From Saccharopolyspora gloriosae (GTDB lineage: Bacteria; Actinomycetota; Actinomycetes; Mycobacteriales; Pseudonocardiaceae), in the NCBI RefSeq assembly GCF_022828475.1, contig NZ_CP059557.1, positions 6,619,470-6,683,469 on the forward strand: DNA of 64,000 nt. Direction: 5' to 3'. The stretch's first letter is position 1. Each line of letters begins with the position of its first letter. The notes beneath the pieces are model-generated. The model was not told where the DNA came from, did not search any database, and saw only the letters and a list, made by a program, of their open reading frames with translations. A program made the translations under genes and the position numbers. Positions 1 through 64,000 of this stretch are shown here, piece after piece.

Positions 1-96
1 CTGCTGGGCGGACTCGACCTGGGCCTGAACCTGGACGACTCGGTCCGCGCCGTCATCCCCCACCACGTCCTCAACGACGCCTCGTCACCGAACTAG
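1..96 (+). CDS. C-terminal end of an unidentified protein (partial)
   Basis: The window opens inside a reading frame that runs without a stop from base 1 to a TAG at 94-96 and encodes only the last 31 residues, ending in NDASSPN. The codons have G or C at nearly every third position, as in the neighbouring genes, so this is probably the true end of a gene. Too little is present to name a family. A strong hairpin follows at 185-213, consistent with the end of a transcription unit. Confidence 0.5.
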   Translation: MLGGLDLGLNLDDSVRAVIPHHVLNDASSPN

Positions 97-184
97 GCAT
101 GCCGTCGTTCCTGGTGTCCGGGTCTCATCGGCTCCGCTGCTGACAGGACACCGCCGAGCACGCCCGGCGCACGTCGGACCGCGC

Positions 185-213
185 CCGCCCCGCCCGGTTT
201 CCGGGCGGGGCGG
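185..213 (+). terminator. intrinsic terminator-like hairpin
   Basis: A 13-bp perfect stem (185-197 with 201-213) closes a TTT loop and is followed by TTT. It lies between the partial gene ending at 96 and the next gene start, so it most likely ends that upstream transcript. Confidence 0.75.
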
Positions 214-275
214 TTTCGCGCGCGGGGTGCGTCGGAGGTGGCCGGGGGTGGGGCGCGGTGCATAGCCTCGGCGGG

Positions 276-2150
276 GTGAGCGATCAATCGGCCGGGACGC
301 CCGGCGACATCGAGAACTACGCGCTGCTCTCGGATCTGCGGACCGCCGCGCTCGTCGGCCGTGACGGCTCGGTGGACTGGCTGTGCCTGCCGCGATTCGA
401 CTCGCCGTCCTGCTTCAGCCGCCTGCTCGGCGACGAGCGCAACGGTCACTGGCAGATCGCCCCCACCGGGCCGGTGCGCGAGGTGCGTCGCCGGTACCGG
501 GACAACTCGCTGGTCGTGGAGACGTACTTCGAGACCGACGGCGGCGTGTTCCGGCTGGTCGACAGCATGCCGCCGCACGAGAAGAACCAGCACGACCCGC
601 CGTGCCTGGTGCGCATGGTGGAGGGCGTCTCCGGCGAGGTCGACATCCGGCTGCGCTGGGTGGTGCGGTTCGCCTACGGCGACGCGGTGCCGTGGATGCG
701 CCACATCCGGCAGAGCGAACCGGAGCTCGACGAGTACATCCTCGCGATCGCCGGGCCGCACACCGTGGTGCTGCGCGGCGATCTGCTGCCGCAGCGGGTT
801 CCGGACCAACGCGCGCACGAGCTGGTGTTCACGTTGCGCGAAGGGCAGCGTCGTTCCTGGGTGATGCAGTGGTCCAGCGATCACGACGAAGTGCCGCCGC
901 GGATGGACCCGGTGCAGGAGACCCAGGACAGCGAGGACTTCTGGCACGACTGGACCAGCAAGATCAACTACACCGGCCCGCACGCGAAGGCGGTGTACCG
1001 GTCGCTGGCCACGCTCAAAGCGCTCACCTACGCCCCCACCGGCGGCATCGTCGCCGCGCCGACGACCTCGCTGCCGGAGGCGTTCGGCGGCAACCGCAAC
1101 TGGGACTACCGCTACTGCTGGCTGCGGGACGCGACGCTGGTGCTGCTGGCGCTGGACAACTTCGGGTGTTCCGCGGAGGCCGCCGCGTGGCGGCGCTGGC
1201 TGGTGCGCGCCGTCGCGGGCGACCCGGCGGACGTGCAGATCATGTACGGCGTGGCCGGTGAGCGGCACCTGCTGGAATGGGAGCTCGACTGGCTGCCCGG
1301 CTATCAGGGCGCGCAGCCGGTGCGCGTCGGCAACGGCGCCTACCGGCAGCAGCAGCTCGACGTCTACGGCGAGGTGATGGACGCGCTGCACCTGGCGCGG
1401 GAACGCGGGCTCGCGGAGAACGCCGACACCTGGGCGTTGCAGCGCGGCATGCTCAAGCACCTCGAAACGATCTGGCAGGAGCCGGACAAGGGCCTGTGGG
1501 AGGTGCGCGGGCCGGACCGGCACTTCACGCACTCGCGGGTGATGGTGTGGGTCGCGTTCGACCGCGCCGTGCGGGCCGCCGAGGAGGACGGGCTGCCGGG
1601 GCCGGTGCAGCGCTGGCGGGAGCTCCGGGACGCGGTGCACGCCGAGGTGCTGGAGAAGGGCTGGAACGCGGAGCTGGGCGCGTTCACCCAGTACTACGGC
1701 GGCACCACTGTGGACGCGGCGACGCTGCTGATCCCGTCGGTGGGCTTCCTGCCCGGCGACGACGAGCGGGTGCGCAGCACGATCCGGGTGGTGGAGCGGG
1801 AACTGCGCCACGGCGTGCTGGTGGACCGGTACACCACGGGCGAGGACATCAGCGAGGTCGACGGGCTCATCGGGCGCGAGGGCTCGTTCCTGGCGTGCTC
1901 GTTCTGGCTGGTCGACGCGCTGGCGTTGAGCGGGCGCCGGGACGAGGCGGTGGCGATGTTCGACGAGCTCGTGGGGCTCGCCAACGACGTCGGGCTCTAC
2001 GCGGAGGAGTACGACGTCCACTCCGGACGGTTCACCGGCAACTTCCCGCAGGCCTTCAGCCACCTGGGCCTGGTCAATTCGTCCGCCGTGCTCTACGGCG
2101 GGCACACTCGGGGCGAGTCCAGCAGGCGCAACGGAAGGGATCCTCGGTGA
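276..2150 (+). CDS. GH15-family glycosidase (trehalase or glucoamylase type)
   Basis: About 624 residues, the usual length of actinobacterial GH15 trehalase/glucoamylase-type enzymes. The N-terminal segment contains ALVGRDGSVDWLCLPRFDS, typical of these proteins. The (alpha/alpha)6 barrel follows, with NWDYRYCWLRDA near residue 280 and LIGREGSFLACSFWLVDAL and LYAEEYD near the C-terminus; the last probably carries the catalytic base. No signal peptide is visible, so it is probably cytoplasmic and hydrolyses trehalose or short alpha-glucans to glucose. The GTG at 276 (MSDQSAG) is preferred, but a GTG at 258 is also in frame. Its stop overlaps the start of the glucose dehydrogenase by GTGA. Trehalase versus glucoamylase cannot be decided from sequence alone. 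Confidence 0.85.
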   Translation: MSDQSAGTPGDIENYALLSDLRTAALVGRDGSVDWLCLPRFDSPSCFSRLLGDERNGHWQIAPTGPVREVRRRYRDNSLVVETYFETDGGVFRLVDSMPPHEKNQHDPPCLVRMVEGVSGEVDIRLRWVVRFAYGDAVPWMRHIRQSEPELDEYILAIAGPHTVVLRGDLLPQRVPDQRAHELVFTLREGQRRSWVMQWSSDHDEVPPRMDPVQETQDSEDFWHDWTSKINYTGPHAKAVYRSLATLKALTYAPTGGIVAAPTTSLPEAFGGNRNWDYRYCWLRDATLVLLALDNFGCSAEAAAWRRWLVRAVAGDPADVQIMYGVAGERHLLEWELDWLPGYQGAQPVRVGNGAYRQQQLDVYGEVMDALHLARERGLAENADTWALQRGMLKHLETIWQEPDKGLWEVRGPDRHFTHSRVMVWVAFDRAVRAAEEDGLPGPVQRWRELRDAVHAEVLEKGWNAELGAFTQYYGGTTVDAATLLIPSVGFLPGDDERVRSTIRVVERELRHGVLVDRYTTGEDISEVDGLIGREGSFLACSFWLVDALALSGRRDEAVAMFDELVGLANDVGLYAEEYDVHSGRFTGNFPQAFSHLGLVNSSAVLYGGHTRGESSRRNGRDPR

Positions 2151-3190
2151 AGGCGGCGACGGTAGTGCCCGGCAAGCCGGAGTTGGCGGCGGTATCCGAG
2201 CTCCCGGAGCCGACACCGGGACCGGGCGAACTGCTGGTCGACGGCCTGCTGGTGGGCGCGTGCGCGACCGATCACGACGTGACGCACGCCGCGCACGGCG
2301 TGCTGCCGCCGGGTCAGGACCGGATGGTGCTGTTCCACGAGTCCCTCGGCCGGGTGCGGTACGCGCCGGCGATCAGCGGTTTCAGCGAGGGCGATCTGGT
2401 CGTGGGCGTGGTGCGCAGGCCGGATCCGCACCCGTGCCAGGCGTGCGCGGCCGGGCAGTGGGATTTCTGCCTCAACGGCGAGTTCACCGAGTGCGGCATC
2501 AAGGAGCTGGACGGTTTCGGCGCGCAGCGCTGGACGATCGAACCCCGGTTCGCGATCAAGGTCCCGTCCGGGCTGGGCGATCTCGGGGTGCTCACGGAAC
2601 CGGCTTCGGTGGTGACGAAGGCGTGGGAGCAGGCCGAGCTGATCGGCCGCCGCGCCTACTACGCGCCGCGGCACGCGCTGGTCACCGGCGCGGGCGCGAT
2701 CGGGCTGCTGGGCGCGTTGCTCGGGGTGCAGCAGGGGCTGGACGTGCACGTACTGGATCAGGTGACCGACGGGCCGAAACCGGATCTGGTGCGGCGCCTG
2801 GGCGCGACTTACCACACCTCGTTGGACGATCTGGGCTGCGAACCGGACGTGGTGATCGAGGCGACGGGCGCGGGCGAGGTGGTGTTCGACGTGCTGCGCC
2901 GCACCGCCCGCAACGCGATCACGGTGCTCACCGGCATCGCGGGGCACGACCGGACGCTGCCGGTGCCCGCCGGTGCGATCAACGACGAGCTGGTGCTGGA
3001 CAACGACGTGGTGGTGGGCAGCGTCAACGCGAACCTGCGCCACTACGAGCAGGCGGTCCGCTCCCTCGCGGACGCGGACCCGGCCTGGCTGGGCGACTTG
3101 ATTAGCCGTCGCGTCCCGCTGGACTCGTGGACCGACGTCCTCACCCGGGCCGACGACGACGTGAAACCCGTGGTGGACCTGCAGGCCTGA
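2147..3190 (+). CDS. zinc-type glucose 1-dehydrogenase family protein
   Basis: A 347-residue medium-chain dehydrogenase. The start GTG at 2147 shares GTGA with the stop of the GH15 gene and has GGAAGGGA upstream, so the two are translationally coupled. Visible features are the N-terminal metal site region (ACATDHD near residue 39 and FHE near 64), a structural-zinc-type segment with Cys residues near 88-104, the Rossmann motif GAGAIG near residue 177, and the C-terminal GSVNANLRHYEQA block typical of glucose dehydrogenases of the archaeal type. It probably oxidises glucose, released by the upstream enzyme, to gluconolactone using NAD(P). Other sugars remain possible. Confidence 0.8.
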   Translation: MKAATVVPGKPELAAVSELPEPTPGPGELLVDGLLVGACATDHDVTHAAHGVLPPGQDRMVLFHESLGRVRYAPAISGFSEGDLVVGVVRRPDPHPCQACAAGQWDFCLNGEFTECGIKELDGFGAQRWTIEPRFAIKVPSGLGDLGVLTEPASVVTKAWEQAELIGRRAYYAPRHALVTGAGAIGLLGALLGVQQGLDVHVLDQVTDGPKPDLVRRLGATYHTSLDDLGCEPDVVIEATGAGEVVFDVLRRTARNAITVLTGIAGHDRTLPVPAGAINDELVLDNDVVVGSVNANLRHYEQAVRSLADADPAWLGDLISRRVPLDSWTDVLTRADDDVKPVVDLQA

Positions 3191-3197
3191 GACGCGA

Positions 3198-3228
3198 CGA
3201 GCCCGCGCCGGTGCTCGGCGCGGGCTCG
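3198..3228. terminator. bidirectional hairpin between convergent genes
   Basis: A 13-bp stem, 3198-3210 with 3216-3228, around a 5-base loop lies between the dehydrogenase stop (3190) and the convergent lipoprotein stop (3247). It has no T tract on either side, as is common in GC-rich actinomycetes. Confidence 0.6.
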
Positions 3229-3246
3229 CGGTCTGCCGCGGTGGGA

Positions 3247-3903
3247 TCAGAACACTACGACGCCCTGCGGGGAGGGCTGCAGGGTGCCGATCTGCATGCT
3301 CTTGACCGCGATCTCAACCGCGCCGCTGTCGCCGTTGAAGCCCTCGACCTCGGCGTTGACCTCGCCGTTCATGTCCGACGGGGTCGCGGTGAAGCCGGAG
3401 GCGACCTGGGCGTCCGGGTCGGACTTCTCGGCGCGCTCGATCTTCACACCGGCGAAGGCGGTCTTGCCGGGCTCCAGGGTCAGGCCCGCGTCCGGGCCGG
3501 GCAGGTTGACGTTCTCGGTGGGCACGTCGATTGCCTCGCCCGCCATGTTGGTCGGGGTGAGGTTCACCCAGCCGCCGAGCTCGCAGGACTTGTCCGAGGT
3601 GTTCTCCAGCTGGACCAGGAACCTGCTGCTGGCACCCGCGTCGGAGGGCTGCGCCTGCATGGTGACCTTGAAGTCCTCCGCCGAGCAGTTGGAGGCGGAG
3701 ATGTCGTCGTGCGTGCCGCTGGCGTGGTCGTCGGACGGGGCGAGGTCGGACCCCATGCCCTCCGTGGCGGGTGCGGTGTCGGAGCCCATGCCCTCCTGGC
3801 CCACCGCGGAGTTCGTCGCAGCCTGGCCGCCGCAGCCGGCGAGCAGCAGCGCGCCCCCGGCCAATGCCGCCACCGTGGTCGCCGTACGAGTCCGCTTCAA
3901 CAT
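3247..3903 (-). CDS. DUF4232 lipoprotein
   Basis: 218 residues. An N-terminal lipoprotein signal (hydrophobic AALAGGALLLAG followed by Cys at the LLAGC lipobox) is followed by a Met/Gly/Asp-rich linker with two EGMGSD repeats. A single DUF4232 domain follows from about residue 70, with the pattern SNCSAEDFKV, then LENTSDKSCELGGWVNL and a final VKSMQIGTL block. The family is exported and common in actinomycetes; its biochemical role is unknown. ATG at 3903 is preferred over the GTG three bases earlier because an AGGAAAGG stretch lies upstream. A paralogue of the same family is encoded at 12158-12685. Confidence 0.85.
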   Translation of the reverse strand: MLKRTRTATTVAALAGGALLLAGCGGQAATNSAVGQEGMGSDTAPATEGMGSDLAPSDDHASGTHDDISASNCSAEDFKVTMQAQPSDAGASSRFLVQLENTSDKSCELGGWVNLTPTNMAGEAIDVPTENVNLPGPDAGLTLEPGKTAFAGVKIERAEKSDPDAQVASGFTATPSDMNGEVNAEVEGFNGDSGAVEIAVKSMQIGTLQPSPQGVVVF

Positions 3904-4079
3904 CACTTCAGCCTTTCCTCGGATGTGCGCCGGTGTCCCCCCGCGCTTTCTCTACCCGTAGGACGTCCGCCTGCTCGGCGAGTTGCACGGCCAGGCGAAA
4001 AATTTCGGATCACCCGCCGAACTATCTGGATCTGCGCAGGTGAACGGCCGGATCGGGCGAAGAGGACGGCGGCGGCCCG

Positions 4080-6242
4080 TCACACGTGGTCGGCGATGAA
4101 CGCCCGGATGCGTTCCGGGGAGCAGGGGCGGGCAAAGAAGTAGCCCTGCCCGGTCTCGCACCCGATCTCCGCCATCCGGCGGGCCTGGGCGTGGGTCTCG
4201 ACGCCTTCGGCGGTGACGGTCAGCCCGAGGGTGTGCGCCAGGTCGACGAGGGTGCCGACGATGCGGGCGTCGACGGGGTCGGCCTTCTCCGGGTCGCGCA
4301 GCCCGTACATGAAGGAACCGGCGATCTTCAGCTCGTGCACCGGCAGGTGCCGCAGGTAGGCGAGGTTCGAGTAGCCGGTGCCGAAGTCGTCGATGGCGAT
4401 GCGCACGCCCATCTTGGTCAGCGCCCACAGGGTTTCGATCGGTTCGTCGGCGGTGCCCATCACGGCGCTCTCGGTGAGTTCGAGCTGCAGCCGGGACGGG
4501 TCGAGGTCCGTTTCGCGCAGGATCGTCTCGACGTCGGTGACGAGGTTGGGGTCGCGGGATTGCCGGACCGCGAGGTTGACGCTGACGAACGGGGCGGCGT
4601 CGCCGAACTCGACCTGCCACTGCTTGGCCTGCCTGCACGCCTGGCGCAGCACCCAGCGGCCGAGCGGCACGATGAGCCCGGTCTCCTCCGCCAGAGAGAT
4701 GAACCGGTCCGGGCCGAGCCTGCCGAGGTCGGGGTGCCACCAGCGGGCGAGGGCTTCGACGCCGACCACGCCGAATTCGCGCAGGCCCACCAGCGGCTGG
4801 TACTCGACGAAGAACTCTTCGCGTTCCAGCGCGGCGGGCATGGTGGCCGAGAGCCGGTATTGCGCGACTTCGGTGGCGTTGCGTTCGGGGTCGAACAGCG
4901 CCCAGCGGCCCTTGCCTTCGGCTTTCGCCCAGTACAGGGTCACGTCTGCGTCGCGCATGAGTTCGGCGGCGCTCTGGCCGTGCACGCGGCGTTCGACGAT
5001 GCCGATGCTGGCGGAGACGGACAGTTCGTGGCCGCCGATGCGGATGGGCTCGATGAGGGTGTCGAGGATTTCGTCGGCGATCTCGATGGCTTGTTCGGTG
5101 CCGGGCGAATCCTCGATGAGGATGACGAATTCGTCGCCGCCCATTCGCGCCACCAGCCGGTCCTCGCCGTGCACGGACAGCCCGAGCCGTTCGGCCACGG
5201 CGACGAGCAGGTCGTCGCCGACGTGGTGGCCGAGGCTGTCGTTGATGACCTTGAACCCGTCGAGGTCCATGTAGCACAGCGCGACGCGGCCGCCTTGGTC
5301 TCGGCTGCGCATGGCGAAGGTGAGGCGTTCCATGAACAGCGCCCGGTTCGGCAGCCCGGTCAGCGGATCGTGCATCGCCTGGTGGCGCAGCCGGTCCTGC
5401 AGCAGTTTCCGCTCGGTGACGTCTTCGACCATGGCCACCTGGTAGAGCGGCATGCCGTCTTCGCCGCGCACCAGGGAGACGATCACCTCGGTCCAGGCGC
5501 GGCCGCCGTCGGGGCGGGTGAACTGCTTCTCGACGCGGTACTGGTCGCGTTCGCCGCGCACGAGTTCCTCGTAGAGCCGCCAGAAGCCTTCGGAGTCCGC
5601 GGGATGCAACCAGTCGTGCATGGTCATCCGCCGGAGCTCGTCGGCGGGGCGTCCGAGGATGCGCCGCAGCGAGGAGTTCACTTCGAGGACGTGCCCGGCC
5701 ATGTCGGCGATGCAGATGCCGATGGCGGCTTCGGCGAAGATCGCCCGGAAGCGGGCTTCGCTGGTGCGCAGGGCTTGTTCGACGGCGTCGCGGGCGTCGA
5801 GCACGGCCTGCCGGATGGCTTCTTGTTCGTCGAGGGTGCGTTTGCGGGCGGCCTGCACGAATCCGGTGCACACGGCGCCTTGCAGCGCGGCGATGCGCCG
5901 CCGCCAGCCGGGGCCTTCGTCGAGGTGCAGGACGTCGAGGAATTCGTCGCCGATGAGGTCGATGGTGCGGGCCAGCGAGTCGGCGCTGGTGAAGTGCACG
6001 GCGACGAGGTCGTCACCGACGCCGTGGCCGGGCGCCGGGTCGAACGGGTCGGAGAGCAGGGCGTCCACCAGCCGGTCGGTATAGCCGAGTAGTCGGCCTT
6101 CGACTTCCGCACTGGTCATCGGAACGTAGCTGGTGCCCATCAAGGCTTGGGCCCATACCGCCGCGAACCGCCTGCGGTCGGTTCTGCTCACCGCCGGCTC
6201 CGTCTCTTGAGCGCTGGGAACCGGTGTGGTCCACCCCGTCAT
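4080..6242 (-). CDS. PAS-GGDEF-EAL cyclic-di-GMP turnover protein
   Basis: About 720 residues with no membrane segment. An uncharacterised N-terminal region (1-155) is followed by a PAS domain (about 160-275, ending EDVTERK), a GGDEF domain with intact GGDEF at 368-372, and an EAL domain with EAL at 496-498 and the loop DFGTGYSNL. Both catalytic motifs look complete, so it may make or degrade c-di-GMP, with PAS sensing and partner proteins deciding the direction. In actinomycetes c-di-GMP controls development through BldD. ATG at 6242 (MTGWTTP) is chosen for its GGAGGG about 10 bases upstream; the frame stays open further upstream. Confidence 0.85.
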   Translation of the reverse strand: MTGWTTPVPSAQETEPAVSRTDRRRFAAVWAQALMGTSYVPMTSAEVEGRLLGYTDRLVDALLSDPFDPAPGHGVGDDLVAVHFTSADSLARTIDLIGDEFLDVLHLDEGPGWRRRIAALQGAVCTGFVQAARKRTLDEQEAIRQAVLDARDAVEQALRTSEARFRAIFAEAAIGICIADMAGHVLEVNSSLRRILGRPADELRRMTMHDWLHPADSEGFWRLYEELVRGERDQYRVEKQFTRPDGGRAWTEVIVSLVRGEDGMPLYQVAMVEDVTERKLLQDRLRHQAMHDPLTGLPNRALFMERLTFAMRSRDQGGRVALCYMDLDGFKVINDSLGHHVGDDLLVAVAERLGLSVHGEDRLVARMGGDEFVILIEDSPGTEQAIEIADEILDTLIEPIRIGGHELSVSASIGIVERRVHGQSAAELMRDADVTLYWAKAEGKGRWALFDPERNATEVAQYRLSATMPAALEREEFFVEYQPLVGLREFGVVGVEALARWWHPDLGRLGPDRFISLAEETGLIVPLGRWVLRQACRQAKQWQVEFGDAAPFVSVNLAVRQSRDPNLVTDVETILRETDLDPSRLQLELTESAVMGTADEPIETLWALTKMGVRIAIDDFGTGYSNLAYLRHLPVHELKIAGSFMYGLRDPEKADPVDARIVGTLVDLAHTLGLTVTAEGVETHAQARRMAEIGCETGQGYFFARPCSPERIRAFIADHV

Positions 6243-6661
6243 GCCCGTGGCGCCCTCCACTCGATTCGTTCCTCGGCTCGCCCTCTGGCCCCTGCCCTCG
6301 TCCGGACTTGCCCTGGTGGATCGGGTCGTTCGGAGCATACGACCGGTGTCGCTGGGAGGTCGAACCCGTACTTCCGCCCACCCAGGGTAGCCATTCGTGT
6401 CGAACTGGCAGGCCAGTAGCCCCTGCGCAGGTCCTGCGGTCGCGCCCGGTTCACTCGACGGCCGGGTGCGGAGGCGCAAAACATGCGGATTCCCCTCACT
6501 GCCGCTGAGATGTCGCTCGACGTGATCGAGCGTCCGGATTGCGCCATTCCGGTTAATTGCCCACTTCTGCGCTGCCGAGACCGGGGATCACTCGCCAGAA
6601 TTTTCGAGCCGGGGCAGTTCCCGCCGCCCCCGGCCCCGACTCCCCGAGAGGGCCACCTTCG
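6243..6661. other. intergenic region between divergent GGDEF-EAL and lysozyme genes
   Basis: About 420 bases holding the divergent promoters. I see a short inverted repeat CCGGA/TCCGG near 6533-6552 but no convincing riboswitch, tRNA or coding frame. GAGAGGG at 6646-6652 is the ribosome site of the lysozyme gene. Confidence 0.4.
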
Positions 6662-7519
6662 ATGACGCATTCGAGTGGACGCGCTCGCCGGCGCGGCTTG
6701 ATCTCCCTACTCTCGATCACCTGGGCGTGCACGCTGCTGACGTTCCCCGCGCACGCCGGCACATCCCCTCTCCGAATGGAGAATCCGATGAGCTCCGAGG
6801 TGAACGACCCGGCCGCGGCGCCGGGGAGCGACCACGCGATGGGTTCGCAGATCCGCAAGCACGAGGGCGGCGGCGAGCCGCGCACCGCACCGGAGAAGTC
6901 TCCGCTGGCCACCGTCGAGGGCATCGACGTTAGCGGCCACCAGGGCAATGTGGACTGGCCCGGTCACTGGAACCAGGGCAAGCGGTTCACCTTCGTGAAG
7001 GCGACCGAGGGCACCACCTACCGGAACCCGTACTTCGCGCAGCAGTACAACGGTTCCTACGACGTCGGCATGATCCGCGGCGCCTACCACTTCGCGCTGC
7101 CGGACGTGTCGAGCGGAGCGGCGCAGGCGAACTTCTTCGTGGATCACGGCGGCGGCTGGTCACCGGACGGCAAGACGCTGCCGGGCGCGCTGGACATGGA
7201 GTACAACCCGTACGGCGACACCTGCTACGGGCATTCGCCGAGCTCGATGACCGGGTGGATCAAGGACTTCAGCGACACGTACTTCCACCGCACCGGGCGC
7301 TATCCGGTGATCTACACGAGCACCAACTGGTGGAACCAGTGCGCGAACGGCGACTTCAGCTCCACGAGTCCGCTGTGGGTAGCCCGGTACGCGGGCAGCG
7401 TCGGAGCGCTCCCCTACAACTGGGGTTTCCACACGTTCTGGCAGTACAGCTCGACGCCGATCGATCAGAACTCCTTCAACGGCGCGTACGGCCAGCTGGA
7501 GGCCCTCGCGGGGGGCTGA
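6662..7519 (+). CDS. secreted GH25 lysozyme (N-acetylmuramidase)
   Basis: 285 residues. An N-terminal Arg-rich and hydrophobic signal peptide (RARRRGLISLLS, ending near AHA) is followed by a linker and one GH25 domain from about residue 83 to the end. The domain begins GIDVSGHQGNVDW, carrying the first catalytic Asp, and contains ALDMEYN with the D-x-E pair of the GH25 active site; FVKATEG and WQYSS are also characteristic. It cleaves the beta-1,4 link between MurNAc and GlcNAc of peptidoglycan outside the cell, as the Streptomyces M1 muramidase does. There is no separate wall-binding domain. A GAGAGGG ribosome site supports the ATG at 6662. Confidence 0.92.
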   Translation: MTHSSGRARRRGLISLLSITWACTLLTFPAHAGTSPLRMENPMSSEVNDPAAAPGSDHAMGSQIRKHEGGGEPRTAPEKSPLATVEGIDVSGHQGNVDWPGHWNQGKRFTFVKATEGTTYRNPYFAQQYNGSYDVGMIRGAYHFALPDVSSGAAQANFFVDHGGGWSPDGKTLPGALDMEYNPYGDTCYGHSPSSMTGWIKDFSDTYFHRTGRYPVIYTSTNWWNQCANGDFSSTSPLWVARYAGSVGALPYNWGFHTFWQYSSTPIDQNSFNGAYGQLEALAGG

Positions 7520-7560
7520 CGCGCTGCCCGAGGGACTGCCTCCTTCGACCGGTGCGGCCG

Positions 7561-7638
7561 GGTGAACGGGCCGTTCACCTCAACGACGACATCAGGTGAG
7601 TGCCCCCTTCGGCCGGTGGGACCGGCCGAAGGGGGGCA
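7561..7638. terminator. paired hairpins of the dispersed GAACGG terminator family
   Basis: Two structures in tandem. 7561-7579 is a near-perfect palindrome, GGTGAACGG/CCGTTCACC around one base. 7601-7638 is a 17-bp stem with a one-base bulge around GGG. The second matches the loop rule (GGTGGGACC) of the other family members. They lie just after the lysozyme gene. Confidence 0.7.
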
Positions 7639-7707
7639 TTCGCTTTGTCGGCGCCGGTGTGCCGAATCCGTTCCGGCGGCGGGGCTCCGACTGCGATGAT
7701 CACCTGC

Positions 7708-8868
7708 ATGGGTGAGGTCGATGCCGGTGCCGGGCCGCCGGTTCGGCGGGAGCGGCGAGCCGGACTGGTGCTGACGATCGTGCTCGCCGTGGTGGTGCTG
7801 GCGGGGACGAGCGCCGGGCTGCTGCTGTTCGACCAGCGCAGCACCGGGGCGGACGCGCTGCGCACGGGCGGTCTCGCCGCCGGGTCCGTGGTCGCGCTGT
7901 ACGCGCTGTGGCTCAACGATCGGCGGCGGCGCGTGGAGGAACGACGGCAGAAGCTGGACCAGCGGCGCCAAGCACTCGACCAGGAGCGCTACGACCTGGA
8001 GCGCAGGCGCCAGGAGCTGGAGGACCGCCGCACCGATCACGACCGGGACCGCGCCGACGACGAACGTTTCGCCCGCGCCGTGGAGCTGCTCGGGCACGAG
8101 GCCGATCAGGTCAGGGTCGGCGCGATGCACGCGCTGGCGGGCTTGGCGCGCAGCAGGCCGTACTACACGCAGACCGTGCTGGACGTGCTGTGCTCCTACC
8201 TGCGCCGCCCGTTCGATCATCCTAAGTGGACGATTCCGGAGTCGGACGCGGTGCCGGATCACGTCGGTGGGTACCCGCCGATCGCGCCGGAGCTGGAGCG
8301 GGAGCGGCACGCGCGGCAGACCGCGCAACGCCTGATCATCGAGCTGTTGCCGACGCGGGACGAGCCTGATCCCACGATCTACGACCTCGACCTGACTCGG
8401 GCCTGGCTGGAGCGGTTCAACCTGTCGGATCGCGTCGTGGGCCGGATCGCGGCGTACCGCTGCCGGTTCCGGCACACCACGAACCTCAGCCGCGCGGTGT
8501 TCCACGGCGACGTGCACTTCCGGGATTCGGTGTTCCTGGGGCGCATTCGGGCGACGGGCTCGGAGTTCCGCGGCGCCTTGGAACTTCGCGGGATCCGCAC
8601 CCTGGACCCGTGCGATTTCGATCGGGCGCGGTTCTCGCGGAACGTGGACCTCAAGCGGATGAGCTGCGCGGCCAGGTGGTTCGTGCGGGACGTCGAGTTC
8701 GGCGGTGACGTGGATCTGCGTTCGACCCGGCTGAACGGTGGCATCGACCTGCGGCTGAGCGCTCCGGTGCACGAGGTGCTGCTGGACGATCTGCTGGTCG
8801 CCGACGGCTCCACGCTCCCCGACCGGTGGGATTCCGTTGCGGCGCAACAGGAGCAGTTGAATGCGTAA
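7708..8868 (+). CDS. membrane-anchored pentapeptide-repeat-like protein (paralogue 1)
   Basis: About 386 residues. Two hydrophobic segments near the N-terminus (LVLTIVLAVVVLAGTSAGLLL and TGGLAAGSVVALYALWL) are followed by a very charged Arg/Glu/Gln coiled coil (about 75-115). Next comes a conserved block FARAVELLGHEADQVRVGA, then VLDVLCSYLRRPF. The C-terminal third has a five-residue periodicity (VFHGDVHFRDSVFLG) resembling pentapeptide repeats. These proteins are common in actinomycetes and of unknown function. Start ATG 7708 is inferred from a TGCGAT box just upstream and no Shine-Dalgarno; ATG 7696 is an alternative. It overlaps the next gene, its paralogue, by 8 bases. Confidence 0.7.
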   Translation: MGEVDAGAGPPVRRERRAGLVLTIVLAVVVLAGTSAGLLLFDQRSTGADALRTGGLAAGSVVALYALWLNDRRRRVEERRQKLDQRRQALDQERYDLERRRQELEDRRTDHDRDRADDERFARAVELLGHEADQVRVGAMHALAGLARSRPYYTQTVLDVLCSYLRRPFDHPKWTIPESDAVPDHVGGYPPIAPELERERHARQTAQRLIIELLPTRDEPDPTIYDLDLTRAWLERFNLSDRVVGRIAAYRCRFRHTTNLSRAVFHGDVHFRDSVFLGRIRATGSEFRGALELRGIRTLDPCDFDRARFSRNVDLKRMSCAARWFVRDVEFGGDVDLRSTRLNGGIDLRLSAPVHEVLLDDLLVADGSTLPDRWDSVAAQQEQLNA

Positions 8869-9817
8869 GTACGGACTGCTCGCGACGGTCCTGCTCGCGG
8901 CGCTGGTGCTGTTCGGCGTGAGCGCGGCGCTGCTGGTGTTCGACGCCCGCGTGAACGGCGCGGACGCGTTGCGCACCGGCGGTTTCGCGGCGGGTTCGGT
9001 GGTCGCGCTCTACGCGCTGTGGCTCAACGATCGGCGCCGCCGCGTCGACGAGGGCAGGCAGCAGCTGGAGGGGGCGCGGACCGACCTCGACCGGGAACGC
9101 ATCGCCGACGAGCGCTTCGCCCGCGCCGTGGAACTGCTCGGGCACGAGGCCGATCAGGTGCGGGTCGGCGCGCTGCACGCCTTGGCGGCGCTGGCCCGCA
9201 GCTCTCCCGGCCACACCCAGACGGTGCTGGACGTCCTGTGCTCTTACCTGCGGCGACCGTTCGCGCATCCGCGCTACGACGGGGGCGAGTGGGAGCGGGA
9301 CGAGCGCAACGCGGCGGACCGCGAGCTCCAGGTGCGGCTGACCGCGCAGCGGCTCATCACCGACCTGCTCCCGCCCGTGGAGGCCGACTCGCCCGCTCAC
9401 GACTTGGACTTCACGAACGCGACGCTGGAGTACTTCGACCTTTCCGGGCGCCGGATCGGCACGTTGGTGGCGCGCTACGCGCGGCTGTTCCACGACAACA
9501 ACTTGAGCCGGTGCGAGGTGACCGGTCCGGTGTGGATGACCCGCGCCACCGTGCACGCGGGCGGCCGGTTCCGCTGCCGGGACGCGGTGTTCCGCGGTCG
9601 CGCCCAGTTCGCCGGGGTCGAGTTCGGCGGGCCGGTCGCGTTCGACCGCTCGGTGTTCCACGGCGTGGCCGATTTCTACGGCGCGGCGCTGCACTCCGAG
9701 GTGAGCTTCGCGGACTGCCGCTTCGAGGACGCGGCGAAGTTCAGCGACGCCACCTGCAAGGACACCGATCTGGACGCGCTGTTGAGCACGGCCGCCGTCC
9801 GGCCCGCGCCGCAGTAG
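8861..9817 (+). CDS. membrane-anchored pentapeptide-repeat-like protein (paralogue 2)
   Basis: 318 residues, sharing long near-identical blocks with the preceding protein: GADALRTGG, AAGSVVALYALWLNDRRRR, RFARAVELLGHEADQVRVGA and QTVLDVLCSYLRRPF. It is therefore a tandem duplicate. It has the same architecture of two N-terminal hydrophobic segments, a shorter coiled coil and a C-terminal five-residue-periodic region (VFRGRAQFAGVEFGGPVAF). Its ATG lies inside the end of the upstream gene (ATGCGTAA), implying translational coupling and possibly a hetero-oligomer. Function unknown. Confidence 0.75.
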   Translation: MRKYGLLATVLLAALVLFGVSAALLVFDARVNGADALRTGGFAAGSVVALYALWLNDRRRRVDEGRQQLEGARTDLDRERIADERFARAVELLGHEADQVRVGALHALAALARSSPGHTQTVLDVLCSYLRRPFAHPRYDGGEWERDERNAADRELQVRLTAQRLITDLLPPVEADSPAHDLDFTNATLEYFDLSGRRIGTLVARYARLFHDNNLSRCEVTGPVWMTRATVHAGGRFRCRDAVFRGRAQFAGVEFGGPVAFDRSVFHGVADFYGAALHSEVSFADCRFEDAAKFSDATCKDTDLDALLSTAAVRPAPQ

Positions 9818-10289
9818 CAGCGCAGCACGGCTACCAGCGCGAAGCGGAACACGGCTCCGGTCGTTCCGGAGGGAGCCTCGCGATGGACGAGGGCACTGCC
9901 CGGCCGAAGCGGGCGATCCGCGCTACGACGCGCGCCACGTGGTCGGCCTGCGTCGACGGACCGCGCCGGAACTGATCACGGCTCCGGGCAAGTGCTCGGC
10001 CGGAACGTGCCGCGCGGCCCCGCATCCGGAGTCGCCCGCGCGGTGCCGGAGTTCGCCCGGCCGGTGCGGCGCCGAGCGAGCATCGCGCCTGGTCAGCGCA
10101 ATGTGCACATTGTTCTCGGCCAGGGCGGGAATTGTCCCGTCGGCCACGACGTGATCGTGCCCAATGTTGGTTGGAAGCGCCGCCCCGACCGTGCCTAGCG
10201 TGATCGACGTGCGGCGCTCCAGGGGTGAGCGCCGAAATCGAACGGCCGATCGCCGAATTCGAGATCGGCCCGAACGGGGAGGAATTCTC
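9818..10289. other. intergenic region with a 14-bp palindrome
   Basis: About 470 bases upstream of the small secreted protein gene. No convincing gene is visible. CAATGTGCACATTG at 10099-10112 is a perfect palindrome, and a related CCAATGTTGG lies near 10160, so this is a plausible operator region. Confidence 0.35.
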
Positions 10290-10643
10290 ATGCGCTCGAA
10301 GGCATTCCGCCTCATCGCCGGAACCACCGCGGGCACCGCCGCCTGCATGGCGCTGCTCGTCGCGCCCGCCTCGGCCGCACCGGATGTGACCGCCAAGGCC
10401 GACCACGGCTACTCGGTGACGTGCAAGGGCGGCAAGGCGAACCTGTCCTGGTCCACCGGCGCCACCAACACCCGCGTCTACTACAACAACCACTGCTCGA
10501 CCACCGCGAAGGTCTCGGTGCAACTGGCCGACGCGGAGAACACCTGGCTGGAGTGCCTGTCCATGCCGGCGGGCAAGAAGAGCAGCAAGGAGTTCAACCA
10601 CGGCCTCAGCGGCTCCATCCAGAAGATGATCAAGGGCTGCTGA
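10290..10643 (+). CDS. small secreted protein with four cysteines
   Basis: 117 residues. A classical signal peptide (MRSKAFRLIAGTTAG, hydrophobic core, then APASAAP with cleavage likely after ASA) precedes a mature part of about 85 residues containing four Cys, in VTCKG, NHCST, LECLS and the final KGC. Two disulfides are likely. The start is well supported by GGGGAGGAA seven bases upstream. I recognise no family; it resembles the short secreted proteins of unknown function found in Pseudonocardiaceae. Its terminator hairpin has been split by the insertion sequence that follows. Confidence 0.75.
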   Translation: MRSKAFRLIAGTTAGTAACMALLVAPASAAPDVTAKADHGYSVTCKGGKANLSWSTGATNTRVYYNNHCSTTAKVSVQLADAENTWLECLSMPAGKKSSKEFNHGLSGSIQKMIKGC

Positions 10644-10729
10644 GCCGCCTCCCGGATGCCCCGTTCGCCCGTGAACTGGTCCCCGGTGGTTGGACTGGAA
10701 AGTCAGTTCCAGCTACCGGGGAGTGGTTC

Positions 10730-11224
10730 GTGTATCCGCATAGTTCGTTGTCGCGGGAGCAGCGTGAGGCCGCTGTGGTGTTGTTCGGGGCTGGTCATGG
10801 GGCGGTGTCGGCTGCGGCCCGGTTGGGGGTGTCGGCTTCGGCGGTGAGAACGTTGCGGGATCGATGGTTGTTGCGCGGCCCGGGAGCGTTGATCATGAAA
10901 CCGACCAAACGGTCCTACTCGTTCGAGTTCAAACTCGACGTGGTGCTGCGGTTCGTGGCCGGGCAGGCCACGGCGGCCGAGCTGGCCGCCGAGCATGACC
11001 TGTCGTCACCGAAGCAGGTGAAAAATTGGGCGCGCCAATATCGGCGTGACGGCGAGGATGCGTTGCGCCCCAAGCGGGAAGGCCGCCCACCCCGCGAACC
11101 ACAACCACCACCGGACGGCGAGACGGCCGAACTGGAACGGTTGCGGACGGAGAATCTGCGGTTGTCCGCGGAGAACGCCTACCTAAAAAAACTGCGGGCC
11201 TTGAAGGAACAGGGGCGAGGGTAA
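10730..11224 (+). CDS. IS3-family transposase OrfA (helix-turn-helix protein)
   Basis: 164 residues starting at GTG 10730 with GGGGAG upstream. It contains two helix-turn-helix-like segments (about 10-45 and 60-100: FKLDVVLRFVAGQATAAELA) and ends with a leucine-zipper-like ELERLRTENLRLSAENAYL. This is the usual OrfA of larger IS3-family members and binds the inverted repeats. The run of seven A at 11185-11191, read as CTA AAA AAA CTG, is a classic slippery site leading into orfB. Confidence 0.88.
   Translation: MYPHSSLSREQREAAVVLFGAGHGAVSAAARLGVSASAVRTLRDRWLLRGPGALIMKPTKRSYSFEFKLDVVLRFVAGQATAAELAAEHDLSSPKQVKNWARQYRRDGEDALRPKREGRPPREPQPPPDGETAELERLRTENLRLSAENAYLKKLRALKEQGRG
11185..11191 (+). 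other. A7 programmed -1 frameshift site
   Basis: Seven consecutive A near the end of orfA, the only such run in an otherwise GC-rich element. A one-base backward slip here enters orfB in the correct frame. Confidence 0.8.
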
Positions 11225-12075
11225 AAACCCAGGTCATCGTCACCCTCAAGGCGCACTATCCGCTTGCGGTACTGCTGGAGGTCGCGGGCCTGGCCCGGTC
11301 GACGTTCTTCTATCACCAGGCCCGGCTCGACCGGCCGGACCCGCACGCCCGGCTGAAACAGGCCGTGACCGACGTGTTCCAGCAGGCCCACGGCCGTTAC
11401 GGGCACCGCCGCGTCCACGCCATGCTGCACCGCCACGGCCTGAGACCGGCGAAAAAGACCGTCCTGCACATCATGCGCACCCTCGGCCTGGCCTGCACAG
11501 TCCGCCGCCGACGCCGCTACTCATCCTGGAAGGGCGAGGCCGGCACCACCGCCGGCAACGTCCTGGACCGCGACTTCACCGCCCCGGCACCGAACACCAA
11601 ATGGGTCACCGACATCACCGAACTCCGTGTCGGCACAAGCAAAATCTATCTCTCACCGATCATCGACCTGTTCGACCGCTCCGTCGTGTCCTACTCCTGG
11701 AGCACCCGACCCGACACCCACCTGACCAACTCATCACTGACCAAAGCCATCGCCACCCTCAACACCGGCCACACCCCACTCGTGCACACCGACCAAGGCT
11801 TCCACTACCGACACACCTCCTGGCGCCAACTGCTACACGAGGCAAACCTGACACCCTCCATGTCCCGGAAAGCGACCTGCCTCGACAACGCCGTCGCCGA
11901 AAACTTCTTCAGCCACCTCAAAGAAGAACTCTTCCACCACCACAACTACAACACCCCCGACGAGTTCACCACCGCCCTCGAGAACTACCTCGACTGGTAC
12001 AACACCACCCGCATCTCCACCACACTGAAGAACCTCACCCCCACCGAATACCGAGCCCAGGCCCTCACCACCTAG
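11185..12075 (+). CDS. IS3-family transposase OrfB (DDE integrase), expressed by -1 frameshift
   Basis: The frame is open from the A7 slippery site through to the TAG at 12073-12075 and lies exactly one base behind orfA, so an OrfAB fusion of about 448 residues can be made by -1 slippage. It has the HTH_21 region (HGRYGHRRVHAMLHRHGL) and the rve integrase core. The catalytic residues are D in WVTDITEL, D in VHTDQGFHY and E in NFFSHLKEEL. An independent start such as ATG 11365 would lose the N-terminal part. It catalyses cut-and-circularise transposition. Confidence 0.88.
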   Translation, partial: KKTAGLEGTGARVKTQVIVTLKAHYPLAVLLEVAGLARSTFFYHQARLDRPDPHARLKQAVTDVFQQAHGRYGHRRVHAMLHRHGLRPAKKTVLHIMRTLGLACTVRRRRRYSSWKGEAGTTAGNVLDRDFTAPAPNTKWVTDITELRVGTSKIYLSPIIDLFDRSVVSYSWSTRPDTHLTNSSLTKAIATLNTGHTPLVHTDQGFHYRHTSWRQLLHEANLTPSMSRKATCLDNAVAENFFSHLKEELFHHHNYNTPDEFTTALENYLDWYNTTRISTTLKNLTPTEYRAQALTT

Positions 12076-12157
12076 CCTTCACTCACCCAGTCCAACAAAC
12101 AGGGACCACTTCACCGCTCCCGCTGGGCGGACGGGGCATTCGTCGTGCGGGGGCGCG

Positions 12158-12685
12158 TTACTCGGCGGCGCTCTGGCTGATCTGGGTGGCGATCAGCACG
12201 TCGCCCTTGATCGGCTCGTCGGCGGGCCAGGTGGCGGCCTCGTGCGCGGCCGGGCCGTCCGGGATGCCGGGGAGGTCGAACTCGACGGCGGTGGGCACGG
12301 CCGGGTTGGCCGGAGCGTCGACCTTCTGCAGGATCCGGGAGATCCCGAACAGGCTCCCGTCCACGCTCACCGGTTTCTCCGGGGTGTGGTCCACCTGGAC
12401 CTCAACGCCCGGAATCTTGTCGGCGCCGTTGAAGAAGGCGAAGTCGGCGGAGCCGCCTTCCAGCTTGCAGTTGGTGTGCGGGCTCGCGGCGGTGTACTTG
12501 ACCAGGAACGCCTCGTACTCGCCCGGTTCGGCGAGGTCCCTGGTCACTTCGATGTTCAAGTCGTCGCTGGTGCACAGCGTGTCGCTGGGGTTCGCCAGCG
12601 CGGAACCGGCGGCCAATGTGGACAGGCCGAGGGCGAGGCCCGCGACGGCGGTGGCGGCGATGGTGCGGCGGAGCTTCGCGGTCAT
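12158..12685 (-). CDS. secreted DUF4232 protein
   Basis: 175 residues. A signal peptide (MTAKLRRTIAATAVAG, then a hydrophobic stretch ending SALA) precedes one DUF4232 domain: DTLCTSDDLNIEV near its start, HTNCKLEGGSADF in the middle and a hydrophobic C-terminal strand. Unlike the relative at 3247-3903 it has no lipobox Cys, so it is probably released or wall-associated. The ATG at 12685 has AAGGAG seven bases upstream. Function unknown. It converges on the right end of the IS3 element. Confidence 0.85.
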   Translation of the reverse strand: MTAKLRRTIAATAVAGLALGLSTLAAGSALANPSDTLCTSDDLNIEVTRDLAEPGEYEAFLVKYTAASPHTNCKLEGGSADFAFFNGADKIPGVEVQVDHTPEKPVSVDGSLFGISRILQKVDAPANPAVPTAVEFDLPGIPDGPAAHEAATWPADEPIKGDVLIATQISQSAAE

Positions 12686-12844
12686 GGTCCGTCTCCTTGC
12701 TCGATCGGCTTCTTGATCTCCAAGACGCGCGGGGTCCACGCCGGGTGCTCGGGTATGCGATGAGCCACAGAAGAGCAACGCCGACCGGTCAGCGACGTTC
12801 TACACGCACACACCGGTACGGGGGCGGGGGGCGCGCCGGTGTGG

Positions 12845-12884
12845 GAGCGGGGGCGCACCGGGTGTGGGCGGTGCGCCCCCGCTC
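12845..12884 (-). terminator. terminator-like hairpin after the small Cys-rich gene pair
   Basis: A 16-bp perfect stem (12845-12860 with 12869-12884) around an 8-base loop, 108 bases beyond the stop at 12992 on the minus strand. The rest of 12686-12991 holds no recognisable gene. Confidence 0.65.
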
Positions 12885-12991
12885 GGCCTCCCGCGCGCGG
12901 TCCGCCGGGTCGGGGTACCGACGTCGCGACGGCAGGAGGCCGTTCCGGATTCGAGGCGGGAAGGGGAGGGGACCGCTCGAACCCGGAAGTC

Positions 12992-13222
12992 TCAGCCGAA
13001 CAGGCCCGGTTCCGGCTTGGGAAGTTCGCCGCGCAGCACGGAGTTGCAGGCTCCGCAGGTCGGCGCGAACACCCAGTCCGATTCGGAGGGTTCCGCCGCG
13101 AGCTCGATCTCGGCGCCGCACACCGAGGTGGCGGTGGACTGGCCGCACCACCGGCGGCCCCGGAAGGCGTGCCGCACGGAATCGCCACCAGGGCGCCAGA
13201 AGTGCCGATCCGAGTCAGCCAT
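12992..13222 (-). CDS. small Cys-rich protein (zinc-finger-like)
   Basis: 76 residues starting at ATG 13222 (MADSDRHFW), which overlaps the stop of the preceding 66-residue gene by 8 bases (ATGGCTGA). Cys residues in RRWCGQS, TSVCGAEIE and FAPTCGACNSVL could coordinate a metal. Such pairs are found next to XRE/DUF397 regulators in Saccharopolyspora-like genomes and are sometimes labelled zinc-finger proteins. No enzymatic motif is seen; a role with the divergent regulator is inference from position. Confidence 0.65.
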   Translation of the reverse strand: MADSDRHFWRPGGDSVRHAFRGRRWCGQSTATSVCGAEIELAAEPSESDWVFAPTCGACNSVLRGELPKPEPGLFG

Positions 13223-13415
13223 CGGACACCGCCGCGCAGTCCCGGCAGGCGTCGCGGTCGAAGGTCCCGTCCGGCGAAGCACCGCGCCGCAGGTGCAACG
13301 GCCCGTAGACGAAGGCCCCGCAGATCGCGGGCAACGCACCGCCGTCCGTCCGCCGCACCACGTGCCACCGCGAATCCACCGGCCCGCACGACGCGACCCA
13401 GATCAAGCGCTCCAT
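13215..13415 (-). CDS. small Cys-rich protein, first gene of a coupled pair
   Basis: 66 residues, MERLIWVAS start. The ATG at 13415 has an almost perfect ribosome site (GGAGGTGAT five bases upstream), strong evidence that this tiny gene is real. Cys residues occur in VASCGPVD, PAICGAF and ACRDCAAV; RWHVVRR and YGPLHLRRG are basic. It is translationally coupled to the next gene and divergent from the XRE regulator across an AT-rich promoter region. Function unknown. Confidence 0.7.
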   Translation of the reverse strand: MERLIWVASCGPVDSRWHVVRRTDGGALPAICGAFVYGPLHLRRGASPDGTFDRDACRDCAAVSDG

Positions 13416-13435
13416 CGGATCACCTCCAGTGCGAG

Positions 13436-13555
13436 CGTGAACCCCTAATTGATTCAGTAACTGACACTGTCAGAACTTATTTCTGATTTTGTCATTGATC
13501 AAGAGCCCCTTTCGAGTGATCCACCTGGTGCGTGAGTGATCGTTAGGGTTGGCGC
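13436..13555. promoter_or_regulatory. AT-rich divergent promoter with an inverted-repeat operator
   Basis: An AT-rich island in very GC-rich DNA. CTGACA-C-TGTCAG at 13461-13473 is a perfect inverted repeat, and TTGAT/ATCAA sequences flank it. TAGGGT at 13544-13549 lies six bases before the regulator ATG (leaderless -10). It is a likely binding site for the XRE protein and controls both directions. Confidence 0.6.
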
Positions 13556-14410
13556 ATGTCGACAGCTCGCCGCAGGCAACTAGGTTCTTGGCTGGTCAAA
13601 TTGCGTAAGCAGGCCGGTTGCGACGTAGCGGAGGCGAGCCGTGCGCTCGGCTGCTCGGAATCCAAGATCCGCCACGTCGAGGCAGGCCGTTCCAAGGTCA
13701 AGAAAGCTGAGCTCGCACTGCTGGTGGAGCGCTACGAGGCGTCCGCCGAAGTCCGTGCACAGCTGGAGAAAACCCGGCTGCACACGGAAGAGCGCGGCTG
13801 GTGGGAGTCCTACCGGGTGCCGGAGTGGTTCGCGCCGTTCGTCGACTTCGAATCGTTCGCGACGGAGGCGGCCAACTTCGAGCTCGATCTGATTCCCGGC
13901 CTGCTTCAAACCGAGCGCTATGCGTACGAGATCCATCGCGCCGGTCGGTACACCACCAATCCGCAGGACATCGCTCGCCGGGTCAAGGCTCGCGTCGAGC
14001 GGCAGAAGCGCCTGGTGGACGAGACACCGATCCAGCTCAGAGCGGTGATCAACGAAGCCGCACTGCAACGCGTGGTGGGAAGCCACGACGTGATGGCCGA
14101 ACAACTTCAACAGGTCGCGGAGTTCTGCGACCTACCGAACGTCATCGTTCAGGTCCTCCCGTACGAAGCAGGAGCGCACGCATCTCCCAGCGGATCGTTC
14201 ATCGTGCTGTCCTTCGAACATCCCGAAGACGAAGCGATCGGGTTCCTCGACACTCCGCTGGGCGGCCACATCGTCGACAGCGCCGAGGACGTGAGCGCAC
14301 TGCGATACGTGTTCGACGAACTGCGCTCCAACTCGCTGCCCGTCGCTGCGACACTGGAACGGGTGACCGCTGCGCGGGACGCCCACCAGTGCCAGCACGG
14401 AAAGGTGTGA
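13556..14410 (+). CDS. XRE-family regulator with DUF5753 domain (WhiJ-like)
   Basis: 284 residues. An N-terminal helix-turn-helix (about 8-60: LGSWLVKLRKQAG, CSESKIRHVEAG) is followed by a DUF5753 domain (about 90-270) with the markers ELDLIPGLLQTERYA, then VQVLPYEAG and GSFIVLSF. This is the large actinomycete family that includes WhiJ-type developmental regulators, nearly always paired with small DUF397 proteins that are thought to modulate it. Here its stop overlaps the start of the first DUF397 gene (GTGA). Transcription appears leaderless. Confidence 0.9.
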   Translation: MSTARRRQLGSWLVKLRKQAGCDVAEASRALGCSESKIRHVEAGRSKVKKAELALLVERYEASAEVRAQLEKTRLHTEERGWWESYRVPEWFAPFVDFESFATEAANFELDLIPGLLQTERYAYEIHRAGRYTTNPQDIARRVKARVERQKRLVDETPIQLRAVINEAALQRVVGSHDVMAEQLQQVAEFCDLPNVIVQVLPYEAGAHASPSGSFIVLSFEHPEDEAIGFLDTPLGGHIVDSAEDVSALRYVFDELRSNSLPVAATLERVTAARDAHQCQHGKV

Positions 14411-14607
14411 CAGTGGATCTTCACGACACGAAGTGGCGCAAATCCTCCCGGTCGAACTCCGGAGGCAACTGCGTGGAAGTGGCGATCACCCGAACCTCGG
14501 TCGGACTGCGCGACACCAAGAATCGAGCCGCAGGCCACCTCGCCACCGGCCAAACCCAGTGGACCGCGTTCCTCACGGCCATCAAATCCGGTCGCTACGA
14601 GCGCTGA
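14407..14607 (+). CDS. DUF397 protein (first copy)
   Basis: 66 residues, GTG at 14407 overlapping the regulator stop (a second GTG at 14413 is possible). It shows the DUF397 pattern: W-x-K-S-S-R-S near the start, NCVEVA, LRDTKNRAAGHL and a final W-x-x-F with IKSGRYER. DUF397 proteins act with adjacent XRE/DUF5753 regulators, probably by direct contact. The coupled start argues for matched production. Confidence 0.88.
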   Translation: MTVDLHDTKWRKSSRSNSGGNCVEVAITRTSVGLRDTKNRAAGHLATGQTQWTAFLTAIKSGRYER

Positions 14608-14657
14608 TCACGCGACACCTGGAAAAGCCCGCATTAAACCGAAATCGGAGCCAATCG

Positions 14658-14891
14658 ATGGAGACGCGTCCTCTCGCCAGTACGGATTCGACGACCGTTA
14701 CGCCGCCGATCAGCGGCTGGCGAACCAGCACTCGGACCTCCGCCACGCAGACCTGCATCGAAGTAGGCGGGGCACCGGGGATCGCCGGCATCCGCGACTC
14801 CAAGGAACGAGACGGGCCGGTGCTGGCGATTCCTCGCGCTCGCTGGCAGGAATTCCTCGAACAGCTCAAATCCGGTGGCCGGCGAAGCTGA
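14658..14891 (+). CDS. DUF397 protein (second copy, divergent)
   Basis: 77 residues with an extended N-terminal region (METRPLASTDSTT) before the core SGWRTSTRTS, TCIEVGG, IRDSKERDGPVLAI and WQEFLEQLKSG. GGAG nine bases before the ATG at 14658 supports the start. It is clearly less like the other copies, suggesting an older duplication or a different partner. Confidence 0.8.
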   Translation: METRPLASTDSTTVTPPISGWRTSTRTSATQTCIEVGGAPGIAGIRDSKERDGPVLAIPRARWQEFLEQLKSGGRRS

Positions 14892-14916
14892 AATCCCGCA
14901 ACCGAGGCGGCGCAGC

Positions 14917-15110
14917 ATGAAACCGATTCCCACCGGCTAGCGCAAATCGAGCCGTTCGCATCAGGTCTCCAACTGCGTCAAAGTCGGCCGGATCGCAGTC
15001 GGCACCGCCGGGCGCGACACCGAGGACCGCAAGACCGGGCATATATCGATCAACCCGACCGGTGGTCAAGGTCCCTCTCAGCTATCAAGTTCGGCCGCTG
15101 CCACCGCTGA
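14917..15110 (+). pseudogene. decayed DUF397 gene (third copy)
   Basis: Reading from ATG 14917 gives the DUF397 pattern interrupted by a stop: PTG then TAG where the family has Trp (TGG to TAG), followed by RKSSRSHQVSNCVKVG, RDTEDRKTGH and PTGG. A frameshift near 15070-15080 puts the end (LSAIKFGRCHR) in another frame. One nonsense mutation plus one indel make it a pseudogene, flanked by two intact copies. Confidence 0.8.
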
Positions 15111-15183
15111 TGTGAAACAGCCTGGTTCACCCGGATCGCGATCACCCTCATCGCGAACGCATCGAAGATGTGAAGGAGGTTCG

Positions 15184-15381
15184 ATGACCACATCGATACC
15201 GGACGGATGGCACAAGTCCAGCAAATCGGGTCAGCAGACCAACTGCGTTGAGGTCGGCCACGTAGCCGAGGGCGCGGCGGTACGCGATACGAAGCACCGC
15301 GCCGCCGGGCACTTCATAGCCACTGGCGACCAGTGGTCCGCATTCGTCTTAGCGATCAAGACCGGTCGCTACGAGCGCTGA
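15184..15381 (+). CDS. DUF397 protein (fourth copy)
   Basis: 65 residues, ATG at 15184 with GAAGGAGG six bases upstream. The core is intact: DGWHKSSKSGQQTNCVEVG, AAVRDTKHRAAGHF and WSAFVLAIKTGRYER. The C-terminal half is very close to the first copy. A terminator hairpin shared with purL follows immediately. Confidence 0.88.
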   Translation: MTTSIPDGWHKSSKSGQQTNCVEVGHVAEGAAVRDTKHRAAGHFIATGDQWSAFVLAIKTGRYER

Positions 15382-15387
15382 ACCAAA

Positions 15388-15428
15388 AACGGCCCGTTCT
15401 CCCGCCGGAGCGGTGAGAACGGGCCGTT
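15388..15428. terminator. bidirectional terminator of the GAACGG family
   Basis: A perfect 14-bp stem (15388-15401 with 15415-15428) lies between the DUF397 stop (15381) and the convergent purL stop (15441). The stem sequence GGCCCGTTCTC belongs to the same dispersed family as the hairpins near 7561, 38308 and 44267. Confidence 0.75.
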
Positions 15429-15440
15429 CCGCTTGCTGTG

Positions 15441-17797
<2,357 letters not shown>

Positions 17798-17801
<4 letters not shown>

Positions 17802-18475
17802 GCTGCCACCAGTACGTCGAGAACGGACAGGAACATGCCGAGACCGTCGTCGGTGGGACCGGTCAACGGATCGATGGCGTGCTCGGGGTGCGGCATGAGC
17901 CCCGCGACCCGGCCGCGGGCGTCGGTGATGCCCGCGATCCCGCGCAGCGAACCGTTCGGGTCGTCCCCGGAGTAGCGGAACAGCACGCGGCCTTCACCCT
18001 CGAGCTCGTCCAGCACGGCCTCGTCGGCCATGTAGGCGCCTTCGCCGGACTTCAACGGCACCAGCAGCTCAGCGCCCTGGTCGTAGCGGGACGTCCACGC
18101 GGAGGTGTTGTTCTCCACCTTGAGCCACTGGTCGCGGCACACGAAGTGCAGCGCCGAGTTCCGGGTCAGCGCACCCGGCAGCAGGCCGGCCTCGCAGAGG
18201 ATCTGGAAGCCGTTGCAGATGCCGAGCACCGGCATGCCCTGCCCGGCCGCGCGCACCACCTCGCCCATCACCGGGGCGAACTTCGCGATGGCGCCGCAGC
18301 GCAGGTAGTCCCCGTAGGAGAACCCGCCGGGCACGATCACCGCGTCCACGCCGCGCAGATCCGCGTCGGCGTGCCACAGCGGGACCGCTTCGGCACCCGC
18401 TCGGCGCGCGGCGCGCTGCGCGTCCACGTCGTCGAGCGTGCCGGGGAAGGTGATGACGCCGATCTTCGGGCTCAT
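17798..18475 (-). CDS. purQ: phosphoribosylformylglycinamidine synthase glutaminase subunit
   Basis: 225 residues. A class I glutamine amidotransferase with catalytic Cys in GICNGFQIL (about 97-105) and His/Glu in MPHPEHA near the C-terminus; [12 protein letters not shown] is characteristic of PurQ. It releases ammonia for PurL. The ATG at 18475 shares ATGA with the stop of a 47-codon ORF lying between purS and purQ. Confidence 0.97.
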
Positions 18476-18615
18476 GCCGGTACCGCCTCTCCGCGATTCA
18501 CAGTGGTGGTTGCGCCCGGCTGAACCTCGCGTTTCGCGGTTTCTCGTGGCCGGCTTGCGTCACGTTCCCCTGAGGTGCGGTTACGCAGGACTGAAGTGGG
18601 CCCGAAATCGCTCAT
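18472..18615 (-). CDS. 47-residue ORF bridging purS and purQ
   Basis: This ORF starts at ATG 18615 inside the purS stop (ATGA) and ends with a TGA that overlaps the purQ ATG (ATGA), so it is exactly coupled at both ends. The product is small and hydrophilic ([18 protein letters not shown]..., ending RGEAVPA), with no membrane segment or known motif. Its third codon positions are far less GC-rich than those of purQ or purS. That argues either that it is recent or that only the act of translating it matters, carrying ribosomes from purS to purQ. It could also be chance. Confidence 0.5.
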
Positions 18616-18851
18616 GCTTCCACCCTGCGGACGACGAAGTCCTCGATCACGGGGTTGGCCAGCAGCGTTTCGGCGATCTTGGCGAGCGTGGCGTCGTCGA
18701 CGTCGTCGGCGACCTCCAGCTCGAACCGCTTCCCCTGGCGGACTTCGGAGATGCCCTCGAAACCGAGCCGGGGCAGCGCGGTGGCCACCGCCTGACCCTG
18801 CGGATCGAGGATCTCCTGCTTGGGCATGACGTCGACGACGACTCGGGCCAC
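18612..18851 (-). CDS. purS: phosphoribosylformylglycinamidine synthase subunit PurS
   Basis: 79 residues, the usual PurS length. ARVVVDVMPKQEILDPQGQA followed by LGFEGISEVRQGKRFELEV is typical of this subunit, which holds PurL and PurQ together for ammonia transfer. The GTG at 18851 has GGGAG upstream. First gene of the purS-(47-codon ORF)-purQ-purL operon. Confidence 0.95.
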   Translation of the reverse strand: MARVVVDVMPKQEILDPQGQAVATALPRLGFEGISEVRQGKRFELEVADDVDDATLAKIAETLLANPVIEDFVVRRVEA

Positions 18852-19538
18852 GGGCGATGCTCCCGGATTCGTGCAGATCCAGCTGCTCCGTGCAGAGCAG
18901 TGATGGATGTCCAGCAGTACCTGCAAAGGGTAACTGAGCTGCGGGTTCGCCCTCGCAGACAGGTGCGCCGGAAGCGCCGTGCGCCACATTTCGGCCGCGC
19001 GGGCGCGCGCACGGGCGGCCGGGTGCTCGCGGACCGCATCGGTACCTGATCCGATCGGGTGAGACACGGCGAATTCAACACCCGGCCATTTTGAGTAGCG
19101 CTACTCAGCCACATTCCGCACGATTATCCGGAACGTTTTCACAGCTGTGTCCTCGCGCACTTCTCGCCGTTTTCACGGAACGTTCACCGGGGTTCGCACG
19201 TCTTACCTGTAGCAGTCGGAAAAATAGCCTTCGCCAACAACCGGCACCGCACTCCGAGCCTTGCCCGGCCCACCGCGACGCCACCGCCCGACAGCCAGAA
19301 CCACCCGCTCCCCGGCCCCGCAGGCCGGGCCGGATCCGCCACCGCAGGCGCGCGAACCCCCCTTCCGCGCGACGCGGTGCGGCGGGGATTCCGCCCACCC
19401 CCCAGCGGAATCCCCGGAACGCTTCTCGTTGCGCCGCACTCCCCCCAATAGCGGCGCAACGAGAAGCCCCCTTCCACCACCTTTTCGCCAAAAGCGATAG
19501 CTGTAGCCCCGGTCTCACTCGAATGGCAGTCTCGCATC
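18852..19538. other. 687-base intergenic region with palindrome and hairpins
   Basis: It separates the divergent pur operon and epimerase gene. A perfect 16-bp palindrome TGAGTAGCGCTACTCA lies at 19092-19107, and a possible purS -10 box (TACCCT on the minus strand) at 18927-18932. Two strong hairpins lie at 19383-19414 (10-bp stem) and 19421-19465 (14-bp perfect stem). No coding frame is convincing, so this may include an unannotated small RNA. Confidence 0.45.
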
Positions 19539-20564
19539 ATGAAAATGCTGATTCTGGGCGGCACGCTATTCCTCTCCCGCGAAGTGGCCGCGGCGGCCGT
19601 TCGCCACGGCCACGACGTCACCTGCGCCGCGCGCGGCACCAGCGGAACGGTCCCGGCAGGCGCCGCGCTGGTCCCCGTGGACCGGGATGATCCCGACGGG
19701 CTGCGCGAACTGGCCGGGGAACCCTTCGACGCGGTCGTCGACGTCGCCACGATGTCCCTGCCCTGGGTGTCGCGGGCGTTGGCGGCCCTCGGCGACGGCA
19801 CCGCGCACTGGACGTTCGTCTCCTCCATCAACGCGTACGCGGACACCACCACGCCCGGCGGGACGACGGACGCCGAACTGCTGGAGCCCCTGAAGACCGT
19901 CGAACCCGACACCGACCCGTCCATCGCCTACGGCGGGACGAAAGTGGCGAGCGAGCACGCGGTGCGCACCGCACTCGCCGATCGGGCGTTCATCGTCCGA
20001 CCCGGGCTGATCACCGGACCCGGCGACGTGAAGGACCGCTTCGGGTACTGGGCGAACCGGATCAGCCGCGGCGGACGCGTCCCCATCCCGCCGCGCGAGC
20101 AGCCGATCCAGCACATCGACGTGCGAGACCTCGCCGAATGGATCCTGCTGGCCGCCGAAACCGGCCTGACCGGCACCTTCGACGGGATCGGGCCGGTCAC
20201 CGATCTAGGCTCGCTGCTCGACGGGATCGCCGCCGCGGTCGCGCCTCCCGGCACCGAGCTCGTGCCGATCGACGCCGAGGCGCTGAACTCGGCGGGCGCC
20301 GCGCACTGGGCGGGGCCGGACTCGATGCCGCTGTGGGCACCGGGCACCCACCTCGGCTTCGTCAGCCGCGACGCCGCCCCCTCGCTCGAAGCCGGGCTGC
20401 GGATCCGGCCGCTCGCCGACACCGCGCGGGCCGCGCTGGAGACCGAACGCGCGCTCGGCCTCGACCGGCCGCGCGAAGCAGGGCTCAGCGCGGCGGCCGA
20501 AGCGAGGGTGTTCGCGGAAGATCAGGACACCAGCGCCGAGAACGACTCCGCGGACGGGCTCTGA
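19539..20564 (+). CDS. NAD-dependent epimerase/dehydratase family protein
   Basis: 341 residues, extended SDR fold. The N-terminal dinucleotide motif is degenerate (MLILGGTLFLSREV, matching the G-x-x-G-x-x atypical subgroup), followed by FVSSINAY and YGGTKVASEHAV with the Tyr-x3-Lys pair. The C-terminal part resembles isoflavone-reductase-like and mRNA-binding atypical SDRs. The substrate cannot be predicted. It is followed 43 bases later by a metallo-hydrolase gene on the same strand, probably one operon. Confidence 0.8.
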   Translation: MKMLILGGTLFLSREVAAAAVRHGHDVTCAARGTSGTVPAGAALVPVDRDDPDGLRELAGEPFDAVVDVATMSLPWVSRALAALGDGTAHWTFVSSINAYADTTTPGGTTDAELLEPLKTVEPDTDPSIAYGGTKVASEHAVRTALADRAFIVRPGLITGPGDVKDRFGYWANRISRGGRVPIPPREQPIQHIDVRDLAEWILLAAETGLTGTFDGIGPVTDLGSLLDGIAAAVAPPGTELVPIDAEALNSAGAAHWAGPDSMPLWAPGTHLGFVSRDAAPSLEAGLRIRPLADTARAALETERALGLDRPREAGLSAAAEARVFAEDQDTSAENDSADGL

Positions 20565-20607
20565 GAGGCTGGAGACCGGAGCCGACGCAGCCTAGAGAGG
20601 CGAGCCG

Positions 20608-21243
20608 ATGAAGATCACTCACTTCGGACACGCGTGCGTGCTGGTGGACACCGGCCAAGCCCGCCTGCTGATCGACCCCGGTGCGTTCTCCCAGGGGTTC
20701 GAGGACGTGCGGGACCTGGACGCCGTGCTCATCACGCACCAGCACTTCGACCACTACGACGCCGAGCGCCTGCCCGGACTGCTCGACGACAACCCGGACG
20801 CCCGGCTCATCACCGACCCCTCCACGGTGGGGATCCTCGTCGAGAAGGGATTCCAGCCGGAGGTCGCGCGCCCCGGCGACGCGTTCGAACTGGGCGGCTC
20901 CGCGGTGAACGTCGTCGGCGGGCAGCACGCCGTGATCCACCCGGACATCCCGGTCATCGACAACATCGGGCTGGTCGTCGACCACGGCGGCTTCTACCAC
21001 CCCGGGGACTCGTTCCACGTGCCCGAGCAGCGGATCGACGTGCTGGGCGTGCCGACCGGGGCGCCGTGGCTGAAGCTCTCGGAGGCCGTGGACTTCCTGC
21101 GCGCCGTCTCACCGCGCGTCGCGGTGCCGATCCACGAGGCGGTGCTGGCCTCGCCCGCGATGCACTACGGCATGTTCGAGCAGCTCGGTCCGCACGGCAC
21201 CGACCTCGCCGTGCTGGACCGCGCCGAGGCGACGTCGCTGTAG
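20608..21243 (+). CDS. metallo-beta-lactamase-fold hydrolase (UlaG-like)
   Basis: 211 residues. The short MBL fold starts directly with MKITHFGHACVLVDTG. The metal motif is HQHFDHYD (H-x-H-x-D-H, residues about 49-56), with further ligands in GGQHAVIH, YHPGDSFHV and the C-terminal PIHEA. This is the UPF0173/L-ascorbate-6-phosphate lactonase-like group, whose actinobacterial members have no assigned substrate. GAGAGGCGAG upstream supports the ATG. Confidence 0.85.
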   Translation: MKITHFGHACVLVDTGQARLLIDPGAFSQGFEDVRDLDAVLITHQHFDHYDAERLPGLLDDNPDARLITDPSTVGILVEKGFQPEVARPGDAFELGGSAVNVVGGQHAVIHPDIPVIDNIGLVVDHGGFYHPGDSFHVPEQRIDVLGVPTGAPWLKLSEAVDFLRAVSPRVAVPIHEAVLASPAMHYGMFEQLGPHGTDLAVLDRAEATSL

Positions 21244-21255
21244 AGGTGCGCACGT

Positions 21256-21285
21256 GAACGGACCGTCCGGTGGGGCGGCCCGTTC
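21256..21285. terminator. weak member of the GAACGG terminator family
   Basis: GAACGGACCG and CGGCCCGTTC form an imperfect stem around GTCCGGTGGGG between the convergent hydrolase and Asp-rich protein genes. Confidence 0.4.
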
Positions 21286-21297
21286 GGCGCGGCGAGA

Positions 21298-21789
21298 TCA
21301 GTCGTCGTGCCGGCCGTCGTCGAGGTGGTCGTCGCCGTCGTCGAGGTGGTCGTCCCGGTCGTCGCGGTCGTCAATGTGGTCATCGCGGTCGTCGTCGCGG
21401 TCATCGCGGTCGTCGAACCGGTCATCCCGGTCGTCGCGGTCGTCGCGGTCGTCGCGGTCGTCGCGGTCGTCGCGGTCGTCGCGGTCGTCGCGATCATCCC
21501 GGTCGTCGTCGAACCGGTCGTCGCGGTCATCGTCGAAGCGGTCGTCCAAGTGGTCATCGCGGTCGTCGAGGTCGTCGACCTGCGGCAGCGGCCCGGCCCC
21601 CGGCACGCCGGCGGGGAGGTCGTCGCGGTCGTCCCACGGCCCGTCGTCGTCCCAGCCGACCGCCGAGGCCGGAGCGGGCCGCTGTTCCTGCGCCGCGCCG
21701 CCCAGCGCGACACCCGCGCCGCCGATCCCCAGCACGCCGACGATCGCCGCGGTGGTCAACACTGCCCTGCTCGGCTTCCTGATCCTCAT
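21298..21789 (-). CDS. secreted Asp/Arg repeat protein
   Basis: About 163 residues. A signal peptide (MRIRKPSRAVLTTAAIVGV, then Gly/Ala) precedes a short linker. About 100 residues built almost only of Asp and Arg follow, mainly DDR and DDRDDRFDD repeats with occasional His and Leu (DDHLDD). It is thus a polyampholyte with a net negative charge that could bind calcium or other cations. The DNA is a 9-bp minisatellite, so copy number may vary between strains. Open frames exist on the other strand only because of the repeat; the signal peptide and AAGGAC ribosome site favour this one. Confidence 0.65.
   Translation of the reverse strand: MRIRKPSRAVLTTAAIVGVLGIGGAGVALGGAAQEQRPAPASAVGWDDDGPWDDRDDLPAGVPGAGPLPQVDDLDDRDDHLDDRFDDDRDDRFDDDRDDRDDRDDRDDRDDRDDRDDRDDRDDRFDDRDDRDDDRDDHIDDRDDRDDHLDDGDDHLDDGRHDD
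21320..21560. repeat. 9-bp minisatellite inside the Asp-rich gene
   Basis: Tandem GGTCGTCGC units on the plus strand (coding DDR-type units on minus) with point variation. At least six consecutive perfect units occur around 21430-21487. Confidence 0.8.
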
Positions 21790-21896
21790 GTCCTTGCCCC
21801 TTCGGTCGAGTTCCATCTCCCGGACAAGAACAAGCTTCGCGGGCCGGCATGAGGCTTCCCTGAGGACAAAGTGAAAGCCCTTTCACCGCAGCGAAT

Positions 21897-22697
21897 TCAG
21901 CTCGACAGCGGATCCGGGTTCGGCAGCCGCCCGCTCAAGCGCGGAGCGCGACGCTGACGAGGCACGACGGCATCGGCGAACGACGCGTACGTCGCGGGCT
22001 CCGCGCCGTGGTGCAGCGCCAGGTCGATCGAATCCAGCACGGCCCGCCGCGGACCGGGACGAGCGAGGTCGGCGGCGTCCACCGCGAGCCGCACCATCCG
22101 CCCGCGCCGCGCCGCACGCCCCACGCCCAGCACCAGCGCCCGGCACCACCAGTGCTCCACCCGCTCACCCGGACCCAACGCGTGGACCCGAGCCCGGTGC
22201 ATCCGGCCGGTGGACAACTCGTGCACCGCCAGCGCATCCGCGCACACGGTGAAATCGCGCCCGCGCAACGCCGTGACGGTGCCCGGTGAGGACAGCCAGC
22301 GCGGCGGCACGAACAGATCGGTGCGCAGGCCGAGCCGGTCCAGCGCGGCGGTCGCGGCGTGCAGCCGCAGCCCCGCCTCGTGCGCCGGGAGCGCCGCGAA
22401 CTCGGCGCCGCGCACCGCCGCCGTCGGCCCCGCGGACGCCACCCTCGGCAGCAGCCGCTGCGCGGGCGGGGCGTGGTCGAAACCGTGCAGTGCCACCACG
22501 TCGCCCTGTCGCCGCCGGGTCCGCACCCAGCTCGACGCGGGCCGATCCGGCTCGGGCGGCTCCGTGCCGTTGGGGCGCGGGGCGACGAGCAGGGTCAGCG
22601 GTACCCGCCGCAGATCCAGCTCGGCGGCGAACTCGGCGCAGTGGTCCAGCGCTCGATCTCCGAGCCCGGACAGGGAGACGATCAGCGGAGTGCCCAC
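21897..22697 (-). CDS. DUF2334 polysaccharide-deacetylase-like protein
   Basis: 266 residues from GTG 22697 (MGTPLIVSLSGLGDRA). The fold is that of divergent NodB-type deacetylases: VPLTLLVAPRP near residue 35, GDVVALHGFDHA near 72 with His residues that could bind metal, then HEAGLRLHAA and FVPPRWLSS. The family acts on carbohydrate or is structural; the substrate is unknown. No signal peptide is seen from this start. Earlier GTG/ATG starts would add an Arg-rich extension, which I judge unlikely. Confidence 0.7.
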   Translation of the reverse strand: MGTPLIVSLSGLGDRALDHCAEFAAELDLRRVPLTLLVAPRPNGTEPPEPDRPASSWVRTRRRQGDVVALHGFDHAPPAQRLLPRVASAGPTAAVRGAEFAALPAHEAGLRLHAATAALDRLGLRTDLFVPPRWLSSPGTVTALRGRDFTVCADALAVHELSTGRMHRARVHALGPGERVEHWWCRALVLGVGRAARRGRMVRLAVDAADLARPGPRRAVLDSIDLALHHGAEPATYASFADAVVPRQRRAPRLSGRLPNPDPLSS

Positions 22698-22834
22698 GGA
22701 ACGACATCGCACCCGATCCGGGTGTCGACGCCCTGACCGGCGGGTGACCGACCGGCGCAGATCCGGCGAACCTCGCACCGGCGGGTTCGCGTCGCTGATA
22801 TCACCGGCCGGTTGAAATCACTGATCCCGCAGGA

Positions 22835-23725
22835 TCATCGAGCAGGCGACGGCCACTCCGCGAGGTCGCGGCCGGTGATCCGCTCGTACGCCTCGACGTA
22901 ACGGGCGCGGGTGGCGGCGACGACCTCCTCCGGCAGCGGCGGCGGAGGCGTGTCCGCGGCCCGATCCCAACCGGACTCCGGCGAGGTCAGCCAGTTCCGC
23001 ACGTACTGCTTGTCGAACGACGGCTGCACCCGGCCCGGTTCGTGGCCGTCGGCGGGCCAGAACCGCGAGGAATCCGGGGTGAGGACCTCATCGCCCAGCA
23101 CCAGGCCCTCGGCGCCGAGGCCGAACTCGAACTTGGTGTCGGCGAGGATCACACCACGGCTCTCCGCGTGCTCCGCCGCGCGGCCGTACACCCGCAGCGT
23201 GAGCTCCCGCAGCTGCTCGGCGCGATCCCGGCCGACCTCGGCGGCGACGGCGTCGAAGCTGACGTTCTCGTCGTGCGAGCCCAGTTCCGCCTTCGTCGCC
23301 GGGGTGAAGATCGGCTCCGGCAGCTTCGAGGCCTCGGTCAACCCGCCCGGCAGTTCCACGCCGCACACCGCGCCCGTGGCGCGGTAATCGACCAGGCCGG
23401 AACCGGTGAGGTAGCCGCGGGCTACGCACTCCACCGGCAGCATCTCCAGCCTGCGCACCAGCAGCGCGCGGCCGCGCACCTCGGCGGGGATCCGCGGGTC
23501 GTCGGCGGCGACGACGTGGTTCGGCACCACATCGGCCAGCAGGTCGAACCAGAACACGCTCATCGCCGTGAGCACCCGGCCCTTGTCCGGGATCGGCGTG
23601 TCCAGCACGTGGTCGTAGGCCGAGATGCGGTCCGACGCCACCATCAGCAGGTGTTCGTCGTCCACGGCGTGCAGCTGGCGAACCTTGCCCGCGGCGATCT
23701 GCGGGTAATCGGAGAGTGCGACCAC
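22835..23725 (-). CDS. purC: phosphoribosylaminoimidazole-succinocarboxamide synthase
   Basis: 296 residues, the normal bacterial SAICAR synthetase length. It joins CAIR and aspartate using ATP. Diagnostic blocks are [20 protein letters not shown] (near 30-50), [13 protein letters not shown] and [10 protein letters not shown]. The GTG at 23725 (MVALSDYP) has GGGAGAG nine bases upstream; a GTG at 23743 would add six residues. It lies downstream of purB on the same strand but is separated by hairpin element A. Confidence 0.95.
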
Positions 23726-23864
23726 GCCGTGATTCTCTCCCACCCGCCCTGACCGGCGACGACCGGGCGCACCCCGGCGGATGTGGCGGCTCCCCTCGAA
23801 GCCCGTCTTTGATCTCGCGGGTTCCGGTACGCCACGAGCCCTTGATCAGTTGATCTTGCCAGTG

Positions 23865-24010
23865 GCGAAGCCGATCAGCGGCGACCACGCACGCAGCAGG
23901 ACCACCGGCGGGTCCTCAGCGGTCTTCTCGCGGACAGCGATTTCGCTCGTGGCGGAGCCACTTGCGAAATCGATCCCGCAGCGAGAAGGCCGCTGAGGTT
24001 CCGCTACCCG
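23865..24010 (-). repeat. dispersed hairpin element, copy A (short-tail type)
   Basis: Core 23901-24010, read on the minus strand: GGGTAGCGGAACCTCAG, outer stem, conserved internal loop TGCGGGATC, inner stem CGATTTCG/CGAAATCG, apical GTGGC-TCC-GCCAC, second internal-loop strand GCTGTCC, then closing arm and GACCCGCCGGTGG. Its flank to 23865 (GGCGAAGCCGATCAGCGG) is shared with copy C but not with B, D or E. It lies between purB and purC. Confidence 0.8.
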
Positions 24011-24046
24011 GGCACCGAAGCAGAAGAATCCGACGACAGGGCTCGG

Positions 24047-25477
24047 TCAGAGGATCGGGGACGGGGTGTAGGCCGCTGCCTCCGGGTAGCGGGAGAGGAC
24101 GTCATCGACGGCGGCGACGATCGCGGTGACCTGATCGGACGCCGCACCGGTGAACGAGAGCCGGTCGGCGAGCAGCTTCTCCAGGTCCGCCTGGTCCAGC
24201 GGCAGCCGGTCGTCGGCGGCGAGCCGGTCCAGCAGGTCGTTGCGCTCGATTCCCTGCTCCCGCATCGCCAACGCCACCGCGACCGCGTTCTCCTTGATCG
24301 CCTCGTGCGCCGTTTCCCGGCCCACCCCGGCGCGCACGGCGGCCATCAGCACCTTCGTCGTCGCCAGGAACGGCAGGTAGCGGTCCAGCTCGCGGGACAC
24401 CACCGCCGGGTAGGCGCCGAACTCATCGAGCACCGTCAGGAACGTCTCCAGCAACCCGTCGAACGCGAAGAACGCGTCCGGCAGCGCGATGCGGCGCACC
24501 ACCGAGCAGGACACGTCGCCCTCGTTCCACTGGTCCCCGGCCAGCTCACCGGCCATCGACACGTACCCGCGCAGCACCACGGACAGGCCGTTGACGCGCT
24601 CGCAGGAACGGGTGTTCATCTTGTGCGGCATGGCGCTCGAACCGACCTGGCCCGGCTGGAAGCCCTCGGTGACCAGCTCGTGCCCCGCCATCAACCGGAT
24701 CGTCTTCGCCACCGAGGACGGCGCCGCCGCCAACTGCGACAACGCGGTGAGCACCTCGAAGTCCAGCGACCGCGGATACACCTGGCCGACGCTGGTGAGG
24801 ACCTTGCCGAACCCGAGGTGATCGGTGATCCGGCCTTCCAGGTCTGCGAGCTTCCCCGCGTCGCCGAGCAGGTCCAGCATGTCCTGCGAAGTGCCGACCG
24901 GCCCCTTCACGCCGCGCAGCGGGTAGCGCGCCAGCAGGTCTTCGAGCCTGCCGAACGCGACGAGCAGCTCGTCGGCGGCCGTCGCGAAGCGCTTGCCCAG
25001 CGTCGTGGCCTGCGCGGCGACGTTGTGCGAACGGCCCGCCATCACCAGCTCGCCGTGCTGCGCCGCCAGCCGCGCGAGCCTGCCCAGCACCGCCACCGTG
25101 CGGTCGCGCACGTGCTCCAAGCTGCGGCGGACCTGCAACTGCTCGACGTTCTCGGTGAGGTCGCGGGAGGTCATGCCCTTGTGCACGTGCTCGTGCCCGG
25201 CGAGGGCGTTGAACTCCTCGATGCGGGCCTTCACGTCGTGCCTGGTCTGCCGCTCGCGCTCGGCGATGGAATCCAGGTCTACCTGGTCGATGACGCGCTC
25301 GTAGTCGGCGACCGCGCCCTCCGGCACGTCGACGCCGAGGTCCGCCTGCGCGCGCAGCACCGCCAGCCACAGCTGGCGTTCCAGCACGACCTTGTGCTGC
25401 GGGGACCACAGCTCGACCAGCTCCGGCGAGGCGTAGCGGTGGGCGAGCACGTTCGGGAGGTGGGGCTTGACCGTCAC
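24047..25477 (-). CDS. purB: adenylosuccinate lyase
   Basis: 476 residues, the usual length. It catalyses two fumarate-releasing steps of purine synthesis (SAICAR to AICAR, and adenylosuccinate to AMP). The superfamily signature SSAMPHKMNTRSCERVNG (near 290) is present, together with HVHKGMTSRDLTENV carrying the catalytic His region. The start is GTG 25477: TATCCT lies eight bases upstream with no ribosome site, suggesting a leaderless message. Confidence 0.96.
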   Translation of the reverse strand: MTVKPHLPNVLAHRYASPELVELWSPQHKVVLERQLWLAVLRAQADLGVDVPEGAVADYERVIDQVDLDSIAERERQTRHDVKARIEEFNALAGHEHVHKGMTSRDLTENVEQLQVRRSLEHVRDRTVAVLGRLARLAAQHGELVMAGRSHNVAAQATTLGKRFATAADELLVAFGRLEDLLARYPLRGVKGPVGTSQDMLDLLGDAGKLADLEGRITDHLGFGKVLTSVGQVYPRSLDFEVLTALSQLAAAPSSVAKTIRLMAGHELVTEGFQPGQVGSSAMPHKMNTRSCERVNGLSVVLRGYVSMAGELAGDQWNEGDVSCSVVRRIALPDAFFAFDGLLETFLTVLDEFGAYPAVVSRELDRYLPFLATTKVLMAAVRAGVGRETAHEAIKENAVAVALAMREQGIERNDLLDRLAADDRLPLDQADLEKLLADRLSFTGAASDQVTAIVAAVDDVLSRYPEAAAYTPSPIL

Positions 25478-25485
25478 GGCTGGCC

Positions 25486-25491
25486 AGGATA
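25486..25491 (-). promoter_or_regulatory. leaderless -10 box of purB
   Basis: TATCCT on the minus strand, eight bases before the GTG start. The same spacing recurs at many genes in the window. Confidence 0.6.
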
Positions 25492-25629
25492 CTTCCCGCC
25501 CCCGGCGGCACCGCTCGCACGCCTCCTCGGGGTCCCGACGCACCAGCTCCGATCACCGGGCGGCCGGGTGTGAGGTGCGCGGAAAAACGGTCGCCTCGGG
25601 CGTCGAGGGCGAGCTAGGTTCGGGGCGTC

Positions 25630-27213
25630 ATGACTCCCGATGCGCGCGGCCCGGTCCGCTTCCTGTGGTCGCTGCTGCGCGTCCGGCCCGGACTGCTGAT
25701 CCTCGCTCCCGTCACCGGCTCGTTGTGGCTGCTGCCGACCGCGGTGCTGCCGCTGGTCATCGGCCGCGCGCTGGACGCGGGCATCGCGGGCCGGGACGGT
25801 TCGGCGCTGCTCGGGTGGACCCTGGTGGCGCTGGGGCTCGGTGTCGTTCAGGCGCTGGGCGCGGCGGCGCTCGGGTGGACGGCGCACACGCTGTGGCTGC
25901 ACGGCGCGGGCTCCGCGGAACGGGTGGTGCTGCACCACGTGGCGGGGCTCGGCGGGTCGCTCACCCGGCAGGTCCGCCACGGTGAGGTCGTGGCCGTCGG
26001 CTCCTCGGACATCTACCAGGTCGGCAAAGCGTTCGAGGTGCTCGCCAGGCTCGCCGGCGCCATCGTGGCGTTCCTCGTCGCGGCCGCCGCGCTGCTGACG
26101 ATCTCCCCGCTGATGGGCGCCGTGGCCCTGGTCGGGGTGCCGCTGGCGACGCTGGGCATCGGCCCGCTGCTGCGCCCGCTGCGCCGCCGCGAAGAAGTCC
26201 AGCGGGAGAACCTCACCGGCCTGAACACGCTGGCCGCGGACATCGTCTCCGGCCTGCGCATCCTGCGCGGCATCGGCGGCGAAGCCCGGTTCCACGCCCG
26301 GTTCGTCACGGCGAGCGGGAAGGTGCGGGACGCCGGAATCGCCGCCGGACGCGTCACCGCGTGGCTGGCGGGCGCCGAGATCCTGCTGCCCGGACTGGTG
26401 ACGGTGCTCGTCACGTGGCTGGGCGCGCGGATGGCGCTGAGCGGGACGATCAGCGTCGGCGAACTGGTGGCCTTCTACGGCGTGTCCAGCTTCCTGGTGA
26501 TCCCGGTGCGCACCGCCACCGAAGCGGCGAGCACCTTCGCTTCCGCCGTGGTCGCGGCCGGCCGGGCGTGCGGGCTGCTGCGGCTGCGCCCGGAACCGGC
26601 CGATCCGCCGAAGCCGCGCGCGCTGCCCATCGGTCCGCTCGCCTTGGTCGACGAACGCACCGGCGCCCACGCCGAAGCGGGCGAACTCACCGCCATCGAC
26701 GCCGCCGGGCACGGTGAGGCGCTGGCGGAGCGGTTCGCCCGGCACACCTCGGACGGCCGGGTGCACGCCGGGGACGTACCGCTCGACGAAGTCGAGATCG
26801 CGGTGCTTCGGGACCGGATCGTGCTGGCGCACAACCAGGACCTGCTGTTCGCCGGACCGGTCCGCGCCGGGCTCGACCTGGGATCGCCGGTGCTCGTGGA
26901 GACGGCCCTGCACGCCGCCGACGCCGAGGACGTGCTCGACGCGTTGCCCGCCGACGGCGCGCTCACCGAACAGGCCCGCTCGCTGTCCGGTGGGCAACGG
27001 CAACGACTGCTGCTGGCGCGCGCGTTGTGCAGCGACGCCGACGTGCTGGTGCTGGACGAACCGACCTCGGCCGTCGACGCGCACACCGAGGCGCGCATCG
27101 TGCGCCGAGTCCGGGAACTGCGGAAAGGACGGACCACAATCGTCCTCACCCAGAGCCCGCTGTGGCACGCGATCGCCGACCGGGCGCTGCACGTGACGGG
27201 AGGAGCGGAATGA
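25630..27213 (+). CDS. ABC exporter half-transporter with degenerate Walker A
   Basis: 527 residues: a six-helix type I exporter domain (about 10-310) and a nucleotide-binding domain. The Walker A region reads TAIDAAGHGEAL, lacking the G-x-x-G-K-S/T lysine, and the domain is shortened before it. By contrast the signature LSGGQRQR and Walker B DVLVLDEPTSAVD are canonical. The next gene, overlapping by ATGA, has the mirror-image defect, so the two products must form a heterodimer with a single competent ATP site. Substrate unknown. Confidence 0.85.
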   Translation: MTPDARGPVRFLWSLLRVRPGLLILAPVTGSLWLLPTAVLPLVIGRALDAGIAGRDGSALLGWTLVALGLGVVQALGAAALGWTAHTLWLHGAGSAERVVLHHVAGLGGSLTRQVRHGEVVAVGSSDIYQVGKAFEVLARLAGAIVAFLVAAAALLTISPLMGAVALVGVPLATLGIGPLLRPLRRREEVQRENLTGLNTLAADIVSGLRILRGIGGEARFHARFVTASGKVRDAGIAAGRVTAWLAGAEILLPGLVTVLVTWLGARMALSGTISVGELVAFYGVSSFLVIPVRTATEAASTFASAVVAAGRACGLLRLRPEPADPPKPRALPIGPLALVDERTGAHAEAGELTAIDAAGHGEALAERFARHTSDGRVHAGDVPLDEVEIAVLRDRIVLAHNQDLLFAGPVRAGLDLGSPVLVETALHAADAEDVLDALPADGALTEQARSLSGGQRQRLLLARALCSDADVLVLDEPTSAVDAHTEARIVRRVRELRKGRTTIVLTQSPLWHAIADRALHVTGGAE

Positions 27214-28949
27214 GGCTCCCGCTGGCCGACCGGACCGAGGTGCTGCGCTGGCTGCGACGCACCGCCGCCGCCCACCGCCGCGAGTTCTCCCTGATGATGC
27301 TGCTGTTCGGGCTGACCACGGTGGTCGGTCTGATCGGCCCGCAACTGCTCGGGCGGCTGGTGGACTCCGTGTCGACGGGCACCGAGGTGTGGCGGGTGGA
27401 CGCGCTGGCCGCCGGGTTCCTCCTGGTGCTCGTCGTGCACGCGCTGCTGGCCCGCGCGGCCCGGCTGCGCGCGGCCGTGTTCGGCGAGACCGTGCTGGCC
27501 GAGACCCGGGAGGACGTGGTGGCCCGCGCGTTGCGGCTGCCGCTGGGCACCGTGGAGGACGCGGGCACCGGTGATCTGCTCAGCCGCTCCACTGCCGACG
27601 TGGACCGGCTCGACTTCACCGTGCGCGAAGCCGCACCGGAACTCACTGCGGCCGTGCTCACCATCGCGCTCACCGCCGTCGCGATGATCATCACTTCGCC
27701 GCTGCTGGCCTGCGGGCTGCTCGTCGCGGTGCCGCTGCTGGTGGCCGTGAGCCGGTGGTACTTCCCGCGCGCCGCGAAGACGATCAGCAGGCTGCTGCAG
27801 GACTGGGCCAACGTGCAGTCGAGCATCCACGAAACCGTGCAAGGCGCCCGCACCATCGACTCGATGCGGCTCACCGAGCGGCGCCGCGCGCACAACGACC
27901 AGGTCCTGGACCGGGCCATCAACGGCGAGAAGCGGCACCGCACGCTGCTGTCGGTGTTCCTGCCGACGCTGGAACTGGCCTACGCGCTGCCGATCGCGGC
28001 GATCCTGCTGATCGGCGGCTGGAGCTACCAGGCGGGCTGGGTCCAGCTGGGCACGGTGACCACGGTCGTGCTGTACGCGGCGACGTTGTCGGCTCCGCTG
28101 GCCGAACTCTTCGCGTGGCTGGAGGAGATGCAGCTCGGCCACGCCGCGCTCAGCCGCATCCTCGGCGTGCCGCAGGCGCCGCCGGAACGCGCCGAACCGG
28201 TCCCGGCGAGCGCGGCCGGGCACGACCTGGTGCTGCGCGACGTGCGGTTCTCCTACCGGACCGGCCGGGAGGTCCTGCACGGCATCGACCTGCACGTGCC
28301 CGCCGGTGAGCGGCTCGTCATCGTCGGGCCGTCCGGAGCGGGGAAGTCCACGCTGGGGCGGCTCATCGCCGGGATCAGCGCGCCCGACTCGGGTTCGGTG
28401 GCGTTCGGCGACGTGGAGATCACGGCACTGCCCACCGCCCGCACCCGGCAGGAGGTCGTGCTGCTCACGCAGGAACATCACGTGTTCACCGCGAGCCTGC
28501 GGGACAACCTGTCGCTGCCGGAGTCGCGGGAGTGGCGGGACGCGGAACTGCTCGACGCGTTGGAGACGGTGGGCGCGGCGAAATGGGCGCGGCTGCTCCC
28601 GGACGGGTTGGACACCGTCATCGGCTCCGGTGGCGATCCGGTGCCCGCGGCGGTGGCTCAGCAGCTCGCGCTGGCTCGGGTGGTGCTGGCCGACCCGCAC
28701 ACGTTGGTGCTGGACGAGGCGACGTCACTGCTCGACGGGGACAGCTCCCGAGACCTGGAGCGGTCGCTGTCGACGCTGCTCACCGGCCGCACGGTGATCG
28801 CCATCGCGCACCGGCTGCACACCGCGCGGACCGCCGACCGGGTGGCGGTGGTCGACGGCGGCCGCATCGTGGAGCTCGGCGCGCACCGGGACCTGCTGGC
28901 CGCGGACGGCTCCTACGCGGCGCTGCACCGCACCGCCCTCGGCCAGTAG
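27210..28949 (+). CDS. ABC exporter half-transporter with degenerate signature motif
   Basis: 579 residues: a six-helix membrane domain (about 20-315) and a nucleotide-binding domain with perfect Walker A (GPSGAGKST), Q-loop and Walker B (HTLVLDEATSLLD). Where LSGGQ should stand it has GSGGDPVPAAVAQQ. Its Walker A pairs with the good signature of the upstream protein to give one working site. The ATG at 27210 overlaps the upstream stop. A TetR gene starts 62 bases downstream and may control or sense the exported compound. Confidence 0.88.
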   Translation: MRLPLADRTEVLRWLRRTAAAHRREFSLMMLLFGLTTVVGLIGPQLLGRLVDSVSTGTEVWRVDALAAGFLLVLVVHALLARAARLRAAVFGETVLAETREDVVARALRLPLGTVEDAGTGDLLSRSTADVDRLDFTVREAAPELTAAVLTIALTAVAMIITSPLLACGLLVAVPLLVAVSRWYFPRAAKTISRLLQDWANVQSSIHETVQGARTIDSMRLTERRRAHNDQVLDRAINGEKRHRTLLSVFLPTLELAYALPIAAILLIGGWSYQAGWVQLGTVTTVVLYAATLSAPLAELFAWLEEMQLGHAALSRILGVPQAPPERAEPVPASAAGHDLVLRDVRFSYRTGREVLHGIDLHVPAGERLVIVGPSGAGKSTLGRLIAGISAPDSGSVAFGDVEITALPTARTRQEVVLLTQEHHVFTASLRDNLSLPESREWRDAELLDALETVGAAKWARLLPDGLDTVIGSGGDPVPAAVAQQLALARVVLADPHTLVLDEATSLLDGDSSRDLERSLSTLLTGRTVIAIAHRLHTARTADRVAVVDGGRIVELGAHRDLLAADGSYAALHRTALGQ

Positions 28950-29011
28950 CGGCTCCGCCCGGATCCGGGGCGGCGGCGCCGGGTTCACCGCCGCTCCTAG
29001 GATCAGCGGTC

Positions 29012-29593
29012 ATGACAGCGGCCACCCCGAAAGGCGAGCGCCGCCGCCAAGCCCTGGTCGAGGCGGCGGTGGAGCTGCTCTCCGAAGGCGGGCTCGAAGC
29101 GGTGCGGCATCGCGCCGTGGCGGAACGGGCCGGGCTGCCCCTCGCCTCCACCACCTACTACTTCACCTCGCTCGACGACCTCGTCGCCGCCGCCGTGGAG
29201 CACGAGGCCCGCGCCGAACTCGCCACCGGCCGCGCCCGGCTCGACGAGCTCGCCGACGAGCTGCGGACGGTGGACGCGGTGACCGAACTGCTGCTGGACC
29301 TGCTGCTCGGCTACGACTCGCGGGACGGCGGCACGAAACCGGTGCTGCTGCGCTACGAACGGCTCGTGGGCTCGCCGCGGCGGCCGTACCTGGCGCCGCT
29401 GATGCGGGAACTGGGCGGTGAGCTGCACGAACTGCTCGCCGAGATCCTCACGCGCAGCGGCATGCCCGTCGGGCGGGAGCGGTTGCTGGAGCTGATCGCG
29501 CTGGTCGACGGGGCCGTGGTGAACGCCCTCATCGAAAGCGCCCCGGACCCCCGCGCCGCCGCCCGCCGAATGCTCCGCCCCAAACTCGGCTGA
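29012..29593 (+). CDS. TetR-family regulator
   Basis: 193 residues. An N-terminal helix-turn-helix (AAVELLSEGGLEAVRHRAVAE, then GLPLASTTYYFTSLDDL) is followed by a ligand-binding domain of the TetR_C_17/31 kind. ATG 29012 has TAGGAT eight bases upstream and no ribosome site (leaderless). Next to the ABC exporter genes on the same strand, it is a plausible regulator of that exporter. Confidence 0.85.
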   Translation: MTAATPKGERRRQALVEAAVELLSEGGLEAVRHRAVAERAGLPLASTTYYFTSLDDLVAAAVEHEARAELATGRARLDELADELRTVDAVTELLLDLLLGYDSRDGGTKPVLLRYERLVGSPRRPYLAPLMRELGGELHELLAEILTRSGMPVGRERLLELIALVDGAVVNALIESAPDPRAAARRMLRPKLG

Positions 29594-29660
29594 CGCCGAC
29601 CCAGGTGAAGGTTCTCTTCGCCCGGTCCCGGAGGAATTCACTCCACGACCCGTGTGAGGT

Positions 29661-29700
29661 GAACGGCCCGTTCGACCGGTGGGACCGGGCGAAGTGGCGG
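29661..29700. terminator. GAACGG-family hairpin
   Basis: GTTCGACCGGT and ACCGGGCGAA form a stem around GGG, downstream of the convergent TetR and putative anti-sigma genes. The loop GGTGGGACCGG matches the copy at 7601. Confidence 0.55.
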
Positions 29701-29711
29701 GTGGGGGACGC

Positions 29712-30395
29712 TCAGAAGCGAGGCGCGAGGGTGTCGGCGATGTTCTGGAGGCGGTCGGCGTACGGGGCGTGTTCGGTGCCCTTCGGTTCGCTGAGGACCG
29801 TCAAGGTCCGGCCGCTCTTCGCCGGGATCTCGATCACGGCCGTGTTCGGCGCCCGCCCCGTCGCTGCGGACGGCTGCGCGCCCGCCGGGCTGAGCAGCAC
29901 CGCCACCTTCCCGGACGCCGGCCCCTCCCGGATGGTGAGGGCCGCGCTCTTCGCGCCGGCCGGACAGGAACCGTCGGCGCCGGTCGGCTGCGTTGCACCG
30001 GCCTCCGGAAGCCGCTCGGACAGCGCCTTCGCCAACGACTCGTCCGGGGAACCGCACCCTCCGCTGGTCGCAGGCTCGTTCAGGACGAGCGGCCCGGAGC
30101 GCGGCGTCGTACCGGAGTTCGGATCGGCCGGTGCCTGCGGCAACCCCATCGGGGACTGCGTCGGCGTCGCGGGAGCCTGCGCCACCGGAGCCCCGGAACC
30201 GCCGAACATGCCGGTGCCCACACCGACGCCGCCCACCAGCACGGCCGCGGCCACCAGCGAGCCACCGGCGAACGCCGTGCGACGGCGAGCCGTGACCCGG
30301 CGCGATCCGCGCAGCACGTCCTGCTCGTCGAACGACGCCTCGGGCGCATCGCGCGCAGCCTTCTGGAACAGCTGCTCCAGCTCTGTCTCGTTCAC
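29712..30395 (-). CDS. single-pass membrane protein, probable partner of the ECF sigma factor
   Basis: 227 residues. An N-terminal cytoplasmic segment of about 35 residues (NETELEQLFQKAARDA) precedes one hydrophobic helix (TAFAGGSLVAAAVLVGGVGV) and a Pro/Gly-rich extracytoplasmic domain with two Cys. It begins 14 bases after the stop of the SigE-family sigma gene with a strong GGAGGTG site. Position and topology suggest an anti-sigma or signal-receiving partner, but no classical zinc anti-sigma motif (HxxxCxxC) is present. Confidence 0.65.
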   Translation of the reverse strand: MNETELEQLFQKAARDAPEASFDEQDVLRGSRRVTARRRTAFAGGSLVAAAVLVGGVGVGTGMFGGSGAPVAQAPATPTQSPMGLPQAPADPNSGTTPRSGPLVLNEPATSGGCGSPDESLAKALSERLPEAGATQPTGADGSCPAGAKSAALTIREGPASGKVAVLLSPAGAQPSAATGRAPNTAVIEIPAKSGRTLTVLSEPKGTEHAPYADRLQNIADTLAPRF

Positions 30396-30408
30396 TTGCC
30401 GCACCTCC

Positions 30409-30927
30409 TCACGACGTCGATCGAAGATCGTCGAGTTGGCCGCCCAAAGCCTCCCGAAGCGCCTCCAGCCCACGGGCCGACTGGCTCTTCACGGTGCCCT
30501 CGCTGCACTTCATGACCTCGGCGACCCCGGCGACGTCGAGCCCCTCCAGGAATCGCAGCACCAAAACGGTCCGCTGCTTCGGTGGAACCTGGCGCAAACC
30601 GGCGACCAGCGTCTGGCGGGTCGCGATGCCGTCATCAACCGAACCGGACTCGGCGGGCCGGTCCGGCAGCACATCGGTGAACCGCTCCCGCCGCCACGGG
30701 CGCCGAGACTCGTCGATCACCGCCCGGCTGAGCGTCCGGCGCACGTACGCGTCGAGCGCTCCCTTGTCCCGCACCTTGCGCCAGTGACGGTGCAAGGCGA
30801 TGAACGCGGTCTGGGCGAGATCGTCAGCGCGATGCCAGTCACCGCACATCATGTACGCCATCCGACGAACCGCCTCCCGCCGAGCCGCGAAATACTCCGC
30901 GAACTCCTGCTCCTCGCGCTGGTCCAC
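30409..30927 (-). CDS. SigE-family ECF RNA polymerase sigma factor
   Basis: 172 residues. Region 2 (MAYMMCGDWHRADDLAQTAFIALHRHW) and region 4 (PPKQRTVLVLRFLEGLDVAGVAEVMKCSEGTVKSQ) are well formed; this is the actinomycete SigE-family subgroup. GGAGAG precedes the GTG at 30927. Cotranscribed with the downstream membrane protein, which may restrain it. Target promoters unknown. Confidence 0.9.
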   Translation of the reverse strand: MDQREEQEFAEYFAARREAVRRMAYMMCGDWHRADDLAQTAFIALHRHWRKVRDKGALDAYVRRTLSRAVIDESRRPWRRERFTDVLPDRPAESGSVDDGIATRQTLVAGLRQVPPKQRTVLVLRFLEGLDVAGVAEVMKCSEGTVKSQSARGLEALREALGGQLDDLRSTS

Positions 30928-31254
30928 GCGGACTCTCCGCTCGTCCGTGCTTGCACTCCTGGGACGGTGCTACCGGCCCCTACGGTTGCATGCCGTCCGG
31001 CCCTGAAATCGGGCGGCACGCGTGAGGAACCTTAGAGCCTGCGCCCGATCCGCCCGGGCTGGGTGCGCGCGGAGTGACACCCCGTGCACGGAAGCTCAAC
31101 GTCCACCTAATGGAACGGCTGCGATGACCGGCCGTTCAGGGGCCTCCCGGAAATCGCGGTGTCCGGGGAACGAACGGGCAAGAAAGGCGTCCGGGCGAAC
31201 CGGTGTCCCCCAACCAGTTGCCTCGACCCCCTGCCGATGTGGTGTGATCGGTTC

Positions 31255-32301
31255 GTGACCAAAACGGCATCCATAGATCTGCGTTCCGACACGGTCACGC
31301 GTCCCGACAAGCGGATGGCCGCGGCGATGGCCGAAGCCGAAGTCGGTGACGACGTGCTGGACCACGACCCCACGATGCGAGCGCTGGAGGAGAAGGCCGC
31401 CCAGCTGCTGGGCACGGCCGCCGCACTATGGGTGCCCAGCGGCACGATGGGCAATCTGATCGCGCTGTCGGTCCACCTCCGACGGGGAGACCGGTTCCTC
31501 GCGCCACGCGGGGCGCACGTGCTGCACCACGAACTCGGCTCCGCAGCGTGGCTCGCCGGCGGCATGCCGGAACCCCTCGAATGGGACGCCGGTCCGGGAC
31601 GCCCCACCGCCGACTCGGTACGTGCGCACGCAAACGGTGACCGGCGCTACGACGCGCTGCACACCACGCTGCTGTGCCTGGAGAACACGCACAACGCCGC
31701 CGGCGGCGCCGTCATCCCGCCGCACGAGCACGCCCAGCTGGCCGCGGCCGCCCGGGACCGCGGACTGCGCGTGCACCTCGACGGCGCCCGGATCTGGAAC
31801 GCCGCGACCGCCCTGGAACTGCCGCCCGCCGCGTTGACCGTCGGGGTCGACACGGTGCAGGCCTGCCTGAGCAAAGGACTCGGCGCACCGGTGGGTTCCG
31901 TAGTGGCGGGCACCAGCGACTTCGTCGCCGAAGCCCGCCGGGTGCGCAAAATGCTCGGCGGCGGAGTCCGGCAAGGCGGAGTGCTCGCCGCGGCCGGGCT
32001 GCTGGCGCTGGATCGGGTATCGGCCCTGGCGGCGGACCACCGGCACGCGAAGCTGCTCGCGGACGGCCTCACCGAACTCGGCTGGGACATCACGCCGCCG
32101 CAGACGAACATCGTGCTGGCCGCGGTGCCGGATGTGCGGCTCACCTTGGACTGGCTGCAGGAGATCGGGGTGCTTGCGGTGCCGATGGACGGCAACGTTC
32201 GGTTCGTTACTCATCGTGACGTGGCTGAGCGGGATGTCAAGGACGTGCTCCGCCGTATATCGCGCACGACCCCAGCAGCCGGTATACCTCAGGCTGGTTG
32301 A
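31255..32301 (+). CDS. ltaE: low-specificity L-threonine aldolase
   Basis: 348 residues. A PLP fold-type I enzyme cleaving L-threonine or allo-threonine to glycine and acetaldehyde. It starts IDLRSDTVTRP, contains LENTHNAAGGAV, HLDGARIWNA and the PLP-lysine motif CLSKGLGAPVGSVV. The start is GTG 31255 with a TGTGAT box close upstream. Repeat element B follows and separates it from the convergent qsuB-like gene. Confidence 0.92.
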   Translation: MTKTASIDLRSDTVTRPDKRMAAAMAEAEVGDDVLDHDPTMRALEEKAAQLLGTAAALWVPSGTMGNLIALSVHLRRGDRFLAPRGAHVLHHELGSAAWLAGGMPEPLEWDAGPGRPTADSVRAHANGDRRYDALHTTLLCLENTHNAAGGAVIPPHEHAQLAAAARDRGLRVHLDGARIWNAATALELPPAALTVGVDTVQACLSKGLGAPVGSVVAGTSDFVAEARRVRKMLGGGVRQGGVLAAAGLLALDRVSALAADHRHAKLLADGLTELGWDITPPQTNIVLAAVPDVRLTLDWLQEIGVLAVPMDGNVRFVTHRDVAERDVKDVLRRISRTTPAAGIPQAG

Positions 32302-32330
32302 CCTTCCACGGCTCGTTCTGCGTGGGGGGC

Positions 32331-32760
32331 GGGTAGCGGAACCTCAGCTGTCTTCTCGCTGCGGGATCTTTTTCCCAAGTGGCTCCGCCACGAGGGAAAA
32401 AGCTGTCCTCGCGAGAAGACAGCTGAGAACCCGCCGGTGGTCGTTTTTTCGACGTGGGCTATGTGCTTCGCACATACAGGCACGGCTTCGCCGCCAGGCA
32501 CGGCCTTTGGCCGCGAGGCAGGCGGGGCTTCGCCCGCCCTTCGCGGACTCCGCCGCCACAAGCACGGCTACGCCGCAAAACACGGCCTCCGGCCGCAAAG
32601 CAAGCGGGGCTTCGCCCGCCCTTCGCGGACTCCGCCGCCACAAGCACGGCTACGCCGCAAAGCACGGCCTTCGGCCGCCAGGCAGGCGGGGCTTTGCCCG
32701 CGCTTCGTGGGCTTCGCCGCTGAAAGGACGGCTTCGGTGAGGAGGTTCGGCTTCGCCGGT
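32331..32760 (+). repeat. dispersed hairpin element, copy B with 82-bp tandem tail
   Basis: Core 32331-32442: GGGTAGCGGAACCTCAG, a 17-bp perfect outer stem (CTCAGCTGTCTTCTCGC with its complement ending at 32425), internal loops TGCGGGATC and GCTGTCCTC, inner stem TTTTTCCC/GGGAAAAA and apical GTGGC-TCC-GCCAC. The tail 32443-32760 is a chain of hairpins with TTC-type loops (TGTGC-TTC-GCACA, CGGCC-TTC-GGCCG). It includes an 82-bp tandem unit starting at 32498, 32580 and 32662. It fills the space between two convergent genes. Confidence 0.85.
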
Positions 32761-32768
32761 GGGCAGGG

Positions 32769-34616
32769 CTACTTGGATTCCAGGCGGCGTCTGCGGTGGG
32801 CCGCCATCCGGACCGGGGCGTTGGATTCGCCGCGGGCTCGGTAGCCGTTGATGCGTTGGACGATTTCGAAGAAGACTCGGGAGCCCGGGACGGCCACCGA
32901 GAAGTGCAGGTATTCGCCTTGGCGGTCGCGGTCGTAGAGGATCGAGTTCTCGCGCAAGGAAGCGAGCAGGTCCGGTGGGAGCTCCAGGCGGGCGTCCAGG
33001 TCGTCGTAGTAGTTGTCCGGGATCGCCACGACCGGTGCGCCCAATTCCCGCATCGCACGCGCGCTGGCGAACACGTCGTCGCTGCTCAGCGCCACGTGTT
33101 GCGGGTGCCGGACGCCCGGTGCCCACGGTCCTCTGCGCAGCACCGCCGAATCGAGCGCGATGCGCACCGTCTCGCCCCGGTCCAGCACCATCCGGCTGCG
33201 CACCAAGCCGAACGGTGCGGCGAACTCCACCGGCGGAGCGGGGCGCAGGCCCAGCACCGAGCGGTAGAACAGGATCGCCTCGTCGAAGTGGTCGAACGGC
33301 TGGGTCATCGCGACGTGGTCGATGCCGGTGACGCCCGCGTCTTGACCCCGTTCGTCCTGCTCGGGCTCGAAGTCGCCCAGCCACCCCGCGTCGCGGTCCG
33401 CGTCGGTGCGGCAGAAGAACAGCGCCGTGCCGTCCGGCGCGGCGACCGAGGACAGATCAGCCTCGTCGGGCCGGGCGGACCGAGGCAACACCGGCGCCAG
33501 CAGCCCTTCCGCGCGCCGGGTCGAGGCGGGCGGGTCCGCGCTGTGCACCCCGAGCGCGGCCAACGCCCCACCGCCACGATGCTCGGGCCGGTCCGGTTCG
33601 GTGTTCACCAAGATCCGCGCGGCGCCCTGCTCCCACAGGCGCACCGGCTTGGAGCGGTGCCGCCCGGCCGACCGGAAACCGAGCGCGGCCAGCGTCGAGT
33701 TCAACCGCTCGCCCCCGGAGTCGTCCGCGCCGAGCTCCACGAAGGCCGGGCCGGACAGCTCCGCAGGGGGCGGCAGGTGCACGGGGGCGGCCACCGATTC
33801 CTCCAGCGCGAGCAGCGAACGCATCGCGTCCACCGCCGCCGGGCCGGGGTCCGACTGCCGGAACACGTCGTTGAAAACCTCCAGCGACAACGGCCCCGCG
33901 TAACCCGCGGCGAGCACGGTGCCGACGAACTCGGCCAGGTCGAACTCGCCTTGACCTGGGAAGAGCCGGTGATGCCTGCTCCACTGCAACAGGTCCATGT
34001 TCAGCCGGGGCGCGTCGGCCAGCTGGAGGAAGAACAACTTCTCCGCCGGGATGGTGCGGATCGTGGTGAGATCGCTGCCGCGCGACAAGATGTGGAAGCT
34101 GTCCAGGCACACGCCCAGCGACGGGTGGTCGGCGCGGCGCACGATGCGCCAAGCGTGTTCGTAGGTGTTCACGAACCGTCCCCAGGCCAGCGCCTCGTAG
34201 CAGACCCGGATGCCGCGTTCGGCGGCCAGCTCGGCGAGTTCGCGCAGCTGCTCGGCGGCCAGATCGTCGTCGTCCACCGCGTCCGGGGAGACCGAGGAGC
34301 ACACCAGCACGGTGTCCGCGCCGAGCCGCGCCATCAGGTCGAACTTCCGCTCGGCGCGGCGCAGATTGGCCCGCAGCACGTCGGGCGGGACCGCTTCGAA
34401 ATCCCGGAACGGCTGGTAGAGGTCGATGGACAGGCCCAGTTCCGCGCAGCGTTCCCGGATCCGCTCCGGCGCGGAGGCGGAGGCGATCAGGTCGTTCTCG
34501 AAGATCTCCACCCCGCCGAATCCGGCGGCGGAAGCGGCGGTGAGCTTGTCCTCCAGCGAGCCGGACAGGCAGACCGTGGCGATGGAGCGGGCGCGTTCAG
34601 CGGGCGACGTGGACAC
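32769..34616 (-). CDS. qsuB: 3-dehydroshikimate dehydratase fused to an HPPD-like domain (QsuB type)
   Basis: 615 residues. The N-terminal sugar-isomerase-type TIM barrel (1-275) has the four metal-binding positions of this family: Glu141 in CYEALAWG, Asp172 in CLDSFHIL, Gln198 in FLQLADAP and Glu246 in SLEVFND. It dehydrates 3-dehydroshikimate to protocatechuate. The C-terminal part (about 430-600) resembles 4-hydroxyphenylpyruvate dioxygenase and keeps a 2-His/1-Glu set (GIDHVAM, PQHVALS, FFEIVQR). GTG 34616 overlaps the preceding dehydrogenase gene by 20 bases. Together they form a quinate/shikimate breakdown operon. Confidence 0.93.
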   Translation of the reverse strand: MSTSPAERARSIATVCLSGSLEDKLTAASAAGFGGVEIFENDLIASASAPERIRERCAELGLSIDLYQPFRDFEAVPPDVLRANLRRAERKFDLMARLGADTVLVCSSVSPDAVDDDDLAAEQLRELAELAAERGIRVCYEALAWGRFVNTYEHAWRIVRRADHPSLGVCLDSFHILSRGSDLTTIRTIPAEKLFFLQLADAPRLNMDLLQWSRHHRLFPGQGEFDLAEFVGTVLAAGYAGPLSLEVFNDVFRQSDPGPAAVDAMRSLLALEESVAAPVHLPPPAELSGPAFVELGADDSGGERLNSTLAALGFRSAGRHRSKPVRLWEQGAARILVNTEPDRPEHRGGGALAALGVHSADPPASTRRAEGLLAPVLPRSARPDEADLSSVAAPDGTALFFCRTDADRDAGWLGDFEPEQDERGQDAGVTGIDHVAMTQPFDHFDEAILFYRSVLGLRPAPPVEFAAPFGLVRSRMVLDRGETVRIALDSAVLRRGPWAPGVRHPQHVALSSDDVFASARAMRELGAPVVAIPDNYYDDLDARLELPPDLLASLRENSILYDRDRQGEYLHFSVAVPGSRVFFEIVQRINGYRARGESNAPVRMAAHRRRRLESK

Positions 34617-35505
34617 GGGGGCCTCCGGGGTCGGTCACGAGCGTCTCGAAGTGGCGCAGCATCCGGTCGGCGTCCGGTTCGCACCCGGTGAACAGGCGGA
34701 ACGCGTCCGCCGCTTGGAACACCGCCATGCCGCCACCGTCGAGTACCCGGCAGCCCCGGGCACGCGCGGTGCGGACGAGTTCGGTCTCCAGCGGCCGGTA
34801 CACGACGTCGGCCACCCACAGCTGCGGGCGCAACGCCTCGACGGGCACCGGCAGACCGGGGTGCGCGGCCATGCCGACGGGAGTGGCGTGCACCAGACCG
34901 TCGGCGGCCGCCAGCGCGGCGGCCGGTCCGGCGTCGAGTCCGCCCGCCACGGCCCGGTCCGCGCCGAAGCGGCCGCGCAGCGATGTGGCGACGGCCTCGG
35001 CCCGGCCCGCGTCCAGGTCGAGCACGTGCACCGTCCCGGCGCCGAGGGTGAGCAGCCCGTGGGCGACGGCGGCTCCCGCGCCGCCCGCGCCGAGCAGCAC
35101 CACCCGGTCCAGCGGCACGTCCGGCAGGCCGCGGCTGAGGCTGCGGGCGAAACCGGACCAGTCGGTGTTGTGACCGACGGCTCCGCCCTCGCCGAACACG
35201 ACGGTGTTCACCGCGCCCAGCGCCGCCGCGTCCGGGGACAGCTCGTCGAGGTGTTCGATGACCAGCTGTTTCGCCGGGTGGGTGATGTTGAGCCCGGTGA
35301 ATCCGGTGAGCCGGGCGGCCCGGAGCAGTTCACCGACGGCCGTCGCGGGCAGGCCCAGCTCGTCCAGATCGAGTCGGCGGTACAGGCAGCGCAAGCCGAG
35401 TTCGGCGGCCTCCCGTTCGTGCAAGGCCGGACTGAGCGAGGGGCCGATGCCCGCGCCGATCAGTCCGGTGAGCAACCCGTTGCCGACGTCGCCGATGACA
35501 GCCAC
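34597..35505 (-). CDS. quinate/shikimate dehydrogenase (catabolic AroE/QsuD type)
   Basis: 302 residues. The substrate domain starts GLIGAGIGPSLSPALHE with the S-x-S pair. The catalytic Lys lies in NITHPAKQ and Asp in HNTDWSGF; the nucleotide motif is GAGGAGAAVAH near 142. Because it overlaps the dehydroshikimate dehydratase gene and neighbours a shikimate-type transporter, a catabolic role (quinate or shikimate to 3-dehydro compounds) is more likely than biosynthesis. GTG 35505 follows AGGGG; the true start could be slightly downstream. Confidence 0.88.
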   Translation of the reverse strand: MAVIGDVGNGLLTGLIGAGIGPSLSPALHEREAAELGLRCLYRRLDLDELGLPATAVGELLRAARLTGFTGLNITHPAKQLVIEHLDELSPDAAALGAVNTVVFGEGGAVGHNTDWSGFARSLSRGLPDVPLDRVVLLGAGGAGAAVAHGLLTLGAGTVHVLDLDAGRAEAVATSLRGRFGADRAVAGGLDAGPAAALAAADGLVHATPVGMAAHPGLPVPVEALRPQLWVADVVYRPLETELVRTARARGCRVLDGGGMAVFQAADAFRLFTGCEPDADRMLRHFETLVTDPGGPRVHVAR

Positions 35506-35544
35506 CCCCTGCGCCCGCTCCGGCGGACCGGAGCGGGAGACGAA

Positions 35545-35570
35545 TGAACGAACTAGCTAGTACACAGTAG
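35545..35570 (-). promoter_or_regulatory. candidate TetR operator upstream of the dehydrogenase gene
   Basis: ACTAGCTAGT at 35552-35561 is a perfect 10-bp palindrome within AACTAGCTAGTACA. A related AACCAGGTGGTACA lies at 36540-36553 before the transporter gene, so both may be sites for the TetR encoded between them. Confidence 0.5.
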
Positions 35571-35765
35571 CCCGGCGCGGAACCCAGGCAAAGGACCGCG
35601 CATTAGGGTGGGCGGAACCGGAGCGGATCAAACCGGGGTTGACCAGCGAGTTCCACTCGGCCGATCGAGCACGGACCCGCTCGCCCGGCGGCCCGATCCG
35701 ATACCGATCAGCCCAAGACCGAGCAGTCCGAGACCGGATGACCAAGTACCGACCAGGGAGTCCAC

Positions 35766-36461
35766 GTGGTGGCATCACCGTCCCGCGCCGCGCCCGAATC
35801 CAACGGCGCCGAGCAGCCCGCGGTCGAACCCCGGCAGCGCGACGCCGAACGGACGCGGGCGGAACTGCTGGACGTGGCCCTCGCCGAATTCGCCGACAAG
35901 GGCTACGCCGGAGCCCGCGTGGACGAGATCGCGGCCCGCACCAGCACCACCAAGCGGATGATCTACTACTACTTCGGCGGCAAGGAGCAGCTCTACATCG
36001 CCGCGCTGGAACGCGCCTACGCCGCGATCCGCGGCATCGAGCAGCGACTCGACGTGGCGGACCTGGCTCCGAAGCAGGCGATCCGGCGAGTGGCGGAGTC
36101 GACCTTCGACCACCACGAGTCGCATCCGGCGTTCATCCGGCTGGTGTGCATCGAGAACATCGACCACGGCAGGCACCTGGCCAAGTCCGCCGAACTGCCC
36201 GGCCTCGGCACGCCCGCACTGGAAGTGCTCACCGGCATCCTGGAGCGCGGCCGGGAGGCGGGCCTGTTCCGCGCGGACGTGGACGCGCTGGACGTGCACA
36301 TGGCGATCAGCTCGTTCTGCGTCTTCCGGACCGCCAACCGGCACACGTTCCAGGCGATCTTCGACCGGGACATGCTCGATCCGACTCGCCGGGAGCACTA
36401 CCGCCGCATGGTCGGTGACCTGGTGCTGAGCTACCTGAGCGCAACCCCCGAAACCGCCTGA
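35766..36461 (+). CDS. TetR-family regulator of the quinate/shikimate cluster (inferred)
   Basis: 231 residues with a disordered N-terminal extension of about 25 residues. The helix-turn-helix follows (LLDVALAEFADKGYAGARVDEIA, then STTKRMIYYYFGGKEQLY) with a C-terminal effector domain rich in His and Arg (FDHHESHPAFIRLVCIEN). GGGAG five bases upstream of GTG 35766 fixes the start. It lies between the divergent dehydrogenase gene and the transporter gene, both preceded by similar operator-like sequences. It probably responds to quinate, shikimate or an intermediate. Confidence 0.85.
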   Translation: MVASPSRAAPESNGAEQPAVEPRQRDAERTRAELLDVALAEFADKGYAGARVDEIAARTSTTKRMIYYYFGGKEQLYIAALERAYAAIRGIEQRLDVADLAPKQAIRRVAESTFDHHESHPAFIRLVCIENIDHGRHLAKSAELPGLGTPALEVLTGILERGREAGLFRADVDALDVHMAISSFCVFRTANRHTFQAIFDRDMLDPTRREHYRRMVGDLVLSYLSATPETA

Positions 36462-36502
36462 ACCGGCACTGAAGCAGGCCCGCGAAAGCTGGAAACCAAG
36501 TC

Positions 36503-36553
36503 TTGACACCTGCGGGCCGCAACCGCAGAGTGACGGACTAACCAGGTGGTACA
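36503..36553 (+). promoter_or_regulatory. promoter and operator of the transporter gene
   Basis: TTGACA at 36503-36508 is a consensus -35. A weak -10 (CAGAGT) follows after 17 bases, then the operator-like AACCAGGTGGTACA at 36540-36553, matching ACYANNTRGT also seen at 35552. Confidence 0.45.
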
Positions 36554-36606
36554 TAACTGCTTCTCGCTGTTCTGAGCAACGGAGCAAGGACGTCAGGAGC
36601 CTCTCG

Positions 36607-37938
36607 GTGACCGAGACCCGCACACCCGGAACGACCCCGGGCGAACACCGCAAAGCCGCATGGGCGGCCTGGATCGGCAGCGCGCTCGAGTACTACGACT
36701 TCTTCATCTACGGCACGGCCGCTGCGCTGGTCTTCAACAAGATCTTCTTCCCGGCGTCCTCTCCCGCCACCGGCACCCTGCTCGCGCTGGCCACGTTCGG
36801 CGTCGGCTACCTGGCGCGACCCATCGGCGCCTTCGTCCTCGGCCACATCGGCGACCGCTTCGGACGCAAGCGAGTCCTGGTGCTCACGGTGCTGCTGATG
36901 GGGGTCGCGACGGTCGGCGTGGGCTGCCTGCCGACCTACGAGCAGATCGGCGTCGCCGCGCCGATCACCCTCGTCGTGCTGCGACTGGCGCAAGGATTCT
37001 CCGCGGCGGGCGAACAATCCGGCGCCAGCTCCATGACGCTCGAACACGCCCCCGAGCACCGGCGCGGCTACTTCACCAGCTTCACGCTCAGCGGCACCCA
37101 AGCCGGGCAGATCCTCGCCACCGCGATCTTCCTGCCGATCGCCGCGTTACCGCAGGAACAGCTGCTGAGCTGGGGCTGGCGGGTGCCGTTCTGGCTCAGC
37201 GGCCTCGTCGTCATCGTCGCCCTCGTCATCCGGCGCACCCTCGACGAAACCCCGGTCTTCCAGCAAGAAGCCGGAAAAGCCGACAAGGAACTGCCGCTGG
37301 CGGTGCTGTTCCGCGATCACTGGGCGGACGTGCTGCGCGTCGTCGTGGCCTCCACCGTCGCCGCCGTCAGCACGATCTTCACCGTGCACGCCCTGAGCTA
37401 CGCGGTGAACACCATCGGCCTGGAACGCAGCCCGATGCTGTGGGTCGGGGTGCTGGCGAACGTCGTGGCGCTGGCCGCGATCCCGCTGTGCGCGCTGCTG
37501 TCCGACCGGATCGGGCGCAAACCGGTGTTCATCGGCGGCACGGCGGCGTGCGCGGTGCTGATGTTCGGCTACCTGTGGTCGATCTCCACCGGGCAGTACC
37601 CGCTGATCTTCCTGACCGGGATCCTGCTGTTCGGCATCGCCTACAGCGCGCCGAACGGTGTCTGGCCTTCGTTCTACGCCGAAATGTTCCCGCCGAAGGT
37701 GCGGCTGTCCGGGATGGCCGTCGGCACTCAGATCGGCTTCGCCATCGCCGGTTTCTCCCCCAGCATCGCCGAAGCCATCGGCCCGGGGCGCGACGGCTGG
37801 ATCGCGGTGTCGATGTTCATCGCCGTGCTCTGCGCGTTCAACATCATCGCGGTGGCCACCGGGCGGGAAACACACCGCGTTCCCACCGGTGAGCTGGGCG
37901 AGCGCGCCGCGCCGCGGCCGACCGTCACCTCGAGCTGA
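36607..37938 (+). CDS. MHS-family MFS transporter (shikimate/quinate or related acid importer)
   Basis: 443 residues with 12 predicted membrane helices. MHS-family marks include GSALEYYDFFIYGTAAALVF at the start, the loop motif GHIGDRFGRKRVL, RLAQGFSAAGEQSGA and LSDRIGRKPV. The family imports metabolite acids with protons (ShiA for shikimate, PcaT, KgtP). The location beside QsuB-type and dehydrogenase genes suggests quinate or shikimate. CAGGAG upstream of GTG 36607. Confidence 0.9.
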   Translation: MTETRTPGTTPGEHRKAAWAAWIGSALEYYDFFIYGTAAALVFNKIFFPASSPATGTLLALATFGVGYLARPIGAFVLGHIGDRFGRKRVLVLTVLLMGVATVGVGCLPTYEQIGVAAPITLVVLRLAQGFSAAGEQSGASSMTLEHAPEHRRGYFTSFTLSGTQAGQILATAIFLPIAALPQEQLLSWGWRVPFWLSGLVVIVALVIRRTLDETPVFQQEAGKADKELPLAVLFRDHWADVLRVVVASTVAAVSTIFTVHALSYAVNTIGLERSPMLWVGVLANVVALAAIPLCALLSDRIGRKPVFIGGTAACAVLMFGYLWSISTGQYPLIFLTGILLFGIAYSAPNGVWPSFYAEMFPPKVRLSGMAVGTQIGFAIAGFSPSIAEAIGPGRDGWIAVSMFIAVLCAFNIIAVATGRETHRVPTGELGERAAPRPTVTSS

Positions 37939-38020
37939 GGCGCTGATCCGGCACTCCGCCGGGGCACGCACGGGCGGGGCCGGCGGTGCGCCGGTCCCGC
38001 CGCACGTCAGCGGAGCGGGC

Positions 38021-38191
38021 TCACTTCGAGCCGATCTGCTTCTTCCCGTCCTTGGCGTAACCGATGGCGGCGGTGGCGACGAACAGCACGCCCCCGACCA
38101 CGGCGAGCCAGAACAGCCCCTTGATGACGAACCCCGCCACGCTGACCACGAGCCACAGCAGCAACAGGCCGCCGATCACTTTCCACACCAT
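38021..38191 (-). CDS. small hydrophobic membrane protein
   Basis: 56 residues, starting MVWKVIGGLLLLWLVVSVA. Two closely spaced hydrophobic helices are followed by a short basic tail (YAKDGKKQIGSK). It looks like the small DUF-type membrane proteins common in actinomycetes; no function can be given. ATG at 38191 is the most economical start, since AAGGAG at about 38216 is too far away to serve it and the frame is open upstream. Confidence 0.55.
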   Translation of the reverse strand: MVWKVIGGLLLLWLVVSVAGFVIKGLFWLAVVGGVLFVATAAIGYAKDGKKQIGSK

Positions 38192-38307
38192 GCCGACCAC
38201 CCCGATCAGGAGAACTCCTTCCAGCTTGCCAGCCGGACCCCCATCCGAGCACCGATATCGGCAAGAACTCAGGGTCAACCTCAGGGTGATCACCACGGCC
38301 CACGCCC

Positions 38308-38454
38308 GAGCTGAGTGAACGGACCGTTCGCCCAACGAGACTGGACAAACGGTCCGCTCACCCCAACCGACCTCGACACCCGAAACACACCGCACCCACC
38401 CGAGCTGAGTGAACGGACCGTTCGCCCAACGAGACTGGGCGAACGGTCCGCTCA
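38308..38454. terminator. two tandem copies of the GAACGG terminator hairpin
   Basis: 53-bp copies at 38308-38360 and 38402-38454 differ at two bases. The second has perfect arms TGAACGGACCGTTCGCCCA-type with the complement TGGGCGAACGG-CCGCTCA around ACGAGAC. In the first the arms contain two mismatches. They end the aminotransferase gene (stop 38481, minus strand). Confidence 0.75.
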
Positions 38455-38480
38455 GTTGAACTCGACTCGCGGCGGCGGGG

Positions 38481-39647
38481 TCACTTCAGCCAGGCGGCGA
38501 GGCGGGCGAGGGCTTCGGCGATGTCCTCGGTGGCTCCGGCGAACGACATGCGCACGAACCGGTCGCCGCGCTCCGGGTCGAAGTCCGCGCCCGGCACCAC
38601 CGCGACCCCGGTCTCGTCCAGCAGCCGGTGGCACCACAGCGCCGAGTCGTCGGTCAGCTCCCCGATGTCGGCGTAGGCGTAGAACGCGCCGTCGGCGGGC
38701 GCGACCCGGCCGAGGCCGAGCTCCGCGAGACCGGACAGCAGCAGCTCCCGGTTCGTCTTGTACCTGCGCACGCGCTCACCGGCCTCGGCGTACGCGTCGG
38801 CGCCGAACGCGGCGACCGCGCCGTACTGCGACAACGCGGGCGGGCACAGGGTGAAGTTGCCGGTCAGCGAGTCCACCGCGCGCCGCAGCCGCGGCGGCAC
38901 CAGCATCCAGCCGAGCCGCCAGCCCGTCATGCTCCAGAACTTCGAGAAGGAGTTCACCACGATCGCCTCGGTGGAGAACTCCCGCGCCGAGCGCAGCGGT
39001 TCGCCGTAGCCGATGCCGTGGTAGATCTCGTCGCTGATCAGCTGCACGCCCCGCCGGTCGCACCAGGCGGCGAGCTCCGCGAGTTCCTCCCCGGTGAGCA
39101 CCGTGCCGGTCGGGTTGGCCGGGCTGGCCACGATCAGCCCCTGCACCGGCTCGTCGAGTTCCTCCAGCATCGCCACCGTCGGCTGGAATCGGGTGGCGGC
39201 GTCGCAGGGCAGCTCAACGACTTCGCAGCCGAGCGCGCTGAGGATGTTGCGGTAGGCCGGGTAGCCGGGCCGGGCCAGCGCCACCCGATCTCCGGCGTCG
39301 AACGCGCTGAGGAACGCCAGCAGGAACGCCCCGGAGGCTCCGGTCGTCGCCACCACCTCGGACGGGTCTACGGCGAGGTCGTGTTCACGCCGGTAGTGCC
39401 CGGCGATGGCTTCGCGCAGTTCGGGGAGGCCGAGCTGTTCGGTGTAGCCGAGCGGGTGTTCGCGCAGCGCTTCGGCGGCCGCCTCCCGCACCGCTCGCGG
39501 CGCCGGATTGGACGGTTGGCCCGCGGCGAGCGAGACGACGTCGCCGCGCACTCGCTGGCGGGCGTTCGCGGCCGAGAGCACTTCCATGACCTGGAACGGG
39601 GGCACGTTCGCCCGCTGGGCGACGGGGAGCACGCTGGGGTCGAGCAT
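38481..39647 (-). CDS. aspartate-type aminotransferase (PLP class I/II)
   Basis: 388 residues. Family marks are SLAAGQPSNPAP, LGYTEQLGLPELREAI, ASPANPTGTVL, ISDEIYHGI and the PLP-Lys motif NSFSKFWSMTGWRLGW, then a C-terminal RMSFAG with the carboxylate-binding Arg. Aminotransferases of this subgroup use aspartate, alanine or aromatic amino acids; the substrate cannot be fixed. The ATG at 39647 (MLDPSVLP) follows CAGGGTGG. Confidence 0.88.
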   Translation of the reverse strand: MLDPSVLPVAQRANVPPFQVMEVLSAANARQRVRGDVVSLAAGQPSNPAPRAVREAAAEALREHPLGYTEQLGLPELREAIAGHYRREHDLAVDPSEVVATTGASGAFLLAFLSAFDAGDRVALARPGYPAYRNILSALGCEVVELPCDAATRFQPTVAMLEELDEPVQGLIVASPANPTGTVLTGEELAELAAWCDRRGVQLISDEIYHGIGYGEPLRSAREFSTEAIVVNSFSKFWSMTGWRLGWMLVPPRLRRAVDSLTGNFTLCPPALSQYGAVAAFGADAYAEAGERVRRYKTNRELLLSGLAELGLGRVAPADGAFYAYADIGELTDDSALWCHRLLDETGVAVVPGADFDPERGDRFVRMSFAGATEDIAEALARLAAWLK

Positions 39648-39823
39648 GGGTCCACCCTGCCACGCGCCCGCCTCGATCCAGGCCCCGCTACGACCGGGAC
39701 GCCGGGCCGGTGCCGCCGAAGCCCGGCGAGGACGCCTCCCGGCTCCTCGCCGTGGCCCTACGCTCGATCGCGATCCCGTCACCGGGCTCGGCCCGGAACC
39801 GCGTCACGATACTCGGGACGCGA

Positions 39824-41090
39824 TCAGTAACCCTGGTAGCCGCCTCCGCCGGACATGGCCTTCAAACCGGGGTGGCCTTCGAAGCCGCCGTAACGGTCGA
39901 AGGTGTAGCGGACCCCGGCGATGATGTTGTCCACCGGGTTGTAGATGTCGTCGTGCCCGGGCAGCTTGTGCGCCTCGAACGTCGGGTCGATGCACTGCAT
40001 CAGGCCCTTCGAGGGGGTGCCCTTGGCGGCGTTGGAGTCCCAGTCGTTGATGGCGTGCGGGTCGCCGCCGGACTCCTTCTCGATGATCGTCCAGATCTCG
40101 TCGATGTTGTCCTCGGTGACGGGGATGCCGCTCTCCTGCAAGATCTTGATGGCTTCGCGGATCCACTGGTCCACGTTGCCGGGCGGCGGGCCGCTGCTCG
40201 GCGGGCCGCCGCTGGACCCGAGCCCGCCGGAGGAGCCGCTCGACCCTTCCGATCCGCCGGAACCGCTCGAACCGCTGGAGCCGGTCGAACCACCCGTGCT
40301 CCCCGAGCTTCCGGTCGAGCCACCGGCCGAGTCGCCCGCCTGTCCCGGCCCGGTCGTCCCGGGGTCCCGCCCGGGGAGTCCCGCCCGAGGGCGCCTCGCC
40401 TGCCGGGGTGGTGCCGGCGGGCGCGGTCGTCCCCGGTTCCTGGAACTTCCACTCCGTCTGACGTCCCTGCGCCGGGGTGAAGCCCTGCTCCCCGGCCTTC
40501 GGGATCTTCGTGAACACCTCACCCATCCCGCCGGCGGCTCCGTTGAGCGAGGTCAGCGCGGTGTTCAGCCCGTCGTTCCCCTCGGCGATCTTGGTGGTGG
40601 CCTCTTGAGCGTGGGATTCCATCGCCCGCCGGATCGCGTCGTCGCGCACTCGGGCCGCGAGTTCGATCGCGGGCGGATCGTTCGGGTGCGCCGCCACGGC
40701 CTGCTGGTAGATGGTCTCGGCGTTGCGCGCGTCGGTCAGCGCCCGCTCGCCGATGGAGTTCACCGCGTCCTTCGCGGTCTGCACCGCGTCCGCGGCCTGG
40801 TCCAGCGCACCCGCGGAGCTCTCCAGGGCCTGCTTCGCCGCGTCGAATCCGCCGCGCACCTGCCCCATGTAACCGACGAACGCGTCCGCCGACGCGCCCT
40901 GCCACGCCCCGTCGAGTCCGGTCACGGCGCTCTGCACCTGGCCGTTCGCGTCGGCGGTCGAACCGCTCGCGGTGCGCCAGCGCTGACCGACCTCGCGGAT
41001 CGACTCCGGTTCGCTGTTCTCGACCTTGCGCAGTTGTTCGGCGAGCGCGGCACCACCGGGTTTACCGGCGACTTCCCCTGAGATCCCCAT
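39824..41090 (-). pseudogene. WXG100 plus transglycosylase (SLT) protein with a single-base frameshift
   Basis: The first part (41090 down to about 40390) encodes an N-terminal WXG100-like helical hairpin with WQG near residue 63, then a longer helical region and a Pro/Thr-rich linker. The second part is in the frame one base further on, ending at 39824: a Gly/Ser linker and an SLT transglycosylase domain (IIEKESGGDPHAIND with the catalytic Glu, SKGLMQCIDPTF). The join falls in GGGACCCC-type runs near 40360-40400. Either a recent mutation or a sequencing error. An intact protein would be a type VII secreted wall hydrolase of about 420 residues. Confidence 0.75.
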
Positions 41091-41113
41091 GTCGTCCCCA
41101 GTTCAGGCGGTCG

Positions 41114-41416
41114 TCAGACCCGCAACGATTCGGCGTTGGTGCGCTCGATCTCCTCGACGCTGGTGCGCACCGCGTCCAGCGCGCCGCTGACACCGCGCAA
41201 CAGCTGCTCGGCGGCGTCGAACTGCTGCTTGGCGGTCGTGTCCAGGTTCGTGATCGCCGAGGCCAATCCGGCCGCGGCGTCGAGCTCACCGAAGATGGCG
41301 GCGTCGACGTGCTGGTTCTCGAATCCGTCGCCGATGGCGCCGACCGGTCCCGCCTTGCCCTCCAAGGAGGAACGGCAATTCTCGAGCGCCCCCATGTTGT
41401 AACCGGCGTCTGCCAC
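41114..41416 (-). CDS. EspC/DUF2580-like type VII secretion substrate
   Basis: 100 residues, wholly helical, no signal peptide: an ADAGYNMGALENC start, then heptad-rich LDAAAGLASAITNLD and AAEQLLRGVSGALDAV. Length and pattern fit the EspC (DUF2580) group of ESX-associated proteins, which pair with WXG100-domain partners such as the adjacent protein. GAGGAG five bases before GTG 41416. No ESX core genes (EccC, EccD) are in the window. Confidence 0.7.
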   Translation of the reverse strand: MADAGYNMGALENCRSSLEGKAGPVGAIGDGFENQHVDAAIFGELDAAAGLASAITNLDTTAKQQFDAAEQLLRGVSGALDAVRTSVEEIERTNAESLRV

Positions 41417-41613
41417 GACCACTCCTCGCTGGACTCACGGCCCGGACACCGCATCCGACGCAACCCGTGCGCCGCTCCGGCCGGATCAATGATTACCAGG
41501 AGAACTGCTCCGCACGGCGGTGTTTTCGCCGAATACAGCCGAATGCCCCGCCGCCGCACGCGAAAAACCGCACGCACGCAGAAGCTCGCGTGCGGTTCGT
41601 CCGGTTCGGCTCG

Positions 41614-42873
41614 TCAGGCGGGCGGGGTGATCTCTCCGCGGGAGGCGCGCAGCGCGATGTCCAGGCGGTGGTGCGAACCGGGCAGCCGCACGCCCGCGAC
41701 GCGCCGGTACACCTCGTCCCGCGCGGCGGTGAGGTCCTCGCCGGTCGCGACGACCGACAGCACCCGGCCGCCCGCGGACAGCACCGCACCGTCGTCGCGG
41801 CGTCGAGTTCCGGAGTGCAGCACGCCGGGCGCGTCGCCACCGGTGATCACGTCGTCCACTCGCGGACGGCCCGGATAGCCCTCGGCGGCCACCACGACCG
41901 TCACCGCGGCACCCGATTCCCATTCCAGTTCCGGCGCGGCGGCGAGCTCGCCGTGCGCGACGGCGTTGAGCAGCCCGGCCAGCGGCGTGTGCAGCAGCGA
42001 CAGCACCGCCTGCGTCTCCGGGTCGCCGAACCGGCAGTTGAACTCGATGACCTGCGGTCCCGCCGAGGTCAACGCCAGGCCCGCGTACAGCAGCCCGGAG
42101 AACGGCGTGCCACGCTCGGCCAGCTCGTCGACCACCGGCTGCACCACGGTGCGCACCACGGAGTCGGTGAAGCCTTCCGGCGCCCACGGCAGCGGGGCGT
42201 AAGCACCCATGCCGCCGGTGTTCGGTCCCGCGTCCTCGTCGCCGACGCGCTTGAAGTCCTGCGCGGGCAGCAGCGGCACCACCGTGCTCCCGTCGACCAG
42301 GCAGAACAGCGAGGCCTCCGGGCCGTCCAGGAACGACTCCAGCAGCACCGGGTGGCCGTCGTCGAGCAGCGTCAGCGCGTGTGCGCGAGCCGCGTCGAAG
42401 TCGCTGGTGACCAGCACGCCCTTGCCGCCTGCGAGCCCGTCGTCCTTGACCACCCAGGTGGGGCCGAAGCGGGCCAGTGCCGCGTCCAGCTTCGCGGGGT
42501 TGTCCACCGTCTCGCTGTGCGCGGTGGGCACGCCCGCGGCGACCATGACGTCCTTCGCGAACGCCTTGGAGCCTTCGATCCTGGCGGCTTCCTTCGACGG
42601 GCCGAAGCAGGCGATCCCGGCGGCGCGGACGGCGTCGGCGGCACCCGCGACCAGCGGGGTCTCCGGGCCGAACACGACCAGGTCCGCCTTCCAGCTCGTG
42701 GCGAGTTCGGTCACCGACGCGGGGTCGGCGACGTTCACCGCATAAGGCTCGGCGAGCGCGGCGGTTCCCGCGTTGCCGGGAGCGCAGGCCAGGGCGGTCA
42801 CCGACGGGTCCTTCGACAGCGCGAGCACGATCGCGTGCTCTCTGCCACCTGCCCCGATCACGAGGATTCGCAC
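41614..42873 (-). CDS. purD: phosphoribosylamine-glycine ligase
   Basis: 419 residues, the normal GAR synthetase length. It joins phosphoribosylamine and glycine using ATP. N-terminal [18 protein letters not shown]-grasp [19 protein letters not shown] and [12 protein letters not shown] are diagnostic. GTG 42873 has TACGCT seven bases upstream and no ribosome site (leaderless). Monocistronic, facing away from the phosphodiesterase gene. Confidence 0.97.
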
Positions 42874-42880
42874 GCCCGGA

Positions 42881-42886
42881 AGCGTA
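42881..42886 (-). promoter_or_regulatory. leaderless -10 box of purD
   Basis: TACGCT on the minus strand with seven bases to the GTG start. Confidence 0.6.
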
Positions 42887-43146
42887 GAGCGTCCCACCGC
42901 CGTCCGACGGCGGCCCCCCGCAACGATGTGGCGAACCGGACAGGTGATCACCCCCGGCTGCGGCGGCGAACGCGTGAGCAGCCCGTTCCCCCCCTGACGC
43001 CCCCTTGCCGTCCCCGGAGCGTCGGCGGTACGTCGCTGGTACTTCACTTGCCGGTCGGGTGGTCTTGTCCGATTAGTCGCTCGTCACGGCGAGGGTCGGT
43101 CCGGGCGCGCGGCCCCTTCCGCGCACGAATTCGCACAGGAGGCCAG

Positions 43147-44256
43147 ATGTTGATCCGGGTACGCCTGGCGGCGCTCGCCGTGTCCACGGTCGCCGCGCTG
43201 GGCACCTTCGCCCAGCTCCCGGCCACCGCCGCCCCGTCCGCCCCCGCCGAGGCGGACCGCGTCGAGGTGTTCGGGCACCGCGGCGCCTCCGGCTACCGGC
43301 CGGAGCACACGCTGGCGTCCTACGAGCTGGCGGCGCGGATGGGCGCCGACTACATCGAACCCGACCTGGTCTCCACCAGGGACGGCGTGCTCGTGTCGCG
43401 GCACGAGAACGAGATCAGCGGCACCACCGACGTCGCCGATCGCCCGGAGTTCGCCGGCCGCAAAACCACCAAGGTCATCGACGGAACCGAGCTGACCGGC
43501 TGGTTCACCGAGGACTTCACGCTCGCCGAGCTCAAGACGCTGCGGGCGAAGGAGCGCATCCCGCAGCTGCGGCCGAACAACACGATCTACGACGGCCGCT
43601 TCGAAGTGCCCACGTTCCAAGAGGTCGTCGACCTCGCGAACCGCCTGTCGAAGGAGCTGCACCGCGAGATCGGCGTCGCACCGGAGATCAAGCACCCCAG
43701 CCACTTCCAGCACATCGGCCTGCCGATGGAGCCGAAGGTGGTGCGGGCGCTCGACGACAACGGGCTCAACCGCCCGAACGCGAAGGTCGTGGTGCAGTCC
43801 TTCGAGGTCGCGAACCTGCGGGAGCTGAACCGGGAGCTGCGGGTGCGGCTGGTGCAGCTGATCAGCGACAGCGGCGCTCCGCAGGACTTCATCGAGGCGG
43901 GCGATCCGCGCACCTACGCGGACCTGGTGACTCCGGAGGGCCTGCGGGAGATCGCGCACCACGCCGACGTCATCGGCCCGGATACGAATGTGCTGCTGCC
44001 GGTCGACGAGACCGATCACCTCACCGGCCCGACTCGGGTGACGGCCGACGCGCACGCCGCCGGGCTGCAGGTCGTGCCGTACACGGTGCGCGCGGAGAAC
44101 GACTTCCTGCCCGCCGACTTCCGCACCTCCGAGGTCCCGTCCGAGTTCGGCGACGCCTTCGCCTACTTCAACGCCCTGTTCGCCCAGGGCATCGACGGCA
44201 TCTTCAGCGACCACCCCGACATCGCGGTCCAGTCCCGCGACGACCACACGAGCTGA
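43147..44256 (+). CDS. secreted glycerophosphodiester phosphodiesterase
   Basis: 369 residues. A signal peptide (RVRLAALAVSTVAALGTF, cleavage near TAAPS) is followed by a GDPD TIM barrel. The motif FGHRGASGYRPEHTLASYELA carries the catalytic His and Glu, ADYIEPDLVSTRDGVLVSRHE the metal ligands, then PEIKHPSHF and GIDGIFSDHPD. It hydrolyses glycerophosphodiesters outside the cell to give glycerol 3-phosphate. This is the longer GlpQ-like form. AGGAGG four bases upstream of the ATG. Confidence 0.93.
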   Translation: MLIRVRLAALAVSTVAALGTFAQLPATAAPSAPAEADRVEVFGHRGASGYRPEHTLASYELAARMGADYIEPDLVSTRDGVLVSRHENEISGTTDVADRPEFAGRKTTKVIDGTELTGWFTEDFTLAELKTLRAKERIPQLRPNNTIYDGRFEVPTFQEVVDLANRLSKELHREIGVAPEIKHPSHFQHIGLPMEPKVVRALDDNGLNRPNAKVVVQSFEVANLRELNRELRVRLVQLISDSGAPQDFIEAGDPRTYADLVTPEGLREIAHHADVIGPDTNVLLPVDETDHLTGPTRVTADAHAAGLQVVPYTVRAENDFLPADFRTSEVPSEFGDAFAYFNALFAQGIDGIFSDHPDIAVQSRDDHTS

Positions 44257-44266
44257 AGCCGGTTCG

Positions 44267-44314
44267 GGTGAACGCCTCCTTCGCCCAATGGGATCGGGCG
44301 AAGGGGCGTTCACC
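44267..44314. terminator. GAACGG-family terminator between convergent genes
   Basis: Arms GGTGAACGCCTCCTTCGCCC (44267-44286) and GGGCGAAGGGGCGTTCACC (44296-44314) pair with a one-base bulge around AATGGGATC. It lies between the phosphodiesterase stop (44256) and the convergent membrane gene stop (44315). Confidence 0.75.
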
Positions 44315-44782
44315 TCAGCTCCCGTTCCGGCGGAAGAACTCGTTGGCACCGGGCGAGAACAGCAGCGCCAAGGCTCCGGCGACGGCGCACAGGTGGACGG
44401 CGCGCAGGGCGGCGAAGGTCCACGCCCACGCGCCCGAACCGTCGAGCCACGCTTCGGCGAAGCCCGCACCCTGGATCATCGCCACGATCGGTTCGCCGAC
44501 CATGCTCAGCGTGCCGATCCCGCCGACCAGCGCGGCCACCGCTACCCGAACCCCGGGCTCACCTCTGCGCAGGCGCAGCACCAGCAGGAACACGGCCGTG
44601 TAGACGACCGCTCGGAGCGCCAGCTGCGCCCCGACCCCGTCCGCGGGCAGCTGGCCGACGGCGATGCGCAGCACCTGCAGCACCGTCTCCGCCACACCCG
44701 CCGTCACCGCGCACACCCACAGCGAGATCGAGCGGCGCACCACGTCCGGCACCGCTCGCCGCCCCGATTCCACGTTCGTCAT
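44315..44782 (-). CDS. four-helix membrane protein of unknown function
   Basis: 155 residues with about four hydrophobic helices (ISLWVCAVTAGVAETVLQVL, ALRAVVYTAVFLLVLRL, VAVAALVGGIGTLSMVG, FAALRAVHLCAVAGALALLF). It ends FFRRNGS. I recognise no conserved motif; similar small integral membrane proteins are frequent in Pseudonocardiaceae. Start ATG 44782 follows GGATGGGGG; ATG 44794 is an alternative. Confidence 0.65.
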   Translation of the reverse strand: MTNVESGRRAVPDVVRRSISLWVCAVTAGVAETVLQVLRIAVGQLPADGVGAQLALRAVVYTAVFLLVLRLRRGEPGVRVAVAALVGGIGTLSMVGEPIVAMIQGAGFAEAWLDGSGAWAWTFAALRAVHLCAVAGALALLFSPGANEFFRRNGS

Positions 44783-44995
44783 CGCCGCCCCCATCCGGTC
44801 CGTTCCCGGTCACCTCGGACGGTATGGGCGAGGATCACCCGGTCTCATCGGGTTCAACCCTGATTCGCGGCTCGGGGTCGGCACGCGACTGAGACGGCCG
44901 CGTCAAGATCGCCCAAGCCCGGGAAGCGGCTGGAGGGGCAGCTGCTTCAGGAGTCGGTCGAGTCAGAACGCAGCTGCGCCTAGGAAGGCATTGGC

Positions 44996-45083
44996 TCAGC
45001 ACACGGCTCGGGTCAGAACACGGGGCTGGGTCAGCACACTGCTCGGGTCAGGACGCCGGGCTGGGTCAGGACGCCGGGCTGGG
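44996..45083. repeat. short tandem repeat, five units of 17-18 bp
   Basis: Units of the form TCAG-ACAC-GGCTCGGG and TCAGGACGCCGGGCTGGG follow one another; the last two are identical. The array overlaps the 3' end of ssuD, so it determines the last few codons (PSPAS). The rest of 44783-44995 shows no gene. Confidence 0.65.
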
Positions 45084-46220
45084 CTCCGGGAGACGGGCCG
45101 GGGCGGCGGGCGCTCCCTGGTCGGCGAGGAGGCCGCGGCGGGCCAGGACCGGGCGGACGCCCTCACCGAACCAGTACGCCTCCTCCAGGTGCGGGTAGCC
45201 GGAGAACACGAACTCCTCGACGCCCACGTCGTGGTATTCGGACATGAGGTCGGCGACCTCCTCGTGGCTGCCGACGAACGCGGTGCCCGCGCCGCCGCGC
45301 AGCAGGCCGACGCCGGACCACAGGCCAGGGTGCACTTCGAGCTTGCGGGCGTCACCGTGCAGGACTCCGCCGTGCAGTTCCGCCATCCGGCGCTGCGCGG
45401 TGGACTCGGTGACGGCGAACTTCGCCTGCGAGGCCGCCACTTCCGCCGGATCCATCTGGTCCAGGAAGCGCTGCGCCGTCGCCCACGCCTCGGCGGAGGT
45501 GTCGCGGGTGATGGTGTGCGCCCGCAACCCGAATCGCAGCGTGCGGCCTTCGGCCGCGGCGAGTTCCCGCAGCCGCGCGATCCGTTCCCCGACCTGCGCG
45601 GGCGGTTCGCCCCAGGTGAGGTGCACGTCGGCCCGTCGCGCCGCGACGGGCAACGCGGCGGGCGAGGAACCGCCGAAGTACAGCGGCGGCTGCGGATTCG
45701 GCACGTCGTAGGCGGTCGCGCCGCGCAGCGCGTAGTGCTCGCCGTCGAAATCGGCGGGTTCGCCGGACCAGATGGCGCGCATCGCGGCGAGGAACTCGTC
45801 GGTGCGCTCGTAGCGCTTGTCGTGGTCGAGCCAGTCGCCGTAGCGGCGCTGCTCGATGGACTCACCGCCGGTGACGATGTTGAGCAGCAGCCTCCCGCCG
45901 GAAACCTGCTGATAGGTGGTGGCCATCTGGGCGGCCAGCGTCGGCGTCAGCGAACCGGGGCGGAACGCGACGAGGAACTTGATCCGCTTGGTGCGGCCCA
46001 GCAGCGCGGCGGTGGTCACCCACGCGTCCTGGCACCAGCTGCCGGTCGGCGTGAGCATGCCGGTGAAGCCGAGGTGCTCGACGGCCTGCGCCACCTGCGC
46101 CAGGTAGTCGATGTCGGGTTCGCGCGGAGTCTGCGCACCCACCGCCGTCACATGCGGACGGTCCACGATGGATCGACCGTCGCCGTGGGTCGGCAGGAAC
46201 CAGTGCACCGTGATGCTCAT
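45066..46220 (-). CDS. ssuD: FMNH2-dependent alkanesulfonate monooxygenase
   Basis: 384 residues, a bacterial-luciferase-like TIM barrel. SsuD marks include VHWFLPTHGDGR, FTGMLTPTGSWCQDAW, FLVAFRPGSLTPTLAAQMA, LLLNIVTGGE and LPLYFGG-type PPLYFGGSSP. It releases sulfite from alkanesulfonates with FMNH2 and oxygen, giving sulfur when sulfate is scarce. It follows the ssuA-like gene on the same strand; no ssuB or ssuC (ATPase or permease) is adjacent. Confidence 0.92.
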   Translation of the reverse strand: MSITVHWFLPTHGDGRSIVDRPHVTAVGAQTPREPDIDYLAQVAQAVEHLGFTGMLTPTGSWCQDAWVTTAALLGRTKRIKFLVAFRPGSLTPTLAAQMATTYQQVSGGRLLLNIVTGGESIEQRRYGDWLDHDKRYERTDEFLAAMRAIWSGEPADFDGEHYALRGATAYDVPNPQPPLYFGGSSPAALPVAARRADVHLTWGEPPAQVGERIARLRELAAAEGRTLRFGLRAHTITRDTSAEAWATAQRFLDQMDPAEVAASQAKFAVTESTAQRRMAELHGGVLHGDARKLEVHPGLWSGVGLLRGGAGTAFVGSHEEVADLMSEYHDVGVEEFVFSGYPHLEEAYWFGEGVRPVLARRGLLADQGAPAAPARLPEPSPAS

Positions 46221-46239
46221 GCGGAGTCCTCCTGGACGC

Positions 46240-47249
46240 TCATCGGACCTCGGCGAGCCGCTGCTCGAATCGGGTGTCGACGTACTCGGCGAACTCGAAC
46301 TGCCGCGGGATCTCCTTGGCCTGCACGAACGCGTCCGCCAGCTCCTGCGAGGAGCGGATCACCGAATCGTCCAGCGGGATCGGCAGGTTCGGCCCGGCGT
46401 CGGTGGCGCGGCGGGTCACCTCGATGGGCAGGCCGGTGTCCTCGGCCCACGCCTGCGCCCGCTCCGGCCGGTGCGTGTCGGAGAAGATCTGCGCCTTCGC
46501 CACCCGCACCACGTAGTCGGCGAGCGCGGTGTTCTTCGCCGCGTCGGCCAGCGCCGCATCGCCGGCGACTTGGAAGTCGAGCCCGTTGGAGACCCCGGTC
46601 CCGTCCGTGAGCACCTCCGCACCGGTCTCCAGCTGCACCTGGGCGAAGTACGGGTCCCAGATCGCCCAGGCGTCCACTTCGCCGCCGTTGAACGCGCCCA
46701 GCGCGTCGGCGGGCTGGAGGATCACCAGTTCCACGTCGTCCGGGGTGAGCCCGACCTTGCGGAGGCTCAGCAGGATCTGCCCGTGCGCGGAGCTGCCGCG
46801 CGCGACGGCGACCTTCTTGCCCGCAGGTCCTCCACGCGACGCAGCGGGGAACCCTTCGGCACGATCAGCGCGTCGCTGGTCACGTTGCCCTTCGACGAGG
46901 CGACGACCTTCACGTTGCGCTTCGCGGCGGCCGCGAACAGCGGAGGCGTGTTGCCGACGCCGCCGATGTCGATGGCGCCTGCCGAGGCCGCTTCCAGCAG
47001 CGGTGGGCCGGACGTGAACGTGGACCACTCGATCGCGTAAGGCGCTTCGTCCAGCCCGGCGGACCGCAGCAGCGACTGCGAGTTGCCCTTCTGGTCGCCG
47101 ACGCGCAGCCGAACCCGGCGCAGTTCGGCGTCACCGACCGGCGGCGGAACAGGCGCGGACGCCGCATCCGGGCTCTGGCCGCAGGCGCTGAGCAGGCCGA
47201 CGGAGGTGGTGGACAGGGCGAGGGCAGCGAGGAATTCCCGACGATGCAA
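46240..47249 (-). pseudogene. ssuA: sulfonate ABC transporter substrate-binding lipoprotein, frameshifted
   Basis: From TTG 47249 the frame gives a lipoprotein signal (HRREFLAALALSTTSVGLLSACG) and the first half of an SsuA/NMT1-type protein (LRVGDQKGNSQSLL, AIDIGGVGNTPPLFA). Near 46819-46825 the frame breaks: after VEDLR the continuation GKKVAVARGSSAHGQ is found one base out, running to 46240 (DDVELVILQPADALGAF, AWAIWDPYFAQVQ). One base appears to be missing from CTGCGGGCAAG. A true pseudogene or a sequencing error; corrected, it would be about 336 residues. Confidence 0.85.
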
Positions 47250-47330
47250 GGTTTTGTCGCTTTCGCTGAGCAGGCGGCGCGGACCGGCCCGTTCAGCGCG
47301 GGGCGGCCCGAGAGGAAGCGTCGAGGTGCG

Positions 47331-47411
47331 TCAGCGAATACGACAGATCGCGCTGGCCTGCCGCCGAAGATCGACGTGCAGACGCCCGGTGAGCACGGTG
47401 CGCGCGGTCAT
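47331..47411 (-). CDS. leader-peptide ORF of the sulfonate genes
   Basis: 26 codons from ATG 47411 to TGA at 47331, ending 81 bases before the ssuA start. The product has the core LHVDLRRQASAICRIR. I recognise the H-V-D-L-x-R-x-x-S-A-x-C pattern of the short 'putative leader peptides' found before sulfur-assimilation genes in many actinomycetes, where Cys codons near the end are thought to sense cysteine supply through attenuation. Position and pattern fit regulation of ssuA-ssuD. Confidence 0.75.
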   Translation of the reverse strand: MTARTVLTGRLHVDLRRQASAICRIR

Positions 47412-47504
47412 GACCCGGAGATTCGCACCCGCCGGAACCCCCAGTCAACGCCCACCGAAACCATCCCACCAGGTGACATGCGCCCTCCGGGAAACAGTGC
47501 GCAA

Positions 47505-47680
47505 TGATCTTTTGATCGTTGTCCTGTCAGCGGCGAAGCCGATGAGCAGTGACCAGCCAGAGCAAAACGACCACCGGCGGGTTCTCAGCGGCTTCCTCGC
47601 GAGGACAGCCATTTCGCCGTGTATCGGACATACATCAGAAATGGATCCCGCAGCGAGGAAGCCGCTGAGGTTCCGCTGAG
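47505..47680 (-). repeat. dispersed hairpin element, copy C (short-tail type)
   Basis: Core 47570-47680, read on the minus strand. The outer arms are CTCAGCGGCTTCCTCGC and its exact complement, internal loops TGCGGGATC and GCTGTCCTC, inner stem CCATTTC/GAAATGG, apical TGTAT-GTCCG-ATACA. Every stem differs in sequence from copies B, D and E yet still pairs. The flank down to about 47505 resembles copy A. It lies between the ssu leader region and the HNH nuclease gene. Confidence 0.8.
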
Positions 47681-47713
47681 TGACCAGCTACGCAGACCGC
47701 TTTAAAAAGCTCA

Positions 47714-48352
47714 TCAGCAAGTGCCGAGGGCGTCCTTGAGAGCCGTCTTCTCCGCTTCGGTGACGGTCAGTTCGTACTTGTGCTTCGAGCCGACCCACAT
47801 CGACGCGTAGGTGCAGTGGTAACCGGCTTCCGGCGGCATCCACTGGTCCGGGGTCTGATCGCTCTTCTCCTGGTTCACGTTGTCCGTGACGGCGATGAGC
47901 TGCGGGCCTTCGAGGTCGTTGGCGAACGCCTCGCGCTGTTCGTTGGTCCACTCCGCAGCACCGGACCGCCAGGCGGCGGCCAGCGGCACCACGTGATCGA
48001 TGTCCACATCGGACGGCTTGGTCCAGGAGCCGCCGTCGTACGGGCTGTTCCAGGTGCCCGAAGTCGGGTAGCAGTCGGAGCCGACCTCGACGTTCTCCCC
48101 GTCGCGCTTGAGCACGGCCTCGCGCGTGTTGCACCCGTCGGAACCTTCGCTCCAGTGCGGGAACTTCTCGCGGTCGTAGCCGTCGGAGGAACCTTCGGGC
48201 GCGACCTGGAGCTCGTCGAGCTGGGTCTGCGCGGTGGCTCCGTCGGGGATGCCGGGCGGCTCGGCACCGGCGGGCAGGGCCAGGCCCAGCGACAGGGCGC
48301 CGGCCAGGGGAAGAGCGGTCAGGGCTGCGCGAAGCGTACGTTTCGGCGTCAT
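47714..48352 (-). CDS. secreted HNH endonuclease (DUF1524/GmrSD C-terminal-like)
   Basis: 212 residues. A signal peptide (MTPKRTLRAALTALPLAG, ending near PAGA) is followed by a mature domain with CNTREAVLKRDG and the HNH core DVDIDHVVPLAAAWRSGA, FANDLEGPQLIAV and NVNQEKSDQTPDQWMPP. His in DHV and Asn in NVNQ are the expected catalytic and metal positions. Probably an extracellular nuclease for nutrient scavenging. GGAGGA eight bases upstream of the ATG. Confidence 0.9.
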   Translation of the reverse strand: MTPKRTLRAALTALPLAGALSLGLALPAGAEPPGIPDGATAQTQLDELQVAPEGSSDGYDREKFPHWSEGSDGCNTREAVLKRDGENVEVGSDCYPTSGTWNSPYDGGSWTKPSDVDIDHVVPLAAAWRSGAAEWTNEQREAFANDLEGPQLIAVTDNVNQEKSDQTPDQWMPPEAGYHCTYASMWVGSKHKYELTVTEAEKTALKDALGTC

Positions 48353-48529
48353 GGGGTCCTCCGCTGTGGCTGATCTCGCCGATGTCGATCCTGACCTTCA
48401 TCGAGCGAAGTGGCCATGACAATGCCCCGAAGTGACTAGGGGATGACCTGTCGTGAAAGCGCCACGCTCCGGCCGCCTTATCTGGTGAATCTGTGTGTGC
48501 GCAGGGCTTTTCCTCGTTTTCCCGCGCGG

Positions 48530-49237
48530 TCAGGGCCGGACGAGCAGCAGGTCCTCGGTGTGGCGGTACCAGGCCCATTTGCCCACCGGTCGCGGATGCG
48601 CGACGCCGTCGCGCAGCACGGTCGCCTCCCGGAACCCGGCCTGCACGGCACGGCCCCTGGCCACCTCACGACGGGTGCGCAGCAAGGTGCGGCGCACGGT
48701 GGTGACGCGCAGCCCGTCGGCGGCCGGGTCGAGGTTCGCCGACAGCGGGTCGGCGGTGGGTTCCGGCAGCGGGGTGGCATCCGGGTCGGGACTGATCTCC
48801 AGGCTCCGCGCCGGGCCGTGCAGCACCCGCTGGTCGTCGCAGTACACCTGCCCGGTGATCGGCTCGACGCGCCCGGAGGCGATCAGCAGCCCGCCCGAGT
48901 CGTCCCGCACGAGCGCCGCGGGCCGGGCGTCGCCTTCGAACGCGAGCCGCTGCGCTTCCGGCCCGACGGGCAGCCCCCACAGCCGCGTCGCGGGCGACTC
49001 CGCCACCGGCACGTAGCCCACGGCCAGGTCGGCGATGCGATTCTTGCGCAGCAGCCGCAGCACGACCGCGGCAAGATCGGCATCGGTACCCTGGACCACG
49101 ACTCGCCCGGGGCCGTCGGGCAACAGCGCATCGACCTCGGCCTTCCCAGGAGCGGGAGCGATGAAGTGCCACGCTGCGTGACCGCACGCGCGCGTGGTGT
49201 CATCGGTGTTTGTGCAGGACAGTGCAGTGGTACTCAC
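48530..49237 (-). CDS. conserved actinobacterial protein divergent from purA
   Basis: 235 residues, cytoplasmic. No recognised domain; a recurring AAWHFIAPAPGKAEVDALLPDG and a C-terminal PVGKWAWYRHTEDLL are visible. A gene of this size stands divergently beside purA in mycobacteria (Rv0358 as I remember it), and the position here is the same. AGGAGC upstream of GTG 49237 supports the start. Function unknown. Confidence 0.75.
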   Translation of the reverse strand: MSTTALSCTNTDDTTRACGHAAWHFIAPAPGKAEVDALLPDGPGRVVVQGTDADLAAVVLRLLRKNRIADLAVGYVPVAESPATRLWGLPVGPEAQRLAFEGDARPAALVRDDSGGLLIASGRVEPITGQVYCDDQRVLHGPARSLEISPDPDATPLPEPTADPLSANLDPAADGLRVTTVRRTLLRTRREVARGRAVQAGFREATVLRDGVAHPRPVGKWAWYRHTEDLLLVRP

Positions 49238-49260
49238 GTTTCGCTCCTGGTTTACCCTGA

Positions 49261-51637
<2,377 letters not shown>

Positions 51638-51753
51638 GAGGACCTCCAGGTATTCGGTGCAGATGTCGTGATCCACACCGAACCCGGAGGTCCTCACTCA
51701 TTCCAAGATCATCCGCCCCGTGTCCCCCGTTCACAACCTCCCGAGACACAACA

Positions 51754-52060
51754 GGTAGCGGAACCTCAGTGAGCCTCTCGCTGCGGGATCTTTTTCCCTA
51801 GTGGCTCCGCCACGAGGGAAAAGCCGTCCTCGCGAGAGGCTCACTGAGAACCCGCCGGTGGTCGGCTTTTCGACGTGGGCTATGCGCTTCGCGCATACAG
51901 GCACGGCCTTCGGCCGCCAGGCAGGCTTGCTTCACCTCCCGACGGCACGCCCTGCGGCCGCGAGGCAGGCTTGCTTCGGTTCGCCCTTCGCGGACTACGC
52001 CGCCCAAGTGCACGGCTTCGCCGCAAGGATGCGGCTTCGCCGTGCCAAAGGACCGACTCG
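51754..52060 (+). repeat. dispersed hairpin element, copy D with hairpin tail
   Basis: Core 51754-51863: outer arms CTCAGTGAGCCTCTCGC and exact complement, internal loops TGCGGGATC and CCGTCCTC, inner stem TTTTTCCCT/AGGGAAAA, apical GTGGC-TCC-GCCAC. The tail includes TATGCGC-TTC-GCGCATA, where copies B and E have TATGTGC/GCACATA (a paired change). The IS481 element abuts its left edge; the tail ends at the 3' end of the FUSC gene. Confidence 0.85.
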
Positions 52061-52062
52061 GG

Positions 52063-53163
52063 TCAGCTGTGGTCGCCTTCGCGGCGGGGGTGCAGCGGGG
52101 GGAGAGTGGCGATCGCCTCGGTTCGGGTGAGGCCGGTTGCTTGGAGCAGGTCCACCGCGATGGAGCGGACCTGCAGAACCACGACCTGCATCGAGAAGTC
52201 ACCCTCCCCGAGCAGCTCCACCGAGGAACGCCGAGCCACCGACCGCGCCGTCTCCCGCGCCTGCAACGGCTCGGTGCCGCTGGCCAACTCATCGCGCAGC
52301 AACACCACCGAACCGGCGAGCTCCTCCAGCAGCCCCGGCAGCGGACGCGGTACCGGTTCGTCGTCGCGCAGCGCGGCCATCGCACGCCGCGCCAGCACTC
52401 GGGTGTTGCGCAACGCCCGGTCGATCGGAGTGGCCGCCGACTCGTAGCGCTCCAGGTCACCGCGGCGCCGCCAGCGGATCGGGGCGAACTTGGCGATCTC
52501 GCCGCCCGCCTCCAACGCCGTGCGGAACTCGTCGACGAGCTTCTGGCTCTTGCGCGTCGAGGCCAGCGTGTCGGAGGCGAGGTCGACGTCCCGGCGGGAC
52601 ACCGCCCACGCGACTCCGCGCAGCCCGTCGGTGAGCGCGCCGAGCACCAACCGGCCGTTGCGGTGCGCCACGGCCAGCGGGTTCGCGGGCAGCAGCGCGG
52701 CGACCACGAACCCGACCAGGCCGCCGACGGCGGCGTCGATCATCCGCGTCCAGCCGCCGGCCGTCGCGGGCGGCAGCAACGTCGCCACCAGCACCGATGA
52801 GGACGCCGCCTGCAACACGATGATCGCGCCGCTGTCGGCGAGCACCGCCGTGCTCATGGCGAGCGCGACGACCAGCGCGATCTGCCACGGACCGGTACCG
52901 ATCAGCGAGATCAGCACATCGCCGACGCCGATCCCGATGCTGACGCCCACGACCAGCTCCAGGGAGCGCCGCATCCGCTGGCCCAGCGACACGCCCAGCG
53001 ACACCACCGCGGCGATCGGCGCGAAGAACGGGGCCGGGTGCCCCACCAGGTGCTTCGCCACGGCCCATGCCAGCCCGGCGGCCACGGCGCACTGCACGAT
53101 CGGAATCCCCGACCGGAACAACCGCCGCAACCGCCGACTCAACTCCTGCCGCACCCGTTGCAC
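52063..53163 (-). CDS. FUSC-family inner membrane protein (aromatic acid exporter type)
   Basis: 366 residues. About six hydrophobic helices in the N-terminal half (VQCAVAAGLAWAVAKHLV, FFAPIAAVVSLGVSLGQRM, LVVGVSIGIGVGDVLISLI, ALVVALAMSTAVLADSGAI, GLVGFVVAALLPANPL) are followed by a cytoplasmic helical half. This matches the FUSC/ArAE-like family, some members of which export aromatic carboxylates. The GTG at 53163 is chosen because the upstream frame has no other start; CAGAAT just upstream suggests leaderless transcription. Confidence 0.8.
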   Translation of the reverse strand: MQRVRQELSRRLRRLFRSGIPIVQCAVAAGLAWAVAKHLVGHPAPFFAPIAAVVSLGVSLGQRMRRSLELVVGVSIGIGVGDVLISLIGTGPWQIALVVALAMSTAVLADSGAIIVLQAASSSVLVATLLPPATAGGWTRMIDAAVGGLVGFVVAALLPANPLAVAHRNGRLVLGALTDGLRGVAWAVSRRDVDLASDTLASTRKSQKLVDEFRTALEAGGEIAKFAPIRWRRRGDLERYESAATPIDRALRNTRVLARRAMAALRDDEPVPRPLPGLLEELAGSVVLLRDELASGTEPLQARETARSVARRSSVELLGEGDFSMQVVVLQVRSIAVDLLQATGLTRTEAIATLPPLHPRREGDHS

Positions 53164-53401
53164 GCGCTCATTCTGCGCCACGACGATCGCAACGAGGTAG
53201 CGCGGCCGCGTCGGTGCTCGGCGGCGTGGACGAAGATCACTCGGTCCGAGCCGGTGAGCCGGATGACGGGGACACCGATGTGGCGACCGAGACCGGAGAA
53301 AGCACGCGGGGAGACCGCCGAGGCCCGGACGCCGGGCAGGGCCGTCGCGCGAACGGGCTGGGCCGGTCGGGAGGACCCGGCGCACCGGGTCCTCCCGAGC
53401 A

Positions 53402-53809
53402 TCACGCCACTCCGGTGGCTTCCACCGATGCGGGGTCGCTGTCGAGCAGGAGCTGGCGGCAGCGGTCGAACTCCTCGGTCTCGCCGATCGCGCCCGCGGC
53501 CTTCGCCAGCACCGCGACGGCACGCAGCACGCCCTGGTTGGGGCGGTGCCGCCACGGCACCGGGCCGAAGCCCTTCCAACCGGACTTGCGCAGCGCGTCC
53601 AGGCCGCGGTGGTAGCCGGTCCGCGCGTAGGCGTAGGCGGCGATGAACTCTTCGCGCTCCAGCGCGGCCTCGCCGAGCTGCGCCCAGGCCGCGCTGAACG
53701 CGGGGAACTCCGCGGCGACCTTCGCCGGGTCGGTGCCGGCATCGAGTGCGGCCTGCGCGGTCGTGTTCTCCGGCAGCAGCGTTTCCGGTGGCTCCAGCAG
53801 GTTCGTCAT
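53402..53809 (-). CDS. DUF3151 protein
   Basis: 135 residues. Conserved family segments are LLEPPETLLP at the start, AWAQLGEAALEREEFIAAYAYARTGYHRGLDALR and GWKGFGPVPW. TPR-like helices are likely. The family is restricted to actinomycetes and regularly found near fba and purA, as here; function unknown. It ends 238 bases from the FUSC gene start, and that gap holds no clear gene. Confidence 0.88.
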   Translation of the reverse strand: MTNLLEPPETLLPENTTAQAALDAGTDPAKVAAEFPAFSAAWAQLGEAALEREEFIAAYAYARTGYHRGLDALRKSGWKGFGPVPWRHRPNQGVLRAVAVLAKAAGAIGETEEFDRCRQLLLDSDPASVEATGVA

Positions 53810-53886
53810 GGCGTCATCCTGTCATCCGACGCGCGAACGCCACCCCGGTACTCGGTCCGGGGTGGCGTTCGAGGTGCGATGCGGTG

Positions 53887-54921
<1,035 letters not shown>

Positions 54922-55127
54922 CGGTCGTCCTCCTCGGGATGGAGTCGTACTTGGCAGCGGGGAGCCGCGCCGAATCCTACGAGGGCGCGCGAGATCCGCG
55001 CGGGCCTGTTGAGGTCAGCGCTACCCGTTCGCGTCATAGGGAAAACCACTGGATCGGTGCGGATCTGCACCGCTGTCGGAATCCTCACACCATTGGACGT
55101 GAGGGGTCGCCCGAACAGGCTAGTGGA

Positions 55128-55409
55128 TCATGAAATCCACGAGCCGGTGATCGCGTTCCACTCACGGACGGTGGTCGAGGCGATCACGCCTTCCGTCAGG
55201 TACGGGTCCTCGTCGATCAGCCGCTGCACCGCCGCCGCGTCCGCCGCCTCGTACACGAGTTGCGCGCCCTTGCCGTCCTCGTAGGGACCGCCGGCGAGCA
55301 GGACTCCCCGCTGCGCGAGCGACTTGGCGTAGACGCGGTGGTCGGGACGTACGGCCAACCGGCGCTCCTCATCGTCGCCGTAGACCATTTCGACCACGAA
55401 CTTCGCCAT
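55128..55409 (-). CDS. YciI-like protein
   Basis: 93 residues, a single YciI ferredoxin-like domain: FVVEMVYGDDEERRLAVRPDHRVYAKSLAQ with the conserved Asp/His, GVLLAGGPY and a DPYLTEGVI block. Proteins of this fold may act as small hydrolases or lactonases; the role is not known. GGAGG six bases before the ATG. Confidence 0.88.
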   Translation of the reverse strand: MAKFVVEMVYGDDEERRLAVRPDHRVYAKSLAQRGVLLAGGPYEDGKGAQLVYEAADAAAVQRLIDEDPYLTEGVIASTTVREWNAITGSWIS

Positions 55410-55480
55410 TTCGGACCTCCCTGATCACGAGCCTGTTCCGGACGCTACCCGGCCGAAGGACAGCCGCCGGGCGGAGCCGG

Positions 55481-55486
55481 TACTTT
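55481..55486 (+). promoter_or_regulatory. leaderless -10 box of the sigma-factor gene
   Basis: TACTTT, six bases before ATG 55493, with no Shine-Dalgarno in between. Confidence 0.55.
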
Positions 55487-55492
55487 CAGATC

Positions 55493-56068
55493 ATGTTCGG
55501 GGATTCCTCATCGGGGGTCGAACGCAGCGTCGAGCAGACTCTGGGTCACCTCCGCGCGATCGACACCGCATCCACCGCCACCGACCAACCGCTCACCCTC
55601 GAAGATCTATACCGACAGCAGCGGATGCGCATGGTCCGGCTGGCGATCCTGCTGGTCGACGAGCCGGCCACCGCCGAAGACGTGGTGCAGGAGGCGTTCA
55701 CCGGGCTTTACCGCAACTGGTCCGGCCTGCGCGATGCGAAAGCCGCCATCGGCTACCTGCGCACCGCCGTGGTCAACGGCAGCCGCTCGGTGCTGCGACG
55801 TCGCAAAACGGCCCGCGAGTACCAGCCGCCGCACCAGGCCGACGCACGCTCAGCTGAGTCGCTGGCGATGCTCACCGCGGAGCACCAGGCGGTGGTGGCG
55901 GCGCTGGGCGAGCTGCCGCCGCGACAGCGCGAGGTGCTGGTGCTGCGCTACTACGGCAACCTCACCGAAGCGGAGATCTCCGAGGCCACCGGCGTCTCGA
56001 AGGGGACCGTGAAGTCCACCGCGAGCCGCGGCCTGGAAGCACTGCAGAAGGTCATGCGCTCGCACTGA
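55493..56068 (+). CDS. SigE-family ECF RNA polymerase sigma factor
   Basis: 191 residues. An N-terminal extension of about 35 residues is followed by region 2 (MVRLAILLVDEPATAEDVVQEAF) and region 4 (LPPRQREVLVLRYYGNLTEAEISEATGVSKGTVKS). This is the same subgroup as the sigma factor at 30409, but no membrane partner gene is adjacent. Targets unknown. Confidence 0.9.
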   Translation: MFGDSSSGVERSVEQTLGHLRAIDTASTATDQPLTLEDLYRQQRMRMVRLAILLVDEPATAEDVVQEAFTGLYRNWSGLRDAKAAIGYLRTAVVNGSRSVLRRRKTAREYQPPHQADARSAESLAMLTAEHQAVVAALGELPPRQREVLVLRYYGNLTEAEISEATGVSKGTVKSTASRGLEALQKVMRSH

Positions 56069-56505
56069 ACCGCTCGTACCTCGGAGGTGCCCTCCGCCTT
56101 CCCCGCGGAGCGAGGTCAACGGCGCCCCCTCCGAGTGAGCATCCCGCGTGGGTCCGCTGATCAGGTGAGTGATCAGCGGACCGCGACGATCGGAGCCGCC
56201 TCCGCCGCCAGCGCCGCGACGCGGCTTCCCGGCGCCACGGCTCGTCTGCGGCCGATCGGGCGACGGGCAAGATCACCCGATCCACACCGGGCTTTCACCC
56301 GGCCGCAGCGCGTCGCCGGTCAGCACCCGGCGGCACCCGACGGCACGGCAGCGAAGACCACACCATGCTGGTGTAGACCATTAGAGGTCGGTGCCGGAAA
56401 ATGACGGCACCGACCACCACAGCAACCGCCGCTCGACGCGGCCTCGCCCTCCCACGGACCGGTCGACACCACGGCGCGGGCGACGAACGAAAGTGGGGAC
56501 AGCCA
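56069..56505. other. intergenic region upstream of nagA
   Basis: About 440 bases with no convincing gene. It contains GATCAGGTGAGTGATC near 56159 and the DasR-like site at 56367-56382; the rest is unassigned. Confidence 0.4.
56367..56382 (+). promoter_or_regulatory. DasR-responsive element (dre-like site) before nagA
   Basis: GCTGGTGTAGACCATT contains TGGTGTAGACCA, eleven of twelve matches to the palindromic TGGTCTAGACCA core of DasR sites. DasR represses amino-sugar genes in actinomycetes until glucosamine 6-phosphate accumulates. It lies 124 bases before the nagA start. Confidence 0.75.
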
Positions 56506-57657
56506 GTGACCACGCACGACACCGGGGCAACCCTCACCGCGAGCCGCATCGTCACCCCGGACGGCGTGCTGGAGAACGGCTGGATCCGGCTGGCCGGCGC
56601 GGTCATCGACGAAATCGGCACCGGACCTGCCCCCACCGGAACCACCGACCTCGGCGACGGCTGGCTGGTGCCCGGTTTCGTCGACATCCACTGCCACGGC
56701 GGAGGCGGCGGCTCGTTCACCGGGCTCGAAGCCGACCAGACCCGGGCCGCGCTGGCCGCGCACCGCTCGCACGGCACCACCACGACGCTCGCCAGCCTCG
56801 TCACCGCACCCCTCCCCGACCTGGCGAAACAGGTCGGCGCGCTGCACGAGCTGGTCGTCGACGGCCTGCTCGACGGCATCCACCTGGAAGGCCCCTTCCT
56901 GTCCGCGGCGCGCTGCGGCGCGCACGACCCGGCGCTGCTGCGCGAACCGGACGAACAGGCGATCCGCACCCTGCTCAAAGCGGGGAAGGGCTCGATCAAG
57001 ATGGTGACGCTCGCGCCGGAGCTCAACGGCGCGATCCCCGCCGTCCGCACCCTCACCGCGCAAGGCGTGATCGCCGCGATCGGGCACACCGACGCCGTCC
57101 GCGAACAGGTGCTGCCCGCGGTCGACGCCGGTGCGACCGTCGCCACCCACCTGTTCAACGGGATGCGGCCGCTGCACCACCGCGAACCCGGCCCGGTCGG
57201 GACGCTGCTGGACGACGAACGCATCACGGTGGAACTGATCTGCGACCTGGTGCACCTGCATCCGGCCGTGGCCGGTCTCGCCGCACGGCACGCGGGCACC
57301 GGACGGACCGTGCTGATCACCGACGCGATCAGCGCCACCGGCGCCGGAGACGGGACCTACGAACTGGGGAAGCTGCCGGTGACGGTGGTGGACGGGGAAC
57401 CACGGCTGGCCGACGGCTCGCTCGCGGGCAGCACGCTCACCATGGACGCCGCGTTCCGCAACCTCGTCAACGACTGCGGGCTGCCGGTGCCCGCCGCGGT
57501 GCACGCCGCCTCCACCCGGCCCGCCGAGCTGCTCGGCGCGGCCGACCGGGTCGGCTCACTGCGCCCGGGACTGGCCGCGGACCTCGTGTTCCTCGGCGAC
57601 GACCTGCGGTTGCGGCACGTCATGAAATCGGGGAACTGGGACACCCCCAGCCGCTGA
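56506..57657 (+). CDS. nagA: N-acetylglucosamine-6-phosphate deacetylase
   Basis: 383 residues, amidohydrolase fold. It deacetylates GlcNAc-6-P to glucosamine 6-phosphate. Metal and active-site motifs in order are DIHCHGGGGG (His-x-His), HLEGPFLS (Glu), IGHTDA (His), THLFNGMRPLHHR (His) and LITDAISATG (catalytic Asp). GGGGAC upstream of GTG 56506; the frame extends to an earlier ATG at 56401 that lacks a ribosome site. The upstream dre-like site ties it to chitin and wall-sugar metabolism. Confidence 0.95.
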   Translation: MTTHDTGATLTASRIVTPDGVLENGWIRLAGAVIDEIGTGPAPTGTTDLGDGWLVPGFVDIHCHGGGGGSFTGLEADQTRAALAAHRSHGTTTTLASLVTAPLPDLAKQVGALHELVVDGLLDGIHLEGPFLSAARCGAHDPALLREPDEQAIRTLLKAGKGSIKMVTLAPELNGAIPAVRTLTAQGVIAAIGHTDAVREQVLPAVDAGATVATHLFNGMRPLHHREPGPVGTLLDDERITVELICDLVHLHPAVAGLAARHAGTGRTVLITDAISATGAGDGTYELGKLPVTVVDGEPRLADGSLAGSTLTMDAAFRNLVNDCGLPVPAAVHAASTRPAELLGAADRVGSLRPGLAADLVFLGDDLRLRHVMKSGNWDTPSR

Positions 57658-57740
57658 CACCGCATCGCGCCGGCAAATGACGGAGCCGAGGCCGCGTCAC
57701 CCGACGGGTCATCCGGAAAGGACGTCCTACGCTGGCGGGC

Positions 57741-57974
57741 ATGGAGAGTTCGCGGGAGACCCCGGAGAATCTGCTGTCCGCCGCGCTGCGCGCGCAAGCG
57801 GTCGGCGGGCAGCCCGGGAACGCCGCCCCCACACCACCGCCGCCCACACCACCGCCGCCCGCGCCGGTCCGGCCGCCCGAACGGCGCCGGCTCCCGGTGG
57901 CGTCGGTGCTGGTGTTCGCCGTGCTGCTCGGCATCGCCGCGGGCGGTCTCGCCGGAGTGCTCACCCTGGCTTGA
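57741..57974 (+). CDS. small proline-rich single-pass membrane protein
   Basis: 77 residues. A short acidic start (ESSRETPENLLSAALRAQ) is followed by a run rich in Pro (PTPPPPTPPPPAP), a basic PPERRR and a C-terminal helix LPVASVLVFAVLLGIAAGGL. The topology would be a cytoplasmic N-terminus with a tail anchor. TACGCT seven bases before the ATG, as for other leaderless genes here, supports it being real. Function unknown. Confidence 0.7.
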   Translation: MESSRETPENLLSAALRAQAVGGQPGNAAPTPPPPTPPPPAPVRPPERRRLPVASVLVFAVLLGIAAGGLAGVLTLA

Positions 57975-58093
57975 CGATGGCGCCACGAGCCGGACATCAC
58001 TGAGCCCGTCCGGCGCGGCGACTTGCCCCGCCCCGGACGGCCGGAGTCGGGCTGGCGGTTCACGCTCAACGGGCACCGGTACCGTTGGCGAGC

Positions 58094-58777
58094 GTGACGA
58101 CCGAACTCCCCGCGATGCTCAACGCCGCTGGAACGTCCACGCTCGCCCTGCTGCCGTCCTGGCTGGATCCGGAGAACATCGTCAGCTCGCTCGGCCCGTT
58201 CGCGCTGATCGGTGTCTGCCTGATCATCTTCGCGGAGTGCGGCCTGCTCATCGGGTTCTTCCTGCCCGGTGACTCGCTGCTGTTCGTGACGGGACTGTTC
58301 GTGGCGACCGGTGCGATCTCCACGCCGATCTGGCTGACCTGCCTGCTGCTGTCCTTGTGCGCGTTCGTCGGCAACGTGACCGGGTACTGGATCGGCCGCA
58401 AGGTCGGACCCGCCCTGTTCAACAAGCCCGACTCGAAGCTGTTCAAAACCGAACACGTCGACAAGACCCACGAATTCTTCGAGCGCTACGGCGCCCGAGC
58501 CATCATCCTCGCCCGGTTCGTGCCGATCGTGCGGACGTTCATCACCGCCGTCGCCGGCATCGGGCAGATGGACCAGCGGAAGTTCTTCAGCTACTCCGCC
58601 ATCGGCGCCGTCCTCTGGGCCGCGGGCATGACGGTGCTGGGCTACTTCCTCGGCAACATCCCGATCATCAAGGAGAACCTCGAGGCGATGGCGATCCTGA
58701 TCGTCTTCATCTCGATCCTCCCGATCATCGTCGAGTACGTGCGCGGCCGCCGCACCAAGGCGAAGGACGCCGCCTGA
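58094..58777 (+). CDS. DedA-family membrane protein
   Basis: 227 residues with the PF09335 (SNARE-associated/DedA) core: IFAECGLLIGFFLPGDSLLF, GNVTGYWIGRKVG and FFERYGARAIILARFVPIVRTF followed by AGIGQM, including the conserved Glu, Asp and Arg residues needed for DedA proteins. These act in phospholipid (undecaprenyl-phosphate-type) flipping and membrane homeostasis. GTG 58094 with TACCGT eight bases upstream is the likely leaderless start. Confidence 0.92.
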   Translation: MTTELPAMLNAAGTSTLALLPSWLDPENIVSSLGPFALIGVCLIIFAECGLLIGFFLPGDSLLFVTGLFVATGAISTPIWLTCLLLSLCAFVGNVTGYWIGRKVGPALFNKPDSKLFKTEHVDKTHEFFERYGARAIILARFVPIVRTFITAVAGIGQMDQRKFFSYSAIGAVLWAAGMTVLGYFLGNIPIIKENLEAMAILIVFISILPIIVEYVRGRRTKAKDAA

Positions 58778-58807
58778 GGCACTGACCGACTCAGCCACCG
58801 AACGGCG

Positions 58808-58848
58808 AAAGCCCGGCCGGGCGCGGACGATCCGCTCGGCCGGGCTTT
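58808..58848. terminator. bidirectional terminator with T tract
   Basis: A perfect 12-bp stem, AAAGCCCGGCCG (58808-58819) with CGGCCGGGCTTT (58837-58848), followed by TT on the plus strand. It lies between the convergent DedA and methyltransferase genes. Confidence 0.85.
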
Positions 58849-58858
58849 TTCACGCCCG

Positions 58859-59512
58859 CTACCAGGCGCGGGACGGGTCCGCGTGCTGCGCGATCCAGGC
58901 GTGCATGGCGATGCCCGCCGCCACCCCCGCGTTGATCGAACGCGTCGACCCGAACTGCGCGATGGACACCACGACGTCCGCCGTCTCCCACGAATCCGAA
59001 TGCAACCCCGGCCCTTCCTGGCCGAACAACAGCACGCAGCGCTCCGGCAACGCGGTGCGCTCGATGGGCGTCGCGCCCGGCGTGTTGTCCACCGCGACGA
59101 TCGCCAGCCCCTGCTCGGCGGCGAACTCGCGCAGCGAACCCAGGTCAGGGTGGTGGTGCACGTGCTGGTACCGGTCGGTGACCATCGCGCCGCGCCGGTT
59201 CCAGCGGCGACGCCCCACGATGTGCACGGCCCGCGCGGCGAACGCGTTGGCGGTGCGCACCACGGTCCCGATGTTGTGGTCGTGCTGGAAGTTCTCAATC
59301 GCCACGTGGAAGTCGTGGCGGCGGGTGTCGAGATCGGCGACGACCGCGTCCCGGCGCCAGTAGCGGTAGTGGTCGACCACATTGCGCCGGTCGCCTTCGG
59401 CCAGCAGCTCCGGGTCGTAGCGCTCGTCGTCCGGCCACGGCCCTTCCCACGGCCCCACGCCCACGTCGGTGCCCCACTCGGTGGGGCCGGGCAGGCCCGT
59501 TTCCTGACTCAT
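58859..59512 (-). CDS. SpoU/TrmH-family RNA methyltransferase
   Basis: 217 residues, SPOUT fold. The SAM-binding and knot motifs are HNIGTVVRTANAFAARAVHI, VLLFGQEGPGLHSDSW and IAQFGSTRSINAGVAAGIAM. These match the three SpoU motifs with the catalytic Arg in motif 1 region and Ser/Asn in motif 3. It methylates ribose 2'-OH in tRNA or rRNA; the site is unknown. ATG 59512 overlaps the preceding gene's stop by ATGA. Confidence 0.92.
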   Translation of the reverse strand: MSQETGLPGPTEWGTDVGVGPWEGPWPDDERYDPELLAEGDRRNVVDHYRYWRRDAVVADLDTRRHDFHVAIENFQHDHNIGTVVRTANAFAARAVHIVGRRRWNRRGAMVTDRYQHVHHHPDLGSLREFAAEQGLAIVAVDNTPGATPIERTALPERCVLLFGQEGPGLHSDSWETADVVVSIAQFGSTRSINAGVAAGIAMHAWIAQHADPSRAW

Positions 59513-60168
59513 CGCCCGGACAACTCCCCCCACGGCACGCCGCCGTGCACATCGACCAGCAGATCCAGCATCGGCAGCACCGTCTCCGGCTTCGCCGGTC
59601 CGGCACGGAACGCGACCACGTGATCCGGCGCGAACTCCAGCACGACGTCGCTCATGCGGTCATCGGTGAGCAAGGCGCGCGCCAAGCCCGGCGGCACCGC
59701 GCGGCGCGCGAACTCCGCGTCCGGCGAAGTCAGCAGGTACGCGCGGTCGAACTCCGCGTCGCCCGAAGGGACGCGCAGATCCTGGCCGAGCGCGCCGAAC
59801 ACGCCCGCGCGCGCCACCCGCAACTCCGGCCCTGGCACCGGGCGCGGCAGCACCACGGCGACCCCGAAGGTGAACACCCGCTGCCCAAGACCCGGCGGAC
59901 GCCGGTACTGCACCGCCTCGAACGCCTGCCCGCGATGCTGCCCGGCGAAATGGAAGTAGTCGTGCAACCCGCGGGAACTCGCGAACTCCCGCAGCACCCG
60001 AGCCTGCCGCCACAACTGGTCGCCCGGCACCTGCCGCCAGCCCTCACCGGACCGCAGCAGCCGCTGGAAATTCCCGATGGAGCGCTTGCGGCCGAGCACG
60101 GCGAGCAGCACACCGCCCACCAAGATCAGGGCGATCAGGACGAAGGCGATGGGGACGATTGCTTCCAC
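59509..60168 (-). CDS. single-pass membrane protein of unknown function, coupled to the methyltransferase
   Basis: 219 residues. One N-terminal helix (IVPIAFVLIALILVGGVLLAVLG) is followed by a cytoplasmic domain of about 190 residues with YRRPPGLGQRVFTFGVAVVLPRP and a C-terminal DLLVDVHGGVPWGELSGR. No named family is recognised. Its stop overlaps the methyltransferase start (ATGA), and pyrE lies 24 bases upstream on the same strand. Mycobacteria have a gene of unknown function in this same slot between their methyltransferase and pyrE. Confidence 0.7.
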   Translation of the reverse strand: MEAIVPIAFVLIALILVGGVLLAVLGRKRSIGNFQRLLRSGEGWRQVPGDQLWRQARVLREFASSRGLHDYFHFAGQHRGQAFEAVQYRRPPGLGQRVFTFGVAVVLPRPVPGPELRVARAGVFGALGQDLRVPSGDAEFDRAYLLTSPDAEFARRAVPPGLARALLTDDRMSDVVLEFAPDHVVAFRAGPAKPETVLPMLDLLVDVHGGVPWGELSGR

Positions 60169-60192
60169 GGGACACGACCGTTCTGGACGCGG

Positions 60193-60741
60193 TCAGCTCA
60201 GACCGAGATCGGCGAGGTTCAGCAGCGAACGGTAGCTCAGCCCCTCGGCCTCGATGGCCTCTTTCGCGCCGGTCCCGCGATCCACCACGGTCACCACACC
60301 GACGATCTCGGCGTTCTCCTCGCGCAGCGCCTCCACCGCGGTGAGCACACTGCCGCCGGTGGTGGAGGTGTCCTCCACGGCGAGCACCTTGCGGCCCGCG
60401 ACGCCAGGACCTTCGATGCGCCGCTGCATGCCGTGCGCCTTCGCGTCCTTGCGCACCACAAAAGAATCGATCGGGCGGCCGGGCGCGTGCATCATCGCGG
60501 TCGCGACAGGATCCGCGCCCAACGTGAGACCACCGACCGCGTGGTGCTCCCAATCCGCGGTGAGCTGCCGCAACAACGTGCCGATGAGCGGTGCGGCGGC
60601 GTGGTGCAGCGTCGCCCGGCGCAGGTCGACGTAGTAGTCGGCCTCCTTGCCGGAGGACAACGTCACCTTGCCGTGCACCACGGCGAGCTCGGTGACGAGC
60701 CGGGCGAGCTCAACACATTCCACCTGGTCAACCTGATTCAC
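60193..60741 (-). CDS. pyrE: orotate phosphoribosyltransferase
   Basis: 182 residues. The PRPP-binding motif VLAVEDTSTTGGSVLTAV (near 120) and the flexible-loop Lys region RKDAKAHG are typical. It makes OMP from orotate and PRPP in pyrimidine synthesis. GTG 60741 has TAAACT eight bases upstream (leaderless). Likely cotranscribed with the two downstream genes. Confidence 0.96.
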   Translation of the reverse strand: MNQVDQVECVELARLVTELAVVHGKVTLSSGKEADYYVDLRRATLHHAAAPLIGTLLRQLTADWEHHAVGGLTLGADPVATAMMHAPGRPIDSFVVRKDAKAHGMQRRIEGPGVAGRKVLAVEDTSTTGGSVLTAVEALREENAEIVGVVTVVDRGTGAKEAIEAEGLSYRSLLNLADLGLS

Positions 60742-60790
60742 GTCGTGGAAGTTTACTGGCTGGTTTCGGGGCTCTTGTTGCTTGGGTGGT

Positions 60791-61190
60791 CGGGTGGCGG
60801 AACCTCAGCTGTCTTCTCGCTGCGGGATCTTTTTCCCTAGTGGCTCCGCCACGAGGGAAAAAGCTGTCCTCGCGAGAAGACAGCTGAGAACCCGCCGGTG
60901 GCCACCTTTTCGACGTGGGCTATGTGCTTCGCACATACAGGCACGGCCTTCGGCCGCGAGGCAGGCGGGGCTTCGCCCGCCCTTCGAGGGCTTCGCCGCC
61001 AAAAGCACGGCCTTCGGCCGCGAGGCAGGCGGGGCTTCGCCCGCCCTTCGAGGGCTTCGCCGCCAAAAGCACGGCCTTCGGCCGCGAGGCAGGCGGGGCT
61101 TCGCCCGCCCTTCGAGGGCTTCGCCGCCAAAGGCACGGCTTCGTCGGCAGAGGCACGGCTATCGCCGTTAGGCGGGCGGGGCTTTGGCTG
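60791..61190 (+). repeat. dispersed hairpin element, copy E with 64-bp tandem tail
   Basis: Core 60791-60903, nearly identical to copy B (outer arms CTCAGCTGTCTTCTCGC and complement, TTTTTCCC inner stem). The tail has three perfect or nearly perfect 64-bp tandem units starting at 60941, 61005 and 61069. Each unit contains CGGCC-TTC-GGCCG, CGGGGC-TTC-GCCCG and GGC-TTC-GCC hairpins. It lies between pyrE and the SDR gene, both on the minus strand. Confidence 0.87.
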
Positions 61191-61202
61191 TCCGTCTCGG
61201 GG

Positions 61203-61976
61203 TCAGGTTCGGCCGGGGACTGTTCGGGTTACCACTGCTCGTTGGAGGCGGTGGGGGATCAGGCGGCCGATGGTGACGAGGGCCTTGTACTGCGGGCTGG
61301 GGATGGAGACCGAGCGGCCGCGGCGGAGGTCGGTGAGGCCTTCGTGGACCACGTCGTCGGCGCGCAGCCAGAACGCCTTCGGCAAGCGGCTCATGGAAAG
61401 GCCGGCTCGCTCGTGGAACTCGGTCCGGGTGAAGCCGGGGCACAGCGCCATCACTCGCACTCCGGTGCCGGTCAGCGCGGAGGACAGGCCCTCGGAGAAC
61501 GTCGTCACCCAGGACTTGGTGGCGGCATAGGTGGAACCGGCCACGGAGAAGAACCCGGCCACGCTGGACAGGTTGATCACGTCGCCGCCCCCGCGCGCCC
61601 GCATCCCCGGCACCGCCGCGTGCGTCAGCCGCAGCACGGCGGCCACATTGAGGTCGAGCTGCTTGCGCAAGGTCGCCGGTTCGGTGTCCCAGAACGCGCC
61701 GGAAGTGCCGAAGCCCGCGTTGTTGACCAGCAGGTCCACCGGCCGCCGCTCGTCGGCGACGCGGCGCTCCACCTCGGCGAGCTGCGCCGGGTCGGCGAGG
61801 TCCGCGACGAGCACTTCGACGGTGACGCCGTGACGCGCGCGCAGCGCCTCGGCCAGCGCCTCCAGCCTCGTGGCGTCGCGGGCGACGAGCACCAGGTCGT
61901 GCCCCTCGGCGGCGAGCCTGCGGGCGAAGGCGTTGCCGATCCCGGCGGTGGGGCCGGTGACAAGTGCGGTAGGCAT
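61203..61976 (-). CDS. short-chain dehydrogenase/reductase
   Basis: 257 residues, classical SDR. The cofactor motif TGPTAGIGNAFARRLA (T-G-x3-G-x-G), NNAG, catalytic Ser in LSSVAGFF, Tyr-x3-Lys in YAATKSW and CPGFTRTEFHERAG are present. Substrate unknown; the DltE-like group with the LSMSRLPKAFWLRADDVV tail is common in actinomycetes. ATG 61976 has TACGGT seven bases upstream (leaderless). Confidence 0.92.
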   Translation of the reverse strand: MPTALVTGPTAGIGNAFARRLAAEGHDLVLVARDATRLEALAEALRARHGVTVEVLVADLADPAQLAEVERRVADERRPVDLLVNNAGFGTSGAFWDTEPATLRKQLDLNVAAVLRLTHAAVPGMRARGGGDVINLSSVAGFFSVAGSTYAATKSWVTTFSEGLSSALTGTGVRVMALCPGFTRTEFHERAGLSMSRLPKAFWLRADDVVHEGLTDLRRGRSVSIPSPQYKALVTIGRLIPHRLQRAVVTRTVPGRT

Positions 61977-62011
61977 GGTTCGCACCGTATCGCCTTGCTG
62001 ATCGGCTCCGG

Positions 62012-62794
62012 TCAGGACTGGTTCTCGGAATGCTCGGCGCGCTCGACGCGGACCGTCTCGTTGGTGTCCGCCGGGGAGGACGCGCCGGTGGCTCCCTTGA
62101 GCTGACGGGTCGGCTCGGTCTCCGCGGCCTGCTCCGGCTCCGGCTCGTTCGGATCCGTTTCGAACGGGTCGATGATGTCGGCGAGTTCGCCCAGCGCGCG
62201 CAGCAGCCGTTCCAGGCGGGCCGGGTCGGCGCCGTCGGGTTCGATGGCGGCCAGCACCCAGTCCTGCTCCAGCCACACCACGGTGACGTCGGGACCGACC
62301 TCTTCGGCGGCCTCGACCAGTGCCGGGGTGACCAGCGGGCGGGCCGCGGCGACCTCGGTGACGAAGGCGTAGCGGGAGCCGACGGGTCCGAGCAGGTCCA
62401 GCCCGGAGTCCTGCGGCACCGGCACGTCCGGCTGCCAGAGTTCGAGGATGGTGCTGACGCTGCGGCGGCAACGCACCCCGGCGAGCACGGTCGCGACCTT
62501 GTTGTTCACGGTGAGGTCGAGCACGTAGACCTGGCGGCGGCCGTCGGCGGTGAACGTGGAACCGGCGACGACGTCCGTGGCGGTGCCGGTGCCGTGCTGC
62601 GCGAGCGCGCCGCGTTCCCAGCGCGTCGGCAGCACTTGGTCGACTTCGGCGAACTGCCAACCGCGCAGCGCCGCCCAGCGACGCCGCTCCCGGTTGTTCG
62701 GGGCGCGTCGTGTGCGGTCGGCGATCAGCAGCGCGACGCCCGCGGCGATCGCGAGGACGGCGACGAGGAACCAGACCCAGGCAGGGATACCCAC
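62012..62794 (-). CDS. single-pass membrane protein of unknown function
   Basis: 260 residues. An N-terminal helix (IPAWVWFLVAVLAIAAGVALLIA) and basic stop RTRRAPNNRERRRW precede a folded domain (WERGALAQHGTGTATDV, VTVVWLEQDWVLAAIEP) and an acidic Glu/Pro tail. It resembles, by size and position near pyrE, the secreted/membrane protein encoded beside pyrE in mycobacteria. GTG 62794 with TACCCT seven bases upstream is probably leaderless. Confidence 0.72.
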   Translation of the reverse strand: MGIPAWVWFLVAVLAIAAGVALLIADRTRRAPNNRERRRWAALRGWQFAEVDQVLPTRWERGALAQHGTGTATDVVAGSTFTADGRRQVYVLDLTVNNKVATVLAGVRCRRSVSTILELWQPDVPVPQDSGLDLLGPVGSRYAFVTEVAAARPLVTPALVEAAEEVGPDVTVVWLEQDWVLAAIEPDGADPARLERLLRALGELADIIDPFETDPNEPEPEQAAETEPTRQLKGATGASSPADTNETVRVERAEHSENQS

Positions 62795-63051
62795 ACCGCG
62801 CAGGGTAGTCCCGTCGCCATCTCCCGCGAAGATCGCCGGGGTCTCCGGGCGGGAATTGCGCCATCCGTGCGAGGTGCGCAGCACGGATGGCTCGGGAAGG
62901 TCTCGCTCCGGATATGGCCGGGCTCTCGGCGCCCCGTCCGCGAACCCGTTCCGCGCAGCGGCCAGAGCCATCGGGTGTCGGTGGAGGGCGGTCGGCGACT
63001 CGCCGGAGACCGCACGAACGCGGCGATTCGGCGCGGAGGCCGGGAACGAAG
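62795..63051. other. intergenic region without a recognisable gene
   Basis: About 260 bases between the membrane protein start and the hairpin at 63052. It holds the TACCCT box at 62802-62807 (minus strand); otherwise no motif or coding frame is convincing. Confidence 0.35.
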
Positions 63052-63083
63052 AAGGACGGGAGCGGCGAACCGCTCCCGTCCTT
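63052..63083 (-). terminator. terminator after the ABC permease remnant
   Basis: A 14-bp perfect stem (63052-63065 with 63070-63083) closed by CGAA on the plus strand (TTCG on the minus strand), with CTTC-rich sequence beyond. It lies about 60 bases past the pseudogene stop at 63142. Confidence 0.65.
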
Positions 63084-63141
63084 GTCTTCTTCTCTTATCG
63101 ACCGGCTGATCCGATCTCTGTAGCGGCCGATCGGGTGAACG

Positions 63142-63484
63142 TCAGACAGAAATCCGCCGCAGCCACCAAGCGGTGAACGCGAACAAGGCGAGCGCGGTCG
63201 CGACGAGCAGGCCCGCCTCGATGCCCTGGAAGATCCAGAACCGCTCCGCGGGGGTGGTAGCTCACGAGGTCACCGGGGTGACCGAGCACGAACGCGTCGC
63301 GCACGTCCTCATTGGTCCGCGTGGTCACCGGAGTCATGTAGTGCGGGCGAACCCCGATCCACACGAACAGCGACCACGCCACCGAGCAGACCAGGGTCGC
63401 CGCCATCGCCGGCACGGTCCGCCGCAGCAGCGCGCCGGACGCCATTCCGATCGCGAAGCCGCACAGGCAGTTCGCCGGGAACAC
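63142..63484 (-). pseudogene. C-terminal remnant of an ABC-2-type transporter permease
   Basis: The frame from about 63484 encodes FAIGMASGALLRRTVPAMAA and further helical sequence, then breaks at the C5 run near 63258. One base out, it continues YHPAERFWIFQGIEAGLL and a final helix ending WWLRRISV. This is the typical end of actinomycete ABC-2 permeases. The N-terminal half is missing and one extra C disrupts the frame, so it is a decayed gene unless the indel is an error. Confidence 0.7.
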
Positions 63485-63588
63485 CAGGACGCGATTCGCG
63501 GCGCGGCGCGGCCCGCAATGATCCGTTCCTCCAGCACGTGCACGGGAGACGAGATCCGCGCTGTGGCCATCCGCACAAGCAATGTCGA

Positions 63589-63609
63589 AGTGGAATGTTC
63601 AATTCCACT
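63589..63609 (+). promoter_or_regulatory. inverted-repeat operator upstream of the MFS gene
   Basis: AGTGGAAT-GTTCA-ATTCCACT: perfect 8-bp arms around five bases, in an AT-richer patch 48 bases before the MFS start. A likely repressor site, although no regulator gene is within the window beside it. Confidence 0.6.
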
Positions 63610-63656
63610 CGTCGGTTGCCTCGATTCGGAATCATCGTCGCGCCCGGAGGAGCTCC

Positions 63657-64000
63657 ATGACCGCGCCCGAGGTCGCTCTCGACCGTCCCGTCCGCGCCCC
63701 GCGGGCAGTGCTCGCCCCGCATCGCGCGTTCTGGTTCGTCGGAGCGCTGCTGGCGCTGTTCCTGATGGCCTCCACCGCGCCGTCCCCGATGTACGCGATC
63801 TACCAGCAGCGCTGGGACTTCTCCGCGACCGTGCTGACCGAGGTGTTCGGCGCCTACATGATCGGCATCCTCGCCGCGCTGGTGCTGTTCGGCGCCGTGT
63901 CCGACCGGATCGGCAGGCGCCCGGTGCTGTTCGCCGCGCTGCTGCTGGAGATCGTGTCGATGCTGGTGCTCGCGTTCGCGCCCGACGTGGGGCCGTTGTT
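63657..64000 (+). CDS. MFS transporter, N-terminal part (runs off the window)
   Basis: The first 114 residues are present. After a 20-residue cytoplasmic start come two or three membrane helices (FWFVGALLALFLMASTAPSP, VLTEVFGAYMIGILAALVLF) and the major-facilitator loop motif GAVSDRIGRRPVL. CCGGAGGAG upstream of ATG 63657. It is probably a drug or metabolite exporter of the DHA type, but the substrate cannot be inferred. The rest lies beyond the window. Confidence 0.88.
   Translation, partial: MTAPEVALDRPVRAPRAVLAPHRAFWFVGALLALFLMASTAPSPMYAIYQQRWDFSATVLTEVFGAYMIGILAALVLFGAVSDRIGRRPVLFAALLLEIVSMLVLAFAPDVGPL

Follow-up and report, generated by a model that had tools for sequence, protein, structure and literature searches.

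A dispersed palindromic repeat of Pseudonocardiaceae with covarying arms and constant internal loops at gene 3′ ends

Small palindromic repeats in bacterial genomes are usually treated as products of REP transposases or as dead MITEs. Single-stranded DNA hairpins that are recognized by structure and unpaired bases, and not by stem sequence, are found in attC sites and at the ends of IS200-IS605 elements, and the TRIT terminators of actinobacteria are hairpins at gene 3′ ends. To our knowledge, neither TRIT nor clustered-hairpin terminators have been reported to disperse as units that conserve their loops, and we know of no report for ERIC/RU-1, YPAL, RUP or SPRITE of arms that covary across genera around fixed loops. 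In the available part of PMC3733652, REPs are high-copy intergenic palindromes with stems of 5-13 bp that lie downstream of genes, between convergent or co-directional genes, and they are reported as targets of insertion sequences (PMC1525189). ERIC/RU-1, YPAL, RUP and SPRITE are small, palindromic, intergenic and non-autonomous, with transcripts predicted to fold, and SPRITE is called terminator-like (accessible portions of PMC2229807 and PMC10969869, the latter for SPRITE). The clustered-hairpin terminators of actinobacteria are, in the excerpted text of PMC8355165, hairpins just past stop codons, often without a U tract.

Here we analyze a hairpin element from a 64,000-nucleotide window (the whole stretch of DNA studied) of Saccharopolyspora, a genus of the family Pseudonocardiaceae; its own genome is referred to as G000, and G002 and G004 belong to the same genus. 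Like REPs and the GTAG- and CGTC-tagged repeats, the element is intergenic, lies near stop codons, has GTAG near its foot in part of its copies and appears to be an insertion sequence target. Unlike REPs, its hairpin is much longer and contains fixed internal loops, its arms differ freely between copies yet stay complementary, and no Y1 transposase is found in G000-G003. The same lack of a Y1 transposase in G000-G003 separates it from attC sites and IS200-IS605 ends, as does an AAC on both strands in place of AAC/GTT. It shares a small, palindromic, intergenic character with ERIC/RU-1, YPAL, RUP and SPRITE but comes from an unrelated lineage, and the hairpin arrays that follow its erythraea-type copies are reminiscent of clustered-hairpin terminators. 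By analogy, its placement and dispersal appear most like those of REP-type or ERIC-type mobile palindromes.

Each copy is about 100 nt, with long arms that vary in step and internal loops that stay constant. Read 5′ to 3′, the left half of a typical copy consists of CGGGT(A/G), the foot GCGG, AAC, and CTCAG followed by a 9-bp variable arm and CGC or GGC. The center holds TGCGGGATC or TCCGGGATC, an inner stem with a small apical hairpin, and GCTGTCCTC, and the right half the complementary arm, CTGAG, AAC and CCGC. The element has four fixed parts, namely the GCGG/CCGC foot, the symmetric AAC/AAC loop, the asymmetric TGCGGGATC/GCTGTCCTC loop and the small apical hairpin. By itself the outer helix spans 17 bp, with further helices inside. 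The copies in the window and the features next to them are as follows:

23898..24010, minus strand: copy A; foot about 42 nt past the stop codon of the minus-strand gene 24047-25477; one C.A arm mismatch
32330..32444, plus strand: copy B, the element first described; foot GCGG 34 nt past the stop codon of the plus-strand gene 31315-32301
32476..32736, plus strand: short GC hairpin array with an 82-bp spacing of its copies, immediately downstream of copy B
47567..47682, minus strand: copy C; foot about 37 nt past the stop codon of the minus-strand gene 47714-48352
50600..50646, plus strand: copy D, left end, lying 3′ of the plus-strand gene 49321-50607; severed by an insertion sequence and terminating in GGTAGC
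50647..51753, minus strand: 1107-bp insertion sequence of the IS481 family, flanked left and right by GGTAGC; cuts copy D at its foot
51754..51865, plus strand: main part of copy D; as located in the window, copy D spans 51752-51865
51900-52007 of the window: short hairpin array of the CACGGCTTCGCCG/GGCGGGGCTTCGCCCGCC type, following an erythraea-type copy
60791..60905, plus strand: copy E; antisense to the minus-strand genes 60193-60741 and 61203-61976, with no same-strand gene upstream
60919..61143, plus strand: short GC hairpin array with a 64-bp spacing of its copies, lying downstream of copy E

The original prediction had placed five copies in the window, and a repeat search together with direct reading found all five where it put them; since all five were in the training set of our covariance model, the model search merely relocates them. 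A search with the 17-nt start (up to three mismatches) gave five matches in the window against 0.24 expected. Four of these are copies, and the fifth (37558) coincides with no covariance-model match. Copy C was missed because it begins CACTCAGCGG. The outer arms are exact complements in copies B and E (CTGTCTTCT/AGAAGACAG), C (CGGCTTCCT/AGGAAGCCG) and D (TGAGCCTCT/AGAGGCTCA), as predicted, while those of copy A (CGGCCTTCT/AGAAGACCG) contain one C.A mismatch. The loop strand GCTGTCC, thought to be constant, reads GCCGTCC in copy D, and in copy A two bases are missing after the strand. Downstream of copy B, the gene 32769-34616 on the minus strand is convergent.

Some neighboring repeats are recorded here as separate observations. 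Short GC hairpin arrays of the CACGGCTTCGCCG/GGCGGGGCTTCGCCCGCC type come after erythraea-type copies, and their first hairpin varies between species with both arms altered (TATGTGCTTCGCACATA vs. TATTCGCTTCGCGAATA). Elsewhere in the window, repeats of 244 nt and 212 nt lie about 1.05-1.1 kb apart at 7761-9270 (75-81% identity), and a long GGTCGTCGC-type repeat with a period of 9-12 nt occupies 21274-21610.

The five copies are a large undercount of a family with at least 186 chromosomal copies. A strict two-anchor pattern found 186 (91 forward, 95 reverse) in the 6.88 Mb chromosome, and its reversed control found 0. One contiguous stretch of 320 kb holds 26 places by the covariance model (E≤0.01, reverse-strand duplicates removed) and 16 by the strict pattern, so the chromosome total is perhaps about 300. 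Near-identical copies are dispersed across the chromosome. By BLAST, 13 of 60 genomes (own included) carry the element, all of them Pseudonocardiaceae, and none of 24 from the other families of the order does. A covariance-model search of the family, of the sort that the original prediction had proposed, scored 31 candidates in each genome and found the element in 30 of 120 Pseudonocardiaceae genomes (own included), from 12 of 46 genera. A class-wide model search found the element in 1 of 296 genomes, its own, and was a weak test, with 12 candidates scored per genome and few members of the family sampled. At least 120 stretches in a public collection contain it; among the 80 listed are Saccharopolyspora and also Amycolatopsis, Sciscionella, Halopolyspora, Saccharomonospora and Pseudonocardia, all likewise Pseudonocardiaceae. 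The element is thus seen in Pseudonocardiaceae only, and is patchy there. Rfam gave no match in the window at gathering scores and none in four loci at E≤1, which rejects a known RNA family. No description of the element was found in the literature searched (for the most part papers outside subscription), nor in the available part of an S. erythraea RNA-seq paper (PMC3610266).

For the cross-genus analysis of covariation, 62 of 66 listed copies from several genera were aligned. Paired cells made up 84.4% of 1884, compared with 68.3% in shuffled and 39-46% in slid alignments; 20 of 31 pairs showed double changes, and the covariation score was 0.387 against 0.121 shuffled and 0.07-0.15 slid. Support for the apical helix in the form drawn is poor, with 32.7% of its cells paired, and several apical types exist. 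Distinct arm pairs numbered 144 in 256 copies (24 of 280 were left out of this count), and some copies look chimeric, with arms from two types. Among all 280 collected copies, the loop strands were TGCGGGATC in 198 or TCCGGGATC in 64 and GCTGTCCTC in 223 or GCCGTCCTC in 29, with AAC in 276 (left) and 272 (right); these counts lean high, as the collecting script tolerated only small departures at the loop anchors. A fairer test used 121 distinct exact matches of a pattern confined to the left half (4 more were cut by the locus edge). Allowing one mismatch, their next 110 nt contained GCTGTCCTC in 115 of 121 and AGAACCCGC in 115 of 121, against 2 and 3 in shuffled tails. In a separate collection of 182 distinct matches, 10 without inner anchors were dropped.

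Related sequences can beat shuffles even without structure, and for this reason a single orthologous locus was sought. In one low-copy genus (1-4 copies per genome, in 7 of 7 genomes), a copy lies behind gatB in five genomes and is missing there in two. These five copies have double changes at 10 of 29 pairs and one-sided changes at none, with 93.1% of 145 cells paired against 35-50% when slid. All five have the foot GGGG/CCCC, which occurs in 5 of the 280 collected copies, three at gatB and two in G010, a count that omits the feet of the other two gatB copies. With 150 candidates scored in each, no second copy was found in G122, G095 or G142 at E≤1e-5, so there is no obvious donor copy. Besides G122, G095 and G142, the element was present at 3 of 28 resolved gatB loci (G437, G439 and G003), two further loci being unresolved; among the 24 other resolved carriers, only G003 has a copy within 330 nt, past an ordinary hairpin. 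Apparent remnants of the element also follow the gatB stop codon in other genera, at locus L309 (G018) and locus L297 (G010). Compensatory changes therefore exceed controls both across genera and at gatB, which supports a structure under selection, as originally proposed in place of random decay, and rejects a likeness of the five copies due to chance or shared ancestry.

Which strand folds is a separate matter. In the outer arms of 240 copies with equal 17-nt arms and one with 18 (15 of 255 copies had unequal arms or another arm length, one of them 18/18), 3877 of 4098 cells were Watson-Crick, 35 G.U (<1%) and 136 A.C. On the complement, the A.C cells of the sense strand are G.T wobbles, and the AAC/AAC loop is GTT/GTT. 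With RNA parameters (means -61.5 vs. -57.1) the complement is the more stable fold in 196 of 239 copies, and with DNA parameters it is favored in 199 of 239. Distinct arms with up to three mismatches contained 73 CA, 15 TG, 14 AC and 9 GT, although many CA cells fall at one position in related arms and are not independent events. No bias toward either strand is seen in the inner stems (51 GU, 48 AC). Selection on the sense-strand RNA as the sole cause is not supported by this wobble test. Because both mismatches and folding favor the complement, we caution that the upstream mRNA should not be assumed to be the selected molecule.

Neighboring genes were taken from our own codon-usage calls, which are not curated, for the 241 of 255 copies with both neighbors (14 left out; a smaller neighbor count likewise left out 14 of 179 copies without a neighbor on one side). 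The 241 copies lie in 105 convergent, 90 tandem same-strand, 39 tandem opposite and 7 divergent gaps, compared with 108 convergent, 402 tandem and 106 divergent background gaps in 37 stretches of the own genome. A same-strand gene is upstream in 195 and absent in 46, copy E among the latter. In 147 of these 195 the foot is 25-50 nt past the stop codon, most commonly at 37 nt; copies A, B, C and D, the last with the insertion sequence discounted, fall 34-42 nt past a same-strand gene. At same-strand gene ends the element is within 55 nt of the stop codon in 42 of 48. Where gene ends are free of the element, a hairpin of -15 kcal/mol or lower occurs within 80 nt in 215 of 294, compared with 94 of 186 upstream controls. 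The element thus occupies the slot where other gene ends hold hairpins, and from this place we infer that it probably serves as a 3′-end hairpin. By eye, a T run follows about 9 nt beyond the stem in erythraea-type copies and none in the other types viewed; the element does not show the U tract immediately after a GC hairpin that marks an intrinsic terminator. Some copies lie beyond an ordinary hairpin, and both observations speak against a simple terminator. A count of hairpins between stop codon and antisense copy (34 of 37) was set aside as support because the element's own downstream hairpin falls in that interval. As a side observation, a convergent pair that looks by sequence like a cold-shock protein and a small lipoprotein encloses a copy, in differing orientations, in two genera or more (loci L139, L204, L244 and L263).

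Copies are gained and lost between species. The gene end that holds copy C has no copy in G001 or G002; by eye, a GC hairpin and then a T run occupy the site there. G003 has a copy about 250 nt away. Copy D is absent in G003, inverted in G001 and in the same orientation in G002, and copy E, found in G001 and G002, has no counterpart in G003 or G005. G002 has an extra copy, and the surroundings of C and D are rearranged in G005. The 23 copies found in 320 kb of G000, when compared with G001, comprised 12 in the same orientation, 4 inverted and 7 with none recognized by the script. The reverse comparison of 24 G001 copies gave 12, 4 and 7, with one lacking syntenic flanks; G002 (60 kb) was comparable for just 5 of the 23 G000 copies, 3 shared and 2 not. 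Arm identity is lost at shared sites: 0 of 12 between G000 and G001 keep the 17-nt arm, and arms differ by 3.67 there and by 3.63 at shuffled sites. Identical arms occur in 15 of 253 pairs within G000, 18 of 276 within G001 and 7 of 552 between them. The element is a dispersing repeat with rapid turnover and not a fixed regulatory RNA, and its arms may turn over by gene conversion, repeated insertion or hairpin-templated rewriting. No clean target duplication was seen in the filled and empty site pairs that were read; a few copies have CTAG at both ends.

The repeat itself appears to be targeted by the IS481-family insertion sequence found in copy D, a feature that the original prediction does not mention. 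Its transposase ORF is listed at 50462-51697 on the minus strand, reading past the left end of the insertion sequence, with the Pfam matches inside it. Four separate copies of the element carry this 1107-bp insertion sequence at exactly one position, GGTAGC at the foot, with GGTAGC on either side and the insertion sequence in one or the other orientation: at 50647-51753 of the window, at 2728-3834 (plus) of locus L199, at 3537-4643 (minus-strand coordinates) of L218 and at 391-1497 (plus) of L222. Locus L182 has a similar junction.

Our best reading is a new actinobacterial form of the known dispersed palindromic repeats, those of the REP, ERIC or MITE sort. On balance, these are probably small, non-autonomous, dispersing palindromic elements of Pseudonocardiaceae, recognized by their loops and kept or tolerated as 3′-end hairpins. 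A folded single strand would be recognized through its fixed loops by the spreading machinery, which in copy-rich genomes would not be a REP tyrosine transposase, and a hairpin that landed at a gene end would be tolerated there or kept as a strong 3′-end hairpin, either for termination or for 3′-end protection. No autonomous partner was found among the genes beside copies, whose families form clusters of at most four that look like orthologues, which rejects a recurrent neighbor gene as the partner; the 18 clusters listed include no transposase. One form of this explanation makes the element a MITE moved in trans by the transposase of an ordinary DDE insertion sequence, its hairpin lying inside outer inverted repeats. 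Outer inverted repeats can be seen in single copies (14 nt and perfect in L164, CTAG-ended in L133, also L048 and L156), the complementarity of cognate ends slightly exceeds that of shuffled ends (6.40 vs. 6.18, highest of 20 shuffles 6.38; 6.11 vs. 5.92, highest 6.03), and an end motif is found 8 and 4 times in 273 copies against shuffled means of 1.8 and 0.7. The outer ends nevertheless vary in sequence between copies, the motif is at both ends in 1 of 273, and the screened neighbors contain no recurring transposase family, so fixed transposon ends are not established and this form is offered tentatively. A REP/REPIN-type system, in which a RAYT (a Y1 HUH tyrosine transposase) mobilizes palindromes and cuts at GTAG beside the hairpin, is very unlikely. 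High copy number and the 3′-end and convergent location agree with REPs as the available part of PMC3733652 presents them, and GTAG overlaps the foot in 106 of 280 copies, but 124 of 280 have GTGG instead. The TnpA-REP-like partner suggested in the original prediction has a mixed record: PF01797 occurs in 5 of 13 BLAST carriers (G004, G005, G010, G017 and G030) and in 6 of 47 non-carriers (Fisher p 0.049), in a search that was also positive in 5 of 14 controls, yet 8 of the 13 carriers are without it, including G000-G003 and G018, the genomes with the most first-look candidates. The element departs from REPs in two defining features, the presence of PF01797 (absent in G000-G003 and G018) and a stem of 5-13 bp (the range in the excerpt of PMC3733652; its outer helix alone has 17 bp). 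Such an origin is thus disfavored for the copy-rich genomes by the absence of PF01797, while a REP transposase may share in the spread in some lineages, because the gene is commoner in carriers than in non-carriers.

An immobile family of vertically inherited intrinsic terminators or 3′-UTR RNAs, multiplied by duplication and recombination only, would agree with the set distance from gene 3′ ends, with the gatB copy retained with paired changes in five genomes and with the copy between the convergent csp-like and lipoprotein genes in at least two genera. The presence or absence of copies at orthologous sites, the inversion of 4 of 23 at the same site and the near-identical copies across the chromosome make it unlikely, and we disfavor it on the first two grounds. 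A different question is whether complementarity reflects selection for pairing at all, or arm-to-arm copying at the DNA level, by template switching at quasi-palindromes or by recombination between copies. One-sided changes are rare (none at gatB, outer-arm G.U <1%) despite 144 arm pairs in 256 copies, and chimeric copies carry arms of two types, which makes such copying conceivable; against it, the non-complementary loops between the arms are fixed across genera, and arm-to-arm copying would erase them. We hold it as a possible minority reading. More speculative, and doubtful in our view, is a portable 3′-end module: the complement of the upstream mRNA would fold as single-stranded DNA and be recognized at its loops by a putative non-Y1 recombinase or transposase, the arms would be rewritten as perfect palindromes at each passage, and host genes would adopt the hairpin as a terminator, as at gatB. 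If true, such rewriting would let the arms covary without passing through wobble pairs and would leave shared sites with unlike arms.

Saccharopolyspora is an industrially important genus that includes erythromycin producers. It carries here a member of a large actinobacterial family in which shape, and not sequence, seems to be kept, and which is abundant in genomes without the usual transposase and lies at a set distance from stop codons. The family offers a natural experiment in how a repeat keeps its two arms matched while replacing them, and in whether host genes gain terminators from mobile hairpins.
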